NCBI GenBank assembly: GCA_947631665.1
Contig: CANRMF010000010.1
Coordinates: forward strand, 1-54,582
Length of the DNA: 54,582 bases
Source of the DNA: an uncultured Lachnospiraceae bacterium
GTDB taxonomy: Bacteria > Bacillota > Clostridia > Lachnospirales > Lachnospiraceae
Reading direction: 5' to 3'
Below, in pieces: positions 1 through 54,582 of this stretch. Made by a program: the position numbers and the translations under genes. Each line of letters opens with the position of its first letter. Position 1 is the first letter of the stretch. The notes under the pieces were generated by a model. It was not told where the DNA came from and did not search any database. It worked only from the letters and a program-made list of their open reading frames with translations.

Positions 1-2132
1 GCCGTAATGTAATAGTTTACAAAAGAGTCCACATCAATCATCTTGGAAATTTCATCAAAACTGCTGTCTGCCTCTTTGCTGATTTCCTGCTCGAATTTTG
101 TCAGATAATCGAATACCCATGCCTTCTTTTGCGCATAATCCTGATTATACTGCGCTATTTTGTCCGGTTTGCTTGGGTCGCCTTCCGGCTCATTGATGGT
201 AAATGAGTATGTGGAAAGCGCAAGATCCTGATCCAAATGGGCGTCCGTACCTATATCTCTCTTGGAAGAATCTAGTTCAAGCAGAATTTCATGGTTGTCT
301 TTATTTTCAGCATCAATGTCTACTCTGCTTGTGCCGGCTTCTACGGATTCTAACAATAAGTAAGAACCCATATAATTTCCGTCAACATATAAGTCTATCG
401 GCTCGCATTGGCTGGTAAACTGATGTGTCTGATAGGTTTCTTCCACATAATTATGGAACTGGATACCAATCTGATTTCTAATCAGGGATTTATCAAATGT
501 ATTGGCAAGAAGACTCCACTTTCTTGCTGCTCCAAATCCAAATAAATCCTGTTCCTGTTTTTTCTTAAACTTGATGTTAAACGGTTTTTTCTGTCCTCCT
601 GCTGTGGAGTTTCCACGCAGTTTAATTTCGCCTTCTCCCTGCCATGTCTGCTCGCCGTCTTTTGTGCGCACAACAAGAGAAGCAGCTACATCCTGTTTGA
701 TGCCTGACTTATATAAATCATGATCTTTTGTTGAAGCATCTCTTGAAGTATTGACAAATACCTGCGCAATACCGTTTTCAAGTTCGGTTGTGTTACTGTA
801 TACAAGATAGTTTTCTTTGGACGCATCGCTGGTCAATGTTTCCTGCGTGCCTTCCCCATTCTTTCTCTCTAATTTTTCTTTTACTGTCACTGTATACTGT
901 GTATTTTTCGGCAGATTAAGATTGTCAATCACAGACGCATCAATGGAATCACCGGATTTGTCCACTGTCGCTATCGGCTCTACGCCTCCATTGACATACA
1001 CCTCGAACTGTTTTGTATCGCCGTCTGCCACTGTCATGTCTTCATCATTATCTGTGAACGTAATCTTATAATTGCCATCGGCTGTTTCACGATAATCGTA
1101 CATCGCTACATCGGTTGGTGCGATAAGCGCCTTGACTGTGGTACTGCTCTTTGTCTCCGGTTCTGATGGAACATATTCTTCGGAATTTACAATCTTAAAT
1201 CCGGATACTGTAAAGGTATAAGACTGATCTTGAGCATAAGAAGCTGAATCTGTCTTTCCATCTTTATTATTATGATAACCTAATGAAATCCGAATTGTTT
1301 TTGTTTCATCTCCTGCAGGCTCATATGTACCTACATATTTATAGGAGAACGTTTCATTGCCGTTATTACTCCATGCGCCGCCTTTCTGTTCTGTAAATGG
1401 TTTATCGCCATCGCTATTTCCATCGACAGTAAATTCTTTCGGTGATGGCGCTGTCAAAGTAAACTCGCAGGTATAGGACGTACCGCCTGTAAAAGCAATA
1501 TCTGCAATTGTAGTCTGAATATGCCACCAGTCGCTTCCGATATTTCCTTTGTCGCCTGAAATTGTATATCCGTCAGCAGACTCGCCGACATTATCCCAAT
1601 TTTGTGCTACATTACTCCAAGCCGTCCATTGTTTTCCTTCCGCAATGTTTCCTGTCTGCGGTTGTGGATCAGGATCACTACTTTCTTCATAAGTACCTGT
1701 AAGTTTCGGGCACTGAATAATCACAGTGACCTTTTCGTCGGAAAAATTCACTGTAAGAACATTGTACTGGTAGGTCAAAACATCTGTTGCATTTTCAATA
1801 AATATTTGATCTGTTGTAACCTTCACACTACTACCGTTCAGACTTGCGGACTGTGGGAATTTACCTCCCAGAGCAAAATATATCTCGTTGTTACCCGCTC
1901 CCTGAAACTGTGATACTGTTGGATTAAGCGTCCCGCTGTAAACAGCATATGTACTGCCCTGTAAGCTTTCCGGCGCGGCAGCACTGTTTGTTAACTCCTT
2001 CCATTCAGCTATTGTGCTATAATCCTCAGCCGCACTTACCACCTTTGGCGTATAACTGATACTGGTAATCACCATCGCCAATGCTAAAAGTACGGATAGC
2101 ACTTTTTTCATGCTTTTTTTCTGCTTTTTCAT
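1..2132 (-). CDS. Secreted CotH-domain protein, 3' end cut by window edge
   Basis: The reading frame is open for about 710 codons and runs off the left edge, so the C-terminus is missing. It starts with MKKQKKSMKK followed by a hydrophobic stretch ending near VVSAAED, a signal peptide. The ATG has a GAAAGGAAAA ribosome site about 10 bases upstream. Residues ~160-330 look like a carbohydrate-binding beta-sandwich, with WHIQTTIADI and YTCEF motifs of the CBM4/9 style. From residue ~470 the CotH signature appears: LRGNSTAGGQKKPFNIKF, RKWSLLANTFDKSLIRNQI and YVDGNYMGSYLLLE, ending near IDVDSFVNYYIT. CotH proteins are atypical kinases that phosphorylate secreted proteins; in Bacillus CotH acts on spore coat proteins. 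Here the signal peptide and the binding module suggest an extracellular role, so a spore function is not assumed. It has its own leader and is separated from the glucan genes by a terminator. Confidence 0.82.
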   Translation of the reverse strand, partial: MKKQKKSMKKVLSVLLALAMVITSISYTPKVVSAAEDYSTIAEWKELTNSAAAPESLQGSTYAVYSGTLNPTVSQFQGAGNNEIYFALGGKFPQSASLNGSSVKVTTDQIFIENATDVLTYQYNVLTVNFSDEKVTVIIQCPKLTGTYEESSDPDPQPQTGNIAEGKQWTAWSNVAQNWDNVGESADGYTISGDKGNIGSDWWHIQTTIADIAFTGGTSYTCEFTLTAPSPKEFTVDGNSDGDKPFTEQKGGAWSNNGNETFSYKYVGTYEPAGDETKTIRISLGYHNNKDGKTDSASYAQDQSYTFTVSGFKIVNSEEYVPSEPETKSSTTVKALIAPTDVAMYDYRETADGNYKITFTDNDEDMTVADGDTKQFEVYVNGGVEPIATVDKSGDSIDASVIDNLNLPKNTQYTVTVKEKLERKNGEGTQETLTSDASKENYLVYSNTTELENGIAQVFVNTSRDASTKDHDLYKSGIKQDVAASLVVRTKDGEQTWQGEGEIKLRGNSTAGGQKKPFNIKFKKKQEQDLFGFGAARKWSLLANTFDKSLIRNQIGIQFHNYVEETYQTHQFTSQCEPIDLYVDGNYMGSYLLLESVEAGTSRVDIDAENKDNHEILLELDSSKRDIGTDAHLDQDLALSTYSFTINEPEGDPSKPDKIAQYNQDYAQKKAWVFDYLTKFEQEISKEADSSFDEISKMIDVDSFVNYYIT

Positions 2133-2249
2133 ATTCTCGTTTTCCTTTCATAAATAATATGTATCGGGGGGCGGAATATGCCATAAGACAATTCCAAAAG
2201 GAAGGGATTTTTTGAAACATCTGAAACTGTAAAAATAAAAACGCCTTTT

Positions 2250-2348
2250 TCAAATCCGCTCGGCAATCGAACGAATATCAATCCCCCAGCCTGAGTGCGC
2301 TAAAGACAAATATTTCTCTCCGTCCATTTTCCTGTTTATTTGCCCGAG
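2250..2348 (-). other. Leader segment of CotH gene: short ORF inside a closed stem
   Basis: The 470 bases between the CotH gene and the GH81 gene hold no long gene. In the minus direction CTCGGGCAA (2340-2348) can pair with TTGCCGAG (2259-2266) with one bulged G, closing an ~90-nt domain. The same stretch also contains a 25-codon ORF at 2327-2250 starting ATGGACGGAGAG, with an AGGAAA very close to its start. A TATAAT-like hexamer lies at 2434-2439, without a clear -35 box. It could be a regulatory leader, a leader peptide or chance. It does not match the c-di-GMP-I consensus beyond a GGGCAAA. Confidence 0.25.
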
Positions 2349-2511
2349 TCATCTCAGTTTTACCACCGTAGACACTTTTTCTATTATGACAATCATACCA
2401 CTATGAGGTTTGAAATTCAAGATTTTTGTCTGTATTATATATACAAAGGTCAATATATCCTATATAAAAATGATTTTATTTTTATTCAATCAACATTCCA
2501 TCAAAATGGGC

Positions 2512-2557
2512 ACAAAAAGAAAATCCGAAGCCTCCCTTTTGGGATCACTTCGGATTT
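2512..2557 (-). terminator. Rho-independent terminator after GH81 gene
   Basis: AAATCCGAAG (2521-2530) pairs with CTTCGGATTT (2548-2557), with an inner CCC/GGG stem. In the minus direction it is followed by TTTTCTTTTTG. It lies 45 bases after the GH81 stop. A T-rich run on the other side could also work for plus-strand transcripts. Confidence 0.8.
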
Positions 2558-2602
2558 CTTTTTCCCGACTTTCAAAAGACGGGACAAGTCAATATTTAAG
2601 TT

Positions 2603-5600
2603 TTATTTTACTTTTACTTTCTTTACCGCAGACCATTTTCCAAACTGTTTCTTTCCGCGTATTAGGATATAAGCGCGCACGCGGGCAAATACCACTTTGC
2701 GGTTTTTCAGTTTTCTGTGAGCCACAGTAAACGCTTTTTTGTTTTTCTGATACAGTTTTGTCGCCAGCGGTTTCTTATTCTTCTTTGCGTTCTTCTTTGT
2801 CTTGTAGAAACGCACCTGATATCCGTCGGATACTTTCAGCTTCTTCTTTAAAGTTACTTTGACGTTCTTTGCAGATTTCTTTTTCTTTACAGATTTTATG
2901 CCCGGCTTTCCTGCTTTGTTAAATTCTGCAAGTCTCTGCGCGTCATTGTCCGCCGCAATCTGGCCACCGTTTCCGCCATTTGGAGCAACCGTACCCTGAC
3001 CGTTGTTTCCGTTATTTGGAGCAACCGTACCCTGACCGCTGTTTCCGCTATTTGTGGCAGCCGTATCATTTTCTGTCGGCGCAACGTCTGTTTTTGACGT
3101 CTGCTCGCCTGACGGCGGTACATTTGTAACATCACCGGACGGCTCCGCAGTGGTAGCGTCTGTTCCGCCTGAAGGTTTTTCCGGTGTCTGTGGCTGTGCC
3201 TTTGTCGTCGTAGCGTCCTGCGTCGGCTTCGGCGTCGGATTTGGCTTAGAAGTCGGCTGCGTTACAACCGGAATGTCCGGATCGTCATCGCTGTCCGCCT
3301 CGGTTGTTCTCTCGCCTTCTTTAATGCTGATTTTCTGCGTAACGCCCTCAGACTCAATTCCCTTTAATACTGATGTTACCCTGACGGTGTGTGAGCCTCC
3401 GCTCAATCCTGTGAAGGTGTAGGTTCCCGCTGCCACCAGATTCATGCTCCGGAGTTCCTCATCAATATAAATGCTAAACGTCTGTCCGTTTGCGGTGTCG
3501 CCCTCAAAAGTTACCTGAATTGCTCCGTCCTGCGGGCTGGATAACACGAGTCCGTAAGGTTCTGACGGCATATAATTTTCCGCCGTACCCATCACTGCCA
3601 CTTCGTAGAGCTGATAACCGTATCCTGCTGATTTCTTTGTAAAGTTAATCTTTACATACTGTACAGTACCCTGTGTATATTTGCCTGCATCAATCTTTAC
3701 TTCGACCGGTGAAGCGTAAACACAATCCACAATATCTGCTACTGTATCATACCGGTTTCCGTCTTTGGAGAACTGAATGTTAAAGTCTTTTGCGTAGGTA
3801 TTGTTGCCTGTAAACGCCAGCAATACTTCCTCAATCTCATCAATCGGAACTGCCCTGTCAAGCGTTACGACGATATCCGCATTGTCCTCGCCCCAGACGG
3901 TTTCTACCTTATCTCCGGCAATATTACCGTCGGTCAGTTTCTGAGGATCCTGACTTCCTTCGTTTGGATAAATGTCATGCACCTCAACCTTTGCGCCTTT
4001 GGAAATATTTCTCTCCGTATTTACATAATCTCTCAGCGAACCGTCATCAACAGTGACTACTCTTGTAATGCCCTCTGACAGTTTGCCGTCATAGTATGAT
4101 ACTGCCTTTACGGTATGCTTTCCGCTCGTTGACGGAAGCACGCCCTTTCCTGCGTCCATCAAATCCGTTGCTTTAACGCCGTCCAAAAATACCATGTATT
4201 TGTATCCGTTCTGGCCTGCGCCCGCTACGATTTCATAATCAATCTGAAGCGGCGTGTCAACGGTTACGATAAAGTCTGCCGGATCTTCGCAGTGTTCCAT
4301 CTCCGTTTCCTGCGCCTTCATCTCTGTGGAAAGCACAGCGACCTCGCGGATCTGGAAGCCCCAGTTTTTATGTCCCTGAAGCGTAATCTTGACATATCTG
4401 GTCGTGCTCAGTTTGTCTGAGCAGTCTTCCAACGGAATGGTAAACAGTCCCTCGTCAGAGCCCTCATAGGTCAGTCCCGTAACGGTGCCTGCCTTTACAA
4501 AATCGATTCCCGTATCAGAGAGTTCAATTTCATAATCGCCGCACCATGTATTTCCATTTACATACTGAACTGCAAGAGCGTCAATGCCGTCGGTATTGTA
4601 ATTTGCTCCGAGATCAATCAGCACATACTCTGATGTATGAGATGAATCCCAGTCTGTCGCTACATAATTGCTCTCAAGATTTCCGTCGGTCAGCACATTG
4701 GTCGTCTGGCTTCCCTCTCCTGCATAAATGGAAGATACGGAAGCGGTCTTTCCAAGCGCCAGATTATATTTTGCATCGGAAATCATTTCCTTTAATGTCG
4801 CTGCCGGCCCTACCGTCACGTCACAGCGGGCGGTCTGCCCTGCGATTGTCACTGTCACAAAGGTTTTTCCTTCGCTCTTTGCGGTCAGCGTTCCGTTTTC
4901 ATTGACGGAAACGATATTGTCATTATCAGATTTCCATGTCGCCGTCGTATCGTCGGTTGTATCCGCCGGTGTCACGACTGCCTCTAACGTTTCTGACGAT
5001 TTGTTTTTCATCGTCACAACAGACGGTCTGATTTCTACTTTTTCCACATGCTTCGGCTCGCTGACAATGACTTTGCAGGAAGCGCTCTGTCCTCCGGCAA
5101 CGGTCGCGGTAATGTTTGCCTCGCCGACATTCCGTCCGGTTACTAAACCGTTTGCGTCTACATGCGCAATGTTGTCATGGTCTGACGTCCATGTCACGCT
5201 TTCGCCGGAAAGTGAAGCGAGTTGTACGGTATTTCCGACTGCAATATGTGCTTCGGTCAGATTCAGTCCCAGCGTGCCGCGAATCAGGATTGACGCGGTG
5301 GTCACTTCTGAGAGAAGCATTCCTTTCCGGTAAGTTACCGCCTTAATCTGTGTAGACTTGTTGACGGTAAACGGTGCCGTATAAGTCTGTGAATCTTCTG
5401 TCGGTTCTGTTCCGTCCGTCGTATATTTAATTTCCGCGCCTTTGACTGTCGTAGACATCGTTATTGTCTGCGCTGTGTTGTATTCTCCGGATACCGGAGT
5501 AATCGTCGGCGCTTTTGCCTGATTTGCCCCATAAACTTCAAACTCAAAGATATTGTATCCATACTGGGTAGCTCTCTTGATACCCTGCATTCTCACATAT

Positions 5601-8600
5601 CTCGCCCTGACTGCCTCGAAGGTTGTGCGGACGTCGCCGACTGCACCCGCTTCCTCAGCGACCGTCTTCCATTCTTCGCCGTCGGTGGAAACCTGTATCT
5701 CATATTTGCTTGCAAACGCGGCTTCCCAGTTGATATTGACTGTATTGATTGCCTTGACTGCGCCGAGATCCACCTGAATCCACTCGTCGTTGTTTTCTGC
5801 TGCCTGCCATGACGTCTTTAAGTCGCCGTCAACAACTCTGGACATGGTGTCTTCTTTAGAACTTGCAGTCACAACCTTTCCTAAAGCGAGATTGTCGCTG
5901 CTCTCAATCATATCGCCCTCAATCACAATCGTTGCGGACGCATAAACGGAGTCAATACAGCCTTCCTTGACTGCAATCGCTTTGACCGTACTGTCGCTGG
6001 ACACCATAAATCTGTCCGTATATCTTGCAGAATCCGTCGTCGGCGCACTTCCGTCAGTCGTGTAGTAAATGACTGCGTCTTTATCTTCGCACTCGATTTC
6101 TACCATCTGGGTATCGTCAAAGCGGACTGTGCCGGACGCGTTTTCCTTCACCTCGCCGTTTGTCAGCCCGATACAGCGGATTGTCGGCGTCGGCGTCTGC
6201 ACATAGTTCATGCCGCCTGCCGGATTGATATTAAACTGCACGAGCGCTTTTGCGTTGACTTTTGCTTTTCCAATCACCGCTCCGTTTTTCGGATTGACAA
6301 TCTGCACTGTCTTTACTGCCTGCGTCGGGTTCCATACCTCGCCGGTGTAAGTGTAGTTTCCGTAACCGTCGTTTTTCTTGTATACAGAGCCTGTCAGGGT
6401 CTGTCCTGTAATCACATAATCGTCCGTCTTGTATCCGAGTTCGTCCATCGCGGAGATAAACCACAGCGTGTTTGCCCGGTCTCCCGCGTCAACTCTGTCT
6501 ACATTTGTTTCAAATAAATCATATGCTCCCTGCGGATCGGTCTGGGAGAGCATCGGCCACATAATATGCTGCCATGTGTTGTTCGGCGTCGCATACTCGT
6601 CGTCCGTCGTAATATTTCCAACTCTCTTTTCGATTGCAATCGCATAGTTTGTATCATTCCAAAGTCCCTGATACATGGTCTTACATTTTTCCTGATCCAT
6701 ACCATAGTTGGTCAGGTATTCTGAAATCGGAAGCCACTGGATACCGTAGATGAATACCGGCTGTCCTCCGAAGAACGTACCGAAACTGTATGTACCGCCG
6801 TAAATCTGTCCCGTACCTTGGAACGGATATTCCGGCAGCCAGTTGTCTCCGTCATAATCGAACCAGTACTGTTTTACCGCTTCCATTTCCGTCGTAAATC
6901 CATACGCACCTGCGTCAATATATTTCTGGTCTTGGGAAGCTTCGCCCCACAGATACATTCCTACCCAGCTGAATAAGGATTCGCTGGCGGATTCCTGATT
7001 GTTTCCGTCATCATTGTCGGCGTAACCGCCTGCCCATGAATGTCCGGAGTACTGGTCAAAGGAACGGAATTTACAGAACATATTTCCGTCGTTTTCCGGA
7101 TCTTCCGGATTTGCGTAATCCCGCACCAGAAGTTCAATCATGTCTTTGTAATCGTTGTAGAATGTCCTGTCATACATGGACAATACTGCTGCGCCAAACA
7201 TGAAATATCCATAAGTAAAGTGATGGTCACAGATTGCCGCATTTGCGCCGTAAGCGCTCTCCGGATAGTAGATGGTGCCCCAGTCTTTGTTGTAAATCAG
7301 ATAACAGCGGTCGTCGCCTCCACTGTATGTAAACCAGTCTACCAAGATTTTCTTTAAGTCTTTGAGCAGGTCGTCGCGAATGTCCGTCTCGCCAATCTGT
7401 TCTGCCATCAGCGCCGTAATTGCCAGCGGGTGAATTGCTTTACCCTGCCAGTAAGCGTCCGCATTCGGACCTGTGCCGAGCTGGTTTTTTACCGTCATGA
7501 TATAATCCTTCATCTCCGCAGTATTCATCATGGTGCTGTTCGGCTTTGCGAATGTCGGAAGTAATCCCGTAAACTGCTGCGTCGTCTTTAATACGTTTGA
7601 AAACTTCGCTTTCATGTTACCGCGGATAGAACCGTATACGGCGTCCGGATTGTCCGTATCGTCAGAGAATTTCCACTGATGCGGATAAAACGCCTGCATG
7701 GTCACGTCGCTGAAACCGCTCCGTTTTACTTTGGTGGTCGCCGTATAAACGGTCTCCACCTGTGAAGTCGTTCTGTCATAGGAATAACTTACATAAGTGT
7801 CTGTGACATACGCATATCCATGCTGGTAGTATGTCCGTAAATCACTCTTTTTCAACATTGCGCCAAAGGACATATAAGCGTCGTTCTTTGATGCAAACTG
7901 TACTTTAATCGTTGTTTTTGCTCCCACAGTCATTGCGGTAAACGTCGTTCCCTGCGGAGCGGATACGGCAAAATAAGAACCGTCATTTTTTGCCCTTGTA
8001 TTTTCTTCGTCTACGGACACAAATCCGATGTGATCCGTTGTGACGCTGTCGCCGGCATTTTTCAGGATTGCGTTGCCGTCGTCGTCAAAGATTTCTTCAA
8101 TGGAAGATGAATTGATAAATACGGTATCGTTTCCTTCATATTCCGTAAAGATGTATGGAGAACCTTTGACAAACGTAGACTTCATCTTCAGTCCGTCTTC
8201 GTCGCAGAGTCCCAAATCCACATGATAATCGCCGTATCCCTCAACTCTGTCATAGCCGGAGCCTCCGAGATAGTTGTCCGGCATAACATAAAAGTCCATC
8301 AGCCGTTCGGAATAATATCCCATGCCAAGGTCGTTTTCTTTCCGCTCGTCGGTAAATCCCTGTGACGCCAGAAGCACTCCGAGTCCCTTCTTGGAATAAA
8401 CTGCTTTCAGCGGGTGAATCACGTCCACATTGCCAAACGTTTTAATCATCGCTGATGACCACCAGCTATTGGAGTCAATCGGCACCTGAACGTTTTCTTC
8501 GTTTACAAATGTCGGAAGTTTGTTTAATTCTTTTTTAATTTCACCGGAAATATAATTGCCCTTCCCGTTTGGATTGTTGATAATCTGTCTGGTAGGAAGT

Positions 8601-9943
8601 TCCGGTATCACTTCGTTGTCTTTGCTGTCGCCGTCTTTATATTCGTATACCTCCAGCTCGCGAAGCCCGAAGCCGCTGCCATGCTCGACTTTGGAGTATA
8701 CCAAAACCCTCACATAACGGACGCCTAAGCGGTAACACGTTACATTGTCCACAATGCCCGTATAACCCCGCATCTGTCTGTGAATGGTCGTCCATTGAGA
8801 AGCGTTGGAGGATACCTGAATATCATAAATCTTTCCTGCGTCGTCATTAAACCGCGCAATCACGCGTCCAATCGTATATGGCTGTCCCAGATCAACGTAG
8901 ATCCACTGATCTTCTTCGCCCTGATAAGACGTAAAGGCTGTTGACGTATTGCCGTCCACCGCATTTTCCGGTTTTACCTGATCGTAAGCGTCCGGTTTGA
9001 TGTTTCCGTTTTCGTCCTTCATCCACCACTCATCTCTGGTGCCGGAGCATTTTACGGTCTGTCCCTGAGCAAGATTTTTTCCGTAATATACCGGTCTTTT
9101 GTTTGCGCCGCCGGTACCGAATACCTGAAACTCATAGAGTGAACTGCCGTAATTGGTCGCTCTTTCCGTACAGATAATCTTGACATACCGTCCGGTCTTT
9201 TTTGACAGGTCAGAGGAATCAATCGTCTGCTTTAAGGCTGCCTGCGTATCTACCTCCACGCCGTTGTTGCCCTTTGCGTCCGGCTCTGCATTAAACGTAC
9301 AGGTGCCGCTGCCGAGTTCCTGCTGCGTGTCCGGATTGAACGCTACGACTTTTAACGTATGCTGTCCCGGTGAAAAACGGACGTCGCCCTGCGTTCCGCC
9401 ATGATTATTAAACTGATAATCATCTCCGCCTGCCCTTGCAATCTCATCATCTACATAAACTTTATAATGCGCGTCTTCCACGCTCGTCCAATTGACGCTG
9501 AATCTGTAATTGCCGTCGTCCCTTACGCCTGAATAACTGTAAGAAACCGCCATATTGACATAAGCGCCGGCGCTTTTTCCTTTTGAATATACGGTAGTCC
9601 AATGTACCTCGTCATCGGAAAGCTGGATATCGTAATACTTTGCATAAGCAGCCTCCCAGTGCATATAGATGTAGTCAATCGTCGCTACCTTTCCGAGATC
9701 GACATACAGCCACTCGTTGCTGTCTGACTGGTCTGCCTGCCATCTCGTATCGTCTTTTCCGTCCACTGCGTAATCTTCATTAGAACCGGAGCTTGTGTAA
9801 ACCGGTCTGTCCTGAGACAGATTGTAAGGCGTGTCGTCAACGTCTGCCGCCGCAATCGAAAATAACTGCGTCTGCGGACAGATGGAAGCCATCATCATGA
9901 CCGTCAAACACAAAGCCAGTCCTTTTTTCATTCTTCCTCGCAT
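2603..9943 (-). CDS. Giant secreted GH81 endo-beta-1,3-glucanase, multimodular
   Basis: 2446 residues; start ATG with AGGAGG four bases upstream. A signal peptide is followed by two discoidin-type (F5/8C, CBM32-like) domains (~40-280 and ~285-437). The GH81 catalytic domain spans ~460-1190, with family blocks DHHFTYGYF (~906), FRSFDQYSGHSWAGG and NNQESASESLFSW (~984). Then come chitobiase-type beta domains (~1275-1338, ~1480-1553), a discoidin domain (~1348-1470), two Big_2 Ig-like domains (~1557-1710) and two more discoidin domains (~1728-1870, ~1975-2117), with FN3-like modules between. A Thr/Pro/Gly linker (~2210-2345) leads to the lysine-rich C-terminal domain. GH81 enzymes are inverting endo-beta-1,3-glucanases acting on laminarin, curdlan or fungal wall glucan. 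No LPXTG or SLH motif is seen. It has its own promoter and terminator. The first discoidin domain appears split by an inserted FN3-like domain. Confidence 0.95.
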   Translation of the reverse strand: MRGRMKKGLALCLTVMMMASICPQTQLFSIAAADVDDTPYNLSQDRPVYTSSGSNEDYAVDGKDDTRWQADQSDSNEWLYVDLGKVATIDYIYMHWEAAYAKYYDIQLSDDEVHWTTVYSKGKSAGAYVNMAVSYSYSGVRDDGNYRFSVNWTSVEDAHYKVYVDDEIARAGGDDYQFNNHGGTQGDVRFSPGQHTLKVVAFNPDTQQELGSGTCTFNAEPDAKGNNGVEVDTQAALKQTIDSSDLSKKTGRYVKIICTERATNYGSSLYEFQVFGTGGANKRPVYYGKNLAQGQTVKCSGTRDEWWMKDENGNIKPDAYDQVKPENAVDGNTSTAFTSYQGEEDQWIYVDLGQPYTIGRVIARFNDDAGKIYDIQVSSNASQWTTIHRQMRGYTGIVDNVTCYRLGVRYVRVLVYSKVEHGSGFGLRELEVYEYKDGDSKDNEVIPELPTRQIINNPNGKGNYISGEIKKELNKLPTFVNEENVQVPIDSNSWWSSAMIKTFGNVDVIHPLKAVYSKKGLGVLLASQGFTDERKENDLGMGYYSERLMDFYVMPDNYLGGSGYDRVEGYGDYHVDLGLCDEDGLKMKSTFVKGSPYIFTEYEGNDTVFINSSSIEEIFDDDGNAILKNAGDSVTTDHIGFVSVDEENTRAKNDGSYFAVSAPQGTTFTAMTVGAKTTIKVQFASKNDAYMSFGAMLKKSDLRTYYQHGYAYVTDTYVSYSYDRTTSQVETVYTATTKVKRSGFSDVTMQAFYPHQWKFSDDTDNPDAVYGSIRGNMKAKFSNVLKTTQQFTGLLPTFAKPNSTMMNTAEMKDYIMTVKNQLGTGPNADAYWQGKAIHPLAITALMAEQIGETDIRDDLLKDLKKILVDWFTYSGGDDRCYLIYNKDWGTIYYPESAYGANAAICDHHFTYGYFMFGAAVLSMYDRTFYNDYKDMIELLVRDYANPEDPENDGNMFCKFRSFDQYSGHSWAGGYADNDDGNNQESASESLFSWVGMYLWGEASQDQKYIDAGAYGFTTEMEAVKQYWFDYDGDNWLPEYPFQGTGQIYGGTYSFGTFFGGQPVFIYGIQWLPISEYLTNYGMDQEKCKTMYQGLWNDTNYAIAIEKRVGNITTDDEYATPNNTWQHIMWPMLSQTDPQGAYDLFETNVDRVDAGDRANTLWFISAMDELGYKTDDYVITGQTLTGSVYKKNDGYGNYTYTGEVWNPTQAVKTVQIVNPKNGAVIGKAKVNAKALVQFNINPAGGMNYVQTPTPTIRCIGLTNGEVKENASGTVRFDDTQMVEIECEDKDAVIYYTTDGSAPTTDSARYTDRFMVSSDSTVKAIAVKEGCIDSVYASATIVIEGDMIESSDNLALGKVVTASSKEDTMSRVVDGDLKTSWQAAENNDEWIQVDLGAVKAINTVNINWEAAFASKYEIQVSTDGEEWKTVAEEAGAVGDVRTTFEAVRARYVRMQGIKRATQYGYNIFEFEVYGANQAKAPTITPVSGEYNTAQTITMSTTVKGAEIKYTTDGTEPTEDSQTYTAPFTVNKSTQIKAVTYRKGMLLSEVTTASILIRGTLGLNLTEAHIAVGNTVQLASLSGESVTWTSDHDNIAHVDANGLVTGRNVGEANITATVAGGQSASCKVIVSEPKHVEKVEIRPSVVTMKNKSSETLEAVVTPADTTDDTTATWKSDNDNIVSVNENGTLTAKSEGKTFVTVTIAGQTARCDVTVGPAATLKEMISDAKYNLALGKTASVSSIYAGEGSQTTNVLTDGNLESNYVATDWDSSHTSEYVLIDLGANYNTDGIDALAVQYVNGNTWCGDYEIELSDTGIDFVKAGTVTGLTYEGSDEGLFTIPLEDCSDKLSTTRYVKITLQGHKNWGFQIREVAVLSTEMKAQETEMEHCEDPADFIVTVDTPLQIDYEIVAGAGQNGYKYMVFLDGVKATDLMDAGKGVLPSTSGKHTVKAVSYYDGKLSEGITRVVTVDDGSLRDYVNTERNISKGAKVEVHDIYPNEGSQDPQKLTDGNIAGDKVETVWGEDNADIVVTLDRAVPIDEIEEVLLAFTGNNTYAKDFNIQFSKDGNRYDTVADIVDCVYASPVEVKIDAGKYTQGTVQYVKINFTKKSAGYGYQLYEVAVMGTAENYMPSEPYGLVLSSPQDGAIQVTFEGDTANGQTFSIYIDEELRSMNLVAAGTYTFTGLSGGSHTVRVTSVLKGIESEGVTQKISIKEGERTTEADSDDDPDIPVVTQPTSKPNPTPKPTQDATTTKAQPQTPEKPSGGTDATTAEPSGDVTNVPPSGEQTSKTDVAPTENDTAATNSGNSGQGTVAPNNGNNGQGTVAPNGGNGGQIAADNDAQRLAEFNKAGKPGIKSVKKKKSAKNVKVTLKKKLKVSDGYQVRFYKTKKNAKKNKKPLATKLYQKNKKAFTVAHRKLKNRKVVFARVRAYILIRGKKQFGKWSAVKKVKVK

Positions 9944-9993
9944 ATTTCCTCCTTCAACTCACTCAATATTTTTGTGCCTGATAAGATAATTTA

Positions 9994-10022
9994 ATTATAA
10001 AATCTATTTTTGGCTATCTCAA
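9994..10022 (-). promoter_or_regulatory. Promoter of GH81 gene
   Basis: In the minus direction, TTGAGA (10022-10017), a 17-base spacer and TATAAT (9999-9994). The predicted start is about 50 bases before the ATG. Confidence 0.75.
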
Positions 10023-10075
10023 GAATAAAAACTTTTTTTATGATTTTTCAGCAGTATGCCTAAAAAATCTTTCGA

Positions 10076-10103
10076 TTTGTTTCATTTCTCCCACTGAAAC
10101 AAA
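10076..10103. promoter_or_regulatory. Inverted repeat upstream of GH81 promoter
   Basis: TTTGTTTC (10076-10083) and GAAACAAA (10096-10103) form a perfect 8-bp inverted repeat with a 12-base spacer, about 55 bp upstream of the GH81 -35 box. Position and symmetry fit a regulator binding site; no regulator can be named. Confidence 0.35.
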
Positions 10104-10172
10104 GCCTTTCCCTTTTTCTTTTTGGTCATTTTTTATAATATCGGCAATCTTTAGTAAAATTGTTTCAATATC

Positions 10173-10218
10173 AAAACAGGGAAAACGGAATGTGTCTGAC
10201 ATTCGTTTCCCCTGTTTT
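10173..10218 (-). terminator. Hairpin terminator after the 197-aa secreted protein gene
   Basis: A long imperfect stem (AAAACAGGG...CCCTGTTTT with an inner ACGAATGT/ACATTCCGT arm) begins 20 bases after the stop codon. The closing arm ends in TTTT but no long U-run follows, so strength is uncertain. Confidence 0.6.
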
Positions 10219-10238
10219 AATAAATAGCGCTGTCTCCG

Positions 10239-10832
10239 CTATGATTTTTTAATGCTCACCTTTTTGGCAACAGACCAGTTTTTGCTGTAATATTTCTTTC
10301 CGTCTGCTTTCAAATAAGCCTTTACGCGGACATACAAGTTCTTTTTGTTTTTCAATCTGCGGTGTTGTACCGTAAATGTTTTTCTGTTTTTCCGATATTC
10401 AACCGTCGCAATGGCTTTTCTGTTTTTCTTTGCGTCCTTTTTTCCGGCGTAAAACCGAATCCGGTAACCGTTTGCCTTCTTTACTTTTTTCTTTAAGGTA
10501 ATTTTTACTTTTTTTGCTGATTTCTTTTTCGTTACCTTTTTTACTTTTACGATTTCCGGACGGCTCGCCGTCTGAGGCCCTTCTCCGGTCTGCGTCAGGC
10601 TTTCCGAAGTTTTTTCCGGATTTCTTTTGTTTCCGGTAGTACGGGGTTCTAATTCCAAATCAGGAATTGTGTCCGCCTCGCCGCCGGTATATGGACTGCC
10701 CCAAGGATTTTCAACAACATCGCCCGGATCGTCAATCCCTGCGGCAGAGATGACGGTATACTCCATCGTTCCCGCTGAAAACAATATCATTCCTGCAACG
10801 AAAACATATGCAGCTAATTTTCTAAATTTCAT
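10239..10832 (-). CDS. Small secreted protein: NPWGS motif plus lysine-rich domain
   Basis: 197 residues. The start is the ATG at 10832, which shares bases with the TGA of the upstream gene (ATGA) and has GGAGG in that gene's last codons, so translation is coupled. Layout: signal peptide (~1-30), an acidic stretch with ENPWGSPYTG, a short Thr/Glu-rich linker, then the lysine-rich domain (~103-197) with KKKSAKKVKITLKKK, GYRIRFYAGKKDAKK and LKNKKNLYVRVKAY. There is no catalytic domain. The tail domain is the same as that ending the neighbouring GH81, GH16 and multi-CBM proteins, so a wall-associated structural or adaptor role is the likeliest reading. That function is inferred. Confidence 0.85.
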   Translation of the reverse strand: MKFRKLAAYVFVAGMILFSAGTMEYTVISAAGIDDPGDVVENPWGSPYTGGEADTIPDLELEPRTTGNKRNPEKTSESLTQTGEGPQTASRPEIVKVKKVTKKKSAKKVKITLKKKVKKANGYRIRFYAGKKDAKKNRKAIATVEYRKNRKTFTVQHRRLKNKKNLYVRVKAYLKADGKKYYSKNWSVAKKVSIKKS

Positions 10833-12235
10833 TTTCCCCTCCTGAGTTGTATCTTCACTTTTTTCACCGGAGACCATTCTTTGCTTAAACGTCTCCTGCC
10901 GTCAATCACCACGAAACTTTTAACCCGAATATATAAAGTCTTTTTATTTTTCAATTTCGTATGCGATACGGAGAACTGCTTTTCGTTACGCAGATAATAA
11001 ATTCTCAGCATTGCTTTTGAAGACCTGACGGCATTTTTCTTCTTTTTATAAAAACGAACCACATATCCATCTGCCGCCTTTACCGTCTTTTTCAGACCAA
11101 TTTGGATTTTTGCTGAGGCTTTTGCTTTTACGGCAGATTTTACTTGTATCGTTTCCTTCATTGCCGCCAAGCGGTCGGCATCTGCTGACTGTGTCGGAAT
11201 TGCAGTCGTCTCTTTTTTATCTATGGTTGTTTTTTCCTCGCCCGCAGATGAGCCTTCTTCTTTCGATGTAGTTTCCTGAATTGCAGCGCTCTCCTGCACA
11301 ATGACAGACTGCTCTACGCCGATGGATTCCCTGCCGTCAAGCACTGCCGTAATTTTTATAATATGTGCGCCTGCCGAAACGTCGGATATGGAATAGTAAC
11401 CCGCCTGCACGTTGGAATAAGCGATGATCCCGTCGATATAAATATGATACAACTGGCCGAGCGCTTTCTGTTCCTCTGTTTCAGACCATATCACGCTGAC
11501 TGTATTAGGCGTTTCCGTAATGGTCACAAAGGATAAAATATCTATCGGCTCTTTTGCGGTATATTCAGATGATGTTTCCGATACCGGCGTTTCAGTCGTA
11601 ACGGTCTCGCTTGTCGCTTTTTCGGTCGTAACAGTTTCACTTGTCGCTTTTTCGGTCGTAACTGTCTCGCTTGTCGCTTTTTCCGTCGTAACAGTTTCAC
11701 TTGTCACTTTTTCGGTCGTAACTGCCGGCGTCTGCGTCACCGTAGGCGTTTCCTTTGGAGTTGTCGCCGGTGCTTCTGTTGTTGTTTCTTTCGGTGTTGT
11801 AGCCGGTGCTTTTGTCGTTGTTTCCTTTGGAGTTGTAGCCGGTGCTTCCGTCGTTGTTTCCTTCGGAGTTGTGGCCGGTGCTTCCGTCGTCGTTTCCTTC
11901 GGTGTTGTCGCCAGTGCTTTTGTCGTTGTTTCCTTCGGTGTTGTAACCGGTGCTTCTGTCGTTGTTTCCTTCGGAATTGTGACTGGTGCTTTTGTCGTTG
12001 TTTCCTTCGGAATTGTGACTGGTGCTTTTGTCGTCGTTTCCTTTGGTGTTGTAGCCGGTGCTTTTGTCGTTGTCTCTTTTGGCGTCGTCGTCGGCGCTTT
12101 CGTCGTAAACAATGAACCCCATGGGTTCGGCGCAACGTCCCCATCTCCGTCTCCGGTAGTTGCCACAACGCCTGTAATATAAATCGAAGTTATTACCATG
12201 ATGGTCGCAACAAATCCTGCTAAAAATTTTCTCAT
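10829..12235 (-). CDS. Secreted Thr/Pro-repeat protein with FN3-like and lysine-rich domains
   Basis: 468 residues from the ATG at 12235 (GAGAGG seven bases upstream); an upstream in-frame TTG overlaps that ribosome site and is not favoured. A signal peptide (~1-27) is followed by APNPWGS, ten copies of a 12-residue APxTTPKETTTK unit (~47-166), four copies of a VTTEKATSET unit, an ~80-residue FN3-like module (YHIYIDG, SAGAHIIKITAVLDG) and the lysine-rich domain (~375-468). No enzyme domain is present. Thr/Pro repeats of this kind act as extended, often O-glycosylated spacers in surface proteins. The FN3-like module also occurs in the GH81 and multi-CBM proteins nearby. It is translationally coupled to the 197-aa protein downstream, so the two probably work together. 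Role at the cell surface is inferred. Confidence 0.85.
   Translation of the reverse strand: MRKFLAGFVATIMVITSIYITGVVATTGDGDGDVAPNPWGSLFTTKAPTTTPKETTTKAPATTPKETTTKAPVTIPKETTTKAPVTIPKETTTEAPVTTPKETTTKALATTPKETTTEAPATTPKETTTEAPATTPKETTTKAPATTPKETTTEAPATTPKETPTVTQTPAVTTEKVTSETVTTEKATSETVTTEKATSETVTTEKATSETVTTETPVSETSSEYTAKEPIDILSFVTITETPNTVSVIWSETEEQKALGQLYHIYIDGIIAYSNVQAGYYSISDVSAGAHIIKITAVLDGRESIGVEQSVIVQESAAIQETTSKEEGSSAGEEKTTIDKKETTAIPTQSADADRLAAMKETIQVKSAVKAKASAKIQIGLKKTVKAADGYVVRFYKKKKNAVRSSKAMLRIYYLRNEKQFSVSHTKLKNKKTLYIRVKSFVVIDGRRRLSKEWSPVKKVKIQLRRGK
11738..12097 (-). repeat. Ten tandem 36-bp coding repeats (PKETTT)
   Basis: Ten in-frame 36-bp units encode APxTxPKETTTK/E. Codon choice varies between copies, so they are not freshly amplified. 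A second array of the same unit lies in the adjacent GH16 gene at 12882-13169. Confidence 0.9.
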
Positions 12236-12284
12236 ACTGTTTCCTCTCAACTTTGCGCGCTTCTGCGTTCTTATCTATATAAAC

Positions 12285-12312
12285 ATTTTATCATAAATAA
12301 TGCAAATGACAA
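12285..12312 (-). promoter_or_regulatory. Promoter of the 468-aa/197-aa gene pair
   Basis: In the minus direction TTGTCA (12312-12307), a 16-base spacer and TAAAAT (12290-12285). It sits just downstream of the GH16 terminator, so the pair is transcribed independently. Confidence 0.65.
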
Positions 12313-12325
12313 CGTTTATTTTGCT

Positions 12326-12359
12326 AAAAAGGACTGCCACATTTCCACATGGCAGTCCC
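12326..12359 (-). terminator. Terminator after the 891-aa GH16 gene
   Basis: GGGACTGCCA pairs with TGGCAGTCC around a 10-base loop; TTTTT follows in the minus direction. Confidence 0.85.
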
Positions 12360-12377
12360 GCTGTCAGTCATACGCCT

Positions 12378-15053
12378 CTATTTTTTTATCCGAATCTTCT
12401 TTACCAAAGACCAGCCGGAAAACTGTTTCTTCCCATCAATTACAATATAGGAACGCACTCTGACAAATAATTTCTTTTTATTTTTTATTTTTTTACTTTT
12501 GACCGTAAACTGTTTTTTATTTTTCTTATATAAAACCTTTGCAACGGCTTTCTTGTTTTTCTTTGCGGACTTCTTTGTCTTGTAAAAACATATCTGGTAA
12601 CCGGTTGCATTTTTGGCTTTTTTCTTTAACCTGATTTTAACCTTTTTCGCAGATTTCTTCTTTGTGATTTTTTTGACTTTTACTTTTCCCGCCTTTTGGA
12701 AATCTGCCGGCGAGCCGCCCTCTGTCACTGCCGGTTTTGAAACGTTTGCGTCCTCCGGCTGCGTGGAAACATTCGGAGTTTGTGACGTCGCCTGCGCAGA
12801 GGTTTCGGTCTGAGCGTCTGCGGTCGGCATTTCTGTCGAAGCGTCCGGTGCCTTCGTCTCCGTTGGCGTAGGCTCCGGTGTTTTTGTCGTTGTTTCTTTC
12901 GGTGTCGTTTCCGGTGCTTTTGTTGTCGTTTCCTTCGGCACAGTTACCGGCGCTTTTGTCGTTGTTTCTTTTGGCACAGTTGTCGGTGCTTTTGTTGTCG
13001 TTTCCTTCGGCACAGTTGTTGGTGCTTTTGTTGTCGTTTCCTTCGGCACAGTTGTCGGTGCTTTCGTCGTTGTCTCTTTCGGCGTCGTTTCCGGCGCTTT
13101 CGTCGTTGTTTCTTTCGGTACGGTTACCGGCGCTTTCGTCGTTGTCTCTTTTGGCGTCGTTTCCGGCGCTTTGCTCGTCGTTTCCGTCGGCGGATTTGTC
13201 GGCGTATCGCCGCCCTCCGGAATACTTGCATTTAAAATATGCAATACTGCTTTTACGCTGCCGTCCGGATTGTAAAAGATGACTTCGTTATCTCTTTTTG
13301 TCAGATGCTCTATGTTCACCCAGACGCCTGCGCCAACTATAATCTCGTCTTTCTTTTCTCCGTTTACCTTAATATCGCCAATCATCGCGTCACTTAATGT
13401 GACATAAATTCCCGCAATATCGTCTTTTTGTTGGATATTGACAATGCCGGTATTTTCTCCGGATACAAAATACGCTTTGAACATTTCGTTCAACGCTCCG
13501 CCTCTGGCTCCATCGCCGAGCCAGTCCAGTTGGTCGTAGCCGGTTACGTCAGCCTTCGACGTGGTTGTTTCAACCGGAGATGTTGGCTGAGGTACTGTCG
13601 GCTCCGGCTCTTTTGTGGACTCCTGCGAAGTTCCCACTTTTTCCAATGTAAAACTGTTAAAGTTTAAAACGGTTCCGGCGTCTGCATTGGAAAGGTTAAA
13701 CATGAATTTGACTTTATCCGCATACGCCGTAAATGTTCCTTCATAGACATTATCACCGGCAACAATTCCTTTCCTCTGCAAATCTTCGCCAGATGGAAAT
13801 TCGTCTGCTGTAATATCATTTTTCAAAAGCACTTCGCCGGTATTCTGATTGGCGTTGACATTGATACGGTACCGGTAGGTACTTCCTTTTTCTACGTCCA
13901 TTTCATTGGTATATGCCTGAATTCCCCAGTCCTGCGTACTTTTTGATTTGATTTTCAATGAGAAATTGTCCAGCGCATCGCCGCCTTTATAAGAACCTCT
14001 TGCGTTCGCCCATGAAGTACCAAAGTAGTAATTCCACTGTCCCAGACTCACGTTTTCATTTTCCACACAGTCCGTAAATCCGTCCGGCACCGGCGTCGTA
14101 ACCTCCGGCTCAGGCAGATTTTCGGTACGGTTTGTTTTGTTTCTCTGGAAATTGGCATCATCGCCCTGATATACGCGCACATAGTCCACATACATGGTAG
14201 AGCTGCGCCAGTCGGAATCTACGGTAATCCCTTTAGTGAAAGGAGAGGCGTTGCTTCCGATTGCCAGATTTAACAGGAAATAATGCGCGCGCTGAAATTC
14301 TTCCAATTCGCCTGACGTGATATCAATCGACTCATACCACTGTCCGTCTAAGAAGAACTGGATTTCATTTTCATACCAGTCGGCGCGGAAGGTGTGCCAT
14401 TCGTCCATCGTGCTGACGTATCCGTACTGTCCGTTGATTTCACTTCCGTAATAGGAATGTTGGTACTCCGTCGGCGAAGGATTCCAGTGCAGTGTGCTGA
14501 TAACCTCGCTTTCTTTATTCCGATGTTCCATAATATCAATTTCACCGCAATTCGGCCAACCGTATCCCGTCTGGTTGCCCATCATCCAAAATGCCGGCCA
14601 TACGCCGTTCTGCATTCCGTTTTCCATGCGGATACGCGCTTCCATGCGTCCGTATCTGGCATAGAATTTTCCCTCTGACATCAGACGTCCCGAGGTGATT
14701 TCTCCACCCTCATAATCTCTCTTTGCCCTGATTGCAAGCGCTTTTCCGTCGGTTGCGCCATCAGCGTTTGTAATATAGACATTTTCCGTACTGTCCGTAT
14801 AATTTTGTACTTCCTGATTTCCCCAGCCGTCGCTTCCATGACCGGTCTGATATGTCCATGTGTTGGTGTCTACGCCGCCGCCAACGGTCTGGTCAAATTC
14901 ATCACTCCAAACCAGTTTCCAACCACCGCTGTTCTGCTCGCTTGACAGTACGCCGGCGCGAACCTGATTTGGCAAAATATTCAATGATGTAACAACCAAT
15001 GTCAGGCTGACAAGCGCTGCCGCCGCCTGTCTGAATAGTTTCTTTTTAACCAT
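12378..15053 (-). CDS. Secreted GH16 endo-beta-1,3-glucanase (laminarinase) with CBM and lysine-rich tail
   Basis: 891 residues from the ATG at 15053, nine bases after AAGGAG; a GTG just upstream is possible. After the signal peptide, the GH16 domain (~35-300) starts at WKLVWSDEFD and carries GEIDIMEHRN (~168-177), holding the nucleophile and acid/base glutamates of the retaining mechanism. DGWGNQEVQNYTD and HYFLLNLAIG are also laminarinase-type blocks. A CBM4/9-like beta-sandwich follows (~325-480, GIQAYTNEMDVEKGSTYRY), then an unassigned ~100-residue domain (LDWLGDGARGG...GDIKVNGEKKDEIIVGAGV). Eight copies of the APxTxPKETTTK unit and the lysine-rich domain (~795-891) complete it. Expected to cleave laminarin-type or mixed-linkage glucan outside the cell, beside the GH81 enzyme. 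It has its own promoter and terminator. Confidence 0.94.
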   Translation of the reverse strand: MVKKKLFRQAAAALVSLTLVVTSLNILPNQVRAGVLSSEQNSGGWKLVWSDEFDQTVGGGVDTNTWTYQTGHGSDGWGNQEVQNYTDSTENVYITNADGATDGKALAIRAKRDYEGGEITSGRLMSEGKFYARYGRMEARIRMENGMQNGVWPAFWMMGNQTGYGWPNCGEIDIMEHRNKESEVISTLHWNPSPTEYQHSYYGSEINGQYGYVSTMDEWHTFRADWYENEIQFFLDGQWYESIDITSGELEEFQRAHYFLLNLAIGSNASPFTKGITVDSDWRSSTMYVDYVRVYQGDDANFQRNKTNRTENLPEPEVTTPVPDGFTDCVENENVSLGQWNYYFGTSWANARGSYKGGDALDNFSLKIKSKSTQDWGIQAYTNEMDVEKGSTYRYRINVNANQNTGEVLLKNDITADEFPSGEDLQRKGIVAGDNVYEGTFTAYADKVKFMFNLSNADAGTVLNFNSFTLEKVGTSQESTKEPEPTVPQPTSPVETTTSKADVTGYDQLDWLGDGARGGALNEMFKAYFVSGENTGIVNIQQKDDIAGIYVTLSDAMIGDIKVNGEKKDEIIVGAGVWVNIEHLTKRDNEVIFYNPDGSVKAVLHILNASIPEGGDTPTNPPTETTSKAPETTPKETTTKAPVTVPKETTTKAPETTPKETTTKAPTTVPKETTTKAPTTVPKETTTKAPTTVPKETTTKAPVTVPKETTTKAPETTPKETTTKTPEPTPTETKAPDASTEMPTADAQTETSAQATSQTPNVSTQPEDANVSKPAVTEGGSPADFQKAGKVKVKKITKKKSAKKVKIRLKKKAKNATGYQICFYKTKKSAKKNKKAVAKVLYKKNKKQFTVKSKKIKNKKKLFVRVRSYIVIDGKKQFSGWSLVKKIRIKK
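12882..13169 (-). repeat. Eight tandem 36-bp coding repeats in GH16 linker
   Basis: Eight in-frame copies of the unit encoding APxTxPKETTTK, closely related to the ten copies at 11738-12097. They form the linker between the middle domains and the lysine-rich tail. Confidence 0.9.
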
Positions 15054-15085
15054 CACTTCCATCTCCTTTTTCACGTTATAGAAAT

Positions 15086-15114
15086 TTCATACCAATCCTC
15101 ACAAGTAAATTCAA
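15086..15114 (-). promoter_or_regulatory. Probable promoter of the 891-aa GH16 gene
   Basis: In the minus direction TTGAAT (15114-15109), a 17-base spacer and TATGAA (15091-15086), with a TG one base before the -10 (extended type). A TATATT a little upstream is an alternative. Confidence 0.5.
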
Positions 15115-15166
15115 TATAACACTTCTATGAATGTTTTGAAAGAAATACTAAAAAATGGACACTTCT

Positions 15167-15205
15167 AAAAAAAGGACACCCGCAGTGAAATCACTGCGGG
15201 CGCCC
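15167..15205 (-). terminator. Strong terminator after the multi-CBM gene
   Basis: CCCGCAGTG pairs with CACTGCGGG (15179-15200), extended outward by GGGCG/TGTCC-type pairs, and is followed by seven U in the minus direction. It lies 17 bases after the stop codon. Confidence 0.93.
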
Positions 15206-15221
15206 AAATAGGACTTACCTA

Positions 15222-18200
15222 TTATTTTTTAATTTTAACCCTTTTCGCTTTAGACCATGCACCAAAGAGTTTCTTCTTACCGTTTAAGTTGTAAGCACGA
15301 ACCTTAATAAATAAGACTTTCTTATTCTTCAACTTCTTAGAAGTAATGGTTACTTTTGTCTTCTTGGTTAATTTCTTAGCCAACGCTTTCTTATTCTTCT
15401 TAGCATTCTTCTTTGTCTTGTAGATTGCTACCTGATATCCTTTTGCGTTTTTGGTCTTTTTAATCTTAACCTGTATCTTCTTTGCAGATTTCTTCTTTGC
15501 AGTAATCTTTTGAATCTTTGCTTTTGCAGGTCTCTTAGCATTTGCATCGCCCGGCGCTTTGGTTGTAGTGTTACCGCCCGGTGCTGCTGTTGTCTGAGGT
15601 GTTGTTGTCTGTCCGCCTGTTGCTGATGTAGTCGGCTGTACGCTGCCGGTTGGATTATCTGTCGGTGCTTCGCCGGTTGACGGCTCATCGCTACCCGGCT
15701 CATCACTGCCCGGCTCATCTGTACTTGGTTCATCTTCATTCGGATAAACAACGTTTCCTTCCTCGTCTGTAATCTTCAGGTTTGAAAGGTCAAGTACAAC
15801 ACCAATACCAACCTGTCCGGCTCCGATGGTTAATGTAACTTTTCCTGTTTCATCAGCTTCCACTGTACGGGTAAGTGTTACTTCCTGACTCTGTGACAGG
15901 TCAACGCTTGCAGAATCACCGTCAGTAACAAGCACACCATCTGCCTGATCAGCTTTCAAGTCTACTGAAATTGTATAGGACTGTCCCGGAGTAAGACCAT
16001 CTTTGACAATCTTGTACTGAACAGCGCCCCACTGATCCCAGTTGTTATTATTGCTGACAATCTTTGACTGAATGTGGTCAGCATCTGTCGGATCAACTGC
16101 GATTGCCATTGTATTGGTCGTGTTAATCCAAACTGTGTAACCACCAACAGTAATATCTGCGCCTGTACCTACGTATTCTTCAAAGGTCATCTCTACCGGT
16201 TCTTCCGTAGAACTATCCTCTGAGCTTGGCTGATCATCTGATGTCGGAGGTACAACTGCCGGCGTACCCTTCTTAACTACAAATGTGAATTCGCCGTTTT
16301 CTGCAACAACTTTAATTACAGAATATGCGTCGTCATCAAGTTTTGTAGGATCAACTTTTACTAATCCTGTTGCAATCTCTTTAACAACGCCCTCTGCAGG
16401 CTCCTCGCCGTTGATTGTAACGGAAGTTACTGCTCCGGCATCTCCTGAGAACTGAAGACTTAATGTATTTCCTGCATCGCCGTACCATGGATTCAAACCG
16501 TCAATGGTGCTTTCCTGAACTGCATACTCAAGCGTTAAATCTTCATTTCCGTCACACTGAAGTGAACTGTACTCTAATGTTGATGGGTCAAATCCCGGAT
16601 CATATGGAGGAGTTACAGGTGTGGTTGGAGTTTCGGTTTCATCAGAACTTGTTTCGGTCGGTGTCGTTGCCGGTTCAATTCCTGTGTTGCCGATTACCGC
16701 AATCTCTGTAACCTGAGCGCCATATGTAACACCCTGTGGATAATGAATCTGGATATATCTTACAGTGCCTTCCTGACTGATTGCAGACTCTACACCGTAA
16801 GGAGCTTTGCCCTGTTTGTTACGTGCTGCAATGACATCAGCGCCCGGAACAGTAACAACATCTGTCCATGCGTCTTTGTCTGTTGAGAATTTAATTTCCT
16901 GACTGTTGTTTGCTTCAGGAGCGCAGCCCGGTTCCATAACTCGATACCAAACAACGATATTCTCGATTGCTGAAGCGTCAACATCTTCACCTAAATCAAT
17001 GATGTATGATCCGTCCGGTACATTCTTTTCAGGACATACATAATCAGAATCACTGATAATTCCGTTTGTAATATCTCCGTTTCCTTCTGCACTGCCATGA
17101 GGTTCATTGCTGCCTTCATGCTGAGGAGACAACTCCCATGTCTTATTTAATGCAAAGTTTCTGGAAACATCTGTAACGTCGTCTTCAATCGTCTTAACTT
17201 CGACCGGATCGCTGACAAGACCTTCTGAAGTACCGCCATTGTAGAGTGATACGACCTTAACCGTATGTGTTCCTCTTGCAACGTCTTCAATTGTATAATC
17301 CTGTCCTGCAACGCAGCCTGATAATCTCGGTGCACCTTCTTCATCAAGATATAAGAAATAGGTATAATCTTCCTGTCCTTCATCAGCAGTAATATTTACT
17401 TTAATCTGTCCGGTCAGTGTTGCCGTCTTTTCAGATGACACTGTGACTGCCTTTGGATTGCTTGCCGGTTCAGGTGCTTCCCCTTCTACCGGATTTTCAG
17501 CAAATACGCCGATTTCAGTAACCTGAGCGCCCCAAGCTACGGAATCATTAACCTGAATTCTAATCTTTCTTACAGTACCGGATACGGTTTCCTTGTCAAG
17601 TACAACCGGAACCATGTACTGGCTGCCATCTGACTGTGCGTCTTCTTTTTCTTCCGGATATTCTTCTGCAGTCATTTCTGCAACTTTGCTGAATACCGTA
17701 TCACCAAACTGAACTTCAAATCCGTTCTTTGGATAAAGGTTTGCATCGCCGTTTCTGAACCATACAACTACCTGATCGATACTTGATGCTTCATAAATCT
17801 GTCCTAAGTCAATTTCAAAATAACCCGGTGTGTTGATGCCTACATAATTTCCCTGCCATTTATTCCATGTACCGTCTGTAAGCGCTGCATAATCCTGATT
17901 ACCCTCTTTGAAACTGCTTACGTCAGCGGTCTTCTGATATGCAAGGTTTCTCTCTGTTGTCAGCCACTCATCATATGGCTGTGTCGGAGGCGCTACATAT
18001 TCTGTACAGGTTGCGGTAAGATTCATTTCCGTACCTGTCGGTCTGTATCCAAGACCAATCGTGTCAGAGTCTTTTGTCTCTGCAGTTGCCTTAAATACGC
18101 CTGATGCCAGAACTTCGTCACCGTTTGTAATGCTGTATTTATACTTTGTTCCTTCCTGAAGATCCGTAAAAGTATATGTTACCTGAACAAGCCATTCATC

Positions 18201-19460
18201 ATTAGCTGTCGTGTCAACGAAGTTTAATGCTATTTGTTCCGGTGTTTCTTCGGCGTATTTATATGCAACATGAGCTACCTGAGCATCGTTCCAGTTGCCG
18301 GTATAAAGTTTCCAGCCACCGTAAGTGCTGTCATTTTCCGGAAGCATGGTGTATCCTTCCGGTGCAACCGGTTCTTTCGGCTCATCTGTGGAAGGTTCTT
18401 CCTCTGATGAAGGTTCTTCTACCGACGTGTCTTCCTCTGCTTTTACGAACTTCGCAGTAAAGCTGAACTCGGTACCTGCCGGAACCTGTCCAAGATTCAG
18501 GAAAACATCCGGATAATCTGCATTTGAAGTATAGTCTATCACAGCCTCATGTGTACCTTCTTCCATAGCGATGCTGTGATCTCCACTGTTAATCTGCATA
18601 TTAAATGTAGCCGCCTGATTGGTTGTGTAGTTCACATGAACTTTATATTCCTGTGCAGGAGCAGCCAACTTCAAGAGTTTGTCTGTAGCTGCTATCTTTG
18701 CCTGCAGATTCCAATCTTGACCATTGTTTGCTGTTACTTTTGCATCAAAGGAAATGGTTTCGCCTTCAACAGTGCCTTTATATTTCATCTGATTTGCAGC
18801 GCTGCCTGAAAAAGCAGACCATGGAGTGGTAGTCGTCCATGTACCGTCAATTGTGGAATAATATCCTTCCTCGTCTGCCGTCGACGCTGTTGTTGTTTCC
18901 TTTTCAAACTCATCAGTATATGTAATACTGTTGATTGTAATGGTCGTATCGTCCTTTACTCCCTGCATGTCAAGTACAAGATGTGTAGTTGCTCCTGCGG
19001 TAAATGTACCTTTCGCGGTATTTTCACCTGAAGTATATTCCTGTTTGACTATTTGAGAGTTTGAAATATCTTCTTTCGTATTGAAATAACCTTCATCGCC
19101 TTCTACTGTATAACCAATCTCATACTGATACTCCGTACCAGCAGATAATGTCGTCACAGGTGCTTTCACCTGAATACCCCACTGTGTTCCGGAAGTTTTT
19201 TCAATATACAGTTTAATTGAAGTATCTGTTGCATCGGAGTAATACAGTTTTCCTTCCTGACCGCCTGCTCCGCCAACGTAAAAACTCCATTTTCCATCAG
19301 GACTCTGAACTTCTGCACTTCCTGTGACTTCAGTCATACCCGATGTATCGGCAGCTTCCGCTGTCTTTGCGCTGTAACCCGTCATGCCTGCGACTACCAT
19401 AGCAAAAGCGCTGACAAGAGCTACAACTTTTCTCATTGTTTTACTGAGTTTCATAAACAT
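15222..19460 (-). CDS. Large secreted non-catalytic multi-CBM surface protein
   Basis: 1412 residues; ATG at 19460 preceded by AAGGAG (a second ATG two codons later is possible). After the signal peptide come three beta-sandwich CBM-like regions (~40-190, ~200-350, ~370-490), and a discoidin/CBM32-like domain (~503-655, YFEIDLGQIYEASSIDQVVVW). Next are an FN3-like module (~665-755), a second discoidin domain (~765-925, YIIDLGEDVDASAIENIVVW), a cadherin-like ~100-residue domain, another CBM (~1095-1245), an acidic Ser/Pro/Gly linker and the lysine-rich tail (~1318-1412). No glycoside hydrolase motif was found in any part. The make-up suggests a surface glycan-binding protein that holds beta-glucan for the GH81 and GH16 enzymes. 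Ligand specificity is unknown. Its promoter resembles that of the transport operon. Confidence 0.85.
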   Translation of the reverse strand: MFMKLSKTMRKVVALVSAFAMVVAGMTGYSAKTAEAADTSGMTEVTGSAEVQSPDGKWSFYVGGAGGQEGKLYYSDATDTSIKLYIEKTSGTQWGIQVKAPVTTLSAGTEYQYEIGYTVEGDEGYFNTKEDISNSQIVKQEYTSGENTAKGTFTAGATTHLVLDMQGVKDDTTITINSITYTDEFEKETTTASTADEEGYYSTIDGTWTTTTPWSAFSGSAANQMKYKGTVEGETISFDAKVTANNGQDWNLQAKIAATDKLLKLAAPAQEYKVHVNYTTNQAATFNMQINSGDHSIAMEEGTHEAVIDYTSNADYPDVFLNLGQVPAGTEFSFTAKFVKAEEDTSVEEPSSEEEPSTDEPKEPVAPEGYTMLPENDSTYGGWKLYTGNWNDAQVAHVAYKYAEETPEQIALNFVDTTANDEWLVQVTYTFTDLQEGTKYKYSITNGDEVLASGVFKATAETKDSDTIGLGYRPTGTEMNLTATCTEYVAPPTQPYDEWLTTERNLAYQKTADVSSFKEGNQDYAALTDGTWNKWQGNYVGINTPGYFEIDLGQIYEASSIDQVVVWFRNGDANLYPKNGFEVQFGDTVFSKVAEMTAEEYPEEKEDAQSDGSQYMVPVVLDKETVSGTVRKIRIQVNDSVAWGAQVTEIGVFAENPVEGEAPEPASNPKAVTVSSEKTATLTGQIKVNITADEGQEDYTYFLYLDEEGAPRLSGCVAGQDYTIEDVARGTHTVKVVSLYNGGTSEGLVSDPVEVKTIEDDVTDVSRNFALNKTWELSPQHEGSNEPHGSAEGNGDITNGIISDSDYVCPEKNVPDGSYIIDLGEDVDASAIENIVVWYRVMEPGCAPEANNSQEIKFSTDKDAWTDVVTVPGADVIAARNKQGKAPYGVESAISQEGTVRYIQIHYPQGVTYGAQVTEIAVIGNTGIEPATTPTETSSDETETPTTPVTPPYDPGFDPSTLEYSSLQCDGNEDLTLEYAVQESTIDGLNPWYGDAGNTLSLQFSGDAGAVTSVTINGEEPAEGVVKEIATGLVKVDPTKLDDDAYSVIKVVAENGEFTFVVKKGTPAVVPPTSDDQPSSEDSSTEEPVEMTFEEYVGTGADITVGGYTVWINTTNTMAIAVDPTDADHIQSKIVSNNNNWDQWGAVQYKIVKDGLTPGQSYTISVDLKADQADGVLVTDGDSASVDLSQSQEVTLTRTVEADETGKVTLTIGAGQVGIGVVLDLSNLKITDEEGNVVYPNEDEPSTDEPGSDEPGSDEPSTGEAPTDNPTGSVQPTTSATGGQTTTPQTTAAPGGNTTTKAPGDANAKRPAKAKIQKITAKKKSAKKIQVKIKKTKNAKGYQVAIYKTKKNAKKNKKALAKKLTKKTKVTITSKKLKNKKVLFIKVRAYNLNGKKKLFGAWSKAKRVKIKK

Positions 19461-19519
19461 TTGTCTCCTTCCTTAAATTTTTTAATACTCATTTAACAGG
19501 GCACTTCACCCTATTAACC

Positions 19520-19560
19520 AATGATATAATCATTTTATCACACCTGTATGTGCAATTCAA
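19520..19560 (-). promoter_or_regulatory. Promoter of multi-CBM gene with palindrome at start site
   Basis: In the minus direction TTGAAT (19560-19555), a 17-base spacer and TAAAAT (19537-19532). A 15-bp palindrome, AATGAT-ATA-ATCATT (19520-19534), overlaps the -10/start region, the position of a repressor operator. The element is 27/33 identical to the transport-operon promoter. Confidence 0.75.
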
Positions 19561-19613
19561 CCAAAAAATTTGTAATTTTGAAAACATTCTTATGATATTT
19601 TGCCAATTTTTAT

Positions 19614-19662
19614 CAAAAAAAGAGAAAAATTCATCTATGATTTCATGAATTTTCCTCTTTTG
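19614..19662 (-). terminator. Terminator after the GH94-GH17 operon
   Basis: AAAGAGGAAAATTCAT pairs with ATGAATTTTTCTCTTT (one mismatch), and a U-run follows in the minus direction. It lies 44 bases after the GH17 stop. Confidence 0.85.
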
Positions 19663-19705
19663 TCCCTCATATTTTTATAATATTTTCATATCGTCCGTTT
19701 TTTCT

Positions 19706-20614
19706 TTACCGCGCTGCCGGCTTCGGCGTGCGGTCTACATAGTAAATCCCCCAGTTTTTCTCTGCTTCGACCGGATCGTTTCCGCCTTTCCAAGGCTCGT
19801 CGAAGGCTTCAAACATATAAGCGATGATTTTTTCCCGATCTGCCCACGCCCAAAATTCATCATAGTATTTTTTCTGGTTTTCTTCGGTAGTCTGGCCTTC
19901 TCCCATTTCCGTACCCGCTCTGCTCCTCGTTGCCCAGCCGACTTCTGAGAAAAAGACCGGCTTGTCCGGATAAAGCTGACGGATTTTCTGATACCACTCT
20001 TTGTTTTCAGCCAGTCCGTCTTCAACAGAAACGCCATGCCACAGCGGATAAGAATGAACGCAGATAATATCAAGCTGCTCGGCAATCTGTGGAATTCTAG
20101 GCCATTCAAACGCGCCCTCATTGAAGGTCACCGGCTGTTTTGCTCCCTGATGCAGCCGCTTTGCAAATTCTACCAGACGCTCTGTCGGAACATTGTTTGC
20201 GCCCCAGTCCGGCGTGTTTTCGTTGCCGATGGAAATAATGTTGATGACGTCAGGGTATGTATTTGCAATCCGGATTAAATCTTCAATCCGGCGGTCATTG
20301 AATTTTGCCCGCTCTGCCAGTTCTTCCTGCGTGTAGTTGGTTTTCAGCCATGGGCAGCCCGGATTGTTTACTTCTGAAATCAGTCCCGGCCCCAGCATCA
20401 TTTTAATCTCCAGTCCCAAATCCCTGATGACCTGACAGGTCATTTCCGCATAACTGACCGGGTCGTACATTCTGATGTACCGGAATCCATGCTTCTGCAG
20501 GATTTTCATGTCTTCCACAATCTGGTCGTAAGTCGGATAGGTTTCATCTACCGGACTCTGCCCCTCTCTGTAACCTGAATAGCAGACTGCTCTGCCATAC
20601 TCCATTTCAAACAT
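19706..20614 (-). CDS. Intracellular GH17-family beta-1,3-glucosidase/glucanase
   Basis: 302 residues from the ATG at 20614 (AAGGAG seven bases upstream). The open frame extends further up but overlaps the GH94 gene and looks non-coding there. No signal peptide, so cytoplasmic. The (beta/alpha)8 barrel shows YIRMYDP near the start, GNENTPDWG (~132-140) with the likely acid/base Glu, and FFSEVGWATRSRAG (~223-236) with the likely nucleophile Glu, the two GH17 signatures. GH17 enzymes are retaining and act on beta-1,3- (or beta-1,3/1,4-) glucans; small bacterial members trim oligosaccharides. It is 37 bases downstream of the GH94 gene and ends in a terminator, so the two form an operon. Exo- versus endo-action cannot be told from sequence. 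Confidence 0.88.
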   Translation of the reverse strand: MFEMEYGRAVCYSGYREGQSPVDETYPTYDQIVEDMKILQKHGFRYIRMYDPVSYAEMTCQVIRDLGLEIKMMLGPGLISEVNNPGCPWLKTNYTQEELAERAKFNDRRIEDLIRIANTYPDVINIISIGNENTPDWGANNVPTERLVEFAKRLHQGAKQPVTFNEGAFEWPRIPQIAEQLDIICVHSYPLWHGVSVEDGLAENKEWYQKIRQLYPDKPVFFSEVGWATRSRAGTEMGEGQTTEENQKKYYDEFWAWADREKIIAYMFEAFDEPWKGGNDPVEAEKNWGIYYVDRTPKPAAR

Positions 20615-20651
20615 TACCTCTCTCCTTTTCTCTTTTATGTCTGTACTTTTT

Positions 20652-23348
20652 TTAACCGAGTACGGCGCGAATCTGCGCCTCGTCTCCCAGTTTGTCCACA
20701 TCTTCTTTTGCAATCGTGTCGGTGTCCCCGTATTTTTCACCGTCAATATAAATTTCCCTGACGCGGTATGCGCCCGCTTCCAGACCGTCCGGATTTTCAT
20801 AAGTGACCTGAAGTTTAACGCCGCGGAACATGCACTGCGCAGACGCTTTGTTGTCTGCAAACTGTTCTGCTAGAAGCTGCGGTTTTAACGTCAACGCGCC
20901 GTAATTGCCCTGAATACCGTACATTTCATTGAGCACTGTCAACAGCAGCCAGCTTGCCGCGCCGGTCAGATAGTGGTACATGCCCCTGCCTCTCTGATTG
21001 ACGTATTCCGGCACGCCCGGATAAATACTGCTCTTTTGATAATCATTGCAATGGCTGTAAAGGCTGTGCAGCACTTTGTAACCTTCTTTTGCAAATCCCC
21101 TGCTGTAAAGCGCGTTTGCATACATGGTCGCCATATGGCTGAACACTGCGCCGTTTTCTTTATGTCCGAACGCAAATCCAAAGGCTCTGCCCAAGTCTGC
21201 CTTGACTTCCTTAAAATCCGTATTCAGGCGGTAGCCGCCAATTTCTTCGTCATAGAGATACTGGTCTGCCGCGCTGACAATGTTTTCCACCTGCGTCTGT
21301 GTCGCCACGTCTGCCATAATGGTGAATACCTGACTGGTGAGCATCATTCTGGCGCCGGTCTCAAAATCGCCCTCGACTGCTTTTCCATGATTGTCATAGT
21401 AACCGTTGAACCAATGCAGTCCTTCTTTATCTCCCGTCCATTCCGTATCGCGGATATGTTCTGCAATCCAGCCGGACATTGCTTCGAGCGTGTCCGCAAG
21501 CGCCATGCAGTTTACGACTGCTTTTTTCCCGCTGACCGTATGGATTACCGCCTCGCAGTATGCCTCAAGTACTGCATTTTTCTCGCCGATACTGTCATAG
21601 ATGGCCTTGTCCGCGTCCAGAAGTATCTGCAGTTCTTCTGCCAGAAGCACCGTATCTTTTCCTGTTTTTTCCGCGTACATTCTGATGTCGTGCGCAAGAT
21701 TTTTCAGATTGCCGCCATAAAGGGCAGTAAACGCTACGCTCTCGCCACGCTCCTCTGCCATGTCGAGCGCGTCGTTCCAGTCTGCGCCGCGAATCCGGAT
21801 ATGGTTGTGCTCTCCCACATCATAAAATGCGGTCAGGTGTTGAATGAGCAGATGTTCCAGCACTGTTCCACGATAGGTTTCCATGTCCGCCGTCAACTGG
21901 CTGTTTCCCTGTATTTCTTTCCAGTCCTGATCCTGCTTTTCTCCCCTGCACACCTGAATATCTTTAAAATATGTATTTTCTTCGGTCAAAAATTCGATGT
22001 CGCCGGTCTGCTGCATATAGAGTTCGGTCGTCAGATACGGCCATGCGCCATGATCCATCCACACTCTTACGATATTGTTTCTGTCGGCGATAAATTCTCC
22101 CTGTCCTGCGCCGATAATCGTCGCATTGGTCCCGTCAAACCGCACGCCGCCAAAGTTGTCTATGAGCATCTGCCGCACCTGCTCAGGCTCCATAATCAAC
22201 AGCGCCAGACAGTCCTGCCACAAATCTCTCCAGCCCCGTCCGCCTTTTCCATAGTCATGGTGCGGAAGGAAGGAACAGCCGTAAATCCGCCTCAGCATCG
22301 GCTGGAAGTTTACCCAGTGCATCCAGTTGTCAAAATCCGTATCCGCTGACGAATAGCTGACGTTGATTTTTTCCTGCCAGAAATTGTTTGTTTCCTGTAA
22401 CAGGCGGTCAAAGTGCTTGAGATTTAAGTATTTTTTCCCGATTTCCGTCATATCTTCTTCGGAATTTCCGTATCCAAGCGCAATGAGATAAGTCTTTGTC
22501 TCGCCCGCAGCCAGTTTTCTTGTCTCAAACCGGATTGCGGCAACCGTCTCGTAACCGTCCACCTGTTCTCCCGCCGCATAAGGCATTTTTTTATTTTTTA
22601 TTACATAGTAAGGATTTTCAAAGTTTCCGCCGTCTCCGATGAACTCCTCCGTCACAGGGCAGAAGCCGACCGGAGATACCATGTCCTCACCGAACTGCTC
22701 TTTTGCCAGAGCGCCGTAGTAAACGGTGTTTGTGTTGTGTCCCCGCTCATCAAATGTCAACGTCGGATAAACGACAATTCCATTTTTTACCGTATAGGTA
22801 CGATGAAGCAGCGACGTCACATGTCTGTGGTCTCTGATGTTTGATGCGGAACGCGCATACAATGGAATTGCGCTTGTCGGAGTGATTTCCAATGTTTCAT
22901 CAGAAATGTTTGTGATTTCTACTTTGGTCAGTTCCACTTTGTCGCCTGTATTCGGCACAAACGTCGTAAGCACTGCTTTCAGACCCATCTGTTCTGAAAC
23001 ACGCTCTACCCGATGCCACAGAATACCGGCTGTCAACTTCACCTGCTCCTTGTCCTCGTCAAACAGTTTTGCCTGCTGCGCCGCAGACTTCCCTGTGGCA
23101 GACCACGCGCCCTTTCCTTCTACATAAACCCAGAAGTTCCGGCTGGATTTGTTATTGTGCAGGTTTTCCGCGCTGACCGGCTCTAACAGAAACGTGTTCT
23201 GATCCAGCTTAATATCTCCTCCCAAATCCGGCGTGACGGCGCTCATCATTCCCGCTTCGTTGCAAAGCGGAAAGTACATATAGCCTGTCAAGTCCGGATT
23301 ATCCAGCGTAAATGTCCCCTTTCGGTCTAAATATTTTAATTCGCCCAT
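20652..23348 (-). CDS. GH94 glycoside phosphorylase, probable laminaribiose phosphorylase
   Basis: 898 residues from the ATG at 23348, seven bases after AGGAGG; the frame continues upstream only through leader repeats and is excluded. No signal peptide: cytoplasmic. N-terminal beta-sandwich, then an (alpha/alpha)6 barrel with GGRGWRDLWQD and RGADWNDALD; the Asp of WND (~526) is the expected general acid. Further GH94 blocks are HWFNGYYDNHG and SIYPGVPEYVNQRGRG. GH94 enzymes phosphorolyse beta-glucosides such as cellobiose, laminaribiose or chitobiose, giving alpha-glucose-1-phosphate. The beta-1,3-glucan neighbours favour laminaribiose, but cellobiose cannot be excluded from sequence alone. 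First gene of an operon with GH17; its leader carries three 24-bp repeats and its promoter has two 27-bp direct repeats upstream. Confidence 0.92.
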   Translation of the reverse strand: MGELKYLDRKGTFTLDNPDLTGYMYFPLCNEAGMMSAVTPDLGGDIKLDQNTFLLEPVSAENLHNNKSSRNFWVYVEGKGAWSATGKSAAQQAKLFDEDKEQVKLTAGILWHRVERVSEQMGLKAVLTTFVPNTGDKVELTKVEITNISDETLEITPTSAIPLYARSASNIRDHRHVTSLLHRTYTVKNGIVVYPTLTFDERGHNTNTVYYGALAKEQFGEDMVSPVGFCPVTEEFIGDGGNFENPYYVIKNKKMPYAAGEQVDGYETVAAIRFETRKLAAGETKTYLIALGYGNSEEDMTEIGKKYLNLKHFDRLLQETNNFWQEKINVSYSSADTDFDNWMHWVNFQPMLRRIYGCSFLPHHDYGKGGRGWRDLWQDCLALLIMEPEQVRQMLIDNFGGVRFDGTNATIIGAGQGEFIADRNNIVRVWMDHGAWPYLTTELYMQQTGDIEFLTEENTYFKDIQVCRGEKQDQDWKEIQGNSQLTADMETYRGTVLEHLLIQHLTAFYDVGEHNHIRIRGADWNDALDMAEERGESVAFTALYGGNLKNLAHDIRMYAEKTGKDTVLLAEELQILLDADKAIYDSIGEKNAVLEAYCEAVIHTVSGKKAVVNCMALADTLEAMSGWIAEHIRDTEWTGDKEGLHWFNGYYDNHGKAVEGDFETGARMMLTSQVFTIMADVATQTQVENIVSAADQYLYDEEIGGYRLNTDFKEVKADLGRAFGFAFGHKENGAVFSHMATMYANALYSRGFAKEGYKVLHSLYSHCNDYQKSSIYPGVPEYVNQRGRGMYHYLTGAASWLLLTVLNEMYGIQGNYGALTLKPQLLAEQFADNKASAQCMFRGVKLQVTYENPDGLEAGAYRVREIYIDGEKYGDTDTIAKEDVDKLGDEAQIRAVLG

Positions 23349-23380
23349 AATCTGCCTCCTAAAATTGCAATGGAAGTGTC

Positions 23381-23452
23381 TGCGGCTTCTTCCGAAGTAC
23401 AAACTGTGACTTCTTCCGAAATACAAACTGTGACTTCTTCTAAAGTACAAAC
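23381..23452. repeat. Three tandem 24-bp repeats in GH94 leader
   Basis: Three adjacent 24-bp copies (plus-strand unit TGTGACTTCTTCCGAAATAC plus AAAC, with few changes) lie between the promoter and the GH94 ribosome site. A degenerate fourth copy follows at about 23453-23480. They would be in the 5' untranslated RNA. Confidence 0.85.
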
Positions 23453-23504
23453 GCACCTCTGATGGCTTCTTCCAACATTTTTCATCTTAAATATTTCTTT
23501 ATTT

Positions 23505-23532
23505 ATCATACCATAAAAGCATTTCATTACAA
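23505..23532 (-). promoter_or_regulatory. Promoter of GH94-GH17 operon
   Basis: In the minus direction TTGTAA (23532-23527), a 16-base spacer and TATGAT (23510-23505) with an extended TGG before it. This gives a leader of roughly 150 bases. Confidence 0.6.
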
Positions 23533-23608
23533 CTATATTTTTCCATATCGGGCGCTTCTTGTAATCCGCGTCTGATGCTTCCTGTATTTTCCCATATCCG
23601 GCGCTTCT
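23533..23608. repeat. Two 27-bp direct repeats abutting the GH94 -35 box
   Basis: Copies at 23533-23559 and 23582-23608, offset by 49 bp, differ at three positions and contain CATATC, GGCGCTTCT. The proximal copy touches the -35 box. The remaining bases to 23687 hold only a short GCTTCTGC/GCAGAAGC hairpin without a U-run. Paired sites at this position fit activator or repressor binding. Confidence 0.55.
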
Positions 23609-23687
23609 GCCGTACTTTGCAGAAGCATATGTATTGTGATATCGAATTACATGAATTAGTTTCTGCTTTTCAAAATCATGCTGTTCG

Positions 23688-24509
23688 TTAATGTATCAAA
23701 TATTTTTCAATGATTTCTTCAACCACTTTAGAATCCAAGACGCACTTCTCGGTTTCGTAAGTGCAAAGCAGTTTGTCGCCCTGATATATGCCGCTTTTTG
23801 CATATTGATTTATCTTTTTTACCGCCTTTTCACAATAATCTTTGTCGCTCATCAAGCCAAAATGCTCCCAATAATATTCTTTTCTCGTATATTTATTGAG
23901 CACGACAAAATCCGGACGGATATAGCCGAATCCTTTTAACATCAAGGGACATTCATACACATAAGGGATTCCCATTCTATAAAATTTATCTGCCAGTATT
24001 TTCTCAGACTTTGACCGGACAAGCTCGCCTTTTTCCGTCCAGACGCCCTGCTCCTCGCTTATTGCATACTTGTCTTTTGTAATGTTCGACAATCTGTCTT
24101 TCTCGCCGACCTTATGCTCCTCCCATTGTTTCGCATATAAATCCATCGGAACAATATACGGGTTGACATAAATCCGTTTTGAATCCGGCATATCTTCATA
24201 TATTTTTTCAAGTTCCTGCGGATTGTACAATTTTAAAAATCCCTCAATCACTTTGATTTGTTCTCTTATTTTTGGCAGGCTTTTATTGATATATTCTTTC
24301 TGCAGGATTGCTTTCACAAGATTTCTGTCTTTCTTTTTGATATAGCGCCTGTGCTCGTTGGTTTCGCCCGTCCGCCAATAATATTGATATGTGTGGTGAT
24401 TTTTTATTACGGAAATTTTTCCAACCGGCGCAGACTCAACATATGAAATTCCGCTTTCCTCCCATTCCTTCAAATGTTTCATTTCTTTTTCAAGTATTTC
24501 CTTAATCAT
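23688..24509 (-). CDS. Hypothetical protein with PD-(D/E)XK-nuclease-like core
   Basis: 273 residues; ATG with GGGGGAG upstream. The N-terminal half is helical and charged. The C-terminal half (~165-250) has the order expected of a PD-(D/E)XK nuclease fold: a Glu in RSKSEKILADKFY, a beta strand YVYECPL, PDFVVLNKY with the metal-binding Asp, then YYWEHFG where the usual E-x-K reads E-H-F. The family's Lys is thus not in its standard place, so activity is uncertain. No link to glucan metabolism is visible. It sits alone between the two phosphorylase genes, with its own promoter and next to a 74-bp repeat array, and looks like an insertion into the locus. It may be a defence or housekeeping-repair protein; this is a guess. 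Confidence 0.6.
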   Translation of the reverse strand: MIKEILEKEMKHLKEWEESGISYVESAPVGKISVIKNHHTYQYYWRTGETNEHRRYIKKKDRNLVKAILQKEYINKSLPKIREQIKVIEGFLKLYNPQELEKIYEDMPDSKRIYVNPYIVPMDLYAKQWEEHKVGEKDRLSNITKDKYAISEEQGVWTEKGELVRSKSEKILADKFYRMGIPYVYECPLMLKGFGYIRPDFVVLNKYTRKEYYWEHFGLMSDKDYCEKAVKKINQYAKSGIYQGDKLLCTYETEKCVLDSKVVEEIIEKYLIH

Positions 24510-24583
24510 TTACTCCCCCTCTTTTCTTTTAGCAGCAGCAATTTGCTGCTTTGTTTGAATTTGACAATTACTGTATCATATTG

Positions 24584-24612
24584 TTTATATGGTAATATGT
24601 GTAATTTGTAAA
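24584..24612 (-). promoter_or_regulatory. Promoter of the nuclease-like gene
   Basis: In the minus direction TTTACA (24612-24607), a 17-base spacer and TATAAA (24589-24584). A near-perfect AGCAGCAA/TTGCTGCT inverted repeat lies in the leader just before the ribosome site. Confidence 0.6.
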
Positions 24613-24663
24613 TTGTTTGTAAACTAATACTTTACTTTGCTTTTTTATACTTTCGAGTGCCAA

Positions 24664-25222
24664 TTACATGCAAAATCGCTTCTTTCACACTTTTTTGCAT
24701 GTAATTTTCCCACGCCAGACAGTTTCGGCTTGGCTTTTTACATGCAAAATTACTTCTTTCACACTTTTTTGCATGTAATTTCCCCACGCAAAACAGTTTC
24801 AGTTTGGCTTTTTACATGCAAAATCGCTTCTTTCACACTTTTTTGCATGTAATTTTCCCGCGCCAGACGGTTTCAGTTTGGCTTTTTACATGCAAAATTG
24901 CTTCTTTTACACTTTTTTGCATGTAATTTCTCCACGCAAAACAGTTTCGGCTTGGCTTTTTACATGCAAAATTGCTTTTTTACACTTTTTTGCATGTAAT
25001 TTTCCCACGCCAGACAGTTTCGGCTTGGCTTTTTACATGCAAAATTGCTTCTTTTACACTTTTTTGCATGTAATTTCCCCGCGCAAAACAGTTTCGGCTT
25101 GGCTTTTTACATGCAAAATTGCTTCTTTTGCACTTTTTTGCATGTAATTTTCCCACGCAAAACAGTTTCGGCTTGATTTTTTACATGCAAAATTGCTTCT
25201 TTTGCATACTTTTGCATGTAAT
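24664..25222. repeat. Eight 74-bp tandem repeats, each a 12-bp inverted repeat
   Basis: ACATGCAAAA recurs at 24666, 24740, 24814, 24888, 24962, 25035, 25109 and 25183, a period of 74 bp (73 once). Each unit has TTACATGCAAAA and TTTTGCATGTAA around an ~18-base loop, so it can fold into a hairpin on either strand. The ~30-base linker comes in two forms (ACGCCAGAC and ACGCAAAAC) that alternate, hinting at a 148-bp higher-order unit; the last copies break the alternation. Open frames through the array are by-products. It fills most of the gap between the nuclease-like gene and the GH161 gene. Not CRISPR: linkers are conserved. Confidence 0.93.
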
Positions 25223-25332
25223 CCCCCTCAAGGCACACTATTTTTCCCTGCTTTTTTACATTCAAAGCAATTTCTCGTTGCGTAATTGTTTTGAACAGCC
25301 TAAAGCCAACAGCCAATACTCCAACACATAAC

Positions 25333-25371
25333 AAAAGTCCCGACATACGTCTGTATATCGGGACTTGTTTT
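25333..25371 (-). terminator. Terminator after GH161 gene
   Basis: AAGTCCCGA (25335-25343) pairs with TCGGGACTT (25358-25366); CTTTTGTT follows in the minus direction and GTTTTT in the plus direction. It lies 20 bases past the GH161 stop. Confidence 0.75.
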
Positions 25372-25386
25372 TAAGTTCTTATTTTT

Positions 25387-28300
25387 TTACTCAAAATAAA
25401 CTCTGATTGCCGGTATCTTTCCGTCGCGGACTGCCTCTGCGAGTTCGCCGGTAATTTTATTTTCGGTAGATACCACTTTTCCGTCGATTTCTACTTTGGA
25501 TACCTTTGCCGCATCAGGGCCGTATGTGTTTTTACCGGTCTTGTTGACATAGGTAATGTCGCAGTTTGAAAGCAGACGGAAGGTTACTTCGCCCTCGTCA
25601 AAGAGCCAGTCTGCCAGTTTCGGTGTGAAGTTGAGCGTCAGGACTCCGTTTTCACAAGTGAATACTTTGCCGCCCATCATCATCTCAATCCACATGGAAA
25701 TCATTTCTGTCGTAGAGCCGGAAAGTCTTGCAACGAAGCCGCGTCCATGAATATCCTCGTTCGGATTGACGCTGGCTGCAAGGAATGATGAATTTTCCAG
25801 AGTGCTGCGTCCGTACATATTCGGATCAAGGAACGGAATCAATGCTCTTGTAATCGTTTCGTAGTATTCATCGTAAAGTCCTGCTTTAATCATTGCGAGA
25901 ATGTATTTATATTCCATGTGCAGGAATACATTTTCTCTCTCCTGCCAGCCCGGTGTAAATGCGCGGCAGCGTCCGTTTTCCATAGAGCAGTCTTCAATAG
26001 AGGCTGACGTCTTGTACATTGCCAGTTTTTGGTCATAAAGATCAGTTTCCTTTACTTTATGGTACATCTCTCTGGCGGTCTGCGTATCGACGTATCCCAT
26101 CATTCGCGCCGGCCCCTCAAGGAAATATGGCAGCGGCACTGCTTTAAACGCCTTCACCTTTGCCTTTGGAAGTCCGTAGTGGCTGATGACCGGATTGCCG
26201 TCTGCGTCAAGCACCGGCTCAAAATCAACTGCTTCGTGCGTAATATAGGTTGGAACAAGTCCATTGCCCATTGCAACAGCCTTTTCGATACCCTGATCAA
26301 TCTTCTCTGCAAAAGCCTTGAACACTTCTACAATGTGGGCTTTGCTCACTTTATTCTTGTCGCCGCAAAGATACAGTTTTACGGATTTTCTGTAATTCTC
26401 CCTGACGGAAGCTACCTGATCCCAGTATTGGAAGTCGTTCAGTCCGCCCGCATTATATTCCTGTAATAAAGCGTAGACGTCGTTCATGTATTTCTCAATC
26501 TGTACCGGCATTACAATGGAATCCTCTTTGCCGCTCTCAAAATTGTCTACAATGAATTTCACGAGCCGCTTTAACTCGAAGGTCTCCGGCGTACCGGAAC
26601 CGAATAATCCCGGAAGTCCGTTCATGGCGTCGTTCCAGCCCGGCTTTCCGCCTTCCATTTCCACGCCGATACCGTCTACGTCTAACTGCGCAAACTTGGA
26701 CAGCGCCAGTATAATCATTTTGACCGCAAGCGTCGTATATGCCACTTCATGAGTGCCTTCTTCCTTTAACCAGTTGGTCGCCCACTTGTTAAATCCCTCG
26801 CGCGCAAGTTTTTCTTCGTCTTCCACTTCCATGCCGTACTGGCGGACGTCGCCTTTTTTGTTGATGACGTATTTCTCATCTCTCGGCACTACGAAAGCAA
26901 CGCTGTCATAAAACTTGTATGTATTATCCTCAAATAATAACTCGTCCAGTTTATCAGGAAAGATACTCAGGTAGTTGTCTACCAGATCCATGTTGTAATC
27001 CCAGTGGTCACTCCAGTAACCTTCGCCGAAGCCTGCTTCGATGTTCTGGTCGCACTGTTCGAGAATGGCTGCGATAAACTCTCCGTCGTCTAATTTCAGT
27101 TTTAACTGCAGTTTTGCAATTGTATTGGAAATCTGTCCCGGCGTGAATTTGCCTTCCACCAGTTTGACAATCGCAGATGCGTCGCCGTCAATGTTTTCCT
27201 GTACATAGGCGTTGACCTCTGCCTGCTTGCCTTCTTTGACATTGAACAGACTTGGGCGAACCTCTAACGGATTGTAGCCGTCTGCCTGTACCAGACTAAA
27301 GAAGGTCTTTACGTTAAATTCCCCAACGTCTTTATTGAAGAATACGTCGTTTCTTCTGTTCTGGGAAACATCGCGGAAGTTTCCATTTCCCTGTGAATAA
27401 TATTCAGCGGCAATGGAGAAGAAGTTGTAATCTCTTTCCGGATCGCCATGCTTTCTGCTGAATAAGTGGATAATGGATTTATTTCCGTCTTTGTTGAGCA
27501 CATACGGATAACCGCCGCGAAGGAAGTTGTCCAGATAACACTGCTCGATATACTGGTCGAATTTACCTGCCGCCGTATGCGTTTTTACATCAGAGGTAAA
27601 GCTGTCTGCCAGTTCCTCCGCCTCGGCAAATTTCTCTTTGAGATATCCTTCTGCGCAGAATGTATCTGCCTTTGCGTTAATCTGCTCTACAGAACCGGCA
27701 AAGCCAATCATGGTGTCAAAGGAGAAGGTATCCCCCGCCGGAATTTCCGCTTTAAACGGAGTAAATCCGCAAGGCACTTTATTGGCAAAGCACTGTTTTT
27801 TGGAAAGAACCCCGTCCAGCGAACCCTCGATAAAGTTTGCCGGCGTCATCAGGGACAAATCATATCCGAAAACAGTGTCCACATCATAGATAACGTCCTG
27901 CAGTTTTCCGTCTTTAACCGTCAGGTAATAATATCCGCCCTCGACATCGGACACCTCTGCGGAGTCCTTTGTAGACGCGCGGAGTGTATAATATGGAATT
28001 TTATTTTCAATATTTTTGATGTACGCCCAGCTCTTAAACAGGTTTGACATTTCCTTAAATTCCCCATTGGAAATGCCGTACATAATAATCTTCGGCAGAC
28101 CGTCAATGATTTCAATGTTCTTTGCGGCATTGCCGGTGTTTTTTACAGATACCTGTCTGACTAAAGCGCCGATACTCTCGTTCGGAAGAATAAAGTAATT
28201 GACCTCCACTTCAATCCCGTATTTCTCATTGACTTCAATGATTTTAAAGCTGTTTTTGTTCATGCGAATCTGGCGTTTTGCCTGTGCTTCGTATTGAAAG

Positions 28301-28575
28301 AACGGCTCGTAATATTCCCCGTCAATCTTTAAAAAAGTCCGGAACCCTTTTACCTGCGTGTTTTCAAACGCAGTGTTTGCAGAATTAAATTCCATGATGG
28401 CATTGCCTTTATTGTCAATACCAAAACTGTTCATTCCCTGTCCCCTGTTGGTGTAGAATGTCCACATTGGAATACCCTTTACGCCCGCAAGCCCCGGTAA
28501 AAAACTGGAAAAAGCCGGCTTTTTGTCATAATCGTCAATGACAAATGTTTTTCCCTCAAGTCTGTAACTTTCCAT
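25387..28575 (-). CDS. GH161-like (GH94/149-related) beta-1,3-oligoglucan phosphorylase
   Basis: 1062 residues from the ATG at 28575, seven bases after AAGGAG. No signal peptide. The N-terminal beta-sandwich (~1-330) is followed by an (alpha/alpha)6 barrel. It contains RDYNFFSIAAEYYSQGNGNF and PGWNDAMNGLPGLFGSG; the Asp of WND (~650) corresponds to the general acid of GH94. Length near 1060 and these blocks fit GH161 (or the related GH149), whose characterised members phosphorolyse beta-1,3-oligoglucans longer than laminaribiose. GH161 is favoured because it is the form known from Firmicutes; the family number is from memory and should be confirmed. Together with GH94 it would convert imported laminarin oligosaccharides to glucose-1-phosphate. 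It follows the LacI gene by 23 bases and ends the operon. Confidence 0.85.
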   Translation of the reverse strand: MESYRLEGKTFVIDDYDKKPAFSSFLPGLAGVKGIPMWTFYTNRGQGMNSFGIDNKGNAIMEFNSANTAFENTQVKGFRTFLKIDGEYYEPFFQYEAQAKRQIRMNKNSFKIIEVNEKYGIEVEVNYFILPNESIGALVRQVSVKNTGNAAKNIEIIDGLPKIIMYGISNGEFKEMSNLFKSWAYIKNIENKIPYYTLRASTKDSAEVSDVEGGYYYLTVKDGKLQDVIYDVDTVFGYDLSLMTPANFIEGSLDGVLSKKQCFANKVPCGFTPFKAEIPAGDTFSFDTMIGFAGSVEQINAKADTFCAEGYLKEKFAEAEELADSFTSDVKTHTAAGKFDQYIEQCYLDNFLRGGYPYVLNKDGNKSIIHLFSRKHGDPERDYNFFSIAAEYYSQGNGNFRDVSQNRRNDVFFNKDVGEFNVKTFFSLVQADGYNPLEVRPSLFNVKEGKQAEVNAYVQENIDGDASAIVKLVEGKFTPGQISNTIAKLQLKLKLDDGEFIAAILEQCDQNIEAGFGEGYWSDHWDYNMDLVDNYLSIFPDKLDELLFEDNTYKFYDSVAFVVPRDEKYVINKKGDVRQYGMEVEDEEKLAREGFNKWATNWLKEEGTHEVAYTTLAVKMIILALSKFAQLDVDGIGVEMEGGKPGWNDAMNGLPGLFGSGTPETFELKRLVKFIVDNFESGKEDSIVMPVQIEKYMNDVYALLQEYNAGGLNDFQYWDQVASVRENYRKSVKLYLCGDKNKVSKAHIVEVFKAFAEKIDQGIEKAVAMGNGLVPTYITHEAVDFEPVLDADGNPVISHYGLPKAKVKAFKAVPLPYFLEGPARMMGYVDTQTAREMYHKVKETDLYDQKLAMYKTSASIEDCSMENGRCRAFTPGWQERENVFLHMEYKYILAMIKAGLYDEYYETITRALIPFLDPNMYGRSTLENSSFLAASVNPNEDIHGRGFVARLSGSTTEMISMWIEMMMGGKVFTCENGVLTLNFTPKLADWLFDEGEVTFRLLSNCDITYVNKTGKNTYGPDAAKVSKVEIDGKVVSTENKITGELAEAVRDGKIPAIRVYFE

Positions 28576-28598
28576 AAATAATCTCCTTGTCAATTTTT

Positions 28599-29603
28599 TT
28601 ATTTGTCCTTGTGCTTTCCACACGAACTGCGATATACCATTTTCGGCGAGAGCTTCGTCACCGTACCTACTTTGTCGCCGTCATCATTGAGCAGCCGGAA
28701 CAGCTCCGTAGCGCTTGCGCTTCCCATTTCCGTAATCGGACTGTGTACTGTCGTCAGCGGCACGCCGTAATATCCGCTTAAAATACTGTCGTCATATCCG
28801 ATGACACTGACGTCCTCCGGTACTTTATATCCGACGTCCTGCAACGCCTGAATCGTGCCCCATGCCATCTCATCATTGGCGCAGAACATTGCGTCCGGCA
28901 GTTTTGTTCCACTCGCAAGCATGGAACGCACCTCGCTGTATGCGAGCGACTCCTCATAAAATCCGCGGAGTACAATCGTTTCATCAATCGGCAGCCCGTT
29001 TTTCTTCATCATTTCGGCATAGCCCTGATAACGGTGATTGTCGTCTCCGGATTCATTTCCATGCATATATCCGATTCTCTTATGACCTAACTTAATCAAG
29101 TGGTCTACCGCCATAGATGCGCCTAATTTATCATCAGATAACACGCCGGATACGTTTTTTCCTTTGCTGTCCCTGTCAATGAATACCATTGGAATATTGA
29201 CGGTAGCGATTCGTTTCACATAATCTCCCGTCAGGTCTTCATGATAGATGATAGCTCCTGCAACCCCAGATGCAATAATCATTCGATAAATTTCGTCCGG
29301 CGAATTGTCGTTACTTACATAGATATTTAATAAATAATTGTTCAGTTTACACTGCAGATGAATTGCCTGCGTCAGCACCCGATAAAAATCGCCCTGTAAA
29401 CTGGTCAGGAATACACCGATGGTATTCTTTCTATTGGATTTCAGAAGTTTTGCATTCATATTTGGGATATAGTGCAGTTTTTCCACTGCTGCCAATACCC
29501 TCTGTTTTGTTTCTTCACTTACAATATCTGCATTGTTAAATACGTTTGACACCGTAGATATGGCTACGTCTGCTTCTCTTGCAACATCTTTAATTGTAAC
29601 CAT
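28599..29603 (-). CDS. LacI-family transcriptional regulator of the glucan locus
   Basis: 334 residues; ATG with GGAGG six bases upstream. The N-terminal helix-turn-helix reads VTIKDVAREADVAISTVSNVF, followed by the hinge helix region (NMNAKLLKSNRKNTIGVF) and a periplasmic-binding-protein-like effector domain (~60-330) with FIDRDSKG, HLIKLGHKRIGYMHG and DVSVIGYDDS blocks. Such regulators bind palindromes with a central CG and usually respond to a sugar or sugar phosphate. A fitting AAAACGTTTT lies upstream of the transport-operon promoter (45104-45113). Being inside the operon between GH16 and GH161, it probably regulates its own transcription unit. The effector, perhaps laminaribiose or a related sugar, is inference. 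Confidence 0.93.
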   Translation of the reverse strand: MVTIKDVAREADVAISTVSNVFNNADIVSEETKQRVLAAVEKLHYIPNMNAKLLKSNRKNTIGVFLTSLQGDFYRVLTQAIHLQCKLNNYLLNIYVSNDNSPDEIYRMIIASGVAGAIIYHEDLTGDYVKRIATVNIPMVFIDRDSKGKNVSGVLSDDKLGASMAVDHLIKLGHKRIGYMHGNESGDDNHRYQGYAEMMKKNGLPIDETIVLRGFYEESLAYSEVRSMLASGTKLPDAMFCANDEMAWGTIQALQDVGYKVPEDVSVIGYDDSILSGYYGVPLTTVHSPITEMGSASATELFRLLNDDGDKVGTVTKLSPKMVYRSSCGKHKDK

Positions 29604-29643
29604 GTTTTGCCTCCACTCTTTATAGCGAATTCATTGGAACCGC

Positions 29644-29666
29644 GAATAGCAGGAAACCTGCTATTC
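29644..29666 (-). other. Intercistronic hairpin without U-run (GH16-LacI gap)
   Basis: GAATAGCAGG (29644-29653) pairs with CCTGCTATTC around AAA, extended by two or three outer pairs. No U-run follows in the minus direction, so it is more likely to affect mRNA processing or stability than to terminate. Confidence 0.6.
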
Positions 29667-29718
29667 ACGATTCTGTTACATTATGATTTCTGTTTTATCA
29701 TTTGTTTTAGTATCTGTT

Positions 29719-31092
29719 TTACTCGTATACTCTTACATAATCAATGTACATATAGTCTTCGTATACTTTTTTACCTGCGTTGCTTGTCACTAATTTCCAG
29801 CCGTTGGTTGAAACGGTTCCTGCTGCGTTTCCGCCAATCGCGCAGTTTAAGATAAAGAAGAACGGGTGGTCGAATGCGCCTTTCCATACCTTATCATAAA
29901 TCGTGCTGCTGTAAGTCGTCGGATCATATAATCCCTTGTTGACGCCATCTACCGTAAACTGGATATATTTATCCGTCCAGATAATGCCGTAAGTATGATA
30001 CTGCTGAGCACACTGTGCCTGTGTCAGTCCGGTAGAATAATTTTTATTTCCATGTGACCAGTACTGGTTGTTGAAATATTCACAGTGAACTGTCTGCGGA
30101 ACGCCGCCGTTCATGGATTCAAAAATATCAATTTCTCCGTCATACGGCCAGCCTCTGGAATCTCCCGTACCGTCGCCCAGCATCCAGCCTGCAGACCATG
30201 TACCCTGCGCGCCTGTTGCCTTTGCGCGGATTTCCATCTTTCCATACTTGAACGTCTTTTTATTCTTTGTATAAATTCTGGTAGACGTATACTGCGTCTT
30301 CTTTCCGCTTTCTATGGTCATTCTCGGAATGATTACCAGATTTCCGTTTTCAAATTTGAGGTTGTCGCCTGCCGTATAATTCTGATATTCATCATTTCCC
30401 CAGCCGCCGGCGCCGGTCTCATATGTCCAGTTATTCATATCCAGTGAAGAACCGTTAAATTCATCACTCCATTTCAATAAATAAGTCTTTACGGACATTA
30501 CTTTGGAGTATTCCGCGCTGACCGTCTTCTTCTTTCCGCCATATGCTTTCACCTTTACATAGTAGGTGTTGCCATAAGCCAGTTTGCTGATGGCTGCGCT
30601 CGTCTTTTTCGCGCCTTTGACGTTTTTCTTTTTGAAACCGCTTTTGCTGTTTGTGGAATAATATACATAGTATCCGGAAGCGCCTTTTACTTTTTTCCAT
30701 GTCGCCTTAATAGTCGCGGTCTGGGCGGTGCTTTCTGCGCTGACAGAGCCTGTGATGGTAACGTTTTGCAGTTTTACCTTTGCAGGTTTTACCGTAACTT
30801 TGGAAGTCGCTTTGCTTCCGTTCTGCTTGATGGTAATCTTGCAGGTTCCAACGCCCTTTGCCACTACTTTTCCTTTTTTATTTACGGTGGCTACTTTTTT
30901 GTTGCTTGTCTTGTAGGTCGCTTTTTTCCCTTTGACCATAATAAAATCTGACTCACCGACACTCAGGGAAATTTTTTTACCATACTGGATTTTCACTTTT
31001 GCTTCCGCCGTCGTAGCCGGAGTAACCGCGAGCAGCGTCAATACCATAGCCGCTGCCAATACTACGGAAGTAACTTTCTTAAATAATTTCAT
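29719..31092 (-). CDS. Secreted GH16 endo-beta-1,3-glucanase with Big and FN3 modules
   Basis: 457 residues. Signal peptide (~1-31), a Big_2-type Ig domain (~32-103; YKTSNKKVATVNKKGKVVAKG), an FN3 domain (~108-203; GYYVYYSTNSKSGF, YYVKVKAYGGKKK) and a C-terminal GH16 domain (~205-457). The catalytic block GEIDIFESMNG (~318-328) holds both glutamates, and FFFILNCAIGG matches the laminarinase consensus. Unlike the GH16 at 12378-15053 the accessory domains are N-terminal and the lysine-rich tail is absent, so it may be released or held differently. It is encoded in the transport operon between the second permease pair and lacI, separated from the permease by a hairpin lacking a U-run. The basic FN3 domain may be a relative of the lysine-rich tail domain of its neighbours. 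Confidence 0.94.
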   Translation of the reverse strand: MKLFKKVTSVVLAAAMVLTLLAVTPATTAEAKVKIQYGKKISLSVGESDFIMVKGKKATYKTSNKKVATVNKKGKVVAKGVGTCKITIKQNGSKATSKVTVKPAKVKLQNVTITGSVSAESTAQTATIKATWKKVKGASGYYVYYSTNSKSGFKKKNVKGAKKTSAAISKLAYGNTYYVKVKAYGGKKKTVSAEYSKVMSVKTYLLKWSDEFNGSSLDMNNWTYETGAGGWGNDEYQNYTAGDNLKFENGNLVIIPRMTIESGKKTQYTSTRIYTKNKKTFKYGKMEIRAKATGAQGTWSAGWMLGDGTGDSRGWPYDGEIDIFESMNGGVPQTVHCEYFNNQYWSHGNKNYSTGLTQAQCAQQYHTYGIIWTDKYIQFTVDGVNKGLYDPTTYSSTIYDKVWKGAFDHPFFFILNCAIGGNAAGTVSTNGWKLVTSNAGKKVYEDYMYIDYVRVYE

Positions 31093-31178
31093 TGTTGTCC
31101 TCCTACTTTGTCAAAAGATTGTCGGCCGTCTGCCGGCTCCCTTTGCTTATCGCTATAATTTCAATCCGATTTTGATTA

Positions 31179-31206
31179 GGGGAGGGTATCGGAAATACCC
31201 TTCCCC
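31179..31206 (-). other. Intercistronic hairpin between permease and GH16 gene
   Basis: GGGGAAGGGTAT pairs with ATACCCTCCCC (one bulge), beginning eight bases after the permease stop. TAATCAAAATC follows, with no U-run, so it is not a normal terminator. Confidence 0.6.
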
Positions 31207-31214
31207 ATATGTTT

Positions 31215-32168
31215 TTATTCACCGGTAATACCTGTGTTTTCAATACCCTGAATAAACTGTTTCTGGACTACCAGATACAAAAGCAGAAGCGGTGCGATGG
31301 ATATCAGGGTTGCCGCCATTCTCTGCGCCTCGTTGACTGCGTCTGCGCCGGTCGTCACCCCGTTATCGAACGCCGCCAGATTACCCGGCAGCAGATTGAC
31401 CGCATCTCTTAACATGATACTGGTCGTATATGTTTCATTCCAGTTAAATACGAATGAAAACAGGAATACTACTAAAATCGTTGATAATGATAATCTGACC
31501 GCGATATGATAGAACACTCTTACGGAGCCGGCGCCGTCAATCATTGCCGCCTCGTCGAGAGATTTCGGTATCATGTTAAAGAAGTTGTAAAAGATCAAAA
31601 TCAACATTGTCGAATATGTTCCCTGACCTAACACTGCCATTAAAAGCTGTGGCCAGATGGAATTCATCAGGTTGATGCCAAACCATGTGTTTAAGCTTGT
31701 GAACATCATAACTCTTGGAACTGTCAACAGCGGTACCGGCAAAATGAATGCTAAAATCAGCATGATGTACCATACGTTCCGTCCTTTAAATGTGTATCTG
31801 GACAGCGCAAATCCGGTCATGGCTGACACAAACGTCTGTCCTACCGCCAGCAGCGCTGAGAACCAGATTGAGTTGATTAAGGATTGCGGTATCTCCAACG
31901 TATTGATTGCACCTTTAAAATTGTCCAGCGTCGCGTGTTTTGCAATCCATGTGATGGACGGATCAATTAAGTCCGCGCGGTTCATGATGGATTTTGAAAT
32001 CATCTCAAATATCGGGCTTAAAAATACATAGCCGATACAAATCAACACGAAATAAATCATGAACTTTGAAATAAATTTTACAAATTTTAATTTCTTTAAT
32101 TTGGCAAAGCTGAATTTCTGTACAGCGGACAAATTCATTTTCTTTGCAATATTATTTTTATCTGCCAT
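31215..32168 (-). CDS. ABC sugar transporter permease, MalG-like (second pair)
   Basis: 317 residues from the ATG of MADKNNIAKK at 32168 (AAAGGAGG upstream); it overlaps the end of the preceding permease gene by 11 bases. A basic N-terminus is followed by six predicted membrane helices. The cytoplasmic EAA loop reads LDEAAMIDGAGSVRVFYHIA and continues AVRLSLSTI, lacking the usual proline after the loop. It belongs to the carbohydrate uptake-1 (MalFG) family and would pair with the 390-aa permease encoded just upstream. No ATP-binding subunit is in the locus, so it should share an MsmX/MsiK-type ATPase encoded elsewhere. The operon context points to beta-glucan oligosaccharides or to a partner function with the Yip1 and DUF5696 proteins. 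Confidence 0.92.
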   Translation of the reverse strand: MADKNNIAKKMNLSAVQKFSFAKLKKLKFVKFISKFMIYFVLICIGYVFLSPIFEMISKSIMNRADLIDPSITWIAKHATLDNFKGAINTLEIPQSLINSIWFSALLAVGQTFVSAMTGFALSRYTFKGRNVWYIMLILAFILPVPLLTVPRVMMFTSLNTWFGINLMNSIWPQLLMAVLGQGTYSTMLILIFYNFFNMIPKSLDEAAMIDGAGSVRVFYHIAVRLSLSTILVVFLFSFVFNWNETYTTSIMLRDAVNLLPGNLAAFDNGVTTGADAVNEAQRMAATLISIAPLLLLYLVVQKQFIQGIENTGITGE

Positions 32169-33330
32169 ATAACTTTGCCTCCTTTGCCTGATGTCTCTTT
32201 TGAGCCCTGAGTCTCTTTTTCTGAAGTTTTTCAAGCTTCTTCAGTTTCTTTTCCTGTTTCTGCCGCGCCTTGATGTCTTTCGGCTTTCGGTCTTTAAACA
32301 GCAGGAATACAATACCAATCAACGCCAGAGCAATGATACTGTAAATCCACGCGTACGTCGCCGCGAAGCCGAGTCCCGAGCTCAGATCACCGGTTTTCTC
32401 CTCTATCAGTTCATACATTGGATTGATGGAATCATACATACCCAACTGAATTACGGTGAAGACTGTGATAATCAGTCCAACGCCCTTTAACATCGGAATT
32501 GTAATCTTCCACATAATCTGCCATGCGTTTGCAGAATCAATTTTTGCAGCTTCATATATGCTCGGATTGATTTTCTGCAGACCGTTGATAAACAGTACAA
32601 TCGGAATACCGGTAAACCAGAGAATTACGGATAACTGGTCGAAAATTCCTGCCAGCATATCTGCCAGCGGTTTGGAATAACTGTCGATAATCTGCATGAT
32701 AAAGATATTGGAATACGCATTTGTCGTTTCCACCGCCGCATTCATCTCTGCTGAAATTTCATCGCCTGCGCCCTGTACCGTCAATAACTGTGACATTACC
32801 GGGCCGGACATGATGATTACCGGAAGGAAATAAATGGTTCTTAAAATTCCTTTGCCGACGTTAATCTTGCAGAGCAGATATGCAATGATAAATGCGAGCA
32901 CTACTACGATAATGGTATAAGGAACAATCATTTTAAGATATCCCAGCAGCGCCGGAAGAAATTCCTCGTTACCCACAAATGCGTTAATGTAGTTGTCAAT
33001 GCCGATAAAATCAAACTGATATCCCCACGCTGTTGACTGCACTGCGTTGAAACTTAAATAAATGGTCATCACAAACGGAAACAGCGTGAATATTGCAAAT
33101 CCGATAATCCATGGCGCCATAAACGCGTAACCGTTGCGATCCTGTCTCTGCTGATAGGTGCGCATTTTTTTATGCTTTTCTTTTTTCGGCGCTTCTTTCG
33201 CCTGTTTTTCAGGCTTCTGAGCGCTCTTTACTTTCTTCTCAGCAGTTTTTTCTGCTGTCTTTGCAGCGTTTTTCGCTGTATTCTTTCCCTGAGCTTCCTG
33301 CTGAGGTGTTAATTTTTTTGAATCAGCCAT
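32158..33330 (-). CDS. ABC sugar transporter permease, MalF-like, with Lys/Ala-rich N-terminus
   Basis: 390 residues; the ATG shares a base with the DUF5696 stop (TAATG) and has GGAGG in that gene's last codons, so translation is coupled. The first ~60 residues are an unusual Lys/Ala/Glu-rich, probably coiled extension (AKNAAKTAEKTAEKKVKSAQ), and the last ~45 are again very basic. Between them are about six membrane helices with the EAA loop IYEAAKIDSANAWQIMWKIT. It should form a heterodimer with the 317-aa permease. The charged cytoplasmic ends are not typical of MalF and could dock another protein. Specificity cannot be read from sequence. Confidence 0.9.
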   Translation of the reverse strand: MADSKKLTPQQEAQGKNTAKNAAKTAEKTAEKKVKSAQKPEKQAKEAPKKEKHKKMRTYQQRQDRNGYAFMAPWIIGFAIFTLFPFVMTIYLSFNAVQSTAWGYQFDFIGIDNYINAFVGNEEFLPALLGYLKMIVPYTIIVVVLAFIIAYLLCKINVGKGILRTIYFLPVIIMSGPVMSQLLTVQGAGDEISAEMNAAVETTNAYSNIFIMQIIDSYSKPLADMLAGIFDQLSVILWFTGIPIVLFINGLQKINPSIYEAAKIDSANAWQIMWKITIPMLKGVGLIITVFTVIQLGMYDSINPMYELIEEKTGDLSSGLGFAATYAWIYSIIALALIGIVFLLFKDRKPKDIKARQKQEKKLKKLEKLQKKRLRAQKRHQAKEAKLYGR

Positions 33331-36038
33331 TATTTAACACCTCCTTCGATTACTGCTGCGCTCTTTGCAGCAATTGTTGTACCGTTTACCTGAATTTCTT
33401 CATCGGTGTAGTTAATGATAATCGTCTTAACACTGTCGCCCTTTGTGTACTGATTTGCAATGACGCCGCCAATCTGTTCGTTTTCTCCATCATCGTGTCT
33501 TGTAACCAGTCTGGAGCCGTTCCATGTATAAACGGTTCTGGAATCCCACTGATAACCGATTACCTGTGACAACGGAGTGTTGACTGTATTGTAAATCGTC
33601 TTAATCAAATCTTTGTACTGCTCATACTCCGTAGAGTAGTAATCTGATGAAGCTGTCGCTGCCAGCAGATAAGACGGTTCCTGCGTCAATACAAATGACG
33701 GTGACGTATTGTAATCAATCATTCTCAGCATATCCGTCTGGGAATAGAATGAGAAGTTTGCATATGGAGCGTAAACTTCCATTGTTCCTGAAAGCACCAT
33801 CTGAAGGAATGGAACGGTGTCTGTTTCATATACATACTGGGAAGTGCCCACAGGGGACTGTAAATACCGGTCTGTATACTGCCACAGATATTTGTTTGGA
33901 TTTACCAGATTCACTTTGGTTCCATTTTTCTTTATGTTGCCGATTGCGTCCTGATACAGTTTAACCGTATCCATCGCTGTCGTTCTTGTATTGACATCGC
34001 TGGTGTAAGAGCTTAACAGAATGTTGGAAACGCCGTCAAGCGTAAAGGATTTACTGTACTCTCCTACATCTTCATATAAATCTCCAATCCATGCCGCGCT
34101 CTTTTCCGGACGGGCATATCCATATTCCGTTACCGGACAGTTCGTCGGCAGGATTTCTGAGCGGTCTAATGTCAGATATTGCGTATTCAAATGCTTTGCC
34201 GCATTGTTGTAATAACTAATCATGTCTTCGTTAATCATGGTAAAGTCTCTGGAGAATGAAATATCAATACCACGCTTGTCAAAGTCTTTCATGAGTTCTT
34301 CAAAGTCGCTCTCTGAACCAACGCTGCCGGAGAAGCTGGTGCTGTACGGCTTTGCCTGTGTTTCGCCGCCGCTCTGCCAGCCGATTAAACCGGCGTTGAT
34401 GTTGTGCACGCCGTTATTGTTCAGCGAATCTAAAATGTTTCTGACGTCGTCTGTCGTCGTTACTGCGACTTCCTGTGTAGAAAATACGCCCTTCTTGGAG
34501 TCTGACATCAAAAAGTCGATACGGATAGGAATGGCTGAGCCTTCCTCTTTGATTTCCGTCAGTTGTCCTTCCTCAATCAGATGTTGTCTGTACGCTTTCG
34601 CCATGCCCGCATAATCTGCGGAAGGCGTTCCGTCGCTTCCATCTCCATCTAAAAACTGGAAGGTCATGTCGATGTCAAAATCATTCATCTTATCCTGTAT
34701 TTTTCTGTAAGCTGCTCCCGCCTGATTTGTTACCTGATAATATTCGCTGTTATACAGGAATGACGCATAGGCGTATGTATATGCGACTTTGTTCTTTTCC
34801 ATTGAACTCGGTGTGACATTGATGGTCATATACTCGTCGCCGGAATCCGCATAAGCCACAAAAGCTGCCTGTGTTCCGTCACCCTGAGAAATACCATATA
34901 CCGGCATGGTCGGGCTCTTAATCGGAACAACGTTTAATGACACGTCATTGTTTGCAGGGGAATAATAGTTCTGCGCCGTTGACGGATCGCTGCCGTATAC
35001 TTTTCCTTCGTAACTCTGGAATGTCGCGGTGTTTTCCGCAAATCTTACCAGACTTCCGCTTCCGTCAGGAACTAAAACATAACCCGGCACTAAATCTTTC
35101 TTTTGCGCAATGGTGTAATCTTTGCCGTCATAATAGTTTAAGATACCTCCACTGGCGCCAAGGAACGGCGCAATTTCAACGTTTTTGATTTTGTTTGTCT
35201 GCCCGCTGATTTCCTTGTTCGGAATATTGATATTGACTTTTCCGTTATCTTCAAAGGTCAGGTATACATTCATGCCTACGATTTCCTCTGAAGAATTTCC
35301 AACGGAAAATTCACATTGCAGTTTAAAGCGGTGCTTAGCCTCGTCAACGACCTTAAGGGCAGATTTGTCACCTTCGCTCGGCGCTGACGATACACGCTTC
35401 GGCTGAATACTGTCTCCGCTGCCCTCGTAATAATTGAGTGTAATCAGTGAATTTGCAAAATCAATCCACTCCTCTGACTGGAAGGAGGAATCTGATGCGG
35501 ATACATACTCTAAAAGCTGTGACGGAGTCATTCCGTTTTTCTGTGCATGTTCCTCTAAATTTTTATACTCGTCGGAATTGATTTCCAAAGTTCCGGCTTC
35601 CACTCTCTTTAGAACCTCCGCCATCACTTCATCATCTGTTTTCTTTCCGGTTTTAATTCCTGAAGACTTTGCCAGAGAGATTAACTGCTCTGAAACTTTA
35701 TCGAAATACTTTCTTCCGTCATACACGTCGTCAGTCTGCGGAATGTCCAGTCCGGTCTTCCAAATCCAGCCGTACTGAGGACTGTTTTTATTGACATTTT
35801 CAATTACTAAAATATCTTTGTCTTCTAAGAACAGATATTTGTAATCACCCACCGTACACAATTCCTGATATGCGTCCGTATATTCGAGTGAAGATTTCGC
35901 CCGCTCCGGAACCGGTCTGGTATCTCTGTTTGTATTTAAGAAGGCCGCTCCGACTGCTGCGCCCAGTGAAAGGAGTACTACCAGAAATACTGCTATGGAT
36001 GCAATTTTTATTTTTTTAGCTTTGGCTTCCTGTAACAT
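33330..36038 (-). CDS. DUF5696-family membrane-anchored secreted protein, possible glycosidase fold
   Basis: 902 residues; start overlaps the end of the Yip1 gene by 23 bases, AAAGGAG ~11 bases before ATG. One N-terminal membrane helix (~10-35) anchors an extracellular part. Residues ~200-500 read as a beta-rich domain with VLVPDGSGSLVRF and AAFVAYADSGDEYMTINV. Residues ~520-800 alternate strands and helices with IPIRIDFLMSDSKKG, NAGLIGWQSGG and DKRGIDISFSRDFTMI, then a small C-terminal beta domain. I recognise the DUF5696 family, which recurs beside ABC sugar permeases and Yip1-type proteins in Firmicutes; no function is established to my knowledge. A beta-sandwich plus barrel-like region resembles some glycoside hydrolases, so an uncharacterised glycosidase or a transporter accessory protein are both possible. 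That is inference. Confidence 0.75.
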   Translation of the reverse strand: MLQEAKAKKIKIASIAVFLVVLLSLGAAVGAAFLNTNRDTRPVPERAKSSLEYTDAYQELCTVGDYKYLFLEDKDILVIENVNKNSPQYGWIWKTGLDIPQTDDVYDGRKYFDKVSEQLISLAKSSGIKTGKKTDDEVMAEVLKRVEAGTLEINSDEYKNLEEHAQKNGMTPSQLLEYVSASDSSFQSEEWIDFANSLITLNYYEGSGDSIQPKRVSSAPSEGDKSALKVVDEAKHRFKLQCEFSVGNSSEEIVGMNVYLTFEDNGKVNINIPNKEISGQTNKIKNVEIAPFLGASGGILNYYDGKDYTIAQKKDLVPGYVLVPDGSGSLVRFAENTATFQSYEGKVYGSDPSTAQNYYSPANNDVSLNVVPIKSPTMPVYGISQGDGTQAAFVAYADSGDEYMTINVTPSSMEKNKVAYTYAYASFLYNSEYYQVTNQAGAAYRKIQDKMNDFDIDMTFQFLDGDGSDGTPSADYAGMAKAYRQHLIEEGQLTEIKEEGSAIPIRIDFLMSDSKKGVFSTQEVAVTTTDDVRNILDSLNNNGVHNINAGLIGWQSGGETQAKPYSTSFSGSVGSESDFEELMKDFDKRGIDISFSRDFTMINEDMISYYNNAAKHLNTQYLTLDRSEILPTNCPVTEYGYARPEKSAAWIGDLYEDVGEYSKSFTLDGVSNILLSSYTSDVNTRTTAMDTVKLYQDAIGNIKKNGTKVNLVNPNKYLWQYTDRYLQSPVGTSQYVYETDTVPFLQMVLSGTMEVYAPYANFSFYSQTDMLRMIDYNTSPSFVLTQEPSYLLAATASSDYYSTEYEQYKDLIKTIYNTVNTPLSQVIGYQWDSRTVYTWNGSRLVTRHDDGENEQIGGVIANQYTKGDSVKTIIINYTDEEIQVNGTTIAAKSAAVIEGGVK

Positions 36039-38130
36039 TTCTAAAGATCTCCTTTCCTACTGTGATTATAAAGTCATATAACTGTGACCACATGATGATT
36101 ACTACCAGCACGACGATTGCCGCAATCAGCATAAACGCCGCCGTAATAATCAGGCTGAGTACGGTGTGTTTGAAGTCGTAATCGTGGACGGTCGCCAGCC
36201 CCTCAAAGATGACTGCAATCGACCACACAAGACCAATAATCATAACAACCGTCAAAATGAATGATTCATTGTAGGTCAGCACATATGACATTCCTATTGT
36301 TACCAACATGCAAATCATAACCGGCATCAAACCGTATGCAGGTATCATATAAACCTGCTTCAGCGTTCCGTCGCCATCTGTAATTGATGTAACAAGGAAG
36401 TTACAAATGATAAACAATATCAGAATGGCAAAGAAGCCGACTACGACTGCACTCATATCCATATCCTCGACATCTGTATACTGGTAGATAAATCCTTTTC
36501 CGGTCTGATACAGCATGTATACTCCGAAGAAGATAATATAGATGACTGTCGCTGCGACAACCGAACCGTTTTTGCCGACGCGGATATCATAATATCTTTC
36601 AATCGGGTGTTTCGTGCATTTAAACGCATATCCGATTTCGCCGAGCACCGGTACTTTCTTCAACCGCTGTCCCAGCGCTTTCTTTTTGCCTCTAATGACG
36701 CCGTTCTTGTCGATAAATCCGATGATTATTTTTAAGATGATTAAAATAATCAGTACAATCAGCACCGGCCCTAAATATTTCTTTAACGCCACATTACGAA
36801 CTTCCCAGAATGCGTCGGAATAACCTTCTCTGTTACCGGCAATTTCAAAGTCTTCCATTGCCTTTTCGTATTCCTCGTCATTGAGGTAAGCTTTTGCAAC
36901 ACCGTTGTGCGCCAATACGGACATCTGGTTTAATCGGAGTACTGCGCCCCAATCTTCCAGCGCCGCATCGTAATTTCCATCTTCATATTCTCTTAACGCT
37001 TTGAAAATGGTTTCTGCATAATCTGTCGGCGTAAAGGACTGGATATATCCCTTAATTCCGTCAGCCGTCCAGATATTTCCTTTGTTGTCTACGGCAATCG
37101 TCGTCAACTGTGAGAACAAACCGGAAACGTCCATGTTTTCAACAGCCTCGCCCATCTTGAAGATCAGTTCGCCGTCACGAGTAAATACGCAGATATAACC
37201 GTTGGTATCACTGGTGTAGATGATGCCCTGCTCGTCTGCCGTAACGTCCGTCATATCTCCTGTGGCTTCAACCGGATTGTTAAACAGGTTGCTGCCGTCC
37301 GTACTGTGTTTCTTTAACAGGTCTGTTCCTTCACCCATGCTGACAGAATAAGCCGTACCCTCTAAATCCACGTACACATTGGAGAACGTAGACGGCAGGG
37401 TGTTGAGGATTTCTGAATTTTCCTCCTGCTCTCTCGTGTAGATGAGTTTCAAAAATGCCTGCTGCGGCGTCAGTTTTGTCAGGTTTGCTGCAAAGTATCC
37501 TAAGAACTCGCCCGTATTTGCCAACTGAATGATACCGTTGTAGTTACCTTCTGAAACGATGTACAGGTTATCGCCGCTGTCAATTGCTACTTTGTTCGGT
37601 TCATAGTTTGATGAGGACGCCTCTTTGAAGATTGGCGCTGTCGGCTTGTCATATTTTCTTTCATATGTAAAGTCGTAGTTCTCATTTGCTTTTTTAAACT
37701 TATAAACCGTCTTTGCTGCGGAATCCGCAACGTACAGGAAATCGTCTTCTGTCAGATAAATACCCTTCGGAGTACTCAATCCTGCAACCTCACCGGAAAA
37801 TTCAGGCACCGTTTCATTATTTAAAATGTTTACCGTCTTTTCCGTATCCAGATTGTAAATGACAATCCTCTTGTTTCCCGTATCAGAAATGAGCAGGATA
37901 TTTTCACCCTTTTCATTCTGGTCAATTACCATGTCCTCCGGATCGCTCAGTCCGAGAGAAGTGATGGTTCTGTCCGGCAAGTATGCGTCCTGCGTCCTTA
38001 CAAGTTCTCCCTCGTCATCTAATGTGTAGGAATAACTCGTCGCCTGTGAAGCTGCCGCAGGAATAACGGACATAATCACAAATACCAGTGCCAGAAGCAG
38101 CACTATGGATTTTCTTAATAATGTTTTCAT
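36016..38130 (-). CDS. NHL-repeat, TPR and Yip1-domain membrane protein
   Basis: 704 residues; ATG with GGAGG upstream, 11 bases after the preceding permease gene. Signal peptide (~1-28), then NHL/beta-propeller-like repeats (~50-370), with LSDPEDMVIDQ, LSTPKGIYLTEDDFLYVADS and LTTIAVDNKGNIWTADG. A TPR-like pair of helices (~380-440; NYDAALEDWGAVLRLNQ, LAHNGVAKAYLNDEEYEKA) precedes a membrane helix (~455-475). A five- to six-helix Yip1 domain (~520-695) ends the protein. The propeller and TPR would face outwards and the Yip1 part would be embedded. Such NHL-Yip1 proteins recur with DUF5696 and sugar permeases but have no assigned role. It may be a membrane scaffold or sensor for the transporter; this is inference. 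Its gene lies exactly between the two permease pairs. Confidence 0.8.
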   Translation of the reverse strand: MKTLLRKSIVLLLALVFVIMSVIPAAASQATSYSYTLDDEGELVRTQDAYLPDRTITSLGLSDPEDMVIDQNEKGENILLISDTGNKRIVIYNLDTEKTVNILNNETVPEFSGEVAGLSTPKGIYLTEDDFLYVADSAAKTVYKFKKANENYDFTYERKYDKPTAPIFKEASSSNYEPNKVAIDSGDNLYIVSEGNYNGIIQLANTGEFLGYFAANLTKLTPQQAFLKLIYTREQEENSEILNTLPSTFSNVYVDLEGTAYSVSMGEGTDLLKKHSTDGSNLFNNPVEATGDMTDVTADEQGIIYTSDTNGYICVFTRDGELIFKMGEAVENMDVSGLFSQLTTIAVDNKGNIWTADGIKGYIQSFTPTDYAETIFKALREYEDGNYDAALEDWGAVLRLNQMSVLAHNGVAKAYLNDEEYEKAMEDFEIAGNREGYSDAFWEVRNVALKKYLGPVLIVLIILIILKIIIGFIDKNGVIRGKKKALGQRLKKVPVLGEIGYAFKCTKHPIERYYDIRVGKNGSVVAATVIYIIFFGVYMLYQTGKGFIYQYTDVEDMDMSAVVVGFFAILILFIICNFLVTSITDGDGTLKQVYMIPAYGLMPVMICMLVTIGMSYVLTYNESFILTVVMIIGLVWSIAVIFEGLATVHDYDFKHTVLSLIITAAFMLIAAIVVLVVIIMWSQLYDFIITVGKEIFRNVTGSQS

Positions 38131-38141
38131 GTGCTACCTCC

Positions 38142-39011
38142 TTACTTAATACCTGAATGACTCATAGTGTTCATAACCTTAGACTGCATCATGATAAAGA
38201 TAATTAAGTTTGGTATGAACATTACCAACTGTGCGGCGGCGCTCATACCTGCCGCTGCAACTGCATTGTTTGTTCCAATAGAGCCGACATAATAAGTCAG
38301 GGTTCTTAACGATTCGCTTGTTATGTAGTTGTTTGACGTTTCGACGTTCTGCCATACCTGCTGGAATGTCAGCACTACGGAAGTAGCGAGCGCCGGTTTT
38401 GCCAACGGAATAATAATCTTTCTGAGAATCACCCAGTCGCCTGCTCCATCTACAACCGCCGCTTCGATCAAAGCGTCCGGAATACCATCGACGAACTGCT
38501 TTACGAGGAATAAACCTACCGGCATCGCAATCAATGGTAAGATATGCGCAAACCACGTATTATACGCTCCTAAATTTACGATAATTAAATATCTTGGGAT
38601 TGAAACCGCCGTCGCAATGAACATCAATGCCATCTGGTTTATCTCCCATAAGGCGCCTCTGATTTTGAATTTCTTTTTTGAAAATACATAGGCTGCCATA
38701 ATTGTAATGATTAAGTTTAATACAACTGTCAGCACCGTAACAATCAGGGAGTTCACAAAGTATCTCGACATCGGGATACCGGTAGAACCCGCCAGATTCA
38801 TCAGGTTTCTGAAGTTATCCAGCGTCGGGTTGTGAACAAAGATTGTCGGTGGAAATCTAAATAACTCTCCAAGCGGCTTAAACGCCTGTCCGAAAAGGAA
38901 TACAACCGGAAGAAGCATAAGCACTGACAATGGAAATGCTATCACATGAAACTTAATCTGGCTTCTTGAAAATCTGCTTGGATTGATTCTGTTTCCTTGA
39001 AAATTTGCCAT
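38142..39011 (-). CDS. ABC sugar transporter permease, MalG-like (first pair)
   Basis: 289 residues; AAAGGAGG before ATG, 13 bases after the preceding gene. Six predicted membrane helices; EAA loop LIEAAVVDGAGDWVILRKII followed by PLAKPALATS, the canonical MalG form with the conserved proline. FPPTIFVHNPTLDNFRNL near the N-terminus is typical of the CUT1 MalG subfamily. It would pair with the 316-aa permease just upstream. Belongs to the co-transcribed transport operon. Confidence 0.94.
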   Translation of the reverse strand: MANFQGNRINPSRFSRSQIKFHVIAFPLSVLMLLPVVFLFGQAFKPLGELFRFPPTIFVHNPTLDNFRNLMNLAGSTGIPMSRYFVNSLIVTVLTVVLNLIITIMAAYVFSKKKFKIRGALWEINQMALMFIATAVSIPRYLIIVNLGAYNTWFAHILPLIAMPVGLFLVKQFVDGIPDALIEAAVVDGAGDWVILRKIIIPLAKPALATSVVLTFQQVWQNVETSNNYITSESLRTLTYYVGSIGTNNAVAAAGMSAAAQLVMFIPNLIIFIMMQSKVMNTMSHSGIK

Positions 39012-39024
39012 ATGTTCCTCCTTT

Positions 39025-39975
39025 CTAATATTCCTCTTTTTCTGTAAACAGTTTATTTGCTACCTTACTGCATATCCATACCAGAGCCAGCAGCGCTACG
39101 GAAATCGCTGATGCGTAACCCATCTCGTACCTTACATACGCGTAATCGTCGATATGGTTCGCAATCAACTGTCCGGCGTAGTCCGGCGTCGGGTTTGCTC
39201 CTGCGAGCGCCACGCCGATCCAGCCCATGTTGAAGGCATTTACAATGGACATTACCGCGCCGAATAACATCTGCGGTTTCATGGACGGTACGGTAATATA
39301 GATAATTTCCTGCGCCCTGTTTTTGATACCATCGACATATGCCGCTTCGTACAACTCCTGATCGATATTCATGATACCTGAAAGCATGGACAAAAATCCA
39401 ATACCCATAGACGACCACAGGGATACGAAAATCATAATCTGCATAAAGTAATCCGATGATATCAGCCATTGAATTGGCTGGTTTATAATGCCCAATTTCT
39501 GCAGGTACGCATTTGCCAGACCACTCTGGTCACCGGAGAAGATGGTCTTCCAGATGAACTGGATAAACAACTGACCTGCCATAGACGGTATGTACATACA
39601 CAGTGCGTAAATGGTTCTGGCACGCGGCGTAACCTGCGCCAAAATCCATGCCATCAGGAAGGATAATACATATCCTCCGATACCAACAACAATCGCATAG
39701 AGGATTGTGTTTGGCAATACATACTTCATAAATACTTCGTCACCTGTCAGCAATGTGATATAGTTGCTCATTCCCGCAAATTTCGGTGTGTTGATAACAT
39801 CAAAATAGGTGAAGGATAATCCCATACCAATGACAATCGGTAACAAAATGAATGTGAAGAATAATAATCCGTATGGTAAAAAGAGTACAAATACGTGGAA
39901 GCCATTTCTGTCAGTGAATTTCTTTTTTCCTACGTTTTCTGCAGTTTCTATTTTTGCCGTTTTACTCGCTGCCAC
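39025..39975 (-). CDS. ABC sugar transporter permease, MalF-like (first pair), GTG start
   Basis: 316 residues if started at the GTG at 39975, nine bases after AAGGAGG. An ATG at 39999 overlaps that ribosome site and is less likely. The GTG overlaps the stop of the 1064-residue binding protein by 14 bases, giving translational coupling. Six membrane helices; EAA loop LYEAAYVDGIKNRAQEIIYI followed by TVPSMKP. CUT1 family. Expected to form the channel with the 289-aa permease and to accept substrate from one of the binding proteins encoded immediately upstream. Confidence 0.92.
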   Translation of the reverse strand: MAASKTAKIETAENVGKKKFTDRNGFHVFVLFLPYGLLFFTFILLPIVIGMGLSFTYFDVINTPKFAGMSNYITLLTGDEVFMKYVLPNTILYAIVVGIGGYVLSFLMAWILAQVTPRARTIYALCMYIPSMAGQLFIQFIWKTIFSGDQSGLANAYLQKLGIINQPIQWLISSDYFMQIMIFVSLWSSMGIGFLSMLSGIMNIDQELYEAAYVDGIKNRAQEIIYITVPSMKPQMLFGAVMSIVNAFNMGWIGVALAGANPTPDYAGQLIANHIDDYAYVRYEMGYASAISVALLALVWICSKVANKLFTEKEEY

Positions 39976-42900
39976 TGTCTTCCACCTCCTTATCTCCATA
40001 GTTTTCCGGTATCTCGCCTTCCTCCGGCGTCGCCTTGGACATCTGCTCTAAAATCCATGCTTTCGCGTCGTCATGGAGTACAAAGGACTGTCCGCTCGCC
40101 AACTTGCCGTCGTCGTCGTAGAAACCTAACTCCTGCATCTTTCTCACAATTTCTTTGTTGACATCTGATTTTTCTTCATCTACGGCAACCTGCGCTGATA
40201 CGCCGTCGAATACCATTGACGTCCAGATGTTTGAAATTGTTCTCTCTAATAAGTACTGTCCCGGCGTTCTCGGTACGTCAGTTACATAATCAATCTGATT
40301 CATGATGGTTCTCTTGTCTGCTTCTTCCATCGGATTGTTTTCCAGCGCCGCCTTGTTTGCTGACAGCCAGAAGAATGTCTTTCCGTATGTAGAGCGGAGT
40401 GTCTGGGTGTATTCGGTCTGAACCTGTTTGCTAGTCCACCACTTTAAGAACTCCCATGATTCATCAATCATTTCAGACTTTTTGAAAATAACGCCGCCGG
40501 TACCGTTTGCCACAAAGCTGGCATTATGTTCGCCGTTTGTTTCCGTATATAAATATGGTTTCAGTTCCCAGTTACCGTTCAACTCCTGCGCACCGTTTTT
40601 AATTAAGGTGTAATCCTCCATACCTACAATACCAATCGGAAGTACGGAATATCTAAAGGAGTTAAAGAAGGAGTTTACGGACGTTTCCAGAGAGTATTTT
40701 GTAAACAAATCTCCTAACATCTGCAAGCCTCTGACTGCGTCTTTTGAATCGACGCCGGTCGTAACAAGTCCGGTATCCTGATCCTGAACGTAAAGTTTTC
40801 CGCCGTTTTGGAGAATCATCGGCGCCGTCTGATAAAACCATTTATATCCTGTCGTTCCGAGAGAGATGTTGTGGTAGAAGTTCATACCATATCTCTGAAG
40901 CGTCGGAAGAATATCAATCAGTTCTTCCCATGTAGACGGACACTCTAATCCTAACTGGCCGAAAATATCGGTTCTGTAAATAATTGCATTGAAATCGGTC
41001 GTCTCCGGAATTGCATACATTCCATCATTGTATACATAAGATACAAAAGAGCCTGCCGGGAATCTGTTTGCCACAGACCAGAAATCATCAAACTGCGTCA
41101 AATCATATAAGGCGCCACGACTTGACAAATCAAACGGTACATAGGACATCAGTCCCAGCGCAATATCCGGCGTTTCATCTGCCGCTATCGCCAATGTCAG
41201 TTTGTTTACATCAGGCATCGTCGCAATTTTTACTTTGATATCTTTTCCGGTTTTTTCTTTATAATAATTGACAAATTCCGTATCTGCCATTTTCTGAAGT
41301 AAATCTACGTGGGTGATTGCCCTGTTTACCCAGATGGTAATGGTCTTTCCGTCGTCTACGATTTCTGAGGAATATTTGTCAGAGGTAAAGGTGTTGACCA
41401 GCGCCATCGTGGAAGTCCACAAAGAACTTGCCCATGATGAGTTTGGTTTTTCCAACTGTCCTTCTTCTCCGTAAATATAAATTCTGTCCAGTGTGAAATC
41501 ATTGCTGATTACTTCTGTCGTAAAGTTACTTAAGGATACCAGAACAGAGTTGTCTGCTCCGGTCAGGTCTGCGGTATGTAACGCAATGTCGTCCGGATAT
41601 TTCAGCATATCGCCGATAAACTGATCCGCTTCATCGAGGTATGCCAGTATCGCGCCATTGATGCCGTTCTCTGAATAATCCTGTAACAGGAAGCGGATAT
41701 GGTCGATAATCGTCTGATAACTGTTCAGATAATCTACGATATTTGGAATATAGTTGGTCATCTTCCAGTTTCTTTCCGCATCGACGTCACTACCTGTAAT
41801 CTTTGTGATTTCCAGCTCGAAGTCCGTAATATGCTCCTGAAGCAATGTCGCATAACGGTATGCCTCCATCACCGGCTCATTTTCCTGCTTGATGGTGAGG
41901 GTATGGATTCCTTCCGTCAGATAGAAGTTGTAATAATTTCCATCTTTGTCGGCCAATGTGACGTTCTGGTATCCTGAGCCTACCGGCTTGAAGGAATAAT
42001 TGTACATTTCCGCAAACGGAACTTCGCCGTCAATCATAATGGTCTCAAAGGAATCAAATTCCTTCTTTTCATTGCTGCAATGGAATGCAATATTGTAATT
42101 TCCGGTCTTTTTTACATTGAATCTGTATGTAACAGCGATTCCTGCCGCATTCCACTCGATTGTATTCAATCTATCATTGTCTATGTTGTATCTTGTAAGT
42201 GAAGTTTTTGCTGTTGAGCCGTAAATAGCGTCTGTTGAGTTCTTTTCAGAATAATATACGGAATCAATCTGAAGCATATCTTCATCGGCACGAACTATTT
42301 CTGCGTCAGAATGTTGCGCAGCATACTGCTCATAACTCTGATATGAATCAACCGTCTTTGGTTCTTTTGCAACTAACTTTCCTAACGCCAGACCGCCTGA
42401 TGATGCGTTTGTAATCGTGATGGTATTTTCACCCTTCTGCAGTTCAAACATCAGCGGGGTGCTGGATACATATGTATTGTTGTACAATGCGGTATCCCGA
42501 TACCAGCGAATAACTCTCTCCTGCGGCAGCGCCATTTCATCGCCATAACTATCCTGATCGAATTCTTTATCTGTGTCACTTCCGACATAACTTTCCGGAT
42601 TGTTGACATCAGACCAGATAATCGGAAGCGCAATCGTATTCATTTCGGAATATAACTGTTTTCCGTTTACGCCTACGCTAATCGTGTAATCTGATAAGGA
42701 TTCCCCTACGGACATGTAATCAATCGCCAGCGTATACAATCCGGCTTTTTCAACAGTCACTTTGTAGGTGGCTTCTCCTCTGTATGGCAATTCCTGCATA
42801 TCAGAATCATATTCGCTTATCGCATTGATAATTGCTTCTCCGTCATCACTCTGTCCCAGTTTTTCCCTGTTTTCTTTCAGATAAGCAGCAGCGCTCTTTC

Positions 42901-43156
42901 CGGTCGTCAGCACTGCGTCATGGTTTCCTTCACCGGTTTCATGGCTCTGTTTAATGAAATCCGTATAGTAAACCTCTGCTTCCTCCCCTTCTTCAAGATA
43001 TGAATTTTTCAATAAATCATATGCTTCCTGAAGCTTTTGGGAATCAACATCTTGAATATAAACCGCTTCTGTGTTGAAAACAAATTTAAACAGGCAGACG
43101 ACAACAGCAATTACAGCCACTAAAGCTATGATTATGGTAATAATTTTTTTCTTCAT
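39962..43156 (-). CDS. Membrane-anchored carbohydrate-binding/solute-binding fusion protein
   Basis: 1064 residues; AAGAGGACAGCA precedes ATG. An N-terminal membrane helix (~4-26) has no lipobox cysteine. Two beta-sandwich, CBM-like regions follow: ~115-265 (YRGEATYKVTVEKAGLYTLA, ENTITITNASSGGLALGKL) and ~320-440 (VTYRFNVKKTGNYNIAFHC). A helical linker (~450-570) leads to a C-terminal family 1 extracellular solute-binding domain (~620-1010) with KIATMPDVNKLTLAIAADET, YAIPETTDFNAIIYRTDIF and WEFLKWWTSKQVQTEY. It is thus about twice the size of a normal sugar-binding protein and fuses surface glycan capture to the transporter. It sits between a conventional lipoprotein SBP and the first permease pair, to which it is translationally coupled. 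Domain limits are approximate. Confidence 0.82.
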   Translation of the reverse strand: MKKKIITIIIALVAVIAVVVCLFKFVFNTEAVYIQDVDSQKLQEAYDLLKNSYLEEGEEAEVYYTDFIKQSHETGEGNHDAVLTTGKSAAAYLKENREKLGQSDDGEAIINAISEYDSDMQELPYRGEATYKVTVEKAGLYTLAIDYMSVGESLSDYTISVGVNGKQLYSEMNTIALPIIWSDVNNPESYVGSDTDKEFDQDSYGDEMALPQERVIRWYRDTALYNNTYVSSTPLMFELQKGENTITITNASSGGLALGKLVAKEPKTVDSYQSYEQYAAQHSDAEIVRADEDMLQIDSVYYSEKNSTDAIYGSTAKTSLTRYNIDNDRLNTIEWNAAGIAVTYRFNVKKTGNYNIAFHCSNEKKEFDSFETIMIDGEVPFAEMYNYSFKPVGSGYQNVTLADKDGNYYNFYLTEGIHTLTIKQENEPVMEAYRYATLLQEHITDFELEITKITGSDVDAERNWKMTNYIPNIVDYLNSYQTIIDHIRFLLQDYSENGINGAILAYLDEADQFIGDMLKYPDDIALHTADLTGADNSVLVSLSNFTTEVISNDFTLDRIYIYGEEGQLEKPNSSWASSLWTSTMALVNTFTSDKYSSEIVDDGKTITIWVNRAITHVDLLQKMADTEFVNYYKEKTGKDIKVKIATMPDVNKLTLAIAADETPDIALGLMSYVPFDLSSRGALYDLTQFDDFWSVANRFPAGSFVSYVYNDGMYAIPETTDFNAIIYRTDIFGQLGLECPSTWEELIDILPTLQRYGMNFYHNISLGTTGYKWFYQTAPMILQNGGKLYVQDQDTGLVTTGVDSKDAVRGLQMLGDLFTKYSLETSVNSFFNSFRYSVLPIGIVGMEDYTLIKNGAQELNGNWELKPYLYTETNGEHNASFVANGTGGVIFKKSEMIDESWEFLKWWTSKQVQTEYTQTLRSTYGKTFFWLSANKAALENNPMEEADKRTIMNQIDYVTDVPRTPGQYLLERTISNIWTSMVFDGVSAQVAVDEEKSDVNKEIVRKMQELGFYDDDGKLASGQSFVLHDDAKAWILEQMSKATPEEGEIPENYGDKEVEDSGSE

Positions 43157-43248
43157 TGCTGTCCTCTTTTCCTATTTTTTGTCAGATTTTTCAACTTTTT
43201 TGTTTCTATTTCTTCTTAATATAATGTTTTTCTTTCGCTGGCGCAAAA

Positions 43249-43273
43249 GCGGAACCACAATTTGTAGTTCCGC
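43249..43273 (-). other. Hairpin after the solute-binding-protein gene (weak U-run)
   Basis: GCGGAACTACAA pairs with TTGTGGTTCCGC (one G-U), followed by only TTTT then GCGCC. It lies 30 bases after the SBP stop and 93 bases before the next start. Such hairpins often leave the binding protein more abundant than the permeases, by partial termination or 3'-end protection. Confidence 0.65.
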
Positions 43274-43303
43274 AATGCTTATGCGACAAACTTAAAAACC
43301 AAA

Positions 43304-44995
43304 TTACTTCAAATCTGCGTCTTTAAATCCGTAATTGTCTTTTAATGCTTTCTTTAACTGCGTATTTGCTTTTGCGAAACGCTTATTGATAGAAGTGTTC
43401 CAGTCAGAAAGTCTTGATTTTACATTGTCTACCCAGTTCTTATCTGTCATCCAGCAGCCGGCTACTTCTTCGTCCCACTTGTTCTGCCATTCATATAAAC
43501 ATGCCTTCTTTTCGCCGTTTTCCGTAATGGATAATGGGGTAGCCTTGTCTGCATAATCCCAATAGTTTCCTGCCTGCCAGATTTCAAGAATCTTGTTCCA
43601 GCCTTCTTTATCCTTGTATGTCTTGTGTGCCGGAACTGCATTCCAGATAGCCATCTGCTCATCATAAGCATCTCCCGTTACAACAGGGAAGGAATCTCCG
43701 GACGTTGTCTCTTTTACCTGATCGCCGTCAGTATATTTCTGGTCAAAGATTGCAAGTTTTGCTGATGTGCTGGCTGTCCAATAAGAAGCAAATCCGTATG
43801 CTACGTCGAGTTTCTGCTTTTCTTCATCGCTCCACTCTTTGTTATTGTCGTCAGATGCGTAGTTGTGAATACAAATCGGATCTGTGATTACTCTGATTGT
43901 ATTTTCAGAATATTCTGTAGACGGATATGGATAAATATCCCAGTCCGTAGCATTTACATAAGTATCTGTCTGGCTTGCTGATTCGTCTGCTGCTGCTGTC
44001 AGATACCAAGGATCTTCCTGATTTGTCAATGTTCTGTTCTTTGAGAAGAAATACCATGAGTAGTCGCTACATTCCTGCATGATTTCCTTAGATACGTTTC
44101 CTGCGCCGTTTGCTGTGTCAACAGTACCCTGTGACCAGTCGTTCAGATAAGATAACAGGCTCTTTACTTCGTCTGTATCCAAATCAACGTTGCCTTTTTC
44201 CTTAATCTGCTTGTTGATCGTCGGAGCTGCGATATCTACGATACCTGAAGCAGTACCCTTGCTGCCCCAGTAGCTCTTGTTGTCAGCGCTGCCGACAAAT
44301 CTTGTGTAATCGTCAATATCCCAGTCAGGACTTGGAACGTGAATATTGTTGCTGGCTGCTAAAGACTTGTTTACCCAGATACCTGCCGGAATCGTGTATG
44401 ACGGAAGTCCTGCTTGGAATCCATAGTAATTTAAGTCTGCCATCAGCACTTCGTTGTATGCCTTATAAGTTTCATCATCTGCATATACGGACAAGTCTGC
44501 TACAAGTCCCTTTTTCACATCATTTGGAACGTCTGTGGAGCCCCAGATGTCAGGATACTTGCCATATGTAGCCTTGAAGTTTTCCATTTCCTGCTCCCAT
44601 GTCGGCGTACCAACCTGATCCGGATCACCCTGCTTAGACCAGATGTTAATCTTGATATTCGGATAAGTTTCATTAAACTTATGTGCTACTGCGTATACCT
44701 GAGCCACGTTGCTGGCTGTCAGGTCTTTTTCTGACATCTCTTTATGTCCGATATCCTCATAGTATTTTCCGTCGCCTGACCATACCATGATAGATACGTC
44801 GCCTTTGACATTTTTATCTTTGAGATTTGTAGCGCCTAAAGAAGTTTTGTCGCTCAATCCGTTCTGTGAGCTGAGGCCGGTGCCATCTTCGCCGTTTCCA
44901 CCTTCGCCTGAGCCGCCGCATCCGGTCAAAATCATTGATGCGCCTAAAATAATCGTCATTGATAAAGCAAATGCTTTACGTCCAAATTTTTTCAT
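43304..44995 (-). CDS. Lipoprotein sugar-binding protein of ABC transporter (first gene of operon)
   Basis: 563 residues; AGGAGG ten bases before ATG. A type II signal peptide ends in the lipobox LTGC (Cys ~25), then a Gly/Ser/Glu-rich linker. The mature part is a family 1 extracellular solute-binding protein: VSIMVWSGDG, NETYPNIKINIWSK, YPDIWGSTDVPNDVKKGLVADLSVY without the long stretch being unusual, and AIWNAVPAHKTY near the end. At ~560 residues it is on the large side for binding monosaccharides and fits oligosaccharide binders. It is the promoter-proximal gene of the transport operon and is followed by a hairpin that may favour its over-expression. Expected ligand: laminari-oligosaccharides, from context only. 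Confidence 0.93.
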   Translation of the reverse strand: MKKFGRKAFALSMTIILGASMILTGCGGSGEGGNGEDGTGLSSQNGLSDKTSLGATNLKDKNVKGDVSIMVWSGDGKYYEDIGHKEMSEKDLTASNVAQVYAVAHKFNETYPNIKINIWSKQGDPDQVGTPTWEQEMENFKATYGKYPDIWGSTDVPNDVKKGLVADLSVYADDETYKAYNEVLMADLNYYGFQAGLPSYTIPAGIWVNKSLAASNNIHVPSPDWDIDDYTRFVGSADNKSYWGSKGTASGIVDIAAPTINKQIKEKGNVDLDTDEVKSLLSYLNDWSQGTVDTANGAGNVSKEIMQECSDYSWYFFSKNRTLTNQEDPWYLTAAADESASQTDTYVNATDWDIYPYPSTEYSENTIRVITDPICIHNYASDDNNKEWSDEEKQKLDVAYGFASYWTASTSAKLAIFDQKYTDGDQVKETTSGDSFPVVTGDAYDEQMAIWNAVPAHKTYKDKEGWNKILEIWQAGNYWDYADKATPLSITENGEKKACLYEWQNKWDEEVAGCWMTDKNWVDNVKSRLSDWNTSINKRFAKANTQLKKALKDNYGFKDADLK

Positions 44996-45068
44996 TTTTG
45001 TTCATCCTCCTTCTTTGAAAAAATTCTTTCACTTACATTAGAATCCACATAGTGATATTCTTGAAATT

Positions 45069-45113
45069 ATTTTATCACATCAATATGTACAAATCAACAA
45101 CGAAAAACGTTTT
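45069..45113 (-). promoter_or_regulatory. Promoter of transport operon with LacI-type operator
   Basis: In the minus direction TTGATT (45097-45092), a 17-base spacer and TAAAAT (45074-45069). The palindrome AAAACGTTTT (45104-45113), with the central CG typical of LacI-family operators, lies seven bases upstream of the -35 box. The rest of the 397-base gap between 44995 and 45393 holds a terminator at its far end and nothing else that I can identify. Confidence 0.7.
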
Positions 45114-45318
45114 AATATAGTTTCTTCTTGTGAATTTTTTACTATAATTCGATAAAACTAAACTTCTTTTTTCCAACAAATTGAAATATTTCGACAGATT
45201 TTTATTGTTATTTTATTCACAATTACTATATTTTGATGTTTTTCCAGCCTCCCACACAAAATCAGGCTCCTGCTTTTTAGGAAATTTCCCGGATTGACGC
45301 TGCCCCTAGAACTTGGCG

Positions 45319-45370
45319 CAAAAAAAGAAAGGACTGCAGTTTCGCCAGAGGCGTTGACTGCTGTCCTTTC
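45319..45370 (-). terminator. Strong terminator after the small glycan-binding gene
   Basis: GAAAGGACAGCAGT pairs with ACTGCAGTCCTTTC (one mismatch) around an inner CGCC/GGCG arm; seven U follow in the minus direction. It separates this gene from the transport operon. Confidence 0.92.
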
Positions 45371-45392
45371 CTGATTTCAATCAATTATGAAA

Positions 45393-46181
45393 TTATTCGG
45401 ATTCTCTTTTTCTTGAGAAAACTACTACTGCGGCTGCTGCTAAAATTGCAATGCCTGCGAAAATAAACGGATCAAAATCACCGGTTGATACCGTCGTGGT
45501 CGTTGTTGTTCCACCATTGTTAGTAGACGGTGTGCCCGTAACAGGCTGGTCTTCTGTCGTCTTTTCTGTCAGTGAGTAACCTGTACATGTAATCACTGTC
45601 GCTGCCACAGAATCGCCATCTGCGTCCGGCTGCGCTGCAATTCCTTCTGCGCCGCCCTCGGCATATGAGTAATGCTTTGTACCGTCTGTGGAAGCTCTGT
45701 CACCATATTCGCCGCCAATACCGAAGTAAATCGTATTTGCGTCTGTTGCTGCCGTAAAGTCTTCATCTACGGTAACTGCCTGTCCCTTTTTCATGCGAAC
45801 CCACTTACCATAAGCGATATCATCTTCACCTTTTGCAACTTTGATAAATGCCCATTTATCTACTTTAGATGACTTTAATGTAAACTTGATATGATATTCT
45901 TTTCCTTTTGTAATGCTTACGGAACCGTATTTCTTGCTGTCTTGGAAAACCTGTCCTCCCCAGACACCGCCCCAGCCGATAGCTTTGATGTCAGCCGTCC
46001 ATGAGTCTGCTGTCTGAGATTTTAAAGTTCCATCTGAGCCTTCATACCACAGTCCATGTCCTGCGCCTTCTTCCATTCCGAAGTAGCTGCCCCATGTATC
46101 TGCAGCGAAACAGTTTACTGTCATACCTACTGTCAATGCTGCTGCAGCAATCACAGTTACGAGTTTCTTTAATGTCCTCAT
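45393..46181 (-). CDS. Small surface-anchored carbohydrate-binding protein
   Basis: 262 residues from the ATG at 46181 (GAGGAGGAG seven bases upstream); the frame extends further up but that part overlaps the promoter. Signal peptide (~1-27, ending CFAAD). Residues ~28-205 form a CBM4/9-like beta-sandwich (TWGSYFGMEEGAG, GGVWGGQVFQD, YHIKFTLKSSKVDKWAFI, TIYFGIGGEYGD). A Thr/Gly/Asn linker with a poly-Thr run leads to STGDFDP, a membrane helix (FIFAGIAILAAAAVVVF) and the tail SRKRESE. The end resembles a sortase-type sorting signal, but no clear LPXTG or NPQTG is present, so simple membrane anchoring is as likely. Monocistronic, divergent from plsC. Expected to hold glucan fragments near the transporter. 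Confidence 0.8.
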   Translation of the reverse strand: MRTLKKLVTVIAAAALTVGMTVNCFAADTWGSYFGMEEGAGHGLWYEGSDGTLKSQTADSWTADIKAIGWGGVWGGQVFQDSKKYGSVSITKGKEYHIKFTLKSSKVDKWAFIKVAKGEDDIAYGKWVRMKKGQAVTVDEDFTAATDANTIYFGIGGEYGDRASTDGTKHYSYAEGGAEGIAAQPDADGDSVAATVITCTGYSLTEKTTEDQPVTGTPSTNNGGTTTTTTVSTGDFDPFIFAGIAILAAAAVVVFSRKRESE

Positions 46182-46226
46182 TTTTGCTCCTCCTCTAATT
46201 TTTGCGATACTTTCGCTTATAACCGA

Positions 46227-46255
46227 AGTATAACACGAACCCTCGTTCAATTCAA
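46227..46255 (-). promoter_or_regulatory. Promoter of small CBM gene with operator-like repeat
   Basis: In the minus direction TTGAAT (46255-46250), a 17-base spacer and TATACT (46232-46227). The spacer contains the inverted repeat GAAC-CCTC-GTTC (46237-46248). Confidence 0.7.
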
Positions 46256-46371
46256 TGGATAAAATAAGTTTTTTCTTAGATTTTATCATTATTAACAATT
46301 TTTAAATTATTTCCTGTACAAATTTGCTAAAATTTTTCATTTGCGCTCCATAAACACATCAACATTTTCCA

Positions 46372-46400
46372 TTGATTTTCCACAATGCTTCTAATATAAT
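46372..46400 (+). promoter_or_regulatory. Promoter of plsC-like gene
   Basis: TTGATT (46372-46377), a 17-base spacer and TATAAT (46395-46400). The leader can form GGGTG/CACCC around CGGATA/TATCCG (about 46402-46443) before the AGGAGG site. Confidence 0.75.
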
Positions 46401-46461
46401 AGGGTGCAGATAAATTTACGGATAGGCAGATATCCGACACCCACAAACTCAGGAGGTTTTT

Positions 46462-47178
46462 ATGCGTCTGATTATCATACTTTTACTGCTGCCCCCATAC
46501 TTTATTGTTTCTTTACCGGTGATGCTCTGCGTCCTGATTGTCAGAAAATTCAATCCACACGCGGGCGATATGATTGTTTTAAGGTTTGTCCAGTTTGCTT
46601 TAAAAGCAGTAACAATCATTTCCGGAAGCAAGGTAACGGTCAACGGTCTTGAAAATATTCCAAAAGACGAGGCGGTTTTATTTGTGGGAAACCACACCAG
46701 TATTTTTGATATTATTGTCACTTATCCGCTGATGAAACGTCCTACCGGATTTGTTTCCAAAAAGGAGTTTCGGAAAATCCCGATTTTCAGTTGGCTGATG
46801 CTGCTGCTTCACTGCCTGTTCCTCGACCGCAGCGATCCGCGCTCCGGACTTAAGATGGTGCTTAGCGCGGCAGAACTGATTCAGGGCGGCACGTCGATTG
46901 TTATTTTCCCTGAGGGCACCCGCTCTGTGGACGGAAAACTGATGAAGTTTAAGGACGGCGCTTTTAAAATCGCCGAAAAATCCAAATGCCCGATTGTGCC
47001 GATGGGAATTACCGGAACACCCGAAATTTTTGAACGCCATATGCCATGGCCGAAGCCTTCAAAGGTAACTGTCAATTTCGGGACGCCGATTGAAACAAAA
47101 GACCTCTCCCGTCAGGAAATCAAGCAGATTTCAGGAATTGTACATCAGGAGGTTGCAAAACTTTCCGGTCAGGCTTAA
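46462..47178 (+). CDS. plsC: 1-acyl-sn-glycerol-3-phosphate acyltransferase (PlsC family)
   Basis: 238 residues; AGGAGG five bases before ATG. An N-terminal membrane segment (RLIIILLLLPPYFIVSLPV) is followed by the acyltransferase motifs: NHTSIFDI (~77-84; the HX4D catalytic pair), PTGFVSKKEFRKIP, FPEGTRSVDG (~151-160; glycerophosphate binding) and CPIVPMGITG. It makes phosphatidic acid from lysophosphatidic acid at the membrane. It is on the opposite strand to the glucan genes, starts a housekeeping unit with the next small membrane protein, and is not linked to glucan use. The paralogue naming (plsC versus a related acyltransferase) cannot be settled here. Confidence 0.92.
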   Translation: MRLIIILLLLPPYFIVSLPVMLCVLIVRKFNPHAGDMIVLRFVQFALKAVTIISGSKVTVNGLENIPKDEAVLFVGNHTSIFDIIVTYPLMKRPTGFVSKKEFRKIPIFSWLMLLLHCLFLDRSDPRSGLKMVLSAAELIQGGTSIVIFPEGTRSVDGKLMKFKDGAFKIAEKSKCPIVPMGITGTPEIFERHMPWPKPSKVTVNFGTPIETKDLSRQEIKQISGIVHQEVAKLSGQA

Positions 47179-47247
47179 AGGTTTTTATTGTAAAAAGAGT
47201 GATGAAATGATAAAATATCACAAGATTACATTTCATGGAGGTACACA

Positions 47248-47706
47248 ATGATACATACACCTATCTTGGCGGTCGCCACTTTTGTATGGGTTATTACCAT
47301 CATTCTGCTGGTACTGCTCGTTGCGGTTGCCGTCTTATATTTTATCGGTAAAAAGGCTGAAAAAAAGCAGTCTGAGCAGCAAAAGACTTTAGAGGAAAAT
47401 GCGCAGACAATCAGTCTGTTTGTCATTGACAAGAAAAAAATGAAATTAAAAGACGCCGGTCTTCCGAGTATTGTCATGGAGCAGGCGCCGAAACTGGCAA
47501 AGCAGGCAAAACTTCCGATTGTAAAGGTTAAGGCAGGCCCGCGCGTCATGAATCTGATTGCAGACGCAAAAATTTATGACACCATTCTTCCGAAACAGGA
47601 AATTAAAGCAACGGTCAGCGGACTGTATATTACTTCTTTTAAACGGATTCGCGGGCCGGTTTATGAGCCGCCGAAGAAAAAGAAGTTCTTTGGAAAAAAC
47701 AAATAG
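47248..47706 (+). CDS. Small membrane protein of unknown function
   Basis: 152 residues; GGAGG six bases before ATG. One N-terminal membrane helix (~8-32, FVWVITIILLVLLVAVAVLYF), then a charged coil (KKAEKKQSEQQKTLEEN) and a cytoplasmic domain (~45-140) with KMKLKDAGLPSIVMEQAPKL and GPRVMNLIADAKIYDTILPK. The C-terminus is very basic (PPKKKKFFGKNK). I do not recognise the family. It follows plsC by 69 bases on the same strand and ends at a shared convergent terminator. Confidence 0.8.
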   Translation: MIHTPILAVATFVWVITIILLVLLVAVAVLYFIGKKAEKKQSEQQKTLEENAQTISLFVIDKKKMKLKDAGLPSIVMEQAPKLAKQAKLPIVKVKAGPRVMNLIADAKIYDTILPKQEIKATVSGLYITSFKRIRGPVYEPPKKKKFFGKNK

Positions 47707-47719
47707 CAGGTTGCAAAAA

Positions 47720-47772
47720 AAGAAAGAGCAGCGCAGAAAGCAGGAACGCTTTCCGTACTGCTCTTTCTTTTA
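47720..47772. terminator. Bidirectional terminator between convergent genes
   Basis: AGAAAGAGCAG (47721-47731) pairs with CTGCTCTTTCT (47758-47768). A T-rich tract follows on the plus strand, and seven U follow on the minus strand, serving both the membrane-protein gene and the DUF1934 gene. Confidence 0.88.
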
Positions 47773-47797
47773 TACAAGATACAAAAGACAGGAAGTT

Positions 47798-48214
47798 TTA
47801 TCCCTGAATATCAATCTCAATCCGGCTGTCGGAAACTTTCGTGTTGTTGGCATAGAGTTCATAGTCAATTTTTAAATTGACCTGCTCCGCAATTTTTTTC
47901 AATGCAATATCTTTGGTCAGCACTTCAAGAAGCATATCGCCGTAAGGCGTGCTGTAAAGGGACTGGTTATTTTCTCCTTTTCTGAAAACCAGTTTGCCGT
48001 TGACAATGCCGTTGCGTTTCAGTTCCACAAGGCTGTCGGTAAACTTGATTGTGTTTTGGGTTTTCATGCCGCTTTCTTCTTCAATGTCATCATAAAGCAG
48101 ATAGTGCTTTTCGTTTTTTTCATAATATTTCCCCCGCGCCATCAATTCGACGCTGTCGCTTAATTCGTCCAGCGATTGCAGTCCGGAAATTTTTATCAAA
48201 ACGTCGTTGTTCAT
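47798..48214 (-). CDS. DUF1934 (YwiB-like) protein
   Basis: 138 residues. It opens MNNDVLIKISGLQSL and contains KYYEKNEKHYLLYDDIEE, VFRKGENNQSLYSTPYGDM and NLKIDYELYAN, the pattern of the DUF1934 family, which has a calycin-like beta-barrel and no established function. No signal peptide. It starts 14 bases after the murI stop, so the two are co-transcribed. Confidence 0.87.
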   Translation of the reverse strand: MNNDVLIKISGLQSLDELSDSVELMARGKYYEKNEKHYLLYDDIEEESGMKTQNTIKFTDSLVELKRNGIVNGKLVFRKGENNQSLYSTPYGDMLLEVLTKDIALKKIAEQVNLKIDYELYANNTKVSDSRIEIDIQG

Positions 48215-48228
48215 TACTTTCTCCTATC

Positions 48229-49041
48229 TCAGTATGCTTCTATCTGAATTTCTTCTATAAATTCAATATGAAACGGCATAATGGAATTTGCAAAATCTTT
48301 GAATTTCTCCGCCGCGTCACTGACATAAAACGCGTATTCCGCTCTGTGGTTTTCATCGGCGCGCAGTTGCTTCTGCTCCAATAACGTCCCAAGCTCCAGC
48401 GCCGTCTCGTAAGCAGGATTGACTAAGTTGACTTCCGGGCCCATGATTTTTGCCACCGTACTGCGGAGCAGCGGATAATGCGTACATCCTAAAATCAGAC
48501 TGTCAATATCTTCGTCCTGAAGGGTTTTTAAATATCTCGCGGCGATTTCATCTGTCACCTTATCATGCAGCATTCCTTCCTCAACCAGCGGACAGAATAA
48601 CGGACACGCCTTTCCGACCACTTCGATTTGAGGGTCAATGCCATGAATATATTCTGTATAGAGCGCGCTTTTAATTGTGCCTTCGGTTCCAATAACGCCA
48701 ATCCGTTTATTTTTTGTCGTTGCGACTGCGGTTTTTGCGCCCGGCTTTACCACTCCGATTACCGGAAGGTCAAGCTGTTTTTCTATCGTATCCAGCGCGA
48801 AAGCGCTCGCAGTATTGCAGGCAATGACAATCGCTTTCACTCCCTTTGTTTTTAGAAAACGGATAATCTGTCCGGAATACCGGATAATCGTATCTTTGGA
48901 TTTACTTCCATATGGCACTCTCGCCGTATCGCCGAAATAGACCACGCTCTCGTTTGGAAGTTGCCTGATAATTTCTCTCGCTACGGTTAGTCCGCCAACG
49001 CCGGAATCAAATACGCCGACGGGCGCGTTACAATCTCTCAT
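48229..49041 (-). CDS. murI: Glutamate racemase
   Basis: 270 residues from the ATG at 49041, six bases after ATGGAG; an ATG four codons earlier lacks a ribosome site. Family blocks: GVFDSGVGGLTVAREI (with the catalytic-site Asp/Ser), VYFGDTARVPYGSKS, IVIACNTASAFAL (first catalytic Cys) and LILGCTHYPLLR (second catalytic Cys). Converts L- to D-glutamate for peptidoglycan. It lies in a two-gene unit with DUF1934. Confidence 0.97.
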   Translation of the reverse strand: MRDCNAPVGVFDSGVGGLTVAREIIRQLPNESVVYFGDTARVPYGSKSKDTIIRYSGQIIRFLKTKGVKAIVIACNTASAFALDTIEKQLDLPVIGVVKPGAKTAVATTKNKRIGVIGTEGTIKSALYTEYIHGIDPQIEVVGKACPLFCPLVEEGMLHDKVTDEIAARYLKTLQDEDIDSLILGCTHYPLLRSTVAKIMGPEVNLVNPAYETALELGTLLEQKQLRADENHRAEYAFYVSDAAEKFKDFANSIMPFHIEFIEEIQIEAY

Positions 49042-49124
49042 GAAAATCTCCATTCTGCTGCCATGACGGCCGCATCAGTAGTGACAAAATATGTATTTTC
49101 TGATACCTCGTCTAATCCTGAACT

Positions 49125-49153
49125 ATTTTAACTGCTCTATGGGAATAATTCAA
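49125..49153 (-). promoter_or_regulatory. Promoter of murI operon
   Basis: In the minus direction TTGAAT (49153-49148), a 17-base spacer and TAAAAT (49130-49125). Confidence 0.7.
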
Positions 49154-49256
49154 TACTTTTCATAAAATTGTATTTTTGTGAATAAACCTGAAAATTTATG
49201 TCAATACTCCATATATCTTTGATACGCATAAAGTTTCACAGAATTATGGAGGTGTT

Positions 49257-49451
49257 ATGAAAAAAATCCGATTATTTGCTTTTATTATTATATTCTGGTG
49301 GAGTATGCTTTGTCCTCCGCTCGGATTTCCGGAGGACTCCATCAAAACAGAACCTTCAACTCAGGAAACTGCCGCAGAGGGCATTTCGTCAGCGCCGGAG
49401 GTTCATTTCCAACTGAAATATCTGAAATTTTTAGATTTCCTCTTTCAGTAA
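49257..49451 (+). CDS. Short secreted peptide, unknown
   Basis: 64 residues; TATGGAGGTGTT gives a good ribosome site just before ATG. MKKIRLFAFIIIFWWSMLC is a plausible signal sequence, followed by a Ser/Thr/Glu-rich stretch and a hydrophobic end (LKYLKFLDFLFQ). It overlaps the 3' end of the convergent ispE gene by 21 bases. No family is recognised. The strong ribosome site and signal sequence support it; its short length keeps confidence moderate. Confidence 0.5.
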   Translation: MKKIRLFAFIIIFWWSMLCPPLGFPEDSIKTEPSTQETAAEGISSAPEVHFQLKYLKFLDFLFQ

Positions 49452-50324
49452 ATCCGTTTTGTTGACAAAGCCGGTCAGGTACAACTGTTCTGTGATGCCT
49501 GCCTGCGTAAGCGTTTCCATCGCGCGCCGCGCCCGCTCCGCGTCATTGAATACGGCAAAGACCGTAGGCCCGCTGCCGCTCATAAGCGCATTTAAGGCGC
49601 CCCCGCTTAAAAGCATTTGTTTGATTTCGTCAATTACCGGATATTCGGGAATGGTTACGTCTTCCATGACATTGTACATCAGGGAAGACATTTTTCCCAA
49701 ATCCTGTCTGCGGATTGCCTGTATAAGCCCGTCTGTATCCGGTCTTTTTTTGATTTCTGACGGTCGGATATGCCCGTATACATACGCAGTAGAAACGGAA
49801 ACCGGAGGCTTTGCAATGATTACGTAAGCCTTCGGCGGCGCAGGAAGCGGCGTTAATATTTCGCCAATTCCCTCCGCAAGCGCCGTACCCCCAAGAATAC
49901 AATAAGGCACGTCCGCGCCGAGTTTCACGCCCCGTTTCATGAGTTCTTTTTTCGTGAGCCCTAAGGAAAACAGCCGGTTGACCGCCTGAAGCGTCGCCGC
50001 ACAGTCCGCGCTTCCGCCCGCCATGCCTCCTGCAATCGGAATCCGTTTTGTAATATGAATCGTAATTCCGTCATGAATATGAAATTCATCAAAAAGGAGT
50101 TTTGCAGCCTCGTACGCCAGATTTCCTTTTTCATTTTTTAATACGGCGGCGTCCGTTTCCACCCGGATTTCGTCCGGCTGTCCGTTTTTTTCTATCATGA
50201 TATCGTCGTAAACGCCAACGCTCTGCATAATCATTCTCAATTCGTGATATCCATCGTCGCGTTTTTTTAATACATCTAATCCTAAATTGATTTTTCCGTA
50301 GGCTTTCCAGCTAATTGTATCCAT
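49431..50324 (-). CDS. ispE: 4-diphosphocytidyl-2-C-methyl-D-erythritol kinase
   Basis: 297 residues; GGAGG seven bases before ATG. GHMP kinase layout: AYGKINLGLDVLKKRDDGYH at the N-terminus, the ATP-binding loop PIAGGMAGGSADCAATL (~93-109) and the C-terminal ALMSGSGPTVFAVF motif. Phosphorylates CDP-ME in the non-mevalonate isoprenoid pathway. Its promoter overlaps the stop codon of the upstream LysM gene. Confidence 0.97.
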   Translation of the reverse strand: MDTISWKAYGKINLGLDVLKKRDDGYHELRMIMQSVGVYDDIMIEKNGQPDEIRVETDAAVLKNEKGNLAYEAAKLLFDEFHIHDGITIHITKRIPIAGGMAGGSADCAATLQAVNRLFSLGLTKKELMKRGVKLGADVPYCILGGTALAEGIGEILTPLPAPPKAYVIIAKPPVSVSTAYVYGHIRPSEIKKRPDTDGLIQAIRRQDLGKMSSLMYNVMEDVTIPEYPVIDEIKQMLLSGGALNALMSGSGPTVFAVFNDAERARRAMETLTQAGITEQLYLTGFVNKTDLLKEEI

Positions 50325-50378
50325 ATTGTTCCCTCCACCTGCGGCGGAAATTTCCGCATTTCGTTTTTTCTTATAAAC

Positions 50379-50407
50379 AGTATAATTTTTTTTGCCCTTA
50401 CTGACAA
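50379..50407 (-). promoter_or_regulatory. Promoter of ispE, overlapping upstream stop codon
   Basis: In the minus direction TTGTCA (50407-50402), a 17-base spacer and TATACT (50384-50379). A perfect GCGGAAATTTCCGC palindrome (about 50344-50357) sits in the leader. Confidence 0.65.
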
Positions 50408-51948
50408 GATTTTACGATAAGTAATTTATCGCCTTTTCTGATATGTTCTTCCTTTAATTCATTGATACGCATAATCTCGCTGATTGTCGTATGATTTTTC
50501 TTTGCAAGCTGCCACAGCGTATCCCCCGACTGGACAATATAGCCCCGAACCAGTGGTATGTGGCTTACCTCCTCCATATCGAGCGGTTCCTCCTCAATTT
50601 CCGTAATAAAGTTTCCTGTTTCGGTGCGGAATACAAGCACCTCCATGGCGATGACCGTTTTGATTTCCACCTGATTGGTATTGACCATGTTTGCAGAAAC
50701 CTCCTCCGTACGCCAGTCGATATAGTATTTGTCCTGCGGAGATATGTTTTCCGCGTCAATTTTATGTTCAAAGAGGACTTCCTGATTTTTTGCCTGAACA
50801 GGATTTTTATCGTCGGAGGAAATGTAGATAATCTGCGCGTTTAATTTTCCCATGATTTTTACGCTGTTGTCGCCTACGATAATGTTTTCAATTTTCAGAC
50901 CTGCGCTTCCGTTACAGAGCTGTAGAATATTTCCGCCTCCCTGCGGGGTATCTATTTTAATGGTATTTTTTGTCCTTGCCTGATTTTTTACCAGAAGCCG
51001 GTTATAACTTTTTTCCTCAATCTTCGGGACAAGTTTACAGTCGTTGGCATAGACGTCTTCAATGGTCGTAATCCCGCTTTCTTCATACAGTTTAATATTC
51101 AGCCGCAGCAAGGCTGAGAGTTCGATTGTTTTTGTTTCATAATTTTCGTCCGCCGTCGCCGCAAGATTGACGGTATGTAATTTTGCATCGACATAACTGA
51201 TTTGATCCTCGTCCGCCTCCTCTACTTCCACAACGCCGGAAAAGTCCACTGTCGTTTCAATCCATTGCTCAGGCGAATTTTCGACGTCGGCAATATAAAT
51301 GGCAAATACGCTGAGCGTTCCCTGTATTTCCACCTGCCGGTTTAAAACTCTGGTGTTCATGTTTTTAATGCGGACGTCTTTCCATACAATTTTATCAATG
51401 GCAGGCTTTCCCGCAGGAACAGTGAGCTGCTCGGTAATCCGGAAAGTGTCGGTCTTGTCTGCCGCAACGGAAAGCGTATCCATCGTTTTTTCCAAAACCA
51501 TAATACCGTCCTGCTGCACTGCCTTTGCGCACTCCAAATCTTCCAACTGCTCGATGGTAATATACGCCATGACCTGAATTTTATAAATATAGTTTCTCGG
51601 ATTTACCATCTGCACAGACGCAGAAATTACCTCCAGACGCGCTGTCGCCTCCGCTTCCTCAATTTCGGGAACTTTGATGGTCTCCTGAAAACCGCTTTCC
51701 CCCTCCAATCCGTAAGCCAGCTCCGAGCCGTCGGAATAATAAAGCATCTGATAGGAAAAGGTTCCATCAATCACAACCTGATTGTTTCTCACACTGACGT
51801 TATCGGCAATCACCCGCTCCTGTTTACTGATAATCTGTTTGATTTCCGGATACGCCTCGTTGACCACCCCTTCGTGGTTTACAAAAAAAGTCGTTACCAA
51901 GTTCTTTTTTATGACATTCATATGAATATTGTTTTTAATTAGTTCCAT
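50398..51948 (-). CDS. SPOCS (DUF3794) and LysM protein, SipL-like spore morphogenesis factor
   Basis: 516 residues from the ATG at 51948 (GGAGGGGAGT immediately upstream); an earlier in-frame TTG overlaps the ribosome site. Repeated SPOCS/DUF3794 beta domains cover most of the protein (for example EIKQIISKQERVIADNVSVR, QVEIQGTLSVFAIYIAD, IMGKLNAQIIYISSDD). A C-terminal LysM (~470-516; GYIVQSGDTLWQLAKKNHTT) ends it. Length and order match SipL of Clostridioides difficile, which links coat assembly to the forespore surface through SpoIVA. It suggests that the organism sporulates. It follows the PrcB-like lipoprotein gene by 53 bases. Confidence 0.85.
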   Translation of the reverse strand: MELIKNNIHMNVIKKNLVTTFFVNHEGVVNEAYPEIKQIISKQERVIADNVSVRNNQVVIDGTFSYQMLYYSDGSELAYGLEGESGFQETIKVPEIEEAEATARLEVISASVQMVNPRNYIYKIQVMAYITIEQLEDLECAKAVQQDGIMVLEKTMDTLSVAADKTDTFRITEQLTVPAGKPAIDKIVWKDVRIKNMNTRVLNRQVEIQGTLSVFAIYIADVENSPEQWIETTVDFSGVVEVEEADEDQISYVDAKLHTVNLAATADENYETKTIELSALLRLNIKLYEESGITTIEDVYANDCKLVPKIEEKSYNRLLVKNQARTKNTIKIDTPQGGGNILQLCNGSAGLKIENIIVGDNSVKIMGKLNAQIIYISSDDKNPVQAKNQEVLFEHKIDAENISPQDKYYIDWRTEEVSANMVNTNQVEIKTVIAMEVLVFRTETGNFITEIEEEPLDMEEVSHIPLVRGYIVQSGDTLWQLAKKNHTTISEIMRINELKEEHIRKGDKLLIVKSCQ

Positions 51949-52001
51949 ACTCCCCTCCAAGACATTTTCTCATACTGAATTTTATGCAGAGCCCTCCGCC
52001 C

Positions 52002-52421
52002 TTATTCCGATTCGCCGAAAACTATGTTTTTGTCGGTACATTCTATTTTAATGACAATATACGGATAGGTCGTTTTTGACGAGCTGCTGTATTCTTTAGG
52101 CCCTGAAAATTCTGTTTTCACATAGACTGCATTCGGACTTTCATATAATTCTTTGACCGTAATGCGATACCCCTCGTAATTCTGCTTTCCATATCCGATG
52201 ATAATGTAAGTATACTCATGGTCTGAAAAAGTCACCTTGAACGGCGCCGTCTTTTTCTCCTCCACTATTTTTTTGACTTCGTCTGTCATTTCCAGTTCCG
52301 ACACAACCGTAAAATCCACATCGCGCACTTTTTTTGTACTCACTTTTTCCACAGAGCAGCCGGTTGACAGAAACATCAGTATCAGCAGAAGGTTCAACCC
52401 TACCCACCGTTTTTTTCCCAT
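52002..52421 (-). CDS. PrcB-like lipoprotein
   Basis: 139 residues. Signal peptide with lipobox (LLLILMFLSTGC, Cys ~22). The C-terminal part (~72-135) resembles the PrcB_C domain: YIIIGYGKQNYEGYRITVKE and TYPYIVIKIECTD. PrcB was named for a protease-complex subunit; its role in Clostridia is not known. The start codon lies directly after the U-run of the upstream terminator, and the only ribosome-site candidate (GGTGT) is in that hairpin's stem. A later start would remove the signal peptide, so this start is kept. Confidence 0.8.
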   Translation of the reverse strand: MGKKRWVGLNLLLILMFLSTGCSVEKVSTKKVRDVDFTVVSELEMTDEVKKIVEEKKTAPFKVTFSDHEYTYIIIGYGKQNYEGYRITVKELYESPNAVYVKTEFSGPKEYSSSSKTTYPYIVIKIECTDKNIVFGESE

Positions 52422-52467
52422 AAAAAAACACCATAATACATTTTATTATTAAAATATATTATGGTGT
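52422..52467 (-). terminator. Terminator after phosphoglucomutase, touching next start codon
   Basis: ACACCATAATA pairs with TATTATGGTGT (52428-52467), with an inner ATTTTA/TAAAAT arm, followed by seven U and at once by the ATG of the PrcB-like gene. Confidence 0.88.
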
Positions 52468-52520
52468 CTGATGTTTTTATGCTTAAATCATTGAATTTTG
52501 CGCCGTCATTTTAAGCGCGG

Positions 52521-54254
52521 TCAGTTCATCATTTCATGAACAAGATTTACCATCGACTGTCCGAGACTTTGAAGTTTTTCCTCTGCATCTGCAAAGTTTT
52601 CGCCCTTGACGCCGTAATAGAATTTCAGTTTTGGCTCTGTCCCTGACGGTCTGACGCATACCCACGCGTCGTCTTCCAAATCGTAGTAGAGTACATTAGA
52701 GTTTGGAAGTCCGGTGGACGTCACTTTGCCGGTCGTCATATCACGAACCGTATCCTCTTTGTAATCCCTTGCTGAAAGTACCCGATATCCTCCGATTTCC
52801 TTCGGAATATCCTGACGCAGCCGGTCAATCGTGGAGATGATTTTTTCTATGCCTTCTTTTCCCCTTAACTCGATGGACTGAATTCCGTCCTGCCAGTATC
52901 CGTACTTTTCATACATCTCAATCATTTTATCCCAGAGCGACATGCCCTTCGTCCTGTAATAAGCCGCAGCCTCGCAGAGCGCCATCGTCGCAACAATCGC
53001 GTCCTTATCTCTGGCGTGCGTTCCAATCAGGCAGCCGTAACTCTCCTCAAATCCGAAACAGTAATGACCTTTTCCGGTCTTTTCCATATTTAAAATATGC
53101 TGTCCGATATATTTAAAGCCGGTCAGACATTCAATCAACTGTACGCCGTATGCCTTTGCAATATCGTTGACCAGATTTGTCGTAACAATCGTCTTAATCA
53201 GCGCGCCGTCCTCCGGCAGCGTGCCCGCTTCCTTCATCTGGCTTAATTCGTATTCCGCCAATAAGGAGCCGGACATATTTCCGGTCAGGGCATGGTAAGT
53301 ACCCGCCTGTTCTCCCCTTACATAAACGCCCAGCCTGTCCGCATCAGGATCCGTCGCAAGAAGTAAGTCTGCGTCAATTTCTTTTCCCAGTTTGACTGCC
53401 AGTTCAAATGCCTTTGGCGTTTCCGGATTTGGGTAGCCGACCGTCGGGAAATCTCCGTCCGGTAATTCCTGTTCTTTGACTACATGGACGTTTTCAAATC
53501 CAAGTTCTCTTAAAATCCTTCTGGCAGGGATATTTCCCGTACCATGAAGCGGCGTATAAACAATCGTAATCTCTTTCTGCGCCTCAGTAATTGCCTCCTG
53601 ATTTTTTACCTGCGCCTTGAGCGCCTCCATATAGCGGTCGTCAATATCGGCGCCAATCTGAATGTAAAGCCCCTCTGCCACAGCCTGCTCTTTTTCCATC
53701 GTTTTTGCCGCAGTAATATCTGTCGCCTTTACGGCGGCCATAATATTCACGTCATGAGGCGGCGTAATCTGCGCGCCGTCCTCCCAATAAACTTTATAAC
53801 CGTTGTACTCCGCAGGATTATGACTTGCAGTAATGTTAATGCCGGCGATACATTTCAGCGTCCTTACCGCAAAGGAAAGTTCCGGCGTCGGCCGCAGAGC
53901 GTCAAACACATACGCCTTAATTCCGTTGGCGTTCAGACAAAGCGCTGCCGCGTCCGCAAATTCCGGAGACATATGTCTGGAATCATAGGAAATGGCGACG
54001 CCTCTTTGCTCACCGTTCATTTTTACAATATAATCAGCCAATCCCTGCGTCGCTTTTCTCACTGTGTAGAAATTCATACGGTTTGTGCCCGCTCCGATAA
54101 TGCCGCGCAGTCCCGCAGTCCCAAATTCCAGTTCTTTGTAAAACCGGTCTTCAATCTCCTTTTCATTTCCCTCCAGAGATTTCAGTTCCTCTTTGGTCTG
54201 CGCATCAAAGTATGGATTTGTCAGCCATTCATTGTAAAGCTCTCTGTAATTCAT
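52521..54254 (-). CDS. pgcA: Phosphoglucomutase/phosphomannomutase (PgcA-type)
   Basis: 577 residues from the ATG at 54254, four to five bases after GGGAGGAAAC; an in-frame start six codons earlier overlaps the ribosome site. Four-domain alpha-D-phosphohexomutase: ELEFGTAGLRGIIGAGTNRM, the phosphoserine loop GINITASHNPAEYNGYK (Ser ~143), the metal loop ATDPDADRLG, GFEESYGCL and RPSGTEPKLKFY. Interconverts glucose-1-phosphate and glucose-6-phosphate. It would process the glucose-1-phosphate made by the GH94 and GH161 enzymes, though it is a general enzyme and is 25 kb from them. A multi-hairpin element lies in its leader. Confidence 0.95.
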   Translation of the reverse strand: MNYRELYNEWLTNPYFDAQTKEELKSLEGNEKEIEDRFYKELEFGTAGLRGIIGAGTNRMNFYTVRKATQGLADYIVKMNGEQRGVAISYDSRHMSPEFADAAALCLNANGIKAYVFDALRPTPELSFAVRTLKCIAGINITASHNPAEYNGYKVYWEDGAQITPPHDVNIMAAVKATDITAAKTMEKEQAVAEGLYIQIGADIDDRYMEALKAQVKNQEAITEAQKEITIVYTPLHGTGNIPARRILRELGFENVHVVKEQELPDGDFPTVGYPNPETPKAFELAVKLGKEIDADLLLATDPDADRLGVYVRGEQAGTYHALTGNMSGSLLAEYELSQMKEAGTLPEDGALIKTIVTTNLVNDIAKAYGVQLIECLTGFKYIGQHILNMEKTGKGHYCFGFEESYGCLIGTHARDKDAIVATMALCEAAAYYRTKGMSLWDKMIEMYEKYGYWQDGIQSIELRGKEGIEKIISTIDRLRQDIPKEIGGYRVLSARDYKEDTVRDMTTGKVTSTGLPNSNVLYYDLEDDAWVCVRPSGTEPKLKFYYGVKGENFADAEEKLQSLGQSMVNLVHEMMN

Positions 54255-54287
54255 TGTTTCCTCCCGAATCATTATTTACCCTATAAA

Positions 54288-54409
54288 GATTAGGGTGTCA
54301 AAAGCCCCTTCGGGGCTATATCCACACAAGTATGTGTGTTTGCAAGCCAGCTTGCAACACCACATATTTGTGTTCGGTTGGTGCAAAGCACCCTTTTGAC
54401 ACCCGAATC
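54288..54409. repeat. Multi-hairpin element: 12-bp outer stem enclosing five hairpins
   Basis: GGGTGTCAAAAG (54293-54304) pairs with CTTTTGACACCC (54393-54404), extended past one mismatch by GATT/AATC. Inside, in order, are AGCCCC/GGGGCT, CACACA/TGTGTG, TGCAAG/CTTGCA, CACA/TGTG and GGTGC/GCACC. It lies 35 bases upstream of the phosphoglucomutase start. It may be a dispersed palindromic repeat or a structured RNA leader. A TATAAT-like hexamer (54466-54471) further upstream has no clear -35 box. Confidence 0.75.
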
Positions 54410-54525
54410 CTATAAATAAAAACAATTTTATTAGCGTTTTCCAGTGTGCTAATTCATTCTAACATATTATAATGCAAACCTCTAGTCTTTTTAAAATAAA
54501 AATATTTTTCCAAAATTAAAATTTT

Positions 54526-54557
54526 AAATTCCACTCTCCCATCCTACAGTGGAATTT
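54526..54557 (-). terminator. Possible terminator of a gene beyond the right edge
   Basis: AAATTCCACT (54526-54535) pairs with AGTGGAATTT (54548-54557); an A/T-rich tract with short U-runs follows in the minus direction. The rest of 54410-54582 shows no gene. Confidence 0.4.
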
Positions 54558-54582
54558 AGTTTTACATAAGCGGAATTTACCC

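Follow-up and report, generated by a model that had tools for sequence, protein, structure and literature searches.

A gene run in an uncultured Lachnospiraceae bacterium raises the question of why what looks like a sugar importer should hold two permease pairs, an NHL-TPR-Yip1 membrane protein (YIP) and a DUF5696 protein, and no ATPase. Here we report a comparative analysis of this run, which lies on a contig of 54,582 nt (assembly GCA_947631665.1, contig CANRMF010000010.1; "the window" denotes this whole stretch). For DUF5696 and the YIP family, no assigned role was found in the literature searched; no paper on DUF5696 was found there, and the term Yip1 was absent from the literature matches listed. 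On balance, the comparative evidence modestly favours an enlarged ABC importer of the CUT1 type that includes both proteins, takes up beta-1,3-glucan chains and is probably a widespread, undescribed kind of sugar importer; interaction, binding and uptake are all putative.

Gene run and local context

All eight reading frames of the run are present on the minus strand (Table 1), and open reading frames and Pfam matches confirm the co-directional order of solute-binding proteins, permeases, NHL-TPR-Yip1 and DUF5696 proteins that a sequence-only reading had described. Measured from longest-ORF starts, the gaps from SBPb to G2 are, in order, -38, 13, 11, -23, -1 and -77 nt, in agreement with the overlapping starts named earlier (39975, 36038, 33330, 32168), which are correct; two of them, 39975 and 32168, are internal to the longest ORF of F1 and of G2, respectively.

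Table 1. Features of the transport run and of neighbouring glucan-related genes in the window
Feature	Coordinates	Strand	Description
SBPa	43304..44995	-	opens the run; putative solute-binding lipoprotein of 563 aa
SBPb	39962..43156	-	N-terminal membrane anchor, two beta-rich regions, C-terminal SBP_bac_1
F1	39025..39999	-	MalF-type permease; BPD_transp_1 1.2e-11, EAA loop kept
G1	38142..39011	-	MalG-type permease; BPD_transp_1 3.5e-12, EAA loop kept
YIP	36016..38130	-	signal peptide, NHL, TPR, transmembrane helix, linker, Yip1 domain
DUF5696	33330..36038	-	N-terminal membrane anchor and extracellular GH129-like three-domain fold
F2	32158..33330	-	MalF-type permease of the second pair; charged extension at the N terminus, S in place of G in the EAA loop
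G2	31215..32234	-	second MalG-type permease; likely start 32168; BPD_transp_1 1.1e-11, EAA loop kept
GH16 endo-beta-glucanase	29719..31092	-	weak Big_2 and fn3 matches
LacI-family regulator	28599..29603	-	Pfam/NCBIfam profile matches
GH161 beta-1,3-glucan phosphorylase	25387..28623	-	795 bits to PDB 9qqk 'GH161A', over 24-1075
GH94 laminaribiose phosphorylase	20652..23456	-	1062 bits to PDB 6ggy
GH81 endo-beta-1,3-glucanase	2603..9943	-	F5/8 type C domains

SBPa had no Pfam or NCBIfam match at E <= 0.01 and carries a lipobox-like ...LTGCGG; a homologue scoring >100 bits was found at 28 of the 41 loci in clade A, counting that of the window, and adjoins SBPb in the mapped loci. SBPb has the SBP_bac_1-type domain of a CUT1 solute-binding protein (residues 617-913, 3e-23, 83.7 bits against a Pfam cut-off of 26), preceded by a hydrophobic stretch (residues 5-23) and two beta-rich regions read from an alignment of 11 sequences with 82 invariant columns. 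The binding-protein half of the CBM-SBP fusion proposed earlier thus stands; the CBM half comes down to a sub-threshold CBM_35 match within one beta-rich region.

MalF/MalG-type permeases with the EAA loop that couples to the ATPase are present as in CUT1 importers. F1, G1 and G2 matched BPD_transp_1; F2 had no Pfam match at E <= 0.01 and is assigned by weak NCBIfam matches and an EAA-type loop, together with its position and the profile in relatives. Counted by alignment column, the glycine of the loop is kept in 88/88 F1, 88/88 G1, 106/106 G2 and 80/106 F2 sequences.

YIP matched Yip1 (PF04893; 58.5 bits, cut-off 28.6) at residues 510-672, and additionally NHL and, weakly, TPR profiles. From this architecture we infer an extracellular NHL beta-propeller and TPR region, followed by a transmembrane helix, a cytosolic linker and the Yip1 membrane domain.

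The absence of an ATPase from the run, as read earlier, extends to the whole contig, since none of the 45 ABC_tran matches in the genome lies on it. A MalK/MsmX-type ATPase is available away from the run, as the borrowing suggested earlier would require: an orphan of the UgpC/MsmX type on another contig (C30, 3226-4344; 494 bits, cut-off 432). None of the eight ORFs tested in its vicinity is a module-type permease. The orphan is one of only two ABC ATPases of the genome identified to subfamily, and we infer that the importer uses this UgpC-subfamily protein. The first MsmX candidate, on contig C29, turned out to be a polyamine (PotA-type) ATPase.

The product of 25387-28623 has the similarity to a solved GH161 structure expected of that family. 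Judged from gene neighbourhoods, the substrate range of the module family is wider than laminarin, because the modules of relatives occur within beta-1,2-glucan and plant-hemicellulose loci.

Linkage across genomes

The locus set comprised 129 loci, each with a DUF5696 ORF of >100 bits; five further loci (L101, L151, L155, L162, L164) with a tblastn DUF5696 match and a YIP ORF but no such DUF5696 ORF were left out. YIP, scoring at least 199 bits each time, stands directly upstream of DUF5696 on the same strand at 125 of the 129 loci, the other four being contig ends, with a gap of at most 50 nt in 121/125 (median -11). A permease ORF follows DUF5696 immediately at 120/129 loci and two do so at 106/129, the DUF5696-F2 gap being <=50 nt in 104/106; two permease ORFs immediately upstream of YIP are found at only 89/129, and the complete order SBPb-P-P-YIP-DUF-P-P at 75/129. 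This recurrence in many relatives rules out a local quirk. Rarity of DUF5696 and YIP genes beside permeases elsewhere, which the sequence-only reading had named as evidence against itself, was looked for, and permeases commonly adjoin them.

Among 398 genomes of the phylum, strong DUF5696 and strong YIP matches fall in the identical 37, so that the two occur together in about one tenth of the sample. DUF5696 matched in 46 genomes at E <= 0.001 and in 39 above the cut-off; four proteins checked among the weak matches are alpha-amylase or DUF6259 barrels instead, and the YIP matches in G039, G235, G243 and G368 are weak and partial. Two pattern matches in viral contigs yielded no DUF5696 relative. 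By genomic linkage, DUF5696 and YIP are a pair tied to F2-G2 and, at genome level, to SBPb and often then to F1-G1. The 125/129 adjacency and the shared 37 genomes bear out the proposal that both belong integrally to a conserved set of import genes.

The two sub-modules, SBPb-F1-G1 and YIP-DUF5696-F2-G2, can nevertheless lie at separate loci and in unequal copy number. B2-group loci often have YIP-DUF5696-F2-G2 without adjoining F1-G1. Copies of DUF5696/YIP/SBPb (fragments and split genes counted) number 10/10/4 in G062, 8/8/4 in G165, 10/11/4 in G135, 11/12/6 in G040 and 20/19/9 in G082; SBPb-F1-G1 is therefore not required one-to-one, and a single fixed complex remains putative. The enlarged importer proposed earlier is accordingly retained as a conserved gene set, refined from one complex to two sub-modules.

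This separability is what would be expected of a possible but less probable arrangement, in which two importers share a regulon and form no joint complex: SBPb-F1-G1 as an ordinary CUT1 importer whose receptor is tethered, and YIP-DUF5696-F2-G2 with a lipoprotein binding protein and two accessory proteins. Many B2 loci indeed have ORFs with weak SBP-profile matches beside YIP-DUF-F2-G2. Divergence was compared over equal columns and non-redundant loci with bootstrap and length control; the 5-95% range of the partial correlation excluded zero for F1-G1, F2-G2, DUF-F2, YIP-DUF, YIP-SBPb and YIP-F2, and F1-G1 coevolve only with each other, showing no coupling to YIP or DUF5696 above background. 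Against two independent importers, SBPb accompanies strong DUF5696/YIP matches in 37/37 genomes, including those in which the genes are scattered, and the contiguous full order SBPb-permease-permease-YIP-DUF-F2-G2 recurs under the locus titles Bacillus, Anaerolineae (L135), Thermosipho (L154), Treponema (L111) and Acholeplasma (L109).

Fold and catalytic positions of DUF5696

DUF5696 (PF18952; 454.7 bits, cut-off 25.6) was the sole Pfam family matched by the window protein at E <= 0.01; Glyco_hydro_129 was not matched. In a scan of 149 genomes of the phylum that profile matched no protein at all, so that the scan itself carries no weight either way. The protein has the three-domain fold of GH129 at 12% identity to GH129 and GH129-like enzymes. 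We take Glu478 to be the acid/base of NagBb. The nucleophile is Asp435 in NagBb and Asp486 in DagB (accessible text of PMC5698469). Aligned to NagBb and predicted strands, a placement good to about +/-2 residues rather than a residue-level superposition, the GH129 catalytic pair is not conserved in the DUF5696 family: both positions (~668 at the end of beta4, ~713 at the end of beta5) vary in clade A, B1 and B2 (37, 33 and 51 sequences). Position ~668 is D13/T7/S6/E4/A3 in clade A, D in 23 and E in 4 of B1, and mainly R/S/G in B2, where the next column, 669, is D in 22/51; ~713 is likewise variable. The window protein carries D668, which its own clade does not conserve.

Because the expected catalytic positions vary, DUF5696 is probably an anchored glycosidase-fold protein with a non-catalytic function. 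That it is instead an active membrane-anchored glycosidase, trimming side chains or ends before import, is unlikely: the fold is there, but besides the variable positions the window's clade has lost R688, kept in 84/84 other sequences, and has mostly lost D677. Moreover, the neighbouring substrates are beta-glucans, yet those fold matches that carry an activity in their title are alpha-acting enzymes; among 50 matches of a further comparison, one is a beta-arabinopyranosidase. The trimming envisaged earlier consequently falls away as a probable step.

Proposed mechanism

In the favoured enlarged importer, free SBPa and tethered SBPb with its CBM-like domains would capture glucan chains released by secreted GH81 and GH16. 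DUF5696, on the outer face of F2-G2, would act without catalysis, either as a glycan receptor or as a partner of the channel, and YIP would join SBPb, DUF5696 and the permeases through its extracellular propeller/TPR region and Yip1 membrane domain. The shared orphan ATPase would energise both permease pairs, and GH161 and GH94 would phosphorolyse the imported chains inside the cell. The least certain step is that a single receptor platform with two permease pairs could hold long chains and import them.

A bolder generalisation is offered tentatively: a separate class of ABC import machines in several phyla, in which a Yip1/beta-propeller scaffold bridges two different permease dimers, a catalytically dead glycosidase acts as glycan receptor, and long or polymeric glucans are taken up beyond the reach of ordinary CUT1 importers. 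It is very improbable that YIP-DUF5696-F2-G2 serves instead in glycan sensing or surface assembly, with permeases that signal or export: TPRs are protein-protein modules, the NHL domains matched by the propeller are protein- and RNA-binding, and regulators are present within the loci, but G2 has an importer-type BPD_transp_1 domain, F2 and G2 have EAA loops, and the neighbours are catabolic.

Comparison with known systems

CUT1 importers with a shared MsmX/MsmK ATPase likewise combine a solute-binding protein, MalF/MalG-type permeases and EAA loops with no local ATPase, such sharing having been shown by msmK deletion in C. bescii (accessible text of PMC8579813); the present run differs in its two permease pairs, tethered CBM-SBP and tightly linked YIP and DUF5696. 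If the two pairs act jointly, the picture of one pair as one sugar importer would change. GH161/GH94 phosphorylase clusters, known from Acholeplasma, Paenibacillus and Bacillus weihaiensis, share the enzymes and have ABC genes mostly without an ATPase; the accessible text of PMC6484121 describes no double permease set, and the words Yip1, NHL and DUF5696 are absent from its main text. Nor do the terms Yip1 and NHL occur in the main text of PMC5128808, PMC4765114 or PMC8579813.

Compared with GH129 and GH129-like alpha-glycosidases (NagBb, 5wzn; DagB, 5opq), DUF5696 differs in its unconserved catalytic positions, membrane anchor and tie to a transporter. Its fold and probable non-catalytic function, and the link of both DUF5696 and YIP to glycan import, would allow many beta-glucan and hemicellulose loci to be better annotated. 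The SLC3 heavy chains of animal amino-acid transporters (4F2hc, rBAT) have a single anchor, a non-catalytic ectodomain of alpha-glycosidase fold and a transporter partner. The likeness is one of analogy only, the transporter parts being without evidence of homology and the present system a bacterial ABC system; if true, the two-dimer machine would be a bacterial parallel to these glycosidase-fold heavy chains.

The window (contig G000:C10) is one complete contig out of 74 from a genome of 2.0 Mb. The gene set described in the sequence-only reading is real: eight co-directional genes were confirmed, encoding two solute-binding proteins (SBPa, SBPb), two MalF/MalG-type permease pairs (F1-G1, F2-G2), an NHL-TPR-Yip1 membrane protein (YIP) and a DUF5696 protein, and from SBPb through G2 they overlap or stand at most 13 nt apart. 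Together with its glycosidase and phosphorylase genes, the module forms a beta-1,3-glucan locus. The 301-aa ORF upstream of it had no match in Pfam and NCBIfam searches, has a homologue before SBPa in close relatives (L085-L090, L102, L122), and is possibly a surface-anchored glycan-binding protein.

Features of the window's module and glucan locus
Feature	Position	Strand	Remarks
SBPa, SBPb, F1, G1, YIP, DUF5696, F2, G2	31215-44995	-	eight genes, one direction
GH16, then LacI regulator			after the module
GH161 phosphorylase			downstream of the module; 795 bits against a solved GH161
GH94 laminaribiose phosphorylase			downstream of the module; 1062 bits
GH17/GH2-like protein, second GH16, GH81			further genes of the glucan locus
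301-aa ORF	45393-46298	-	upstream of the module; secreted, C-terminal membrane helix and basic tail
1412-aa protein	15222-19460	-	without clear family; within the beta-glucan locus; signal-type start, weak fn3
473-aa protein	10829-12250	-	without clear family; within the beta-glucan locus
212-aa protein	10239-10877	-	without clear family; within the beta-glucan locus
273-aa protein	23688-24509	-	without clear family; within the beta-glucan locus

Gene order was compared in 134 loci: the window, 80 neighbourhoods from named records and 53 from the phylum genomes (55 strong DUF5696 matches outside the window, those of G204 and G323 being left out). A single DUF5696 ORF above 100 bits was obtained in 129 loci, the base of all order counts, which consider only ORFs on the same strand and no shorter than 90 aa. 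With a YIP profile derived from the very loci counted and seeded with the window protein, YIP was the next ORF upstream of DUF5696 in 125 loci (each scoring at least 199 bits; in one, an opposite-strand ORF sorted between the two), and the other four run out at a contig end. In 121 of these 125, YIP and DUF5696 lie no more than 50 nt apart, and in 89 they overlap. Downstream of DUF5696, two permease ORFs followed in 106/129 loci; the remainder, where exceptions were read individually, had a single permease (14), a contig end (5) or something else (4; L052, L070, L080, L149). The complete SBPb-permease-permease-YIP-DUF5696-permease-permease order was called in 75/129.

By record titles, the named loci cover Bacillota, Chloroflexi/Anaerolineae, Thermosipho, Fervidobacterium, Treponema and Acholeplasma/Izemoplasmatales/Haloplasma; the nearest relatives of the window's DUF5696 come from records titled as Eubacterium or Lachnospiraceae MAGs (best identity 66%, L102). 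The DUF5696 model also weakly matches DUF6259 proteins (L165, L167) and alpha-amylases (L166, L168), a hint that DUF6259 could be a member of the same barrel superfamily.

At E<=1e-100, a threshold set after the first two match lists were known and excluding weaker matches, DUF5696 and YIP were each found in 37 of 398 phylum genomes, in identical sets that include the window genome. At this cut-off SBPb occurred in 39, the same 37 plus G104 and G154, where it lies on short contigs (3.8 and 4.3 kb); DUF5696 and YIP may be absent there merely because the assemblies miss them. In G243, which has the same genus label as G104, the YIP match is partial only.

SBPb-F1-G1 and YIP-DUF5696-F2-G2 are separable, the latter standing alone or ahead of SBPb-F1-G1 in several genomes, and two permease ORFs lie immediately upstream of YIP in only 89/129 loci. 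Copy counts in ten chosen genomes, with fragments and split genes included (DUF5696/YIP/SBPb: G062 10/10/4, G040 11/12/6, G135 10/11/4, G165 8/8/4, G082 20/19/9, G101 3/3/3, G342 4/4/4, G290 2/3/2, G104 0/0/1, G154 0/0/1), indicate that SBPb is always present, though not one-to-one with DUF5696 and YIP. The first five, with genomes of 2-3 Mb, have 8 to 20 DUF5696 matches each (fragments counted), a large expansion for that size. In 16 of 53 B2-group loci (L032-L034, L036-L040, L042, L046, L048, L051, L060, L067, L074, L079), YIP is split into two called ORFs, one for the NHL-TPR part and a small one for Yip1; this natural fission/fusion pair suggests that the two parts are one functional unit.

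Divergence correlations across 47 non-redundant complete modules (200 columns per protein; bootstrap 5-95% ranges in brackets) were strongest for F1-G1 (0.78) and then F2-G2 (0.43), followed by DUF5696-F2 (0.27; 0.10-0.39), YIP-DUF5696 (0.27; 0.10-0.44), YIP-SBPb (0.23; 0.05-0.38) and YIP-F2 (0.21; 0.05-0.37). The range covered zero for the remaining 15 pairs, barely so for F1-G2 and DUF5696-G2. Weak though this evidence is, it agrees with YIP acting as a bridge and with F1-G1 forming a pair that can separate.

In the stretch examined, clade A loci, window included, carry GH161-type genes in 20/41 and GH16 in 26/41. B1 neighbours (n = 76, from 88 candidates after deduction of open-ended ORFs and a residue limit; up to three unassigned same-strand ORFs of 250 aa or more from each locus) included GH35 (15), Putative glucoamylase (14; the GH144-type family), SOGP (7) and GH3 (4), a combination that points to beta-1,2-glucan. 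An Ignavibacterium cluster holding GH35, GH144 and SOGP-type GH94 genes together is described in PMC8861115. B2 neighbours (n = 80, of 84 kept from 91 candidates) included GH26 (5), GH43 (3), GH42 (3), GH10 (2), GH130 (2) and GH28 (2), as well as non-sugar genes, e.g. rRNA methyltransferases. The common theme is plant or microbial polysaccharides rather than a single sugar.

The sequence-only reading had taken YIP and DUF5696 as integral parts of an enlarged glycan importer; their adjacency and shared genome distribution bear them out as conserved components of a real and important gene set, while the trimming before import that it also considered is disfavoured. Most likely, the module is a scaffolded, receptor-equipped importer, assembled as either one complex or two cooperating importers.

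No ABC ATPase was found on the window's contig, and across the 134 loci an ABC ATPase query (E<=1e-5) matched only 6 of 1713 ORFs, none of them within the module. The EAA loop is kept in all four permease sets. An orphan ATPase of the UgpC/MsmX type is present elsewhere in the window genome (494 bits against a cut-off of 432; subfamily typing covered this and the C29 ATPase), with no module-type permease among eight ORFs tested in the surrounding 9-kb stretch. Among known systems, beta-1,3-glucan loci with GH94-GH161 tandems, their ABC genes mostly without an ATPase, are described in PMC6484121, and PMC8579813 reports experimental support for a shared MsmK in C. bescii.
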